From Atrina japonica (taxonomy: Eukaryota; Mollusca; Bivalvia; Pterioida; Pinnidae), in contig BROG01000540.1 of assembly GCA_030159075.1 (NCBI GenBank), positions 209,501-273,500 of the forward strand: DNA of 64,000 nt, written 5' to 3'. Positions within the stretch are counted from its first letter, which is position 1. Each line of letters opens with the position of its first letter. The notes below the pieces were generated by a model that made no database searches, had not been told where the DNA came from, and saw only the letters and a list, made by a program, of their open reading frames with translations. Position numbers and translations under genes: made by a program. Shown piece by piece: positions 1-64,000 of the stretch.

Positions 1-175
1 AGGTTAATTGTCTCGGATCAAAAGTGATTCCCCAAAAATGAATTTATCTATATAACCTTAGTAAATTTGCGTTTTTCAATCATTCTTCTAGAATTTGTCA
101 GTTATCCAATTTTATCAAAACTTCATCCACAGAACGTTGAGGTTTTGGTACTCAATTAGTAGAAATTTAAGAGTA

Positions 176-1203
176 TTAGGCTCACCTGCCAAAATATTTT
201 TCTTGAGAGTGAAAATATTTCATTTGGCGGCCTCACTTAATTATAAGGCAGCCGCCAGATAATTATGTGGTGGCCGCCAGATAATTAAGGAAACAGAAAT
301 CCGTCATTTTGTTCAGCTAAAACTTTTATTAAAACTGATGATACAAATACTTAACTATTTATATTACTGCCACTTATTTATCTGGTGCTTATTTATCAGT
401 ATTTTTAGATACGAGTACATGGAGTAGTCTACTGAAGGCAATTCCCTTCAACACAATGTTCGATCATGAACAGCCTCACAACAGGGATTCATGAACGATC
501 TTTTTGAAGTTCTTGTTGACCTTCTGTTTGTGCAGATATATCTTAGTAACATACTTACACTGAAGTACAAATTATGTCAGCAAAGTATCTTGAGAAAGGC
601 TAATTTTAAGTCGTGTAGACAGCTTGTGTAGGCATACTCTGTAATCTTCTCACATAGAAATTTCCATTGAGGGATGCAAGTGGTGATTATAACAGAAATT
701 AAAAAAAATATATTTTTATCATTGATATTTAATATTTGTCTATTTACCAGTATAATTTTATATATATGATAAAAACAACAAAACATGACAAAATTCAGGC
801 TCTAGGGCTGATATTGGAGTCTTGGGTTGATATGGCGTTACAGATTTTGTCATGTTTTATTCTTTATCACCTACTGCGTGTTATAGTGTGTGATAATTTC
901 AAGCATTATCACCTGCTGCGCATAATAGAGTGTGATTAGCTAGGCCTATCTGATACCTAAACATGTGTAAGGTTTGGTATAGTTACCATGATTATTTCGT
1001 TATTAAAGTTTGAAGTTTAGACTAAAATGGACTTTAAAAGTCATCCCAGGGCTCAAGATCATTAAGCCATCTAAGCTTCAAGTCAGACTTCAATTAAGTG
1101 GCGGCCTCCAGATAAATAAGTGGCGACTGCCAGATAATTATGTGGCGGTGGCCAGATAAAATAATTTCACTCTCAAGAAAAATATTTAGATAGGACAGCC
1201 TAA
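176..1203. mobile_element. Non-autonomous DNA transposon with imperfect TIRs, TA-flanked
   Basis: The two ends are inverted copies: the left end carries TTAGGCT followed by a stretch around ATTTTTCTTGAGAGTGAAA, and the right end carries its reverse complement and closes with AGCCTAA. Both ends are flanked by TA, as in TA-target families. Just inside each end lie inverted copies of short GGCGGCC...CAGATAATTA repeats (about 229-290 and 1100-1160). A short repeat around TTATCACCT(A/G)CTGCG sits near 865-925. No transposase reading frame is visible, so it would depend on an enzyme made elsewhere. The family is unidentified. Confidence 0.6.
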
Positions 1204-2506
1204 TATACTTCCGTAGAAATTCCATTGCAATCTATTATTTCAGGAAAAATACATTATTCTTCATGAGAGTAAAATTCCAGTGAGATCATTTAGATATTTA
1301 TTACAAAGATAATGAACAAATTTGTGACATAATTCATTAACACCAAAATAAAACTATTGAAATCTATGGATGTGAACTAACAAAAATATTATCAAATCTA
1401 GGCCCAGATTTCCAAGGTTAAACATGCCAATTTTTTTTTTCAATTTTGGATGTCTACCAAATTTAGAGGACAAATATATGACAAGTTCACAACTGACATG
1501 TGATTTAAAAGTATGGTATGTGACAAAGGTTAAAGCTCTAATAGAATTCAATAATTTAAGTAAATATTGAATAAGCAACTACTTTGGTCCAGCGGTTCTG
1601 AAGAAGTTTTGGCAAATTGACAGAAAGGCAGACAAACATTCCAAAAATGATAAGCTCTCTAACCTTGACCATGTTGTTGGGGCAAAAATAGGAACTAATA
1701 TAAAGGTACATGATTCTAACAGTAATGCCCTCAATATTTTTATTGCATTTGGCTATATTACAACTTTTTGTGTGTGATATCTCAATCAAATTCTCATTCT
1801 GTTATTTTTTTCCCATATAATTATAAGTCCTTTCCAGAATTTTTCATCAACTATTGGTGGAGGACATAAACAATGTATAATGAGACATTAGCTATGGCCT
1901 TAGGTCAATCGGTGAGCGGTTTTAATGTAACAAAACACACTGAGCATTAGTTTTAAGCCCTATCTGAAAGACTGATACAAGTGACTCTTACCCTGTACGA
2001 CATTTTGCAAAGCAAAGGAACAGTTACAACTTATATACCGGTAACAAAGACTCGGGCAAAGCCAGGCCAGATTCAAGCCAGTTTTTTCTGCCTAAGAGGT
2101 AGCTGCTCAGTGACTGAGTGAGGCATAGATTAAATTTTTGTTTGTTTGCCAAATCTCAATCAACCCAGAAAATTTCACATCATGAAAATTCAATATAAAT
2201 ATTGTACATATATTTTGTTATACATTTTAGGTAATTTTTACATAAAACAATTACATGTATAATGTATAAAATAATATCATTTTCCAACCTTGTACCTTCC
2301 CAACCCGGTTTAAAAATTTGGATCAGGATTGGTCAAACAGACAATTTTTAAATTTAGGCTTGAGTTACAAGCGAGTGATATACCATAAAATGTTAAGAGT
2401 GCATACTTACAGCAAACTGTAACAAATTTTATGTGAAATGCTAAGAATTATGTTGAATACCTTACTAGGGATATAACATAATACACTTAAAGGGTACAAC
2501 ACTTAC
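1204..2506. other. Intronic AT-rich DNA, no gene seen
   Basis: This stretch would be intron of the minus-strand transporter gene. I see no exon with plausible splice sites and no recognisable repeat in it. The next transporter exon was looked for here and not found, so it probably lies beyond the left edge. Confidence 0.4.
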
Positions 2507-2651
2507 CAGCAATTATTCCGTAAAATACTAACATAAATTCCAGGTTTGGCGAAAAAGGTATAAATGTCAAACCAATACTGCTAAGCAAACCACCAAGTAG
2601 TGCTACTTTTCTATATGACATCTTCCTCATCAGGTAGCTTGTGATTGGACC
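2507..2651 (-). CDS. Transporter exon 2: TM3-TM4 with the MFS loop
   Basis: Flanked by a TTTTCAG acceptor and a GTAAGT donor, and open in one frame only across the junction. It has the basic loop YLMRKMSYRK between helices, typical of MFS carriers, followed by VALLGGLLSSIGLTF. Phase 1 at both ends. Confidence 0.72.
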
Positions 2652-5600
2652 TGAAAACATAAAATATGATAGCTGTAAACTGCTCAGTCTATACGGATCA
2701 GCATCAATCAAGATCTGAAATTACCATTTATTCAATACTCAAACTCAACTGTCAACATCTTTTGAATACAGAAAGAGGCTCTTTCTTTGCCATTAAGTGT
2801 CCAGGATTAAAAGTGAAAAGTAATAGATATAAATTCTTTAGATATCTTATAAAATTTTAGGTTACTGTACCGGATAAACATTTTTCAAAAATCATAGAAA
2901 CTCACATAATTGATAACTGATGTAAGTCCATTGTCCAGTACCAACTTACTGGCAAAAACTGTAAGACCACTCACATCTTAAAAGTAACCTCTAGGGGTAG
3001 TGTTAAAATGGGTCATTTCTAACAGTGTAAGATCTTTGTGCTATTGTTATTGCTGCAACATGTGCAAGTCCAGCCAAGCTTTAGGTGATCACATGTGCCA
3101 TACCTACTATTCTAGTTTAAAATGAGCTTTAGTTTTAAAAGTCCATGACCACTTAAATCGACCAACGTCAAGTATCGTAAAAAGTTCTCTGATTCACACA
3201 ATAAATAATTTAAAGACATACTTATCAAAACTAGTGCACACATGCACTGCAATTAGTCAGAAAATGATAAAAACAACATGATTCAAACATCCCTAATTAG
3301 AAATCGCACAGGTACCATTCACTGCTGCTACACCGATACGGAAAGTATGTAAAACATGAATGTACATGCATGTCAAATTGTGGGAAGTATTTCACCAAAA
3401 ACTGCAATTATTCATTTCCCAAAATAAAAATATTGCATTTCTATACATATAAGTTTAACACTTTCAACTTAAAAAGATAAAACCAAAAGAAAGTATTGGT
3501 ATTCTCTGACCAGTTTCAGACTCCATGATTGAACAAAAGCGTTAGCCTTGACAGATTGAGGTTTCTTTAGTGGAAATTCAAAGAAGGGCTGCAAATTATT
3601 AATTTGTTTTCAGTTTCATTTCCTTCCTCAAAGCATTTCAACGATCTGTTTCTGTTCCTAAACGCACAGCATTCTATCTCTTATTTTCCGCCCTTTGTGT
3701 TTTGTTTATTTGCTACCTGTATTGCAACATGTTTACATCTTTGTGGAATGTTGGTAAACTTGGACCCATCTGAATTCATACCCATCTCAACTCGTAGCCT
3801 CTTTGGCTAAGTCATGCCTATGGTTGATTGACTCGTGACCAAAACAATTGGAAGAGTCAATTGTTTTACTGATTTGTACACAATAACGTAGGGATTATGG
3901 TTACACTGATGACTTAGTTCTCAAGCACATAGAAAAACTACCCAAACTCGATCATTATTCTATGCAGGAATTAGGAATAACTGTTATGTTTATTTTTTAT
4001 TGTTCCATTCTGTTCAATTTTGTCAGAATAGTTGGTATTCATATCATGTGACCTCAACAGAATGTCGGGCAAGATCACTTCTGGTTTCGTAATATTTACA
4101 TTGAAAACATGTTGGAATTCTTTCTTGCAACGACTACAAGTGTTGTCACTTTCTTGAAGGCTGCTTTTCACATCTGGCATTTAGTGCTGCATGCCACATG
4201 TATCTAGATTCAATGTCATACATATAAAATAAAATGATTAACTGGAAGTGGTGCTGCCCACATTTTTCTCTGAAGTTGCATACTATTATGACAAACCATA
4301 ACGGAAAGGATCAACTCCAAACAGTTCTTTTGACCCATATCATAGGAAAAATTACCTGTTTTCTGGATATAGAAAAGGCATGGAAATATTTTTTCATCAT
4401 AGAAAAATAACCCAGGTATATTTTCTACCATAGAAAATAACCCAAGTATATTTTTACAATAGAAAAATAAAATATATTCAACAAATAATGACCATGTCGT
4501 ACAAGTTTCATATGTGTTAGTAAGTTGAAATTATGGCTATATACATGGAAATTGCGTGGTGTTTGCAAACAATGCAATTTTATTTGCAAATTATGATATT
4601 TTCGATGGCATAAGAAGATGTTTCTGTCAGTTTTATGCAATCATGTCAAGATAGAAGGATTTTCTTTCATTATACCTTTTTGACACACGCAATAGCAATC
4701 TTAGTAATAGTATATTCTTTAAATGTTCCTCTAAAACAACTACAATTGTACATGACAATTTTCTTTCCTGTCATATAAACAACTAAAAAATCAGAGTGAT
4801 TCCTAAATTGAACAGTAAACAAACAGTATACGGGGCCCCATCGTCATAAAACCACGGTCTGTAATCACTATGCTCTTTCCTACCTGTAGTTTCATGTATC
4901 CAGAGATCACTTGTGCATATTTTTTTATTCAAGAAGCCTTATCCAATGTGTGTAAACGGTGCTCTCAATCATCAACTAATAAGATTGAGACTTTTAAAGA
5001 ATTTCAGAATTCCAAACTGCATTATGCTAATTACCTAGTTGGTAAGTACATGAGTAACTTCATAATAATTCTACAATCAAACAGGCGATGGGCATGAGTG
5101 AGTTAATCAATGGCACGAGTCAGCTAAAACATGGGTACAAGTCAACCATTTTACTTAGATATGAGTTGTGATGGGTACAAGATGACCATATCCCATATGT
5201 CAAACTTATTCATCTGAGGTTGCCTTGAATATTATGCAACTCCGTTTGTATTTATTGTCGTTACGAGTAAAAATCATTTTTTGATCTTCAAACTCAAATT
5301 ACTAGAAAACAGAGAATCACTTAGAAGTATATTAATGGGAAGATAATAACTTTATATAAGCATTTTGCAAAGCATATTATCATTTAAAACAAAATTTACA
5401 ACCTTGCTGAGCGTAAACCACCGGTCATGGACCTTTAAGGCTCATTCATAAAACCTGTGCCAAGCACCTTGTAAATTGTCACTCTCTGTTTTAAGATGTA
5501 TGGCTAGTGTTCCAGCTAGAGGGTTTAGCAGGGTATCTTACCCTGCCCTGATTTTGCCTCCCCTATCCCAGTTGTGCCCCATCTTGCCCCAAAATTTCCC

Positions 5601-6150
5601 CACCTTCCCCTTTTTGTCTCAATGTCCAGCCTTTTATATGTATGTCACTTATTTGTATGCTGGACTGTCATGTCCATTTTCATTAGTTAACTCAATGCAT
5701 TATTTTGATGCAAACATACAGATACAGAATATATGGGCATGATTTTTTTTCACCCTTGATCCACCCCTGAGCCAAACAGGCTGAAAAACGCAAACTTGAT
5801 AGAGGACCTTCAATACTTGCTTCCTGTAATGTTTCATCAGAATCTCTTTAGCATTTTTGAAGAACAAGCTGACAGCGTGAACCTCCCCAGGCCCTTCCTT
5901 TTGCAATCTTAAAAACTCAATAAAAATGCATTTGGCTCAGGTGAGCTGAAAAAGACCAGAAATTACCTGCACCAAGGAATAAGCCTACATTGATGGATCC
6001 AATTAGGGATGTAAATGCAACACCAACATCAAAGTGCCTCTGTAGTTCAACAATGTATACACCGAAACTTAACGCGACTCCAAAGGTTGTAGCCTGAATC
6101 ATGAAAGCTGAAAATATGATAACAAGACCCCAAGGGTTCTCGATCTTCAT
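2507..6150 (-). CDS. Monocarboxylate-transporter-like MFS protein (SLC16 type), 5' part, two coding exons
   Basis: Exon at 5967-6169 (start codon at 6148-6150) and exon at 2507-2651 join in the same phase (phase 1) with good GT-AG sites. They encode TM1-TM4 of a major facilitator protein. The start region reads ENPWGLVIIFSAF and SFGVYIVELQRHF, matching the first helices of monocarboxylate transporters. The second exon begins GPITSYLMRKMSYRKVALLGG, the conserved loop between helices 2 and 3. SLC16 proteins are 12-helix plasma-membrane carriers of monocarboxylates, thyroid hormone, aromatic amino acids or similar solutes; the substrate cannot be told from this part. The exon at 2507 ends in phase 1 with GTAAGT, so the rest lies left of the window. 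In the spliced 5' leader an in-frame TAA precedes the ATG, which supports this start. Confidence 0.72.
2652..5966. other. Transporter intron 1, no gene seen
   Basis: About 3.3 kb of AT-rich intron. A short duplicated stretch (ATAGAAAATAACCCA-like, about 4398-4475) is the only local repetition noted. Open frames in it are short and show no family resemblance. Confidence 0.45.
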
Positions 6151-6169
6151 CTTGATAGATGTGGCTGGT
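5967..6169 (-). CDS. Transporter exon 1 (coding from 6150): TM1-TM2
   Basis: The acceptor (rc of 6170-6171, preceded by TGTTTC) and the donor GTAATT after 5967 delimit the exon. The first 19 bases are leader, then the ATG. Two hydrophobic helices are separated by the short polar stretch VELQRHFDVG. It ends in phase 1, matching the exon at 2507-2651. Confidence 0.7.
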
Positions 6170-6410
6170 CTGAAACAGAAAATTATAATAAAACATAATT
6201 ATCATATGACATTTGTAAATGTCAAAAAATTAAACTTACATAAAAATGCAATTCATTGCTACTTACATGTACCATATTTGTACATGTATTAGCTATTTCA
6301 TAGCGAAATAAACATCACTGAAGGAAGTGCTAACATCCTTTACAGTACCGGTACTATAAAATACATGTACATTCCATATGAACTTGAAAGTGTAAATAAT
6401 GACTCACTAC

Positions 6411-6660
6411 ACAATTACTGACATACATGTACATGTTAACTCTAACAGTCACAATTACTGACATACATGTACATGTTAACTCTAACAGTCACAATTACTG
6501 ACATACATGTACATGTTAACTCTAACAGTCACAATTACTGACATACATGTACATGTTAACTCTAACAGTCACAATTACTGACATACATGTACATGTTAAC
6601 TCTAACAGTCACAATTACTGAAATACATGTACATGTTAACTCTAACAGTCACAATTACTG
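6411..6660. repeat. Minisatellite, 40-bp unit, about 6 copies
   Basis: The unit runs ACAATTACTGACATACATGT then ACATGTTAACTCTAACAGTC. Copies are nearly identical, with one C-to-A change near 6621, which points to recent expansion. Each unit contains the palindrome ACATGT twice. Confidence 0.95.
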
Positions 6661-7117
6661 AGAGTAACAAATCTACGAAATGGACATTTAACAGGATTGA
6701 ATCTGAGGGTAGCCATTGATCAAATGCTTGCTTCCTTAATTGGTGACAGAAAATTCATGCTGGGAAAAGTATTCTCTAAATCATGTAGATATATATTCAT
6801 ATTCAGAAACTGTGAAAAAAATCATTTGAAGCAAACATTTTAAGAGTACTGATAAATCAATACATGTAAGCACCCTAACTATGAAACCATTATTAAGGGA
6901 ATGAGAAGCAATTACAGAACTTAAACTAAAACTTTACCAAAAGGACTGACAGAAGCCCCAATAGACTGATAGATGGACGGACAGGGAAAACCTAAAAACC
7001 CACAGTCCCCCTTTGCCAGAAGTAGACTAACAAACTTTAACAAAATTGACAACAATGAAAATATACTTAGTACTTTATATGTAAGTTTTGCATCGTATGA
7101 TATCACCAAAATCAACT
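6661..7117. other. Intronic or leader DNA, no gene seen
   Basis: No exon, RNA gene or clear repeat is visible. Confidence 0.4.
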
Positions 7118-7219
7118 AACCGATATCAGACCAGCCATGCAAAAATCCGTATCAATATCAGACCGGCCATGCAAAATTCTGTATCAATATCAGACCGTCC
7201 ATGCAAAAATCTGTATCGC
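7118..7219. repeat. Short tandem repeat, about 32-bp unit, 3 copies
   Basis: Three diverged copies of a unit containing ATATCAGACCGGCCATGC followed by an AAAAATC-type tail. Confidence 0.8.
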
Positions 7220-7916
7220 GCACTTCGGAATTTATGAAACGGGACACCTCAGGACTTATCGACTTCAAACGGAGCGTTGCATCAGACAACATATTGTTTG
7301 TTTACAATGTCAAAAGAAGGCGAAAAGGTATTGCAGGATTTGGCAGTCACAATAATGAAACTGGATGAACTAATTGATAAAGAAAATAAATTCAACACGG
7401 TTAATAAATCAAAATTTATTCCTTGCTTAATTCATTTGATTCACTTCAGAAATATAAAACTGATACTTTCAGTGAAATCAATCAACATAATTTGCAAGTT
7501 GTACTGTTTGTATATAATAAATAGATTATAACATGGTAAGGTCTGATATTGCCTGAGGGCTGATATGATATGTGATAAGAATTTTACCATGTAATAATCT
7601 CTATTTATTAATTACATGTTCCTCTCAATTCTTTGTATTTCATATTTAATTCATATGGCATAAATTTTCATATTTTATAAGGCATTTAATAAACAATTAC
7701 TGAGACATAACTGCGTTGTTATCACCATGTTCTTGATATTGCCATTTGGTGACAATAGGACAGTCTAACTGGTATCTATCAAAGCCGATCACTACATCAA
7801 AGTAAATTATGTAATAAAGTACTGCAGTATAGAATCTTGATAGATTTACACATATAAAACAAATAAAGTATCTATACATTATATATTATATATATATAGA
7901 GAGAGATTCTATAATG

Positions 7917-8058
7917 AGTGTTAGTTGATTATCATGTTTATCTAACTCGAGTAAGTTAATTTTCAAAATTTGAACAGACACGGGGTTTACTGGGTTTCTT
8001 TTCAAAGTTTGAAAATTGACTTACTCAAGTTAGATAAACAGGATAATCAACTTACATG
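7917..8058. mobile_element. Foldback MITE-like inverted repeat
   Basis: Two arms of about 50-60 bases are near reverse complements: TTGATTATC..GTTTATCTAACT on the left, and AGTTAGATAAAC..GATAATCAA on the right. They surround a short GC-richer centre (ACGGGGTTTACTGGG). No coding capacity. The length and TIR structure fit a miniature foldback element. Confidence 0.7.
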
Positions 8059-9318
8059 AGTTGCTGAATCTGTTTCTACCATTACTGAAAACTTGTGTAG
8101 TATATGGAACATTAGCCTACATCACTTCAAAACAGCATCAGGCTCAGATTCTCATGGTTATGTCAAACCTGTACCTCGCTTCAATCACAATTTCTCCAGA
8201 TTACATCAATATGCAGACCTGTAGGAAACCCAATATTGTTAGAGACTTCAATAATGGATCCCTTTCGCTCCAATTACTTTTATCGCCAACAACTGGCTAC
8301 AGTGGTAGTGCAGGCTCAACCAATGAGCCAAAGTTCACATTCCACTTTTGACCAATGAAATTGCTCGGAGTGTGTTATTAACACTAAAACTTTAAAAGGC
8401 TGTGTTTCCGTTTAATCAGCTAATTTTTTATGGTTTAACCATACATGTTATGGTAGAATTAGCATTCCATATACTTTTAGCAAAGGTTCTACATCCTTAG
8501 TGTAAAAGAACCTATATGTCAAGTACATATACCACGCAAGTTTGTACCCTTCTCCATTGCTCATAGTTTGCTTAAACCATGAATAATTGTTGTCATCTGT
8601 GCACTGCACTGTGACCATGACCTTATAGAAATGACCTTGGTTCAAGGTCATGACACATCCTAGGAACATGGTCAAAAATGGTGTGAAATGATATTTTATT
8701 CAAAGGTAATCTGATGGTGTTGTGACCATGACAAGAAATTTGGAATTTTTTTTATGATCTACCATTTAAATAACTTGTGCTTTATTTGATTTGGTGCAGT
8801 CAAACAAGGATTATCAGGACAACTACTGTAATTCATATGTACAACAGATACAAAATCTATGTTCCCAAATGTTTCACATTTTTATGTGAAAAATCAATCA
8901 ACTAACGGTTGAAATCAACTTTTTTTTCCAGGTGGCAAATTTTTTCTACTATTGATAGATACAAATGTTTTTACCTTGAGTGGCAACATGGTTCAAGGTC
9001 AAAATATAAAATAAAGTTTCTTTCTACATGTCATTGTAGAATGCCTTTGTGAATTGTATTCAAAGATATGTTACAGTCATGATATTGGATATTTAGGCCT
9101 CTTAAATTGATTATCATGAATAGGTGCTGGTTTGTTGTCTAAATTACAAAAATAAACTACATGTACAAATACGAAAGATAAAAAGCTTAAAGATTGATAA
9201 TTTTTAAATTACCGCTCATACCTTGTGTTTACGGACTGAGATCTAAGCAATTTACAATTTTTGCTCCCTCCCAATACCTTCTACATATCAAATAAAAAAC
9301 TTTGAGTTTTGAGCTTAC
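8059..9318. other. Non-coding stretch with an everted AGGTCA-type site
   Basis: No gene is seen. At 8633-8652 the sequence TGACCTTGGTTCAAGGTCA is an inverted pair of extended nuclear-receptor half-sites. A further TCAAGGTCA lies near 8993. These may simply belong to an old repeat. Confidence 0.35.
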
Positions 9319-9362
9319 CTGAATATAATGATAGATTACTGGTTGGTTTGGTGAAGCAGATT
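9319..9362 (-). other. Candidate 5' UTR exon of the transporter gene
   Basis: A 44-bp segment on the minus strand has a CTTTACAG acceptor and a GTAAGC donor. Joined to the exon at 5967-6169 it puts an in-frame TAA upstream of the ATG, as expected for leader sequence. No protein or transcript support is available. Confidence 0.4.
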
Positions 9363-9369
9363 CTGTAAA

Positions 9370-9446
9370 GTGAAAAAAAATACATGAAGTAGCAAAAAAA
9401 AAGAAGAAAAGAAAAAAAAAAAAAGAAGAAAAGAAAAAAAAAGAAA
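9370..9446. repeat. A/G-rich low-complexity tract
   Basis: Runs of A and AAGAAA, purine only over most of the length. Confidence 0.9.
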
Positions 9447-9591
9447 CAAACTGAGAGAGAACAAGGAAGGTAAGAAGAAGAATATGCAGAATGATTATTT
9501 TACAAAGAAATCAAAACTGACAGGACATACATTATGTAGCTAGAGAATGATAGAAATGAGGAGAGAAAAATGTACACAGTCAATTCTGTTC

Positions 9592-9681
9592 TTAATCCTT
9601 TCAACCCTACAGACCACAATAGATCGGTCATAAACTATAGAAAGAGCAAACTATTCAGATACACAGGGGTATATGGGTTAA
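9592..9681. mobile_element. TTAA-flanked mini-MITE, copy 1
   Basis: Starts TTAATCCTTTCAACCCTA and ends in GGGTTAA. It is related to copies at 31293-31385 and 42259-42341, which share the ends and an ACCACAAT-like centre. Length about 90 bp. This copy is the most diverged at its right end. Confidence 0.55.
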
Positions 9682-10146
9682 AAAAGTAACCGATTGTTTT
9701 AGTCATTCCATAAAAATGACTTTGTCTGAACCAAATCTTTGTACATTTTGTTTCACCTAAGCTCACTACGTACATATTTGGTGCAAATACACGTGTGTAC
9801 ATTGTACACCTCATTTCAAGGCTCTTCTATAGTACATGTACCTGTTATCTACTTATTTATGCTGAATGTTCAGCAAAGAGAGTGATACTATCTGTGTACA
9901 TAAATCCAAGTTCTGACCATGCCGTTCACTCTGATCTCCCACATGCAAAGAGAGAGTTACTCCATGTACCTGTGTATTTCAAAGAGACCAATTTTTGTCA
10001 GGTGTGCATCCCCACATGTGTGCAAAAAGAATGTTACTACAGGCATGTGAGCAAAAAAAATTCCCACATGCAACGCAAACACCTGAACCACTGAGCAACC
10101 ATGAGAAGTAATATAATACTGGAGTAGAAACTATACTTTAACTTAC

Positions 10147-10194
10147 ATCCAGATAACATGAAGATATATATGCTGGAAGATCAGAAGTTGGCTT
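10147..10194 (-). other. Candidate 5' UTR exon of the transporter gene
   Basis: A 48-bp segment between a TCTGTGCAG acceptor and a GTAAGT donor on the minus strand, in line with the candidates at 9319 and 10425. Support is from splice-site quality only. Confidence 0.35.
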
Positions 10195-10424
10195 CTGCAC
10201 AGAAAAAATGATTGTATCACTTTGTGAAGGCAAGACTTCTGAAATAAATCCTGTCACATTTCTGATAGGATTATTTGAGAAATGCTTCATTAATTCACAC
10301 ATGTTACTGACATTTCACTGCTTAACTGTAAAAATCAATACACTACTTAAATGTTTAACCTTTTGACTTACTGAGTGAAAAAACAATAGAATTTTATAGG
10401 ATAATTTTCATTTCACATCCTTAC

Positions 10425-10498
10425 CTAAAACATGTAAAATATTATGACACATTATATCAATTTCCTCCTTGTTATCTCTGTAGTATGTAGCACCATCA
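10425..10498 (-). other. Candidate first or upstream exon of the transporter gene
   Basis: A 74-bp segment between an ATTTCAG acceptor and a GTAAGG donor. It is open in one frame with a coding-like composition (DGATYYRDNKEEIDIMCHNI), but joining it to the next candidate exon brings a stop in that frame. It is therefore either leader sequence or the end of another, unseen coding unit. Confidence 0.35.
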
Positions 10499-10509
10499 CT
10501 GAAATTACA

Positions 10510-11317
10510 GGTACAATGTATATATTGTAGTGTTGGGTAATGTATATACAATGTACATATTGTAGTGCTTGGTAATGTATGTACAATGTATATATTGTAG
10601 TGTTGGGTAATGTATATACAATGTACATATTGTAGTGCTGGGTAATGTATGTACCGGTACAATGTACATGTTGGAATGTTGGGTAATGTATATACAATGT
10701 ACATATTGTAGTGCTGGGTAATGTATGTACAATGTACATGTTGTAGTGCTGGGTAATGTATGTACAATGTACATATTGTAGTGCTGGGTAATGTATGTAC
10801 AATGTACATATTGTAGTGCTGGGTAATGTATGTACAATGTACATATTGTAGTGCTAATGTATGTACAATGTACATATTGTAGTGCTGGGTAATGTATGTA
10901 CAATGTACATATTGTAGTGCTGGGTAATGTATGTACAATGTACATATTGTAGTGCTGGGTAATGTATGTACAATGTACATGTTGTACAATGTATGTACAA
11001 TGTACATGTTGTAGTGTTGGGTAATGTATGTACAATGTACATGTGCTGGGTAATGTATGTACAATGTACATATTGTAGTGCTGGGTAATGTATGTAAAAT
11101 GTACATATTGTAGTGTTGGGTAATGTATGTACAATGTACATATTGTAGTGCTGGGTAATGTATGTACAATATACATGTTGGAATGTTGGGTAATGTATGT
11201 ACAATGTACATATTGTAGTGCTGGGTAATGTATGTACAATGTACATATTATAGTGCTGGGTAATGTACATGTATGTACAATGTACATATTGTAGTGCTGG
11301 GTAATGTATATACAATG
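10510..11317. repeat. Minisatellite, 35-bp unit, about 23 copies
   Basis: The unit is GTACAATGTACATATTGTAG followed by TGCTGGGTAATGTAT. Because 35 is not a multiple of 3 and the minus-strand unit lacks stops, all three minus frames stay open for hundreds of bases. This produces long repetitive open frames that are not genes. Some units are shortened (near 10855 and 10985). The array is interrupted by a transposon at 11318 and resumes at 12198. Confidence 0.95.
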
Positions 11318-12197
11318 CAGGGTTCACACTACTAAGTGCCATTTTTAAGTAAAATGCTAAAAATATATTATAAATTGGCTCAAAAATAATGTTTTGGCTA
11401 AATTTTTGCTCCAATAAAATCATTGGTAATTGTGTGACAATCTGCAGAAAATCAGTCCTACGGCAATATATCAGTAAAATACAGGTGAAAACTGATCTCT
11501 CCCTGCCATTTACAAGTAGATTGAGGACTAATTATGCAATTTGATAAGTACTAGTGTCAGCATTTGATTGTAAACTTCATCAGACACAGGGTTTACCTGG
11601 CCATTGTGTGGCACATGCAAGAGTTGACACAAGTATGCAAATTACATGTACAGGTCTACCAAGGTAAATTGGCACATGTTTACAAACACAACAAGTCTAA
11701 ATCAAATCAATACAAGGGTGACAAGCCACTTGTTGTCACAAAAATATTAGAGATTCAGCAATGCATGGAGTCCATGCAAGGCAATTATGTTTTACCTGTA
11801 CAACCTATTTTTGGTATCGTTTTTGGTTTTTGACTCTACCCGGATTTGCCACTTTACCTTGGTACACCTATAACTAAGTGAAATAAACAAATCAAATGGT
11901 GGAAGTCATACACATGGACTTCAATGAATTGTTGGCATGATTGGTTGTGTTGATTATGATGAGGGAGAACAAGTGACACCTTTAGCATATCCAAAGACAG
12001 CTATTGTGATTCATACAGGCAGTTATATAATACATGTATAGCAATGATGAAGAGATGGAATTACAGTTTTAAAATGTTATTAATAGCCTTGGATACTGGT
12101 TATTTATTAATTTTGCTCAATGCTACTTTATTTTGCTATAAAGATTTATTTTGCTAATTTTTTGGCCCATAAATTTGAAATCTTGGTGTGAACCCTG
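11318..12197. mobile_element. hAT-like non-autonomous transposon inside the minisatellite
   Basis: It begins CAGGGTTCACAC and ends GTGTGAACCCTG, a perfect 12-bp TIR. It is flanked by the direct repeat ACAATG (11312-11317 and 12198-12203), and the minisatellite continues on both sides. CAGGGTT ends are common in hAT elements, but these usually make 8-bp duplications and only 6 bases match here. No transposase frame is present. A second inverted pair inside (around 11655 and 11850, TCTACCAAGGTAAATTGGC and its partner) may be a smaller nested MITE. Confidence 0.75.
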
Positions 12198-12203
12198 ACA
12201 ATG

Positions 12204-13827
12204 TAAATGTTGTCGTGTTGGGTCATGTATGTACATGTATTTTGAGAGCAACAGAGACAGAACATTTTTTACTATGAAATAGGTTCATGAGTCATGTCTG
12301 TCTACCTCTAAAATCAAGGATGTGAATTTCTTTGCATCCGAAAAGAATACTTCAAGAGGAGTATGTAATCTACAACTTAGTTTATCTCACCTGAATTCCC
12401 AGGTGCTTATACTAGATTTTTTTATTGACTTACTGCAGTAGTTTCGGCCTCCTGTTAGAGACACATTTAACATTATATCATGTATATATCCCTGCTCTTA
12501 TCATGACTATGTACTGTAGCCTGTAGACGTGTAGTAGGTGTCATTGTTGACAAACCCTAAAAAGGCAAAGATCAAAATCACGAAGATAATTTATCTCCCA
12601 GCTTAAGACAATAGAGTAGGATTTAGCGATTTATTTTTCTTCTGTCTTACACCATATGAAACTCAACACTGGACGGTGAATCCACATACATTTTACCAGT
12701 GGAACTTCATAGACATTTGCAGGAATCGTGATACCGGATGTTGATCACTGAGGCATATGTAATGAGTCGGGACAGAGCTGTTGTAATCCGGAGAATCACG
12801 CGGGGTAAAAAATTCACCGTCGAACGATTTTATGGCCCAGTTAAAAGAACACACAGACACGAAATACAATTCGATCACTCATTATTATTATTTTTATTGT
12901 GTTAACCCACTAGTTTTTCTTTTAAATATCCATGGAATCAGCGATATAAAAAGCTATGTTTAAACTGATTTACTCAGTACTCAAGCTCAACATTCCTTTT
13001 CTTGATTTTTAGATAGAAAGTTAAAAACGCAAAATCTATACTGCGTCTAGATATAACAAAAAACGTCAGAAATATTAAAATTATTTGAGTAGTCTACATA
13101 TTCAAAATGTTATTACCATACTCAATGTATGCTTTATTCCAATTTACAAGAAAATCATAAGGTATTAATTCATTCATTTTAATAGAAGATCATACGTGTC
13201 CCAAATTACGAATGACGAAAATGATAAATGTCACGTTTCCTATTCAGTCAATCCCAGAAATGGAACCGTCACCTGACGGTCAATTATGCAACTATGGAGA
13301 AAATCTAAGTCGAAAAAGCGTAAAAAATTATGAAAAACATATTTAGACGCCTGTCAAGTGACCTTGACCTTTGACCCCGACATGACATTAAAACTTTGTC
13401 AATATAATCCTAGTCACTAACAACTTTTTAATATATCATTGTACATACAAAAAGTTGATAAGTAAGTCATTTTCTATAAAACCATACCATAAATCATTTG
13501 CAGTGCTCGCTCAAGGCTCGTTTAGTAACAAATTTCAGTTTAAATCGCAAACTTTGTAGATAATGACTAAACAATAGGACCTAATGTATGCAGACTTACT
13601 AGATTTAAAAGAAAACTGGTCTTTGGTTTATATGAAGGTTTTTAATGATATACGAAATTTTTACCCTTTAGAACCTTTTTGGAGCCCCTATGACCCCAAG
13701 CCTCCTTTTGCAAAGATAAAGCTCCTTTCCCAGGAACAAGCTCCCTGCAAATTGTGGTAAAAATCTGCCTATGGTTCTTGAGAAGTTGTTCAAATAGAAA
13801 AGTTACCGAACGGACATATTGAACAAT
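12204..13827. other. Intergenic DNA left of the large element, no gene seen
   Basis: The first 40 bases are the last minisatellite remnant. Otherwise AT-rich, with no recognisable gene. A 61-residue minus-strand frame at 12693-12878 has no recognisable features. Confidence 0.4.
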
Positions 13828-14210
13828 AGTAGTTATAGGCAGCTCCATGGCACGGTTTTGAATTCGGCCGTTAGGGAACGCCGCCAGTGGCCTCTGATTG
13901 GTCAAATTAAAAACCGTGACATGAAGCCGCCTGTGACGTCATACCGGAAGTGAAGTCACATTGCCATGGTGACTGGAAGAAAGAGCAAATCGTTGCTGGA
14001 GGCGTGCCCATGACCGGAAGCGGAAGACGATGGGGCGTCCATCTTGAATAATGAGTCAATGAGAGCCTTCGTTACAAGAGGTCGGGATCACAAGATGTCA
14101 GATGCTAAAATACTTGTTGGGTTTTTCCAGTGTTTGGTTGGGATTGAATCTATTTTTAGAACCGAAAGTTAGGGTTTTTCGAGTTTTGGGGTGAGTGAGA
14201 TGAGATACTC
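13828..14210 (+). repeat. Outer element, left TIR
   Basis: It matches in reverse complement the region ending at 27132. It contains CRE-like TGACGTCA (13933), ETS-like ACCGGAAGTG, a GATTGG CCAAT-type box, and CCATCTTGAATAA close to a YY1 core. Similarity fades after the GAATCTATTTTTAGAACCGA stretch. Confidence 0.85.
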
Positions 14211-14302
14211 CAGGGGTCCGTTTTACGAAAGATCATAAGTCCTAAATCCTAAGTCTTAGTCCTAATTGTCATGGAATTGACCAATGAGGGATGCGTTGCA
14301 AT

Positions 14303-14810
14303 GGTAGTTAGGACTACCAGAACGTCATCAGAATACTGGCTTCTTATTGGTCAATTCAAACGGCGTGCCAGAGAGCCGCCTGTGACGTCATAACCGGAAG
14401 TGCGTCATACCGGAAGTGATGTCATGTTGACATGGCAATAAGGAGAGAGAGCCAATCGTTGAGCTTGGAGGCGTGTCTATGACTGGAAGTGGAATGTTGT
14501 GGCGGCGGTCATCTTGGATAAGGAGCCGATGAGAGCCTTTGTTACAAGAGGTCGGGGTCACGAGAGGTCACGTGAGTTCACGATAGGTCAACGGCTAGAG
14601 AAAGAAGTTGGGTTTTTCCAGTTTTGGACTGAGAGTGAATCTATTTTTAGAACCGAAACTTTGGGTTTTTCCAGGTTTGTGAAACTAGTAGTAGGTGTCG
14701 CCACCGTCGGTGAGAGTGGTGTATCATCAAGTGCGCAAGCGCGAGAAGCGGTAAGCCGAGCTCATAACCGCGAGTCAAGCTTGAACATGTTGTACTAAGG
14801 CTTGTAGAGT
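14303..14810 (+). repeat. Inner element, left TIR with a conserved open frame
   Basis: Reverse-complement match to 22619-23187. It contains TGACGTCA (14383-14390), two ACCGGAAGT ETS-like sites and a CATCTTGGATAA YY1-like core. An open frame (14499-14798, 99 residues) is preserved in the other arm. It starts at the YY1-like motif and includes KEPMRAFVTRGRGHERS and FFQFWTESESIFRTET. Whether it is translated is unknown; the TIR sequence may simply be free of stops. Confidence 0.75.
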
Positions 14811-14817
14811 GACGAGT

Positions 14818-15060
14818 ATGTACAAAGGGAGATCACTCTGTATAGCCTGTAGGGATGGGATAAAGGGGAGATCACTCTGTATAGCTTGTATGAGTAGGAC
14901 TAAAGTGAGATCAATCTGTATAGACTGTATAGGTGGAACAAAAGGGAGATCACTGTGTATAAACTCTATAGGTGACACATCACTCTGTATAGACTGTATA
15001 GGTGAAACAAAGGGAGATCACTCTGTATAGACTAAAGGGGTGGAACAAAAGGTGCGATGA
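14818..15060. repeat. Degenerate subterminal tandem repeat, about 40-43 bp unit
   Basis: Five to six copies built on GGGAGATCACTCTGTATAG plus a spacer GGTGGAACAAAA. One partial unit in inverted orientation lies at the matching place in the right arm (22636-22675), so it is part of the element's end structure. Confidence 0.8.
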
Positions 15061-15195
15061 CTCTATATGGGTTGTATGTACTAAACCAGAGAGGGAGGGT
15101 GGGTAGTGAAATAGGAAGGTTAGGGAGGGAAGCCATCTTGGCTAGGGAATCATGGGATATCTAGTTTTTCAGGGACTGACTAATCTCACGGCAGC

Positions 15196-15279
<84 letters not shown>
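15196..15279. repeat. (GA)n microsatellite
   Basis: About 40 uninterrupted AG dinucleotides. Confidence 0.98.
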
Positions 15280-15281
<2 letters not shown>

Positions 15282-15284
15282 TAT

Positions 15285-15326
15285 AGAACATCAAAGTGTA
15301 ACGTACTCAAAGTTTGCAAAAATGAT

Positions 15327-15380
<54 letters not shown>

Positions 15381-15600
15381 GTTCTCAAAGTTTGTCAAAG
15401 TGATCAAGTGTGTACCGTTCTCATGTTTCAAAGTTTGCAACGTGTGTACCGTTCTCAAAGTTTGCAACGTGTGTAACGTTCTAAGTTATGAAGTTTCAAA
15501 GTGACACAAGTGACAAAGTGACACAAGTGACAAAAGTTGTAAAGTATGAAGTTGTTCACTTACGTCGTTTCAACAAGTATCAAAGTTCAGACAGTGAAAA
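15285..15600 (+). repeat. Subterminal array of CAAAGTT motifs (left)
   Basis: Irregularly spaced copies of CAAAGTTTG, GTTCTCAAAGTTTG and GTGACA-type motifs. The inverted counterpart AACTTTG is clustered at 26390-26660 next to the right TIR. Repeated short motifs at both ends in mirror orientation resemble binding-site arrays for an element-encoded protein. This is an inference. Confidence 0.6.
15331..15379. repeat. (GT)n microsatellite
   Basis: About 24 GT dinucleotides inside a run of CAAAGTTTG-type motifs. Confidence 0.98.
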
Positions 15601-15654
15601 CATTATCTGTATTATTTTATAACGTTTCTTGTACTACTGTATATAAAATAAAAA

Positions 15655-15750
15655 AATTAAACACTCACCCAGAGGAATTTTTGTGACGATGTTGACTCTT
15701 CGAGCTTCGGATGCCAAATGAGCTCTCAGTAGTCTAACTGAACTTATTCT
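15655..15750 (-). repeat. Element arm repeat R (copy 1 of 4)
   Basis: A segment of about 90 bp with CACTCACCC at one end and GAGCTCTCA near the other. Related copies lie at 22145-22245 (+), 22325-22420 (+) and 24570-24650 (-). All share the series AACACTCACCC, TCAACATCGTC, CTTCGAGCTCCGGAT and GAGCTC. Confidence 0.7.
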
Positions 15751-15924
15751 CAAGTTTTTAATGTTACTATTTTTTAGAATTGACTCGTTTTGAATTTCTA
15801 TCTAATAAAATTTGATCAAGTAAAAGAAATAACTTACTTACTATAGGTTAGACGTACGACTATAGTATAACACATACAAAAACTGCATAGTTTCAGTTAA
15901 GGTTTCTTTTCGTGTAAGTTAGGT

Positions 15925-15940
15925 GGCCCTGAAAAGGGCC
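15925..15940 (-). terminator. Histone-type 3' stem-loop, gene at 15971-16192
   Basis: On the minus strand it reads GGCCCTTTTCAGGGCC: a perfect 6-bp stem and a UUUC loop, preceded by CCAAC and followed by ACCTAAC. A purine-rich CGAAAAGAAACC follows about 15 nt later, in the position of the histone downstream element. It lies 31 bases after the stop codon. Confidence 0.8.
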
Positions 15941-15970
15941 GTTGGTTTTGGGTTTTAAAAACCCTGTGCC

Positions 15971-16192
15971 TTAAAGGCACCGGCAGCTGACCATTTTCTT
16001 CTCTTCTGCAGCTGCTGCACTGGCCTCAGCTACACGGCACCATCTCTCCAAGCCGGCCTTCTGCTGTACAAAATACCCCCACTCTTGGGAGGCCGTCTTC
16101 AACTTGTCGATGACATGCTTTGGTTTACTTGCCCAAAACAGCGTGCTTTCAAGAAACATACTGCTTTGCTTTGTGGTCGTTGGTTGCGCCAT
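15971..16192 (-). CDS. Short unknown element gene A (73 aa) with a histone-type 3' end
   Basis: The start at 16190-16192 is chosen because a TATA box (CATATAAAAAG, plus-strand 16237-16247) lies about 45 bases upstream and the codon follows a short leader. The product is not recognised. It is 73 residues long, rich in Lys, Ala and Ser, with a Trp-containing middle (EWGYFVQQKAGLERWC), an alanine run (AEASAAAAEEKK) and a Cys-containing end. No signal peptide or membrane helix is evident. It diverges from gene B (16411) across a shared 218-bp promoter region. The stem-loop downstream replaces any visible AATAAA. It could be a small viral-type accessory protein; this is inference. Confidence 0.6.
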   Translation of the reverse strand: MAQPTTTKQSSMFLESTLFWASKPKHVIDKLKTASQEWGYFVQQKAGLERWCRVAEASAAAAEEKKMVSCRCL

Positions 16193-16236
16193 TTTGTCTT
16201 CTGGAATGAAGCGCAGTGAAATGAGACGCGCACGGC

Positions 16237-16247
16237 TTTTTATATGA
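16237..16247 (-). promoter_or_regulatory. TATA box of gene A
   Basis: Minus strand CATATAAAAAG, 45-55 bases upstream of the start codon. Confidence 0.6.
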
Positions 16248-16410
16248 GCAGTATAGCGCACGCGACGTACTCCGCCTCGTCAACTTTGACCTCTTTGATG
16301 ATTGGTCAATGCGTCGTTGGCAACGTGATTCCACCAATGAAAACGCCAAGAGTGATAGACGCCTAGGAGAAATCCGTCTAATAGTGATAAAAAATATAAA
16401 AAAGTCAAAC

Positions 16411-16590
16411 ATGGCGTATACTATGGAGTACACTATGGACCAAGAAAACGAACCTGTTCTAATCGAGCCTGTATATGATACTAGGCAGATTATTCGTGAT
16501 ACTAAAGAGAAGTTACGAAAGATTGATAAGAACTTTCATCAGGGAAAAGAAGATGTTCGCTTGAGGCGAATTGTACTTGCGGTTTGGTAG
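16411..16590 (+). CDS. Short unknown element gene B (59 aa or longer), possibly frameshifted
   Basis: Starts at 16411 and reads MAYTMEYTMDQENEPVLIEP, then a basic, charged helix-like segment (KEKLRKIDKNFHQGKEDVR), and stops at 16588-16590. Just before the stop another frame becomes open to a TGA near 16657 and encodes a very basic stretch (REEKKRKQ) that resembles a natural continuation. A one-base frameshift or assembly indel around 16565-16575 is therefore likely. It is followed by a stem-loop of the histone type at 16683. No family was recognised. It lies divergent to gene A. Confidence 0.5.
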   Translation: MAYTMEYTMDQENEPVLIEPVYDTRQIIRDTKEKLRKIDKNFHQGKEDVRLRRIVLAVW

Positions 16591-16682
16591 AGAAGAGAAA
16601 AAACGTAAGCAGATGGACGAGAAGTGTTTGCCGTTTAACAAGAGATTCTGTGTATGAATCATGGCAGATATGACAAAACAAC

Positions 16683-16698
16683 GGTCCTTTTCAGGATC
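16683..16698 (+). terminator. Histone-type 3' stem-loop of gene B
   Basis: GGTCCTTTTCAGGATC: a 6-bp stem with one G.U pair, UUUC loop, CAAC before and ACTT after. GAGAAGAAACC follows about 15 nt downstream. The stem sequence differs from its relatives yet still pairs, as expected under selection for structure. Confidence 0.7.
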
Positions 16699-16747
16699 AC
16701 TTATATCTTACGAGAAGAAACCATAAACTGAATGTGCAGTGTATACA

Positions 16748-16835
16748 ATAAAATGAGTTATAGGGTTTATGAGACAATAAAATGTCTTATAGGGTTTATG
16801 AGACAATAATATGAGCTGTAGGGTTTATGAGAAGG
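16748..16835. repeat. Tandem repeat, 29-bp unit, 3 copies
   Basis: The unit contains ATAAAATG, then TTATAGGGTTTATGAGACA. Confidence 0.9.
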
Positions 16836-16904
16836 AGTGTTTTATAGAGTAGTAGGTGTAGCATATCTCAATATAGTTTAGATTACTTTTCTAATACGAT
16901 GGGT

Positions 16905-16920
16905 GGCCCTGAAAAAGGCC
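16905..16920 (-). terminator. Histone-type 3' stem-loop of gene C
   Basis: Minus strand GGCCTTTTTCAGGGCC: a 6-bp stem with one G.U pair, UUUC loop, CCAAC before and ACCC after. TAGAAAAG follows at the downstream-element position. Confidence 0.75.
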
Positions 16921-16933
16921 GTTGGTTAGGTTA

Positions 16934-17293
16934 CTAATATTGACAGTAACATCTTCTCTTTTTCAGAGGTAAACGTCGTTCTGCTTCCAGTAGACCATCT
17001 GTCTTTCTCTTGATCGTCATGATGATCGGTATCTGTAGTTGACGAAAACTAGCTCTAATCTGTTTTCTAGTACAAACATACTGAGCTGACAAATAGTCTA
17101 AGCACTGTTGGTACTGTCGGTCGAGTTGATCTCTGACTTTCTGTGAGGTTTGCTGATGTTTCAGTTGCCTCATCTCAGATTGAGTTTCGTCAGTAGACTC
17201 TGATAGTAACGATTACACTTCATTGTACGCCACTTGGTCTTCTGTTGTAACAGAATAATTCTGTAAATAGCTTCTGTATAGATACTCTCCATT
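16934..17293 (-). pseudogene. Short unknown element gene C, basic/coiled-coil protein, frame-broken
   Basis: The intact 3' part (16934-17173, 79 residues from its first ATG) is rich in Gln, Arg and Lys (QKVRDQLDRQYQQC) and ends in a basic cluster (LPLKKRRC) that could be a nuclear localisation signal. Upstream, the same frame stays open apart from a stop near 17213. A second frame with an ATG at 17291-17293 runs 40 codons into the same place. This suggests one gene broken by a small indel near 17200-17220. The histone-type stem-loop lies 13 bases after the stop. A CRE palindrome at 17357 sits between this gene and gene D. Function unknown. Confidence 0.5.
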
Positions 17294-17356
17294 TTGGTTT
17301 TTGTTTTTCACTAAGCGATGTTCAACAAAAAGTAGAAGAAACGCTCACGCGACGTG

Positions 17357-17364
17357 TGACGTCA
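17357..17364. promoter_or_regulatory. CRE/ATF site between divergent genes C and D
   Basis: TGACGTCA inside the longer palindrome GTGTGACGTCACAC, midway between a minus-strand and a plus-strand gene. The same octamer occurs in the element's TIRs and before gene E. Confidence 0.55.
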
Positions 17365-17408
17365 CACACTGCTGAGTATGCCTAAGAGTCTATTGTCATT
17401 GCTTGATC

Positions 17409-17603
17409 ATGGCTGACTGTGTAAACATGTGGGGCGAAGTACAAGAAAAAGAAGAATGGAAGATATGTGCCGATACAGTGGGAAGAAAGGTGGGCTGATT
17501 ATCGAATATCGACGAATGGATTGAGCTCGTGAAGTCTGATAAAAGAAAAAGAGAAAGACGGCAGAGAAAACGGAGAAAATGCTTTTTATGCCATGGCATA
17601 TAA
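17409..17603 (+). pseudogene. Short unknown element gene D, frame-broken, histone-type 3' end
   Basis: ATG at 17409 opens 29 codons (MADCVNMWGEVQEKEEWK at the start) to a TGA at 17496. A second frame then continues to a TAA at 17601 with a strongly basic end (KRKRERRQRKRRKCFLC). The combination suggests one gene of about 60-65 residues with an indel near 17490. A decayed relative lies at 25617-25760 in the same orientation and ends in the same GAAATGCTTTTTATG stretch. Sixteen bases after the stop lies a perfect stem-loop. Function unknown; the basic tail suggests nucleic-acid binding. Confidence 0.5.
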
Positions 17604-17619
17604 AACCTAAAACACAAAC

Positions 17620-17635
17620 GGCCCTTTTCAGGGCC
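17620..17635 (+). terminator. Histone-type 3' stem-loop of gene D
   Basis: GGCCCTTTTCAGGGCC with perfect 6-bp stem and UUUC loop, ACAAAC before, ACCTAAC after, then ACAAAAAGAAACC at the downstream-element position. This is the copy closest to the animal histone consensus. Confidence 0.85.
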
Positions 17636-18300
17636 ACCTAACTTTTACAAAAAGAAACCTATGACTGATTAGAGCAGTAATAAAACATAGATCCTTTGTA
17701 TACCCTTAGTCTCTCTGTATCTCTTATTTTCTCTGTATCTCTTCTACTCTAAGTGTTACACGATTACTCTTGGTATCCTTCTACTCATAGATTTGTTAGT
17801 GGTGTTTTTACACCAGATCACTCCTTTGTGTCTACCTTGTAGATACTAGAGCAGGACTCTAAGTGTACACCTTATATTCAATAGGTTTAAACTCTAAGTG
17901 TACTCTAAACGTGTACACCTTATACCCAGACATAAATACACAAACACCAGAACATTTTTTAATAAGTTTAATGCCCCGCTAAAAACTTTTTAGATAGTCG
18001 ACAGAGGAGTAGGGCCGTCCCTCTGTGACTATGTACAATACATAAGAATGAACTATGAAATCACTGATTAACTTTGAGAACATTAACTTTGAGAACACTG
18101 ATTAACTTTTTTTAAAACGTTCATCACTATGAATGCAACACGCAAACAAAACTTTTAGTCACTTTGTCTCACTACTACGGTTGATCTTGCCCATACAGCA
18201 CGGATCAAAAAGAACGTTAGCGTTTGTCCTAGATCGGTCGGTTCGGATTCCTTGACGCTGTGACAATAAACGTATTTACATAATAACAGTACTAAAAAAA
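17636..18300. other. Spacer shared with the outer element (copy at 25775-26215)
   Basis: No gene is seen. The block GTTTAATGCCCCGCTAAA and the following AGAGGA(T/G)TAG..GTCC region (17940-18030) recur at 26100-26180 in the same orientation. These show that both nested elements share this segment. An AACTTTGAGAAC pair lies at 18067-18105. Confidence 0.5.
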
Positions 18301-18921
18301 TCACTGCTGTTCGGTTTCCACTTTCACTTTCTTGGTGGCTTTGCCTCCCTTCTTGAGCATCAAGTTGAGTTTACGTTTGACTCCTGTTGATGTCTGTTCG
18401 GGACATTCATAAGCCCAATGACCTGACTGATGACATTTATAACACTGGTCCGATTGACGAGATCGATTTTCTACTTTGTTCTAAGGTTCTACTCTTACTG
18501 ATGTTGTTGTTGTTGTTGCCGTCCCGTTATTCTTCGGACATCTAGGAGACCAATGTCCAATTTCACCACACATGAAACAAGGATGAGTCTGTGGGGAAGG
18601 CTTATATTCGTACCCCATATACGATGTTCTGACTTCTGGCTGTAGTTTATCCTTCAATTCTGTTAGACTAGCTGTAATAGTCGTGAGTTCTTCCCTCATT
18701 TTCTGTAATGTGGATAGCAAGGAATCACGTAACATTCCCTGTGTCGCATCATTTTCGTGTTTTTCTTCCAACTGGTCTAAAGTTTTGAGAACTTCATCAA
18801 ACTCATCACCCCCTTCTATGTACGGTGTACAATTAGGTGAATAATTTGGGTGCGTCTGAGACAAGCCTGGATAACTCATGTTGATGACTGATTCAAATGA
18901 TGTTTGGTCACTACACTTCAC
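18301..18921 (-). pseudogene. Two-zinc-knuckle (CCHC) protein, interrupted by one in-frame TAG
   Basis: The frame from 18921 down to a stop at 18301-18303 is about 206 codons long and is broken only by a TAG at 18481-18483. The N-terminal half is acidic and probably coiled-coil (EVLKTLDQLEEKHENDATQG). Knuckle 1 is CFMCGEIGHWSPRC, before the TAG. Knuckle 2 is CYKCHQSGHWAYEC, after it. Both fit C-X2-C-X4-H-X4-C. A lysine-rich tail follows (KKGGKATKKVKVE). CCHC knuckles bind single-stranded nucleic acid, as in retroviral nucleocapsids and several cellular proteins. The origin of the gene inside a Polinton-like element is unclear. No stem-loop was seen after it. Readthrough of the TAG cannot be excluded, but a plain nonsense mutation is simpler. 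Confidence 0.65.
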
Positions 18922-18959
18922 TTTACTTTATACCCGTTCTTCTTATTCTATATTTAGAC

Positions 18960-19521
18960 TCGTTCCCGTCAGGCACTTGTAGGTCCCCAGAAGGGAGGAT
19001 CCACACAGGGTTTTCTTTATATTACCAGTTGACTGAAAGCACAATCTTTAGACCAATGTCGATGTTCTGTATAAGCATTATCGGTCCATTCCCAAATCTT
19101 TTAAACAGATGCCACAAGAAAAACACTGAACGTGGTCACTGTTCCCTAAATACACAAATCCTGCTCTGGCTAATTCTGTCTGTTTAGGTCCCGGTAGCTA
19201 TTTTGGCCAATGATCTTTAAACGTCAGGTACCTGGATTCATACGTACAAAAATTAGGTAAGGCTAAAGGTATTCTTAATTCCTGATGAAATGATAACCCT
19301 CTGACGGTAGCAGGTCTTAGTTTAAAAGTGGTCACACCTTGTCTCCTTTCTGTAGGTGGAGTCCTTGTCACTTCTATCAGATTGACTCTCGGCACACTAT
19401 CCACTTCAACCCGATGAGCTCGTGGTAAACTATCCACTTCTACCCGATGGGTTCGTGGTACACTATCCATCATGTCTCGGTTCATGGGAGCACTATCCGT
19501 GACGGTCTGACTAGCATCCAT
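18960..19521 (-). pseudogene. BIR-domain (IAP-type) protein, broken by a stop and a frameshift
   Basis: The start at 19519-19521 (MDASQTVTDSAP) follows a TATA box at 19592-19600. The N-terminal part has an internal repeat (HRVEVDSVPR, HRVEVDSLPR). The C-terminal part is a recognisable BIR zinc-binding fold: the RYLTFKDHWP entry, an in-frame TAG at about 19195-19197, then LARAGFVYLGNSDHVQCFSC and, after a frame change near 19090, the EHRHWSKDC end with the His and Cys ligands in place. BIR proteins inhibit caspases or other death signals. They occur in baculoviruses, malacoherpesviruses and several large or mid-sized animal DNA viruses, and are greatly expanded in bivalves. This copy is not intact as read. 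Confidence 0.7.
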
Positions 19522-19591
19522 CGTCGATGAAAATATGTTCTTTCCATCGTGTCTGAGAGTGAATTGTCCCTGATGTGGATTATCACTCCCT

Positions 19592-19600
19592 TTTTATAAG
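19592..19600 (-). promoter_or_regulatory. TATA box of the BIR gene
   Basis: Minus strand CTTATAAAAAGG, about 75 bases upstream of the start codon. Confidence 0.6.
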
Positions 19601-19634
19601 GTCCATAAAATATATTTTTAGATCAGACCAAAAA

Positions 19635-21066
19635 TCATATTTTTTTGTCCTGAAACACAAATTGTATCATCGGTACGTCTACACAATGGCCAAAAGGATC
19701 CCATGCTACTTGTCGTTGTTCTTTATGTACATGATACCATTGTCGTAGAAACATTAAAATATCATGAGGTTTTTCTTCCTGTTCTACTTTTCGTGGTCGT
19801 CCCCTACTTCTTTTCACTCCTTCCCTCTGTCCTTCTTCTTCTTCTCTTCGTTCTTTTGTTCTCTCTACGGATACTTTGCGTGGACGTCCCCTCTTTCTTT
19901 TCATCGTGTTGACGGGAACACAGGGCGACGGTGCAAAACATCGAAAGCAACGCTGAGGGCATCGGTGATCTTCTACATGATCATAACCCACGTCACAACG
20001 GTCACAAAAGTAATTACATTCCAAGAGGCCAGGCATAGATACTATATAATCGTAATGGTGATCATCGTATAAGACGTGAATGGGGGCCCCCGGATCCTAC
20101 ACCGCTATACAGTACATTTAATGTCAATCGTTTTTCGTTGGTATTCAGTTCGTATATTTTCAATCGGTAGTGTGGTAACAACACAGTCTGAAAACGTTGC
20201 CATTCTTCAGGTCCACTCTCTTGCTGGGGATCACATCCAGCTTGTTGCATTAAGGCATGAGCTTCTCGTCGTTGAAGAGTATGTCTACTTGCATCTCCTA
20301 AAATCAAAGTTTTCCAATATCGTTGTCAGTTTTTGTACTTGTTTCCATCTCCAAGTCCTTCATTGTCAGGTTTCTGACAATGAAAACGACCAACTACAAT
20401 AGCACGAGTTAAACAGGTTTTGTCTTTATTCTTGATCTGTATCAAACTTTTTTTCTTGTTCACAAACACTTTTTATCAACACTGAGATGATATTTTCGTT
20501 TTCCAACCCCGCTACCTACAGGTCGTATGACATGGATCACTGACAGGGTGGTAGACCCATCTTCGATTCTAAAGTTTTCATTACTCTGTTGTACTTTCTC
20601 AATTTTCTCCATGAGTAGATCAGCATTCAGGTCTTTAGCACCCAAAAATTCTACCCACACCTCACTTTTTAAGATGGATGATGTATATTGACTCGCATCT
20701 TATCTCGATCTTCACACTGTAGTTTGTTCTTAATAGAAGTCAACATATGATCTAGTACCTCTGATACCAAGTGTATGGCATCTTTAGAGAAATGTTTAAA
20801 TTTGACTTGGTACACATTCGAAGACGTTTTAAATTTACATGATTTACGCTCACTCAGAGTGTCTACTTCATAGTAATCACTATAATCGGGGAGTTGTCTG
20901 TTTGCATTAAATCCATCACCTTGTTGATCTCTCTGGTGAGCCTGACTTTGACTTCTCGCCTGTTCTTGTCTTTCATTTTACAATAAATGAAAGTTCGGTA
21001 AATTAGCCATTCCGTGTGTATGCTTCCGTTGTCAAATCTAAAATGAAGTACGGTAACTGTAGACAT
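19635..21066 (-). pseudogene. B-family DNA polymerase, N-terminal region only (Polinton/adintovirus type), multiply frame-broken
   Basis: Pieces in different minus-strand frames line up in the order of the N-terminal region of metazoan Polinton-like polymerases. First, a start near 21066 and a segment to 20863. Next, a block about 20860-20690. Then 20660-20460 with VQQSNENF. Then KKKSLIQIKNKDKTCLTRAI (about 20400-20450), 20307-20062, and 20036-19635 with the Cys/His cluster NYFCDRCDVGYDHVEDHRCP. After that the protein departs from the family: two AT-hooks (KRKRGRPRK and KRSRGRPRK) and a short unique end replace the exonuclease and polymerase domains. No DTDS-type catalytic motif is found. At least three frameshifts and a TGA near 20345 interrupt it. 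A protein-primed replication role is known for the family, but this copy cannot replicate DNA as it stands. Confidence 0.7.
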
Positions 21067-21242
21067 GTATTTATAATAAAAAAAAGAAAACAAACGAAGT
21101 ATCATCAAATATATATAATGTGTTATATTCTAGTCTTTTATGTTTCATAGGTTTATAAAACTAGAATTTATTGTATATCGTTTTATTTTCATATAGAATT
21201 AGAAATACTAAACACTAGTGACAGTATCTGTCTTAAAAACAG

Positions 21243-21490
21243 GTGACCAGATGTCTAGACGCAGATGTCTAGAAGTAGATGTCTAGACAGAAAAATCGTC
21301 AACAACAGATGGCCAGATGCCAAGTGTCAAAAACAGGTGTTCAGATGCCAAGTGTCAAAAATGTCAAAAACAGGTGGCCAGATGCCAAGTGTCAAAAACA
21401 GGTGGCCAGATGCCAAGTGTCAAAAACAGGTGACCAGATGCCAAGTGTCAAAAATGTCAAAAACAGGTGGCCAGATGTCTAGACGCAAAT
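21243..21490. repeat. Tandem repeat, 28-bp unit plus related short units
   Basis: Copies of CAAAAACAGGTGGCCAGATG followed by CCAAGTGT, flanked by AGATGTCTAGA units. It lies just upstream of gene E and could contribute to its promoter. Confidence 0.9.
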
Positions 21491-21516
21491 GTTCAGACGG
21501 GAAAAAAATCAATACG

Positions 21517-21539
21517 TGACGTCATTAATTCTATATAAG
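21517..21539 (+). promoter_or_regulatory. CRE plus TATA promoter of gene E
   Basis: TGACGTCA at 21517-21524 and TATATAAG at 21532-21539. A GTCTCGGTATTAGTT initiator-like stretch and the ATG follow at 21576. The TATA and GTCTCGGTAT parts are conserved in the duplicate gene at 25268. Confidence 0.7.
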
Positions 21540-21575
21540 CTAGTACTGTCTGAGTCTCGGTATTAGTTTCTCATC

Positions 21576-21881
21576 ATGGATAACTCATCCGACATGGAAA
21601 TGCAACCCGAGGAGAGAAACATACGAATAATTCTTACACTGAGGACACGTATTGTAGTAAGGCCACGCAGCCCGATCAATTCTGGTAGGACCCCTGCGAC
21701 ACCGACTACACAACACCAGGAACCACCTAGACCTGACCCTTCACTTCCAGTACCTGTACAATATGTACTAGCTCAGGAAGCATTAGTCAATCTTCGACAA
21801 CATAAGGCCGAGATAAATCGATTGATGATAGAAAAAGAAAGAGAAGTTCGACGTTGGCGACGTCTACTCGACAGATATTAG
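21576..21881 (+). CDS. Unknown element gene E (101 aa), intact, histone-type 3' end
   Basis: The only clearly intact gene of the element. It has an acidic start (MDNSSDMEMQPEERNIRIIL), an arginine-rich stretch (RTRIVVRPR), a proline-rich linker and a predicted amphipathic C-terminal helix (LVNLRQHKAEINRLMIEKER) ending in WRRLLDRY. The layout, a disordered basic linker plus a terminal coiled-coil helix, suggests a small DNA-binding or capsid-associated accessory protein; this is inference and no family was recognised. A paralogue with the same start, linker and helix lies inverted at 24923-25268. The promoter (CRE, TATA) and the 3' stem-loop at 21918 are both in place, 35 bases after the stop. 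Confidence 0.7.
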   Translation: MDNSSDMEMQPEERNIRIILTLRTRIVVRPRSPINSGRTPATPTTQHQEPPRPDPSLPVPVQYVLAQEALVNLRQHKAEINRLMIEKEREVRRWRRLLDRY

Positions 21882-21917
21882 AGTCTCTCTCTTATTCAGC
21901 TTTCCGGGGCAATCAAC

Positions 21918-21933
21918 GGCCCTTTTAAGGGCC
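21918..21933 (+). terminator. Histone-type 3' stem-loop of gene E
   Basis: GGCCCTTTTAAGGGCC: perfect 6-bp stem, UUUA loop, ATCAAC before and ACTCAAC after, then CGAAATGAAACC downstream. The loop's fourth base differs from the usual C, which the histone consensus tolerates. Confidence 0.8.
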
Positions 21934-22144
21934 ACTCAACTTATTCGAAATGAAACCTTAACTAAAGGTATGCAGGGTTTGTGTTATTCTGTAGCGGCGA
22001 ATTTAAAAAATAGTGTAGTGACTACACACTACTTATCCGCGTATATTCAACATTGAATTTTATTTGTATTTTTGTGTTTTTGTTATGATGTATTCACTTC
22101 ATTAGATGAAAGTCTAAATATAGTAAGTCATGTGACTAGAGAGA

Positions 22145-22420
22145 GGTTCAGTTCACCCTGTGAAAACTCATTTGAGATCCGAAGCTCGAGGTGTTAACAT
22201 CATAAGAAAAAACCACTACTATCAGCATAGGGTGAGTGTTTCATTTTTTATAAGATAGGACAAGATTATTTTCCATGCATTAAAAATGATAAATATATCA
22301 GAAAAAAGTTACATGACTAGAGTATAGGTTCAGTTAGACCTTTGAGAGCTCATTTGCGATCCGGAGCTCGAAGAGTCAACATCGTCAGAAAACCACTACC
22401 AGCATAGGGTGAGTGTTTGG
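22145..22420 (+). repeat. Element arm repeat R, copies 2 and 3 in tandem
   Basis: Two copies (22145-22245 and 22325-22420) start at GGTTCAGTT and end at AGCATAGGGTGAGTGTTT. Inverted relatives lie at 15655 and 24570. Confidence 0.8.
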
Positions 22421-22618
22421 ATTTTTATTACATAGGCTTAGTGTTTACCGTATGAAACATGTACAAACAATATCTCAGAAAATATTAGGCAACTAACAAC
22501 GTTAATAAGGTTTTCATTACTTATCACTTAATTATGGTATCAGGGGAATACCCCATCATCTATTCAATGTTCATTCACTCTAGACCTCAAAACTGGGAAA
22601 AACCCATCACTATACAGT

Positions 22619-23187
22619 TTATGATAGTTCAGATTCATACAAGGTATACAGAGTGATCTCCCTTTGTACATACTCTACAAGTCTTTGTTCAAGCTTGAGT
22701 CGGCCTACCGCTTCTCGCGCTTGCGCTCTTGATGATACACCACTCTCACCGACTGTGGCGACACCTACTACTGGTTTCACAAACCTGGAAAAAAAAGTTT
22801 CGGTTCTAAAAATAGATTCACTCTCAGTCCAAAACTGGAAAAATCTAACTTCTTTCTCTAGCCGTTGACCTCTCGTGAACTCAAGTGACCTCTCGTGACC
22901 CCGACCTCTTGTAACGAAGGCACTCATTGGCTCCTTATCCAAGATGGCCACCTCCACAACCTTCCACTTCCGGTCATAGACACGCCTACAACCTCAACGA
23001 TTGGCTCTTTCACCTTATTGCAATGACAACATGACCTCACTTTCGGTTTGACACACTTCCGATTATGACGTCACAGGCGGCTCTCTGGCACGCCATTTGA
23101 ATTTACCAATCAGAAGCCAGCATTCTGATGACGTCATCAGTGGCGGTTAAATTCAAAAGGCGTGCCAGAGAGCTGCCTATAACTACT
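22619..23187 (-). repeat. Inner element, right TIR with conserved open frame
   Basis: Inverted copy of 14303-14810. The minus-strand open frame 22619-22957 (112 residues) matches that of the left arm, with mainly substitutions. It contains TGACGTCA (23065-23072), CCAAGATGGCC, CACTTCCGGTC and CGATTGGCTC motifs. Confidence 0.85.
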
Positions 23188-23273
23188 TATAATGCTAACA
23201 GGAGATGGGTTTTCACAGTTTTGGGTCTAGAGTGAATCTACATCATCTTTGATCAGTTAGGGTTTAGTTTAAA

Positions 23274-23889
23274 CGGTTACAGCCCGGTAGCCCGAAGGCC
23301 CGTTACTCCGATGGTCTGATACTCCGAAAGCTCGATGCTCCGAAAACCCGTTACTCCGAAGGCCCGTTACTCCGAAAACCCGTTACTCCGGAAAGATGCA
23401 CATAATGTTCAATTTCTGAAGAGTGACTAAGCTGTTATGGTTCACTGTTAGGACCATATGCAACATGTAAAATACTTTTTGAAATAAACCTTCGCCCAGG
23501 AAGGGAATCGGTGCAATATTTCTGTGCTGATGGGTCTATAAAAAAAATTAAAGGACATTTCAATATGTAATCTTCATTTTTATTTGTTAAAAATGGAGGT
23601 GATTCCTGCAAGGAGAAAAGTAAATTTTCCTGTAATTCAGGACGCGTTGGATCGTTTTAAAATAAGCCAAAGTCTGCGTCACATAAATCACATTTAAACT
23701 ACAGAGATGTCATATTTTGTACTGTCCACAATGTCCAACAGCAGCGGATTCAGAACTAAAGTGCCTCAGAAGAGGGAGGAGGGAGTAACATCTCAAACCC
23801 CATAAAATTGGGCAGAAACGGCAGAGTGCAGGTTTTTCGGAGTAATGGGCTTTCGGAGTAACCGGCCTTCGCGTAAGTGGGCTGTCCCC
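23274..23889. mobile_element. Transposon with 8-bp TSD and TTACTCCGAA end repeats
   Basis: Flanked by the perfect direct repeat AGTTTAAA (23266-23273 and 23890-23897). The left end carries several units of CCCGTTACTCCGAA. The right end carries the inverted unit TTCGGAGTAATGGGC. The tips (GGTTACAGCCC and, inverted, GGGGACAGCCC) are similar. An 8-bp duplication fits hAT-like or related transposases. No transposase is encoded. It is inserted in the arm of the large element, so it is younger than that arm. Confidence 0.75.
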
Positions 23890-23897
23890 AGTTTAAA

Positions 23898-24429
23898 ATA
23901 TTTTATTGCTTTTAATGCAGTTGGATTGAGCACAGTTAAAATATCGCAACTTATTGAAGCCCTCTCCACAACAAATATACAAATTATATATAGCGACAGT
24001 ATAATCAGATACATGTATTAAATATAAAATAAATTCAAAAAGAGAAAGAAAGACATAGAGAGGTGAAATATAAGCAAATTTAGCAGATCTATGTAATATT
24101 CACATTATTTGTTATAACAATTAAGATAAATCCAACAACCGCGCCCGATTCTTGTTCTAACAATCCATTCCAATACCCTCAATAGCAAAAAGGTCCATGA
24201 AAACACATTCCTTGAAAGGTTTTTCTTCTCTTTCCGATCCTTTCAGGTAATCTAACTAAGTACCAGGTAGACACTCCTTACAAGTATTTATGTTACTTAC
24301 TATATTTTAAAACTGACACACCAAATTACTTAAACAACGTTATGAACGTAGGGGTTGATAGAGAAAGGATGGTAGATAGATAAAAAAAAGAACAGAACGA
24401 GAAAAATGTACCTGTTACAGAGACTGGCG
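23898..24429. other. Outer-element interior, no gene seen
   Basis: AT-rich and without a recognisable frame. It lies between the inserted transposon and an inverted duplicate arm. Confidence 0.4.
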
Positions 24430-24884
24430 TATCTGGGATATTCCCCTGATTGCATGATTAAGTTGTAAGTAATAAAAACCTTATTAACATTGCTAGCTCA
24501 CTAACTTTTTCTGAGATATTGAGATTTACTATTTCATAAGATAAAAATCTAGGCCTATGTATTTAAATTTCAAACACTCACCCAGATAATTTTTCTGACT
24601 CTTCGGGCTGGATTCCACATGAGCTTTCAGAGACCTAATTAAAACTATATTCTAGTTTTTAAAGTTACAGGACTTTTTTTTACCAATAGTGTTGCATTCT
24701 ATTTATAGACCTAATCAAACTTTTTTGTTTGATATTCTTTGTAATCATTCATTTAAAAAGAATACTAGTGAATGTTAACATAACAAAGTAACCTATAATA
24801 TTTTAGACTTACCACTACAGTATAACACAACATACACACAAAAACTGCATACTTTCAGTTAAGATTTCTTTTCAAATAAGACGG

Positions 24885-24900
24885 GTGGTCCTCATTGCTC
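24885..24900 (-). terminator. Decayed histone-type stem-loop of the gene E duplicate
   Basis: Flanking sequence (GGACCACCCGTCTTATTTGA and GAAAAGAAATC) aligns with the intact stem-loops, but the stem no longer pairs. It marks the position in a dead copy. Confidence 0.5.
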
Positions 24901-24922
24901 CGAAAAGCTGAGTAGTGGAGAC

Positions 24923-25268
24923 TAGCATCTGTTGAGTAGACGTCGCCAACGAATTTCTCTTTCCTTCTCTACCAACAGCCGATTAATCTCAGTCTTGTGT
25001 TGTCGAAGATTGGCTAATGCTTCCTGAGCCAATACGTATTTACAGATGCTGGGTGTGGAGGTTCAGGTCTAGGCAATGAAAGTCTCTGGTGTTGTGTAGT
25101 AGGTGTTGGTGAAGATGGTCTAGTAGGTAATGGTGGGGTCCTACCAGAATCTGTTGGTCTGCGTCGCAACACTACAATACGTCTCCTCCGTGTAAGAATG
25201 ATTCTTATGTTTCTCCTCTCATTTTCATGTTGCGTATCAATGTCGGATGGATCTTCAGAGTTATCCAT
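24923..25268 (-). pseudogene. Paralogue of gene E, frameshifted
   Basis: Starts MDNSEDPSDIDTQHENE and has the same NIRIILT core, arginine run and Pro/Thr linker as gene E. A frameshift near 25035 separates the C-terminal helix (LANLRQHKTEINRLL), which continues in another frame to a TAG at 24923-24925. The promoter TATATAAG and GTCTCGGTAT block is retained upstream (about 25290-25315). Confidence 0.7.
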
Positions 25269-25494
25269 GATGAACTTATACCGAGACTTAGATAGTACTA
25301 CTAGTAGCTTATATAGAGTCTATGACATACAATGTTCACTCTGTGCCTACTTCAACCTCGTAGACCTAGGTTCTCGGACACTCAGCTAACCGGTGCGTGG
25401 GCCGCGTAAAATGCAGCTAGCCCGGTGTGATATCACTAACCCGGTGGAAACAAGCGACATTTCATGTACTTGTGATATGAGCCTCAGATACCAA

Positions 25495-25499
<5 letters not shown>

Positions 25500-25533
<34 letters not shown>
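25500..25533. repeat. (CT)n microsatellite
   Basis: About 17 CT dinucleotides. Confidence 0.95.
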
Positions 25534-25537
<4 letters not shown>

Positions 25538-25616
25538 CTTTTCTTTCCCTTCAGTTCCAATTCTTTATATTATTTTGCCGTTGGTTTTACTCATAAACAA
25601 CAACAAAAAAGAAAAA

Positions 25617-25779
25617 ATGGGTGGTCTGTACATATATAGTGGGAAGAAAGGTGGGAAATCAGATCAACATCGACGAATGGGTCCAGTTGTTGAAAGTGGA
25701 AACCAGAATTTGACAAAGACGACGGACCAAACGGATGAAATGCTTTTTATGGTATCCGAAATACTCCCTTTTCAGGGTC
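25617..25779 (+). pseudogene. Decayed paralogue of gene D with a degraded stem-loop
   Basis: Shares the GGGAAGAAAGGTGGG, CGACGAATGG and GAAATGCTTTTTATGG blocks with gene D but contains no comparable frame. The stem-loop position 25764-25779 reads CTCCCTTTTCAGGGTC, where only the inner four pairs remain. GTCACCTAACG and CGAAAAGAAAC still follow. Confidence 0.6.
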
Positions 25780-26389
25780 ACCTAACGTTTACGAAAAGAA
25801 ACTTAAGACTGTTTATAGTAACAGTAGTTTTGTAGTCTCTGTATCAGCATTCTAATAAACAGACGTATTTCCTTTGTACCCATACTCTCTGTATCCCTTA
25901 TTTATTCTCTCTGTATGACTTTCTTATACTTTCTGTATCCCGCAAGCCTAATAGAGTTGTGTTACACACTTCTGTTTTATGTCTTCTAGTAAGTCGTACG
26001 ACTTTATTCCTTTGTGTCACCGTATCTGTGTAGATTCATACTTATGGATACTCTTTTTACACCTCAATAACCAAGATACAATACCCAAACACAAGGAAAA
26101 TTTTCAACAAGTTTAATACCCCGCTAAAGAGAGCTTTTTGAAATAGTCTCCAGAGGATTAGTGTCGTCCCCCTGTGTCTATATATAATGTATACGAATGA
26201 ACATTGTTTTGCATGTTTCTCCAAACTCTTTCAAATTATAACTTTGAAACACATATTACATATAACAGTCTAGAGAAACATACAAAACAGTACGTTTTAC
26301 TTTACTGATACGTATGAGATTGCCTGCATGGCAATTAGCCAATGGACGATGTTTAGCACTTTTATAACCTATTGAACTTTAAAATCTGA

Positions 26390-26660
26390 AGCTAGAACAG
26401 TGAACAACTCCGTACTTTACAACTTTGTAACTTTTGAACTTTGTCACTTTGAGACTCCACAACTTTCATTCGTAGATCATTGCAAAATTTACAACTTTGC
26501 TTCATCACTTTGAAACAGAATGTATAAACGTTACAACTTTGAAATTAAAAACGTTACAAACTTCACAACTTTGAATGTTAAGTAGTTACAAACTTCATCA
26601 AATAGAAACTTAGAACGTAGTAAACTTTGCAAACTTTGAAACATGAGAACGTTGAGACAT
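26390..26660 (-). repeat. Subterminal array of AACTTTG motifs (right)
   Basis: About fifteen AACTTTG/AACTTCA-type motifs with ACGTTACAAC spacers. Mirror image of the CAAAGTT array at 15285-15600. Confidence 0.65.
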
Positions 26661-26749
26661 CACACTATTGACACGTTATATAAATTCCTTTCGGTCTGCC
26701 ATGAGATTTGTCAGTCAGTCGTTTCCCCTATGTTCAAATGAAGTATCCC

Positions 26750-27132
26750 CAATTAGACTGGATTCCATGTCTAGCCATGAAACTGGATATCCCATGATTC
26801 CATATGCAAGATGGCGGTCTCCATATACTCTGGGTTTTACTTCACACCCTGGACCTGTCGTGATCCCGACCTCTTTTAACGAAGGCTCTCAATGGCTCAT
26901 TATCCAAGATGGCCACCCACACCTTTCTGCTTCCGGTCATGGACACGCCTCCCCCGAGTTAAACAATTGGCTTTTTCTACCAGTCGCCATGGCAATGTGT
27001 CCTCACTTCCGTGTATGACATCATAGGCGACTCCATGGCACGGTTTTGAGTTTGACTAATCAGAAGCCAATATGATGGCGCCTCCTAGCGACCAAAATTC
27101 AAAACCGTGCCATGGAGCTGCCTATAACTACT
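26750..27132 (-). repeat. Outer element, right TIR
   Basis: Inverted copy of 13828-14210, extended inwards by a CATGGGATATCCAGTTTCA block that also occurs near 15145. It contains the CCAAGATGGCC and CACTTCC motifs. Its tip, CCTATAACTACT, mirrors the left tip. Confidence 0.85.
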
Positions 27133-28656
27133 GACAATAGTAATAGCTCACTTGTCCCTTCGGTTCAGGTGAGCTAATTACTATATAGTCCAAGTAATAA
27201 AATAAAAATTGAACCGAGTACCGATCTGAATGTCTGGTGAATTCAAGTCCCGACCTAAATGAAATTAGACTAAAAATGGAATTGAAGTATTTGTGTAGTC
27301 ATCGGCGTAGAAACAGGAGCGACTGCCTCCCCCTACTTTATCAAGTCACATATCAAATTTTATTTTTTATATTATATATAGGAACCGGGGGCAGGGACTG
27401 GTCCCCTTTTTTCACATGCCGAAAAAAAAAAACAAAAAAACAAAAAAAACAACCCAAAACAAAACAAAACAAAAAACACGTCTGGAATCCAGGTGAAGGC
27501 TTCCTACAGCTTTTAAATTAAAAAAAATTCTTAACGTCTCATGATCATGCATTTGTGTTTGCTGAAACTCAATTTTTTGGGGTAAATGGTAAGTCTGTCA
27601 ATTTGATGCAATATTCGACCAAATAGAAACCAGTTGCAATATGATAATTTATTCTCCGGGCTTTTAAAATTCAACATTTCTGAGAAGCATACCCTGGCCG
27701 TGGACCACGGGGAGACGGATATTTTGTGTCTGGAAACTAGGGAATACCTCATCGGGCTACTAAATAAATCTATATCGGAAGAAATATTTTCAACAATAAA
27801 GAGGTCATTATTCAATATCTGGAGCGTACTAGGCCGAAATTCTGCCCCGGTTTTAAATAGGTTTTTGCAGAAACAATTTTCTTTTGAGAAAAGTAACTAT
27901 CAATGTGAAATATTAGCGGTTGCAGAAAATTCGTCTATTCTAAAATTCTCTGAAAGATGCATAAAACCTGACCCCTAATGAAATATTGCCCCACAATTAA
28001 TCCAACACTTAGAAATATGTGCAGTACCTGGGGAGAGCGTGTCCCCTTAAATTGATAAAATAAGTCTAAAACCTTTAATTTTTCTGTAAAATGTCGGAAA
28101 ATTAAAAACAAATATACAAAAAATATATTTTAGATTTACAAACCTCCAACTTTAAACCCTCACTCTGCTTGTCAGGAGGTTACATTGCATAACAGTTTTA
28201 TAAATTTTAATATTATAATTTTAATTTTATTCACCACCTCAACTCTACCCCTTTTAACATTTCACATCCGCCAGTGTTGTGTATGTTTATTGCATAATCA
28301 AAGCGCATATAAAACATTTTTTACCGGGAAAAACATATTCATTAGAACAAATATTTCTTTAAAAGTTGTTTTCGACCACAGGAACCTAATATTAGCCTAT
28401 GTTAGGCTTTATACATCGCTGGCTTTGTCATGTAACATAAGGCTTCGTCATGTAACATAATTATGTTATTATACCGGCGAGTAGTATTTTTCTCAGGATT
28501 TAATCATTTAAACTCGGAGATTTGTATTTCCTTATTTTATCCCATACACACCAGGGCCATTATTTATAACTTCATTTAAACTCGGAGATTTGCCGGAAAA
28601 TAAAAAAGATAACGGTTAATAAAACACATAATAACGACGATCGATGTATAAATGAA
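27133..28656. other. Flank between the large element and the CYSTM-like gene
   Basis: A-rich tract at 27421-27478. A plus-strand frame at 27634-27978 (114 aa) overlaps a minus-strand frame of similar length. Neither resembles anything I know and neither has clear splice or promoter context. Confidence 0.35.
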
Positions 28657-28806
28657 ATGTCTCCGATTTTGAACCTTCACCTTAACCAAGTGACGATAGT
28701 GGGTGTGTTGTCAGCTGATCCTGTATCGGAAGCTAAAAATAAATACAATCACATGATAAATGCGATAAAGTTAACTGATATACACAATAAGGCAAACATT
28801 ACCGAG
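28657..28806 (+). other. Candidate 5' exon of the CYSTM-like gene, carrying an upstream ORF
   Basis: ATG at 28657 opens 50 codons to a strong donor (GAG|GTAAGA at 28806). Spliced to an acceptor at 29564 (TTATTTAG), the frame ends four codons later in a TGA that overlaps the main ATG as ATGA (29576-29579). The segment therefore fits a leader exon with an upstream ORF of 54 codons rather than part of the main protein. The true exon start is unknown. Confidence 0.4.
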
Positions 28807-29575
28807 GTAAGAAGTTTTATTCTGTTTTAATCTACTAAATTACAGTTGTAGCTCAACCTTTGTATGTTATTTGTAAAGTTAGTAATAAACTGAAAGAGGA
28901 GGATGATAGGGTCATAATGACTAGGGAGAGGATGGTATGCCCACTGGTTAGCGGGGGCATAGGTTTGAAAATTTCAAACATTTAAAAAAAAATTCTTTCG
29001 ACCACAGGAACATGAAATTCTGCCGTATATTGATATACAAGTCATTCATATTGCCTGCCCTCTGTAATGTAGGGATAAAGGGTAGGCTGTATCCCCTCAG
29101 TACAGAGGGAAGCTAGGCTATATAAACTTATGACATGTATATCAGCAGAGTTTCAGGTTCCTGTGTTTCAACATACTTCCGGGTTTTAAATGATACAAAC
29201 GAATCTAAATGGCATTGTTTATATTTCAACGGACCATACATACTAATCCCTTTGGGGATTCTGTCGTGGCCGTTTTATCGTGTTGCCCCGCCAGACAGAC
29301 TCTCCACAGGGATTACGTAAATACGTATTCCTCACCTACATTCGCCTAGGTTGGTCTCTTGCGCATGATTGTTTTAATCATAATATTATTTCCTTCATTC
29401 ATGACAGATTTTTTTATCTGAGTACACGTTCTTCTTTCCTAAAATGACTTGAGTGTGTCATAACAAATTATTCACAATATTTAACCAACAAAATTATTGT
29501 AACTTTGGTTAAGGGATGGAGGGATTTATATGATTTACTCACAAGTTAATGTTCATTTATTTAGTCATTTTCAAA

Positions 29576-31182
29576 ATGAGTTATCAACCAATCGGCTCAG
29601 GATACCAATCTCCCCAACAGCCGCAACCAGGATACAACACAAATCTACCCCCTGGATACGTCCCCTACCAACAACAGTCCCAAGGCTATGCTCCGTATCA
29701 ACAACAGCCCCAACAGTACCCACCTTATCAACAACAGCCTTCACAGACAGTGTAAGTATATATAACCACTTGGTAAAACCCTGGTAAATCCAAAATTGGA
29801 CAATGATAAGTAAAATAAGGAAGTAAAAGGTATGTATATGTAAATATAATCAAACACTGACAACAGATCTAGTCAATGAAATGGTGATATATTATGTGAT
29901 AAATACCACAGGGGAAAACATATTGTTTGTGATTGTTTTTTATATTTTCAGTTGCTGACTTTTAAATTTTAAAAGTGAGAAAATTATCACTAAATGTCAT
30001 GACTGTGTTCACAATTCAGTTTAAAAGAGAGCAATTCACATTATTGCCCAATGTTAATTAGATAATAGACAAATTGAAATACATGTATTAATAATCATGT
30101 TTTATTTCTTCAGTTTAAATAAAATATTGACAGTGCATTTTAAAAGATTATTATTATTATTATTATTATTATTACACATAACTAAAAATTAATAATCATT
30201 TTTTATTCCTTCAGTTGAAATAAAATATCAATAGTGCATTGTTATAACCACACTATAACTAAAATTTTATTTACTTTTTGTATTTAGTTCCAAATAAATC
30301 ATGGGTTAAAATAGTTTTGAATATTGTAGCGGTTAGCTCCCTTGACCCATACCGCTTCATCTACATTGGCTATAATTTTTTTCTTTCTCGAAAGGACTGA
30401 TAAAAAAATAATATTTTTTACAGGCATTGTACACAGAGGGGCACTGACTCGGTTTCATTGAACATCTATGCCTATGCTTAACATTCTATAAATAGATTAA
30501 AATGCGGCTTATCAACAGATTTGAATAAGTCTCTTAACATTTTAGGGAATAAAAATAGGCAGTGCATGCATTTATGTGCACTCCCGTATGTGGGATCAGG
30601 CGTCTTGGGGAAGTGAGTACCCCATATCGTTATGGGTTCTGCATTTCCATTTCACATTTAGATATTACGAAATACGTAAAGTATGTACATGTATAACAAT
30701 CGTTATGTATCATTATTTTTTGAGTATTTATCCATTCAGGTACATAACGATTGTTAAACACGTACATACTTTACGTATTTCGTAATATCTAAATGTGAAA
30801 TGTAAATGCAGATTATAATGGAGAGAACCCATAACGATATGGGGTACTCACTCCCCCAGGACACCTGATCCCACATTCGGATTTTCTAGTCATAGAGATC
30901 ATCGTTTGTATACTATCATATAGGCTTATTTGTTGTATTGTTTTTACGCTACATTCTTCCGCAAGTAAACTTAGCTAATTAGCATATAGGTTTGTACTTC
31001 ATTTGTATAGCAAAACAAATATCTTCTTACATATGGTTTGTTAAGCTTTGTTTTCTATTACTTTTCTCAGGTACATAATTAAGGAGGGCAAGAGTCAGGA
31101 AGAACGTGACAGAGAAGCAGCTGAAGATTGTTGCCTTTTAGCTTGTTGTTGTGCTTTGCTGTGTTGTTGTTTACAGAATTAA
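29576..31182 (+). CDS. CYSTM1-like cysteine-rich tail-anchored protein (95 aa), two coding exons
   Basis: Exons 29576-29751 and 31071-31182 join in phase 2 (GT|GTAAGT ... TTCTCAG|G) into a 95-residue protein. Residues 1-58 are rich in Pro, Gln, Tyr and Gly (GYVPYQQQSQGYAPYQQQPQ). Then comes a short charged hinge (KEGKSQEERDREAAED), and the protein ends in the cysteine-rich hydrophobic module CCLLACCCALLCCCLQN. This layout is typical of CYSTM/CYSTM1 proteins, small membrane proteins anchored by a Cys-rich helix and linked to stress responses in plants and fungi; the animal function is poorly known. A poly(A) signal AATAAA lies near 31258. The start is chosen because it is the first ATG after the acceptor. 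Confidence 0.8.
30148..30173. repeat. (ATT)n microsatellite within a duplicated segment
   Basis: About nine ATT units. The flanks (TTCAGTT(T/G)AAATAAAATAT..AGTGCATT) are repeated at 30110-30140 and 30211-30240. Confidence 0.85.
30588..30878. mobile_element. Long palindrome (about 125-bp arms) in the CYSTM-like intron
   Basis: The left arm from TGTGGGATCAGGCGTCTTGG is mirrored by the right arm ending CACCTGATCCCACA. The inner arms ATTACGAAATACGTAAAGTA and AACAATCGTTATGTA also have exact partners. The loop is about 25 bases. The tips resemble the GTGGGATCAGGTGCC end of the retroelement tails at 32565 and 36725. It may thus be two tails joined head-to-head, or a foldback element. Confidence 0.75.
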
Positions 31183-31292
31183 TCAAACAAAAACTTAATT
31201 CCCAGTTAAAGCTTCGTTAAATGTAACGTCACTGGAACATTAAAATCAATGTGAATGAATAAAGTACTATAAACAGATTTATTTGGAAACCG

Positions 31293-31385
31293 TTAACCCT
31301 TTCACCCTACAAATCATAATAAACTGATATAGACAATAGATAGAAAAAAGTATTCTATTGAGATATTTAGGGGCGAAAGGGTTAA
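31293..31385. mobile_element. TTAA-flanked mini-MITE, copy 2
   Basis: TTAACCCTTTCACCCTAC at the left and GGGGCGAAAGGGTTAA at the right: TIRs of about 14 bp bounded by TTAA on both sides. Confidence 0.7.
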
Positions 31386-32439
31386 ATACATGGTACTGTT
31401 TCATTTATAAGGTAGACCACCGTTGACCCCGAATGCCCGATACACTTGATCCTTCATGCACACTCTTTAAATGATGTAAATGAATTGCTTTTTAAGTAAT
31501 ATTCGTGTATGTTACCGTTTGTTGTATGTGAGATATACACGTACTAGTGCACTGGGATGTTATGTAATGAAGGGCGATGTTCATGAATGGGGCCACTTTA
31601 CATTATCTTTTTCGTACACCTGGTTTGGGATTCGCAATTGTTCTTCGTGTTAAGACCGGTTATATCTACTAGTAATTTGTCGTCAACTAATGGAGCTGAA
31701 GTTTCAGATCTTCATCATACTTTGAATACACTTTGGTTATATTTCAGTTTCCATGTCAGACATGTGTCATGTTGTGAATTTTGAAGTATTTACATATTTA
31801 TGATAGCCTACATATTTGATATGTACATATGTGATAAGGCATATTTTAAATAATTTTAAATGCATTGCAGAACGGATGGTTACTGAAATTTTGGTGTCAT
31901 ATGTATCAAAACTATGTTAATCTCCTCATGTAAATACATTGATATCTTGTTTTACATTATAACGATGTGTTCATGAAATAAGAATCAAGCATCCTAATCA
32001 AACACATTTGTGTATATTGTGCCATCTTTACCCGCCATTACAATGAGTTCTGTGAGTTTACGTATGTGTGACTTTCCTTATGTGTGTGTTGTTGCCTTTT
32101 TTCTTCTTCATATTGTTTTTTTAAAACACTCAAAACAAGCATGCGTACTTGAACTAAACATGTACATTTAAAACACATACTGTAATATATTGATTTTGTT
32201 TAAAAATTGTAAATTACATTTTGCCCTGTAAAAAGCCATGTTGAATGCACTGTGATAATTTTATTGTTTTCACACTCTTGGCATTACGGGAAACTAATCT
32301 GAACAAATGAGGAAAAAGATAGTTTTTTATATAAAACTAATGCAAATTAAGAAGTGTCTTTGTTGTTGCTTGTTAAAATGGTCATTTTATGTCTTCTAAA
32401 ATAGTTTTATTTCTTTACATCTAATATATTTTAATTAGG
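31386..32439. other. Intergenic DNA downstream of the CYSTM-like gene, no gene seen
   Basis: AT-rich, without a recognisable frame, RNA gene or repeat. Confidence 0.4.
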
Positions 32440-32464
32440 ACTTTTTGTATGTAATTGTACATAA

Positions 32465-32605
32465 TATAAAAAAATATCAGATACCAAAGTATAAATCTTC
32501 AGGATGTCCAGGATATAGATACAAATCTGGTAAAAAATGGACAAACACGAACCTCTGGAAACCAAGAGGTGGGATCAGGTGCCATGGAGGAGTAAGCATC
32601 CATGT
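32465..32605 (-). mobile_element. Solo 3' end of the RT retroelement, copy 1
   Basis: The block TCAGGATGTCCAGGATATAG ... GAGGTGGGATCAGGTGCCAT matches 36640-36760 almost base for base, without any coding part. Orientation follows the RT gene. Confidence 0.7.
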
Positions 32606-33644
32606 AAATGTATTTGCCTGCATCATTTATACGCCAGTTAGGCAGCCAATCATCAACACAAAAATCAAGGTGTAGTGATTTGATGAATATAACTTACAGT
32701 ATGGTGACTGAAATAAGTGAACGTTTCATTTTCTCTATTATAAATATATTTAATCTATCAATGTTCTGGCTTACAAAGTTATTGCTTCATCAGTTTCAAT
32801 ACAATTTTCTCTGTTTCTCTCAGCATTTATGTTTGAAGTTGCTTTTTTGTTTTGTTATGGATTTCCATTGTTTCGTTTTATGATACTGATGTGGTTTGCA
32901 GGATACAAAATTTTGATGTCACGTTTTAATATGTCTTAATAAGGGATTGTCACATAGAGAAATTCTTCTTCTGTTTGAATTGCTGTATCTTAACAACAGA
33001 AGATTTGAATATTATAAGCAAACGCACTATTAAACTGTTAGATATTATAGTTTAAGTTTTATCAAAATGGATTTAGAAATTACATCAATGCTTTGAAAAA
33101 ATATTTATCTTTATGTAGAGAAAAATAAAATGTTTGCTCATTTTCGGCTTCATGCTGTCCATTGAATTCTATGCACTTGTTAAATCTATACACTTACCTT
33201 TGTTAGTTTCATTTCAATTGTATTATTTAAGTAATTTGCAAAATCGGACAATATCTTTGTCTCGAAAATGACAAAAATATGAAAAAACAATTTTCAAGGA
33301 ATATTATGACAAATAGATATTTATGTACATTTTAAAAGTTGTACAATAATCAAATAGCTACGGAATTTTACACGAAAATGCTACCGTGTTTTAGGCCAAC
33401 GTTAACAGACGACTTAAATCTTAATTCATTTTTTCTTGTTATTGGCACCAAGTGTTGGAATCATGATTTAGTGTATCATGTTTTCATTTTTTGATTTAGC
33501 AGTGGTTATATATAAAGTGATAATTATCATGTTTTCACACAGTTTGTTGTGACCCCTGGTAAATAAAAAAGTGAAATAATGTTGGAAGTATGTCGTTTTG
33601 CAATGACAATACTGGTATAATTATTTAATTTTGTTTTTGTTTGT

Positions 33645-33895
33645 TTTATTGTTTTTTTACGTCCCACTCAAGAATATTTCACTCATATGGATACTTCACC
33701 AAATGCCGGTGAAGAGCTTCAAATTTTAGCCTATGATCGGCACTTACGGCCATTGAGCAGTGAGGGTTCTTTAACGTGCCGACACCTACTGTGAAACGGG
33801 ACCTCGGTTTTTACTGTCTCATCCGACAGACTCGAATTCACGACATCACGTTCAAGCGTCGAGCGCGCTACCGGCTGAGCCAGGCCGGCTCATAA
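33645..33895 (-). mobile_element. tRNA-derived SINE
   Basis: Read on the minus strand it starts with a tRNA-like head. Box A is TGGCTCAGCCGGTAGCGCG and a box-B-like ATTCGAGTC follows. The body contains the ACGTTAAAGAACCCTCACTG and CCGGCATTTGGTGAAG blocks seen in widespread invertebrate SINEs. It ends in AAAAAC-rich sequence. The closest known group may be the molluscan V-SINE/Meta-SINE families, but the name is not certain. Confidence 0.7.
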
Positions 33896-34002
33896 ATTTT
33901 TTAAACATAAATTATATATTTCACAGTGTGCGATACTCTGTCCAAGAAAATGTCTCTACTTTGCAATGCGTGCATTATACAGTATATGTCCACACTTATT
34001 TC

Positions 34003-34066
34003 ATTTGAATTTGACAGTGGACTCGCTGCGGATGTGACCGGTCAACAGGGGATGGTTGCTCACCAG
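34003..34066 (+). mobile_element. Fragment of the RT retroelement tail
   Basis: TTTGACAGTGGACTCGC and GTGACCGGTCAACAGGGGATG match the inverted tail at 38160-38215. Confidence 0.55.
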
Positions 34067-35267
34067 ATTAACTCAAATTTTAGCGATTTGGAAATATGTT
34101 ATGATTTTTAATTTTTTGCGTCACACTTATGATTTTTCTGTAAAAAAATTATAAATACTTAGAGTACAGTACACAAGATTTGAGTACGTACTCAAACATT
34201 TTAAAAAATATTTCTGAAGTTTTCTTCAAATGAGCAATTGTTTTTATCATTATTTACAATTGCATGCCATTAATAATGCTATTAATGTCCAGTTACAGAA
34301 TGAAGTTTGCATGTTTGTACCTTAAAATCGTGAAAAGTTTTGAGGACGCACAAACGATGATATATCCAATGTAGGTGGTTGCAATTAGTTCGAAAAAAAA
34401 AACTCGTTATTTAGATTCTAAATTGAACTGTTTTGAGTAAATACGAATATGGTATTATTAATTAGTGACACCTCTGGTTAAATGGTTATTATTGCTAAAT
34501 CGATAACAAACATTTATAATACACCCTACAGTTGTGATTGGAATTTGCATCATGGGAATATTGATGAAAGAGTATTGTCAGACCGTTTCATTGATGATTC
34601 CTCAAAGCAATACCATCGTAAACACAACATCAAACTGGTCCATAATTCGTAATTGTCTAATGACGATAACTGTCAAAGTGATCAAAGATGTATCGAAATG
34701 ATTGAGTTTTTATTTAACTCTTTGACCCCTAAATTCTTATTTGGTCTCAACCACTTTAAAAATGGTTAATACACTTCAAAGAATGGTCCACTGTCAGAAT
34801 TCATGGGTTGTAATTATATGGATAAAAATTCTACAATAATTTTATGTGTGATTTAACCTGCGTACTCCTGAAAAACGACAGTGGATCATTCTATGAATTG
34901 ATTTGGGTGAGTCTAAATGTAACCACAGGGTTGATGAGTTAAAGTGTTATAGATTCGTAATTTGTGGAAGTATTTTCGGAAATACACTGGTGTCGCTTAA
35001 AGTGACCTCGACATTACATTATGAATTCATAATCTTCCCTAAACACAATCAGACAGTAATAGCTGTCTCTACAATTCCTTGTAGGTGTTAAAGTCTGATC
35101 ATTTCATGAAAGCAACTCCACAATTACAACTTTGTAGATGCTGGATAAAGTGGTTTTAATATGCTAAAAATGTGACATAAATATGTTACTATTAATGCTA
35201 TGTTTGTTATAAACATAATGTTTAAGTTAGAAGTTTGTATATAAAAAAAGCCAAAAATAAACGCCCA
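34067..35267. other. Intergenic DNA, no gene seen
   Basis: No convincing coding region, repeat or RNA gene. Confidence 0.4.
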
Positions 35268-36040
35268 AGACAATAATTTCTGTCAATATGACTTCATCAG
35301 TTGAGCTCGAATTGTTTAAAAATAGATGTATTAATCTGAAAGAAAGATGTGGTATGAGACAAAGTCAGCCACTTAGCCTTATTGTATTGTCAAATCCGTC
35401 TGTGAGTTACCAATGTAAAAATATTAATTCCTTAGTTTTTCAGACCTCGAAAATTTAAAAATCAGTAATATCTAGTATACAAAACATTACTTTACTGCAA
35501 ACATACCGAATATATAGCAAAATATATCGCTCCTGTGTCGAAACATATTGTATAAATGGTAATTTCCTCCTCCTAGTTATTTTCGCCCTCTTACAACAGA
35601 AAACGTTTTCACTCCGTCTTAAATTTTCAATAACATTTTCTCAAGAAGGACATGTGTGTCCGTGCTTCAATTATTTAGCTTGAAACACTCTTTCATTTTA
35701 AATTCACCCCTTCTTTTTATGGACAAATATGGCGAAAATTAAACGGGAGCGAAAATTCCAAGGTATTGTCTGATTCACATAAGATGGCGGGATGGAGTAA
35801 CCTTTTGATTATCACACGGATGATTCTACTGACTTTTTGGTTATAAATATTATAAACATACTACCAAAGTTATAATGCTCAAGACGACATCGTTTCTGTC
35901 AATTAGACTTCATCAGTTGTGCTCCAATTTAAAAGTTATGTGTATTTTCTAAAGAGAAAGTGGTATTATACAAGGCCAAATAATATCTCTAAAAGTATAG
36001 CCGAAATCCGTCTAAGAGTAACCACTGTAAAAAATGACTA
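35268..36040. repeat. Direct repeat pair at the edge of the retroelement
   Basis: Segments 35268-35430 and 35878-36040 are diverged direct copies. Shared blocks are CAAGAC(A/G)A..TTTCTGTCAAT, ACTTCATCAGTTG(A/T)GCTC, AATCCGTCT and the TTAG end. Confidence 0.65.
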
Positions 36041-36335
36041 TCTTAGCTTTAGAAATTTTTTTGAATTTAAATGGTTATAACAAGCTGCACGGGAAAACGT
36101 TTTATTCCTTGCTGGATACTCTCTTATGTATGGTGACAAGTAGGAATGATTCCTCTAGCCAGTGTAATTTTAATATTATGCGTTATCACCTAAAATTCAA
36201 ACTCGCCCAGGTGAAAAAGGGTTCCAGAGAGTCCGACCCGCCAGGTTATATGGATTTTACTATATACAGTTGTTCAGCGTCTGAAAGTATCCCGACATAT
36301 AAATACTGTTTATCATCATTAGATTTATCACTTTA

Positions 36336-36480
36336 GAGGTACCGTCGTGCCCGAGGTGTTAGAGTATTGCAATTCCTCACCTCTAATAAGGGACCTCATG
36401 TTTCGAGTCCTAATGGAATCTAAGCTGATTTTGTGAGAAAGTCTACCAATTTACTTGCGGAATATCCGGCAAATTGTAAC
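36336..36480 (+). mobile_element. tRNA-derived SINE, second family, copy 1
   Basis: A head with tRNA-like boxes (GTGCCCGAGGTGTTAGAG and TTTCGAGTCCTAATGG), then AAGCTGATTTTGTGAGAAAG and CCAATTTACTTGC, shared in inverted orientation with 40880-41020. Confidence 0.6.
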
Positions 36481-36599
36481 CAGGTTCTCTCGTCCGCCAT
36501 TAAAAACCGGCCACCATCATATTACTGAAAAATTGTTGAGCGGGGCGTTATACACCAATCAACCAAAACAAAGAAAACTCATTACAGAAATATTTCCGT

Positions 36600-36790
36600 A
36601 AAACTTGACATGGTAAGGAAATATAAAAATTTCAGATACCAAAGTATAAATCAATAGAATGTCCAGGACATAGATACAAATTTGGTAAAAATGGACAAAC
36701 ACGGACCTCTGGAAACCAAGAGGTGGGATCAGGTGCCATGGAGGAGTAAGCATCCCCTGTCGACCGGTCACACCCGCCGTGAGTCCACAG
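36600..36790 (-). repeat. Retroelement 3' tail
   Basis: Carries AGGTGGGATCAGGTGCCATG and TCAGATACCAAAGTATAAAT. Related copies at 32465, 34003, 38040 (inverted) and 45800. Confidence 0.7.
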
Positions 36791-37746
36791 TCAAGTCAAA
36801 TGTGTGAGGAGTGTATCCTCGTCACAATTGGTACAGACGTCTGAACAACCGCCAACGAAAAGGCAACTCAACATTTCACTTAGTGAAACAGAGTAGTCGC
36901 AAACAAGACTATTATACAGACCATACAATTTGCGGATCGTTGACATTAAACGTGGTTTTCGATATCCCTGTGTCAATAATTTGTCAGTGAGTAGTTTACC
37001 TCTGCATATGAAATCTTCATATGTTGTGCACGCCCTGGCATATCCGATCATTTGTGAAATATAAACTCCATATGCGGGTGACTGAGGGATATTACTACTT
37101 AAATGTGGAAAATTTACGATGGGAAAGCCGAAATCGTCGCGTTTATCGTATAGCTTAGTTGCTAATTTCCCGTCTGTGTTTATATTAAGTAAAATGTCTA
37201 AGTATGAAGCGTGTGTGTTTGATTCTGTTGTATCTTTAATTTCTAGTTCGCTGGGATATATCGCATTGACATATGTATGAAAATTGTCATTATTAATTGA
37301 CAAAACGTCGTCGATATATCTAAATGTCAAATTAAAGGACACGGCTAACTTTTTCTTCTTTTGATTCAGCAGTTTCTGAATGAAGTCTGCTTCGTATGAA
37401 TAAAGGAACAGGTCTGCCAATAAAGGAGCACAATTGGTTCCCATAGGAATGCCGACAGTTTGGTGAAAGACCACGTCTCCGAACATTACAAATATATTGT
37501 CTATTAGAAATTCCAGCATGTTTTTATGTCAACTTCAGTATATTTATGTGTAGAATCAGAGTGGTGTTTGACGAAATAAGTATCCTGATAGCCAATCACT
37601 AGATATTTAAATTTTAGGGTACCACCTTTAGTGAAAAAGCAGTTGTCTATGATGCTGAAAAGTCTTTCTTTTAATTTTTTATGTGGGATAGTAGTGTAAA
37701 GAGTAGAGAAGTCATAAGTTTTGATACTGTGAATTCGAGAAAACAA
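36791..37746 (-). pseudogene. Reverse transcriptase fragment, one frameshift
   Basis: Two overlapping minus-strand frames (37746-37504 and 37519-36791) read as one protein of about 315 residues with a one-base break near 37510. It contains the entry motif KTYDFSTLYTTIPH, the core QTVGIPMGTNCAPLLADLFL and the catalytic RYIDDVLSINN with its two aspartates. Then comes a thumb-like region (ATKLYDKRDDFGFPIVNFPH) and a C-terminal Cys cluster (GGCSDVCTNC). The N-terminus upstream of the fingers is missing. The GIPMGTNCAP/YIDD pattern is common in animal retroelements and fits a Penelope-like type best, though I cannot confirm the clade. The break makes it inactive as read. Confidence 0.75.
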
Positions 37747-38039
37747 ATGTCCACTGAATTTCAGTATATGACGTGAATAACTCCGAGTTTAATATGTCAC
37801 TAAAAATTTTTAATGGTTGAATATACTACAATTCCCGATAGACCCATTAATTATTCTTTACACCGGTTCTTTGTGTAATGTGTACTACCACAAAATTGGA
37901 GTACAACGTAACATAATAAATATAATAATAAACCTTTTCATAAAATTGTCAATTAGCAATCGAATCAAACACCTGTGTGGTCGAAACAACCAATAATATT
38001 TTATTGCTTCTTAAAACATTTACGGAAAAGTTTCATATA

Positions 38040-38345
38040 TTTTGGAATAATAGTCTTGTATTTGATTACTCTGTTTCACTGGGTGAAATGTTGAGTTGAC
38101 TTTTCGTTGGCGGTTGTTGAGACGTCTACCAATTGTGACGAGGATTCGTTGCTCACGTATTTCATTTGGACTTGACTGTGGACTCACGGTGGGTGTGACT
38201 TGTCTTCAGGGGATGCTTACTCCTTCATGGCATCTTATCTCACCTCTTGGTTTCCAGAGGTCCGTGTTTGTCCATTTTTGCCGGATTTGTATCTGTGTCC
38301 TGGACATCCTAAAGATTTATACTTTGGTATCTGAGATGTTTTATA
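38040..38345 (+). repeat. Inverted copy of the retroelement tail and RT 3' end
   Basis: Reverse complement of 36600-36905, including the last codons of the RT frame (TTTCACTGGGTGAAATGTTG) and the CCTCTTGGTTTCCAGAGGTC block. Confidence 0.7.
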
Positions 38346-38983
38346 TTAGTAAATGGTCAGTAATCAACATTTCGTGATACGTTGTTGCCCAGGGTCCAAG
38401 AAAAAAATCTTAAATGTAAGTCAAGTTAATGTTTAGTCATCAATAGAATGGTCGTGTACTACTTTTAAACATTTTTATAATGAAATCCATATAACCTGGC
38501 GGAATGAGGTCTTGCGAACCCTTTCTTGACCTGGACGAGTTTAAATTTTAGGTCATAAAGTATAACATTAAAATTTCACTGACTAGATTAATCTTTCCTG
38601 CTTGTTACCATACATAAGATAATATCCAGTGAGGAATAAAACGTTTTTCTTGTGCAGCTTGCCATAACCGAAAAGTGAGTGGAATCATCCGTATGATAAT
38701 AAAAGGTTACTCGTCCCGCCATTTTATGTGAATCGGACATCACATGGGTTCGGTAAAATACGTTATTTTATATCCATCTAGTATTCGAGTAGTTGACATT
38801 CAGAAAATTCACTATATTTCACTTTATACTGTTTTGACTTTATTATAAAGTGGCTACGTGATACTGGAAACATAAATTTCACATATTAATTTTAAATGCC
38901 ACGACTCCCTAATATCCATATACAATGTGTTTACTCAAGTGTAACATTCATAACTGAACATACCTAGCCACAAAAGTAAGTTT

Positions 38984-39145
38984 TTACGGATTTAATTTTA
39001 AAATTCGTGATGTTTGACAATGTCTTTTCCATCCTGGAGAACCCAATAGGTCACACTGACAAGTTGTTCCGTCCCAGTCATCATAACTGGATACAATGTA
39101 GTGACAGGGGCCATATCTGTAAAGCAGCCCACAGGAGAGTGACAT
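38984..39145 (-). CDS. Cys-rich unknown ORF or terminal exon
   Basis: An open frame of 53 codons from an ATG at 39143-39145 encodes a compact cysteine-rich segment: SCGLLYRYGPCHY, then DDWDGTTCQCDLLGSPGW and KRHC. The six cysteines and aromatic residues look like a small secreted domain rather than chance sequence. Upstream in the same direction a hydrophobic run in another frame (LFSFVVIFTLTISSA, about 39185-39230) resembles a signal peptide, but no clear splice joins them. It may be the last exon of an unseen gene, or a decayed gene. Confidence 0.3.
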   Translation of the reverse strand: MSLSCGLLYRYGPCHYIVSSYDDWDGTTCQCDLLGSPGWKRHCQTSRILKLNP

Positions 39146-39239
39146 CACTTGTCATCTTTACAAGAAAGAAAATCTAAACTTAGCACTGGATATCGTCAAC
39201 GTAAATATCACGACAAAGGAAAACAGCTTGTACGACTTT

Positions 39240-40840
39240 TTGTTGAAGTCACATGATCTGAGTACAAATTATTCCACAAAACTGAATATAACAATTCTAA
39301 AGAGGCCTGTTGGTGGAAGTCTCATTAGTTGATAATAAAACAACAAGTTGTGACATTTCATATTGATATGATTTAATTCTTTTTCTTATAAAAATACATC
39401 ACATCTAATTTTGTTCTATGTCTAACATATACAAATACTGCTTTGCATCTACTTTGATAAAAGAGATGCAGAAAAATACAACCTATATCACATACTTAGG
39501 TTTACATGTACTCATTTATTGTAATATAGCACCACATAAAATAAAGCGGACGTGAGCATGTTGAAGAAGATAAAAGGCACCGATTTTGTAGAACAAATCA
39601 GGCTCAAATTTTAAAAACAACATTACAAAGGTTGTGTACACAAATAACCTGAAAAGAATATGTTTATTACTGATAAATCGTTTAAAACCATATATATATA
39701 TATCGAAAAAGAACTTCAAAACTTAACAAGGATAAGAATTTATACACAGTAATAACATCCTTGAAAATAAAAAAAATTAACATGCAAAAGGTGTTATAAA
39801 ATGTGAGACTTAAGGTAAAAAAGACCTGATAACTATTGAATTTCTGTGCTTATTTATTCTCACTGACAAATAATAGTGTATCTTTGAACCAAGACAACCA
39901 CATAACCACAGAGGTTCATAGAGGAGATGTAAATATGGTTTTGTTTAAATACAGTCCAATGGCGGCCTGTTATAGTACGTCAAGCACTCAGTAAAAGCAC
40001 ACTATAATTATAATTCCAGTCTATTCAATTCAGTCAAGATATTTTTAGTGTTAATCTCTTCCAACAAAAAATACATGTTTTACGCTAAAATCAATACTTT
40101 AAAAGTTATACTCTAGGACCAGTTTTGAAATGTGGAAGAGCAAGTATGATTACATAGTACCAGAAAAGACCACCATAGGGCCCTCCCCAAATGTAACCAG
40201 GATAAAATCCAGCAAGGTTTTAAATGAGCCGACTAGTGGAGATATCAAGTTTGATATGATTCCACTCTTACCACCTTGCCACAGAGGCCCTAACTAGAGT
40301 TATGATTAAAACTTTAAACATGCAATTAGACTAACAGAAAGTTTTAGGTCAGTAAATAACGTAAAGACAAGAAAACAACAGCTATAGTTTTACATTTTGT
40401 TACAAACATCCAACTTGTCTTACATTCTAGTTGCTTAACTGTATATGATTAACATAGAAACAAAAAGTCGTCTCACTCTAAATTGATAGAAATATCAGTA
40501 AACATGTAAAAGTGGATCCTGGCTCTTTTCTTTGGTTTATAATTTGCAAAATGACCTACAGTAACAATGAACTAACACAGATAAAAATCTAAATAAATGT
40601 CTATCATCATCTGAAGTTCATATTAGATACTAATAAATGTTTGACCAATATATCGGAAGAAAATTAAATATCGATATCTTTTCAATTTCAAGAACATTTT
40701 CTTACATATTTTCCCCAAAACTAAAAAGTTCCAAATTCTTCATTATAAATATTTTAAGTATACTTGAATAGTATGATTTTTACTTTTTTGTTAATTGAAT
40801 GGTGTTTAGGCCACACTCAGTTATATGATGGTAACCAGTT
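39240..40840. other. Intergenic DNA, no gene seen
   Basis: AT-rich, without recognisable genes or repeats. Confidence 0.4.
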
Positions 40841-40844
40841 TTAT

Positions 40845-41025
40845 TACGGTAAAAAAAGGATCTTGTTACAATGTACCTGGGAAGAGACCACCGTTCTTCT
40901 GCAAGTAAACTGACAATTTTTCTCACAAAATCAGCTTAGGTTCCAGTGGGACTTGAACCCATGCAGTCTAGACTTCATAGTTTAAAGAGCAATCCTCTAA
41001 ACACTTGGCCACAGAGGCCTCCCCC
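40845..41025 (-). mobile_element. tRNA-derived SINE, second family, copy 2
   Basis: On the minus strand it starts GGAGGCCTCTGTGGCCAAGT and continues to a perfect box B GGGTTCAAGTCCC. It then has TAAGCTGATTTTGTGAGAAA and CAGTTTACTTGCAGAAG. The tRNA-like head is well preserved, but the anticodon arm region is expanded, so it is a SINE rather than a tRNA gene. Confidence 0.7.
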
Positions 41026-42258
41026 TTTTTTTTTTTACTATCAACAATTTTTAATGACATCTGTACCAAGATAAATCAAGTAGCATACATAGAACATGAT
41101 CATATACGCACAAAACAAATTTATCTGCATGCAAACACACAACCAGATAATAAATGCATTACAACTTTTCTAAGTAACAAGATTTTATCACTTTTAACTT
41201 ATTTGCAATATTTATACATTTATATACAATGTACACATATAAATGAATCTCATGTTTTTATCTGTAAAACAGTGTAATTTTCTAAATCAAAACGTCAATA
41301 GTTAAATGCTGGCTAAAATATCCTGGCAAATACATATACATCGCCTACCTTATATAATATAACATGTAATTTATACATATTTATGGCAGTGTTTATCATG
41401 GCAACCAATAACTTGAATTCATGAAACTGGATTAAAAGATGGGAATGAAGATTAAGAAATGGTTTTACATTTCAAAAATGAAATACTTTAAATAAAAATG
41501 AAATTACTCAAAATGAACACTGTAAATTTTGCAATATCTTAATGACCATTGAAATAATAGGTCAAATATCAGAATGAGTTTTAAATTTGCAAATTATAAT
41601 TTTGATGATCATATAGTATTATGCAAAACTGTTATTCAAGGTGGACTTTTCAGTGATTTGGTGACCATGGTGATAACTGCAATATTGTCAAATAAATTAC
41701 CTCTCATGAGAAATAGGTCTATAAAGAATTTTTTGGAATTTTTTCAAAAATTAAAAAAAAAATCTATGAATCACATCCAGTCACATATACTAAATTTCCA
41801 AAATCTTCGAAACATACTTCTCTCTTTTCATTTTTAAAATTTGTGATTACAGTTAAGATGACTTAATACCCATTCTTTTTAAAATTCTTTACAAAGATTT
41901 CTTTTTTATTGTACATAAAGAATAGAAATATATTAAAAACATGACAAAACTATAATGAAAAGTGCACATAATGTTGGATATCATAAAACAATATATTCAG
42001 AAACTGTACAATTTCAATAAATAGTTCAAAATGGACATATATACACAATGATAGTGTGAAGGAATGTTTCACATGTACAATTGATTACAAAAGAGAAATA
42101 CAATCAATTACAAAAAACAGAAGTCTTACTTGAACTTTGAGCTACAAGAAATTAACAAAAGCAATGAAGCGTTTCTTTTTTGCTCTCAAGTGTTTGGTCC
42201 ACTGTTCCACAAGGGAGGGAAATGAGCAAAGAACTAAAACATAAAAATTACTGCCATC
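41026..42258. other. Intergenic DNA, no gene seen
   Basis: Very AT-rich. No coding region or repeat recognised. Confidence 0.4.
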
Positions 42259-42341
42259 TTAACCCTTTCAACTCTACACACCACAATGGACCAGTCTAAA
42301 CAATACCATACTATCTAGAAACTTAGGGTTGAAAGGGTTAA
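42259..42341. mobile_element. TTAA-flanked mini-MITE, copy 3
   Basis: TTAACCCTTTCAACTCTA ... TAGGGTTGAAAGGGTTAA, with near-perfect TIRs of about 18 bp. Confidence 0.75.
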
Positions 42342-43200
42342 ACCAAAAAAAAAAGGAAAAAAGAGAACATTAAGTGCTTCGGACAACAAATATGGATGAA
42401 CCTAACACAAACGAGTAGAGAAATCATCACAAACGTAGGTTGTGTTTAATTATTTTTAAATCTTATGGCGTACTTTCGAGCATTTTCCTGGTTACCCACA
42501 TATATGTATATAATTCACTTCTGAAGTTAGATCATATCAAATATGGTTATTATTACCTTCCTGTATTTCCCAATATATATAAATTACAACTAACAACTGA
42601 AAATAATATAATACAAACTATGTACAGATAGCACTGAACAATATTTGTAGCACATAAAGGTCTTCTTTGTAACAAATTACCATATCTAATGTTATTTCTT
42701 TTTTAAAAAGATTTGTTTTTTTTTAAATTCTAGTTTTAAAAATATCTTCTTGGTTAAGACAACATCCAAGATTAAATACAAGTTGAAATGGCCCATTACA
42801 TCTCAATGGCCTATTTGGGACTACAGGAACCAGTTAAAAGATTTTGAGAGGTAGAGTAAGCACAAAGCTTTGAATCTAACGATAATGACAAGAAGTTAGC
42901 ATTTTGTGTATTTAAATGAACTCCATGACACACATGAATGTGTGAAAATTTGGAATACAAACGTAATGGCTAAGAAAAAAATGGATGATCAATATTATTG
43001 CTACTACCCCACTACAGAAATGCAGCAAACTGGGGGTAACAAAGCGTCCTGGAAAATTTTCCATCAATGGCACTCTTACTCAATGTCAAAGGAGACAATT
43101 AATGAGGTCATAGTGACCCTGTTTAATATTGAATTATGTATATTCTCCATAAGCATGCTTAACTAAGTACTGTGCGCATTTGTCAACAAAACAATATATT

Positions 43201-43550
43201 CTGTAAATTGGGATATTTTGGTGTCACTAAATTTTGGCCACTTTGGTAAAAAAATGAAGGGCTATTTTTGGTCAGTCAAAATTTATTCATTTATGTTTAT
43301 ATCATGTTTGAATATGGACTACAATTCAACCTTTCAACAATTCCAGCTGGTACAAATACAATAATTCGAATTGATAAAACATTTACGCAGTGTTATTTTA
43401 AAAACGTTCATCAAAAACACTCAACTACTTTTTAAAAAAGTAATGGCAGAAACATTGTGTACATATTTTAGATTGTTTCATTTTGGCCATTTATATAGGG
43501 TGGCCAGATTGGCCAAAATTAAATAATGGCAAAAATATCCCAATTTACGG
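43201..43550. mobile_element. MITE with TIR around GTAAATTGGGATATTTT, copy 1
   Basis: The left end CTGTAAATTGGGATATTTTG is mirrored by AAAATATCCCAATTTACGG at the right. The interior is rich in TTTTGGCCA and TGGCCAAAA motifs. A diverged second copy is at 57850-58252. No coding sequence. Confidence 0.8.
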
Positions 43551-44137
43551 AGACATAAAACAAATACAGAGAATTAACAGCGAGTTTATGTGGCAAAGTA
43601 ATTTTACAAAAAAAAACTCTAACAGATCAGGCAAAAATACAGAATTATTTTGATACAAAACAACAATGCTCAACCACACAAAAGAAAGTACAGTTAATAA
43701 CAGAGAATTATATTCAGGTATTAAAAAACAAAGTTAAAAACATTTACTCTATTCAACATTTAAAATAAGCATCACTGGTTTCATTGTATCACTGTATGAT
43801 AGAAATCATTCTGGAATGATGAAAGACAATAATTATTCCCAATTAACTTAGTCTTGTATATACAAATATACATATATTATTATTTATCATCTAATAAATC
43901 AATATAACAAATTAAACCAGTGGCATTGGATTGAAATTTTGAAAATAAGAAAAAACGAAAAAAAAACTGAAACATGAGTTGAAATGACGAAATATACGAA
44001 GAAGTTTAATTCATAAAATTCATTGCAATTTCACAAAAACATTTATTGAATAGGAACCATGCAGACAACAATTCCTGTCTATTGCTTGTACCAGTAAAAT
44101 CAATTGACTTCTCTGGTGTATATAGTTATATGTTTCT
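43551..44137. other. 3' flank or 3' UTR of the neuregulin-like gene
   Basis: An AATAAA on the minus strand (44042-44047) lies about 90 bases after the stop and could be the poly(A) signal. Nothing else is recognised. Confidence 0.4.
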
Positions 44138-61184
<17,047 letters not shown>

Positions 61185-64000
61185 CTAAGGCCACGGTAAC
61201 ATATATATCATAGATTTTAAAATACAGGTACAAAATTACGATATGTAATTGGCATTTAGTACATTTGTACACACAAACGGGGAACAAAAGACGTAAGCAG
61301 ATTGGTATGCTAGTTGATTCCAATGTATATTGTATACAAATCTGTGTGTTTAACTTGACCGAAATATAACAAACTAATCTCTCTGGTCCCTAAGGCGTAT
61401 TACCACTAATATAACACTATTTAGTGGATAAGTATTTTGCCACGCAAACTTTGATATTGTCCTTTTTTCTATTTTAGATAATGAATCTTATTTATTTGCA
61501 TCAAAACATTTTCATAGTACAGAACTTTAAGGCCAAAAATTATATTTGTTTGATGTGAACCAACCAGTTGGAAAAAGCACGACCCGATTTTTTTTTCTCA
61601 ACAGACTAGTGTTGACCACTTAATTTTTTTTCCTATCAAAAATCTGAAAATTTGTTGAATTTATACATCAAATTTAGAAAGACATTTTAAAAAAAGAATT
61701 GCCTACAAACCAACCCAGTTTTAAAATAACTGGTTTGACACAACAAACAATATGTATTAAATTTTTAATAATGGCCTGATATACAGTTACACCAGGAGCA
61801 TTAATTTTCTTGCACATTTATATTTTCTTTACATATCATATTCCTTTATAATTATGTATCATCTTCATTATATGTGTATATGCTCTTTTAGATATTAAAA
61901 TCATGAACAATGTCTCCTCCAAGGAGTGTTAATCTGCCTTTATTACAAAATATAAATAGAAAAAAGGTTAACTGATGGTCGGTCATGTGTCAGATACATA
62001 AATGCCTGTGGTTAAGTGTTAAATTGCAAGTGCGAAGTCCAAGTTCAAATCCAGGCAAGTCATACTTGATACTTTATCACAGATAATAATGGTTCCTTCA
62101 CCAAGTACTTCATACAAGAAGATTTCTTGTTCAGGGGATTGATTTATGTTCCTTTACAATTGGCAGGGACCTAGCAATTATTGATATTTATGTGTGTCTT
62201 CTTACCATACAGAGAAGCTCAAAGCATCATGTTTGCAAGATAGAAATCAGACCTGGTTCAAATTTTACACTGACTTTGTGTACGCATATATATGTTTATT
62301 TATTGTGCATTGCAAGTGCTTCTTCATTTGTTTTTTAACACATAGTTTCTAATGACATTATGTGTAACTGTTTTCTAGATTAATGTACAAATGGTTCGCT
62401 TTGTTCTAACAAATTATGACACCCAATAATCAAACAAAAGGGAACAACAGTGTGCCAGATATGGACATTTCAGGTGATGTCATCAAATATAAGTGTCTTT
62501 TATTTCATGTATCATCATTTTTTTATTAATTGAAGGAATGTTATACATGTACATGGTTTAGGTATATTTACATGTAAACTAAGTGTAGTAATAAACTGTG
62601 TACCAGTGTCCAAAAATATAATAAATGGAAACACAATGATTAAATATCAGATTATTCTTGTACAAACCTCGCTCACACAAGAATAAATATTTGAGTAAGT
62701 AGGTGCGACTTTCCTACTTAGAAGATGTTAAAACAGATTGTGGTTTCAAAGGGTAATATATGAAGAAGAAAAATTGAAATGAACTCAAGATTGCTTACTT
62801 TAATGACTGAGATATCATGTTTTGTTCATCAGTTTCAATATCATAACAGTACTACTCCGTGTTGAAAGACAATTGATGTTTGTATAAAGCCAAGTTCAAA
62901 ATTACCATTACTTGTGAAAATTTTAACATAAATGGAAGGTATCAAAGAGATTTTTAAAGTTACGTTTTGTTGAGGTTGTTAATACAATCATCCATGTTCC
63001 TGTTTATCTGTCTGTATTAGATGGACCTGTCGACAGAACAACTGATACAAGTTCCCATCACAAGAAAAACATTTTTCCCCTGAAAATTGACAAAACGCCA
63101 AGAATTCTTCTACTTCAAATCAGAGATTCAAAAAATCTGTGTTCATGTTAGTTTGCAATCACTGCAAGCCTCTGAAACTTTATCTAAAAATTAAGATACA
63201 AAGAAGATATTGTAACCCTGGGGATCTTGTATATCTTGGCCCCTGTTACTTTTGGTTTATGTATTTATCATATGTGTTACAAAAACAAAACCACCGGCAG
63301 TTCCTATTGTTTTGTGTGCTGCTCTGTTAGTGTGGTCAAAGATGATCCCATACGGCTAAGGCCAACATAATACTTCTACCACAATGTTATGAAATGTGAC
63401 AAGGTCAAATACAGTATGAATTTTCTTTTCTTTTACTTTCATTTTAGCCATGAGCTAGATATATAAGATAGAGAAAAAGGTGGAAATTTTATTGTTCAAA
63501 TAAGACCCTTCACATGAGATATTAAGTATAATCTGTACATTATGTATGAATCTTAGCAATACATCTTAATGGTTGGCAGATTTGTGTGTGTGTGTGTATA
63601 TTGAACAAAGGAATAAAAAAAAATACTGTTTATTAATTCATGATGCCAATTATACAAAATGTTACCAAATCAGTCAAATAAAATTCAAAATCCTGATCAC
63701 TCAGAGCTGAAGAATTGCAACGTTTCTTGCACAGAACAATGCAATCTCAACCTGACCTAAAAATACTGGTTGACTCTGTTATGATTACATAGAAAATTGC
63801 TGATGGAGCAAAAATTCAGAGAACATCAAGATAAAGATGCAGAAGTAATACCTTGTAAGACTTAAGACTTTATTAATGTGAAACAATTTTATATAATTAC
63901 TAAGTGTTTTAATTTTTCTACTGGGTAATAAAACCAGTTGGTAATAAGGTGCAGTAATGTATATACTATATATATATATATATATATATAAAGATACATA
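61185..64000. other. Intron or 5' flank, no gene seen
   Basis: A degenerate tRNA-like SINE head (TGTGGTTAAGTGTTAAATTG ... AAGTTCAAATCCAGG) lies near 62005-62060. The window ends in a (TA)n run (63967-63990). No exon was recognised. Confidence 0.4.
62000..62065 (+). mobile_element. Degenerate tRNA-like SINE head
   Basis: Contains a box-A-like TGTGGTTAAGTGTT and box B AAGTTCAAATCC separated by about 30 bases. No foldable tRNA cloverleaf was apparent. Confidence 0.35.

Follow-up and report, generated by a model that had tools for sequence, protein, structure and literature searches.

We consider it very probable that a virus-like mobile element related to polintons and adintoviruses carries five small genes with 3ʹ ends of the host's histone type, and that these ends are used through the host's SLBP/U7 processing. 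We directly observed the signals themselves, their match to three host histone genes and their position after the genes, and found them conserved in a diverged lineage. To our knowledge, histone-type 3ʹ ends are nearly private to replication-dependent histone genes, and literature searches found no precedent for a mobile element with such ends. An earlier, sequence-only reading had interpreted the hairpins of this element in the same way, and our results support it; non-polyadenylated, S-phase-coupled expression is what the sequence would predict.

Histone-type hairpins and boxes in the element and the host

The window (the whole stretch of DNA analysed, 64 kb) contains five 16-nt hairpins, h1 to h5, at exactly the positions and on the strands that the sequence-only reading had given. 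Each of the five follows a short gene encoded on the same strand (Table 1). In a covariance search of the window with the Rfam histone 3ʹ stem-loop model (RF00032, gathering score 34), four of the five hairpins scored above the gathering score, far above chance, with E-values of 2e-6 to 1e-8. No match beyond these five was obtained in the window at E up to 5, and none lay behind the larger genes (PolB, BIR, and CCHC). Further, a strict hairpin pattern gave 724 matches in the 832 Mb genome assembly and 0 in the reversed control, which, together with the E-values, excludes chance. The h2 hairpin, which contains a G.U pair in the window, reads GGTCCT/AGGACC in seven other copies and scores 34.4–35.7 bits there, above the gathering score. 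The claim that stem changes keep pairing by G.U held for one-sided changes, but one h2 pair was changed on both sides, from C-G to U-A. A formal covariation count over the stems was weak and is given no weight as support; it used 16 rows of hand-picked distinct hairpins with all six pairs, a five-pair hairpin being omitted and the H3-like host stem not being among them.

A purine-rich box was present downstream of h1–h5 as previously described, but the distance measured was 13 nt rather than about 15 nt. The hexamer starting at this point is GAAAAG at h1 and h3, and GAGAAG, AAAAAG, and GAAATG at h2, h4, and h5, respectively, each one letter off GAAAAG. The stop codon lies 30, 13, and 36 nt from the hairpin for h1, h3, and h5 in the window, and 26–45 nt (h2) and 9–20 nt (h4) in copies with longer frames.

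Table 1. Features of the element in the window (positions counted from the first letter of the window)
Feature	Position	Strand	Remark
Left terminal inverted repeat	14322..14856	+	87% with 22633-23134; outermost end present on right is absent here
h1 downstream box GAAAAGAAACC	15901..15911	-	13 nt past stem-loop
h1 stem-loop GGCCCT-TTTC-AGGGCC	15925..15940	-	RF00032 match 15899-15945(-), 40.2 bits
h1 gene, 73 aa in window copy	15971..16192	-	No Pfam family above cut-off
h1/h2 intergenic region, divergent genes	16193..16410	.	Presumed CCAAT motifs; presumed TATA-like boxes toward both sides
h2 gene	16411..16590	+	Window frame stops early; 83-89 aa in five other copies
h2 stem-loop GGTCCT-TTTC-AGGATC	16683..16698	+	RF00032 match 16678-16722(+), 23.9 bits, E 0.027, below gathering score
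h2 downstream box GAGAAGAAACC	16712..16722	+	
h3 downstream box GAAAAGTAATC	16881..16891	-	
h3 stem-loop GGCCTT-TTTC-AGGGCC	16905..16920	-	RF00032 match 16880-16925(-), 35.0 bits
h3 gene, 79 aa ORF in window	16934..17173	-	96 aa in three other copies
h3/h4 intergenic region, divergent genes	17310..17408	.	Palindromic TGACGTCA site (motif name presumed)
h4 gene	17409..17600	+	Window frame broken; 64 aa in five other copies
h4 stem-loop GGCCCT-TTTC-AGGGCC	17620..17635	+	RF00032 match 17615-17660(+), 41.2 bits
h4 downstream box AAAAAGAAACC	17649..17659	+	
Zinc-knuckle (CCHC) gene	18300..18900, approximate	-	PF00098; frame broken in window
Region matching 206-aa BIR-domain ORF of other copies	19010..19620, approximate	-	PF00653 in other copies
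AT-hook gene region	19638..19904	-	PF02178
Internal deletion junction, about 4.3 kb gone	19898..19904	.	Comparison with other copies
5ʹ remainder of protein-primed DNA polymerase B gene, broken	19904..21000, approximate	-	PF03175 in other copies
h5 gene, 101 aa	21576..21881	+	Intact in 15/20 copies; dN/dS 0.31
h5 stem-loop GGCCCT-TTTA-AGGGCC	21918..21933	+	RF00032 match 21913-21959(+), 36.1 bits
h5 downstream box GAAATGAAACC	21947..21957	+	
Right terminal inverted repeat	22633..23187	-	End palindrome at 23070-23183

The element's 3ʹ ends have the 6-bp stem, the 4-nt loop, and the CAA-like and ACC(C/T)A-like flanks of metazoan replication-dependent histone 3ʹ ends, and their purine box follows after 13 nt, as it does in the host H1, H2A, and H3-like genes; the five genes that bear them here, however, belong to a mobile element and do not encode histones. 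In each of these host genes (L113, L111, and L114, respectively) the stem has six pairs, its flank reads ACC(C/T)A, and GAAAAG lies exactly 13 nt past the stem. The h5 stem letters are identical to those of H1 and H2A, and the H3-like stem (GGCCGT/ACGGCC) shows a two-sided change with pairing kept. The likeness to the species' own histone genes, in layout, flanks and spacing, thus extends to these three; of the six histone-fold stretches examined, the remaining three (L112, L115, and L116) gave no hairpin within 321–583 nt downstream. The RNA-binding domain of host SLBP (PF15247) was found in two pieces on one contig, at 53.7 and 38.6 bits. Host U7 snRNA was not found with RF00066 among the 65 of 236992 candidates scored, and a U7 pattern search gave 33 matches versus 74 in the reversed control, none of the 12 inspected being convincing.

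An origin of the hairpins as host histone pseudogenes was rejected: as the sequence-only reading had stated for coding sequence, no histone family appeared among the Pfam matches of the element's scanned ORFs, and only 1 of 60 RF00032 places examined in the genome (L060) was a histone gene.

The element and its relatives

The copy in the window, decayed and with an internal deletion, belongs to a family present in many genomic copies, in which genes for a protein-primed DNA polymerase and for BIR, zinc-knuckle, and AT-hook proteins are flanked by inverted repeats; the h2, h4, and PolB frames of this copy are broken. The undeleted element measures ~13 kb, and where the window copy has its deletion junction, other copies carry a 352-aa ORF and the greater part of the PolB gene. 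PF03175 matched a 1150-aa ORF of another copy with E 6e-49, and one copy (L036) has two zinc knuckles. Inverted repeats are present at the element's ends; a target-site duplication was not established. The relative at 24–26 kb carries damaged hairpins.

The PF03175 protein-primed PolB, the inverted repeats and the many copies are shared with polintons/Mavericks and adintoviruses, whereas the BIR, CCHC, and AT-hook genes and the five histone-end genes set the element apart from them. Among the best 120 of 2653 matches, PolB was 49–57% identical to named oyster proteins, which spanned the query part completely, and a coral adintovirus PolB reached 45% identity at 85% coverage. A Pfam scan covering 27 distinct ORFs, many of which represent one gene in several copies and which include some but not all of the short ORFs, gave no match to a retroviral-type integrase, major or minor capsid proteins, a packaging ATPase or an Ulp1 protease. 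Parvoviruses have palindromic ends, as the element does. PolB is shared with bidnaviruses, which carry it according to PMC11071296. Unlike in both of these groups, no NS1/SF3 helicase match was obtained among the 27 ORFs scanned.

The small proteins of the element are often basic. The dN/dS values of h4 (0.67) and h2 (1.6, with few changes) do not show purifying selection. Protein searches yielded 5 candidates for h5, none scored at E up to 10, and 104 for the AT-hook piece, none scored at E up to 1. No relatives emerged when IMG/VR was scanned with PolB or the AT-hook piece, and PHROGs gave nothing useful. When IMG/VR was scanned for the hairpin, the pattern with the longer flank matched nothing, and the shorter pattern gave four matches, none RF00032-positive at the gathering score.

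Conservation of the 3ʹ ends among copies

The hairpins were present in most element copies examined. Eight copies were picked via h5 and were therefore not chosen by h1–h4; RF00032 found all four of the latter hairpins in 7/8, and among these 28 hairpins 26 were above the gathering score and two were at 30.5 bits. With a query that itself included the hairpin, the h5 hairpin was recovered by Rfam in 14/15 copies of one set and 1/1 of another, with the exact stem in 19/20.

Close copies alone do not demonstrate constraint. In 20 close h5 copies, minority letters made up 3.75% of the hairpin, 9.55% of the box, 4.61% of the coding sequence, and 4.31% of the UTR, so that neither the hairpin nor, above all, the box stood out clearly by lower variability. 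Around h1–h4, the h2 and h4 coding parts (2.0–2.2%) were as constant as the hairpins (0–2.3%). At h1, in favour of the histone-end reading, the coding part was variable (18%) while the hairpin (1.6%) and the box (0%) scarcely changed.

The diverged lineage was sampled by protein match, with 40 places hand-taken from 150 scored. Here, the tract lies directly after the reading frame, and the hairpin was exact at 25 of the 40 places, within one mismatch at 32, and within three at 39; at 35 it had at most two mismatches and at least five pairs. Excluding the one row without a hairpin at three mismatches or fewer (L135), mean pairwise identity was 0.892 for the hairpin and 0.882 for the box, compared to 0.512 for the UTR at -20..-6 and 0.501 at +46..+60. 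Conservation continued beyond the box to about +45 (0.793), so the conserved tract comprises more than hairpin and box alone. Genes with dissimilar coding parts share the same 3ʹ end. Five deep h5 paralogues were located through their hairpins, and their identities were therefore left out of this support.

Possible roles of the 3ʹ ends

Judged from the sequence, the stem-loop would serve SLBP, an ACC(C/T)A-like end follows it, and the purine box is placed where U7 snRNA would pair. RNA polymerase II transcripts of the five genes would be cut after the stem-loop by the host histone machinery, would be non-polyadenylated, and would accumulate in S phase; the small proteins would thereby be made when the host cell replicates its DNA.

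An improbable alternative is that the captured 3ʹ end acts mainly as an SLBP-binding regulatory element (in stability, translation, nuclear export or SLBP titration), with the transcripts polyadenylated downstream. The more than 700 strict genomic copies could titrate SLBP if transcribed, and A(A/T)TAAA occurs 43–48 nt past h2 and h4 and 162 nt past h1, although none was found within 300 nt downstream of h3 or h5; the host H1 gene has this signal 44 nt downstream too. A role in SLBP binding alone, however, would need neither the flank nor the fixed-spacing box, which in the diverged lineage are conserved about as well as the hairpin.

We give even less credence to two other explanations. The tract might work as DNA, for example as a recombination, replication or packaging site across the element, its histone-end resemblance being a relic of origin. 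Within the element's ends, the 3ʹ ends of h1 and h5 are indeed copies of one another in opposite orientation, and the conserved tract extends beyond the box; but the tracts of the window follow genes in coding orientation on both strands, those of the diverged lineage lie just past the reading frame, and the host's spacing is kept, so that a DNA-only palindrome was held unlikely on strand, position, and spacing. Equally slight is the chance that the hairpins are non-functional remnants that arrived once and are similar only through the youth of the copies. Apart from the window itself, the 40 copies scored in its own lineage are 94–95% alike, and the 20 close copies showed a hairpin and box not clearly less variable than their surroundings. 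Against this, hairpin and box in the second lineage stand near 89% identity although the nearby UTR has diverged to about 51%, and genes with unlike coding parts have retained the same 3ʹ end.

Beyond this single copy, and with less assurance than for the use of host processing, we think it likely that virus-like elements of a widespread class have placed a whole set of their genes under the host histone mRNA programme, with SLBP/U7 processing in S phase, and that most histone-type stem-loops of the assembly belong to the element and not to the host. RF00032 matches in such genomes should be read with caution, since they do not mark histone genes. The element's genes would offer natural non-histone substrates for probing SLBP and U7 requirements. 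If the reading of host processing is true, the histone 3ʹ-end pathway is open to hijacking by a mobile element, at five ends with the host's spacing and in hundreds of copies, which would explain how such an element, though it does not encode the machinery, can match the timing of its genes to DNA replication.

Hairpins, small genes and their surroundings

The sequence-only reading had placed a histone-type hairpin after each of five short genes (h1–h5, used here for hairpin and gene alike), and all five hairpins were present. With RF00032, the Rfam covariance model of the histone 3ʹ stem-loop (gathering score 34), the expected match held for h1, h3, h4 and h5 and failed for h2, and no further match was found in the 64-kb window at E values up to 5. 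A simple scan for 6-bp stems starting with G and a TTTN loop returned 13 sites in the window, among which only h1–h5 had AC immediately 3ʹ of the stem.

Coordinates of features in the window
Feature	Position	Strand	Remark
h1, RF00032 match	15899-15945	-	40.2 bits
h2, RF00032 match	16678-16722	+	23.9 bits, under gathering score
h3, RF00032 match	16880-16925	-	35.0 bits
h4, RF00032 match	17615-17660	+	41.2 bits
h5, RF00032 match	21913-21959	+	36.1 bits
Inverted repeats of the window element	14322-14856 vs 22633-23134		87% identity
Decayed relative	24434-26574
Ends of decayed relative	13828-14188 and 26852-27132
Self-complementary palindromes, three element ends	13832-13937, 23070-23183, 27023-27125
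Repeats near both element ends	15663-15755	-	~80-100 nt
Repeats near both element ends	22140-22240, 22316-22414	+	~80-100 nt
Long tandem array	10406-11339		35-nt repeats
CCCGTTACTCCGAAAA-like repeats	23265-23393, 23835-23900		16 nt; inverted match further along
Damaged hairpin	near 24885-24903		broken up by a CCCGTTACTCCGAAAA-like stretch (by eye)
Reverse transcriptase match, PF00078	36791-37519	-	weak, E 0.005, under its cut-off

The h5 gene encodes 101 aa and is intact in 15 of 20 copies, with a pairwise dN/dS of 0.31. Lengths in other copies are ~75–80 aa (h1), 83–89 aa (h2), 96 aa (h3) and 64 aa (h4); h2 and h4 are broken in the window copy, with intact versions elsewhere. The dN/dS values for h3 (3 copies) and h4 (5 copies) were 0.38 and 0.67, and h2 (4 copies), with few changes, had 1.6; only in h5 and h3 do these values suggest coding constraint. 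The genes h1/h2 and h3/h4 form divergent pairs, each with a common upstream region. TATA-like boxes lie upstream of h1, h2 and h5; the h1/h2 interval contains CCAAT motifs, and the h3/h4 interval a palindromic TGACGTCA site.

A second, decayed relative encloses or adjoins the window copy; its h4- and h5-like genes have damaged hairpins and still readable downstream boxes (the purine-rich, GAAAAG-like element). The palindromes look as if the element ends fold into hairpins. The ~80–100 nt repeats terminate in GGGTGAGTG, which by eye resembles a splice donor, and are oriented outward from the element body. The PF00078 match is probably a separate retroelement.

Comparison with host histone genes

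The proposed use of host histone mRNA 3ʹ processing gained support from the same species' histone genes, since the 3ʹ ends of H1, H2A and H3-like genes share the layout and spacing of the element. In H1 and H2A, ACCCAAA follows the stem GGCCCTTTTAAGGGCC; the stem of the H3-like gene, GGCCGTTTTCACGGCC, keeps six pairs and precedes ACCTAAA; and GAAAAG begins 13 nt after the stem in all three. This H3-like stem is altered on both sides with pairing retained (GGCCGT/ACGGCC), and the box of the gene, GAAAAGATACC, closely resembles that of the element. Judged by sequence, five non-histone genes carry host-type histone 3ʹ-end signals.

A genome-wide RF00032 search (832 Mb) yielded 75 scored places from 155611 first-look candidates, 72 of them above the cut-off. 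The region upstream was inspected at 60 of the 75 (20 + 40); two more were the window's own, and the remaining 13 are outside the tally. Only one of the 60 had a histone gene, H1 (L060, identical to L113; PF00538, E 4e-21). Among the other 19 of the first 20, 16 matched the element upstream of the hairpin, L063 had an h5-like peptide (by eye), and in L067 and L068 the element match began only at the hairpin. The second batch of 40 comprised 35 places with an element match upstream of the hairpin, some short, four with an h5-like peptide (by eye) without a DNA match, and one (L107) whose hairpin was missed by the pattern. Counted by pattern alone, GGCCCTTTTMAGGGCCAC followed after 9–12 nt by GAAAAG occurred 724 times in the genome, and the reversed pattern, as a control, 0 times. 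Among the places listed, an h1/h3/h4 triplet recurred with spacings of ~1.0 and 0.74 kb, and several pairs, assigned to h4 and h5 on the basis of their letters, were ~8.85 kb apart, compared to 4.3 kb in the window.

A core-histone search of the assembly gave only 12 histone-fold matches, which suggests that it lacks the tandem core histone genes. Five histone-fold stretches were fetched besides H1. The H2A gene (L111, PF00125) and the H3-like gene (L114, contig C1968:17700-18200), both classed by eye, had a hairpin downstream; L112, L115 and L116 had none in the 321–583 nt fetched downstream. The host encodes an SLBP RNA-binding domain, and its U7 snRNA was not found with RF00066 (65 of 236992 candidates scored) or by a pattern search of the genome.

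Conservation across copies

Recurrence of the hairpins in other copies, a check set beforehand, was observed: h1–h4 were present in seven of eight copies (RF00032 at E up to 0.01). The eight left parts were chosen by h5 and are therefore independent of h1–h4. Of the 28 hairpins in the seven copies, 26 exceeded the gathering score; the eighth copy, without the h3–h4 part, had h1 only. Across the window and these seven, minority letters made up 0–2.3% of the four 16-nt hairpins and 0–1.1% of the boxes, compared to 4.75% overall; for h1, they reached 18% in the coding part and 8.3% in the flank past the box. The h2 and h4 coding regions (2.0–2.2%) were as constant as the hairpins. The exact h5 hairpin was found in 19 of 20 h5 copies, which had been collected with a query that included the hairpin, and Rfam detected it in 14 of 15 longer fetches plus a sixteenth (L040). 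Among the 20, hairpin and box (3.75% and 9.55% minority letters) showed no clear reduction in variability relative to the coding part (4.61%).

The main evidence for constraint is a diverged h5-like lineage; a query peptide was taken from an RF00032 match (L083), and protein similarity alone was used to collect the copies. With 150 of 606 candidates scored, 40 whose protein match reached the query end were taken by hand down the ranking. The hairpin, starting 26–33 nt past the protein-match end, was exact in 25, within one mismatch in 32 and within three in 39, two of which had only three pairs left; several copies had decayed stems, as expected for dead copies. Mean pairwise identity among the 39 was 0.89 in the hairpin and 0.88 in the box, compared to 0.51 in the UTR at −20 to −6 relative to the hairpin, 0.79 at +30 to +45 and 0.50 at +46 to +60. 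At the sequence level, the 3ʹ-end signals have been kept in this lineage while their surroundings drift.

Affiliation of the element and possible use of the signals

About 4.3 kb is absent from the window copy at 19904 and present in 15 of 16 other loci of this genome (L025–L040), which align on both sides of this position; the sixteenth, L035, is unaligned there. In L027, this stretch contains a 1150-aa ORF for a type B DNA polymerase (PolB; PF03175, E 6e-49) and a 352-aa ORF without a Pfam family (1977-3032, minus strand), also found in L037, adjoined by two ORFs, one with a BIR domain (PF00653, E 1e-21) and one with an AT-hook. Matches to PolB, BIR, AT-hook or CCHC (two knuckles) also came from L032, L036, L037, L038 and L040. 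The best 120 of 2653 PolB matches, the top two at 90 and 86%, included named oyster genome proteins (49–57% identity, full coverage), a Saccostrea prediction fusing BIR, PolB and PF13920 (a RING family), and a coral adintovirus PolB (45% over 85%). On the basis of these relatives, the element is classified as polinton/adintovirus-related. Integrase, capsid, ATPase and Ulp1 protease were not among the Pfam matches of 27 distinct ORFs, many being copies of the same genes. The definition of polintons applied here is that of PMC11071308.

AATAAA-type signals 3ʹ of h2 and h4 argue against ends that are exclusively histone-type; such a signal also lies at the same distance in the host H1 gene. No description of histone-type 3ʹ ends on a mobile element or virus was found in the searched literature, which included PMC11071296 and PMC11071308 and lacked most subscription journals. 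The SLBP/U7 machinery would cleave the element transcripts, which would be without a poly(A) tail and would accumulate in S phase. As the element has a protein-primed polymerase, the benefit to it is likely one of timing, with the small proteins made when the cell makes DNA.
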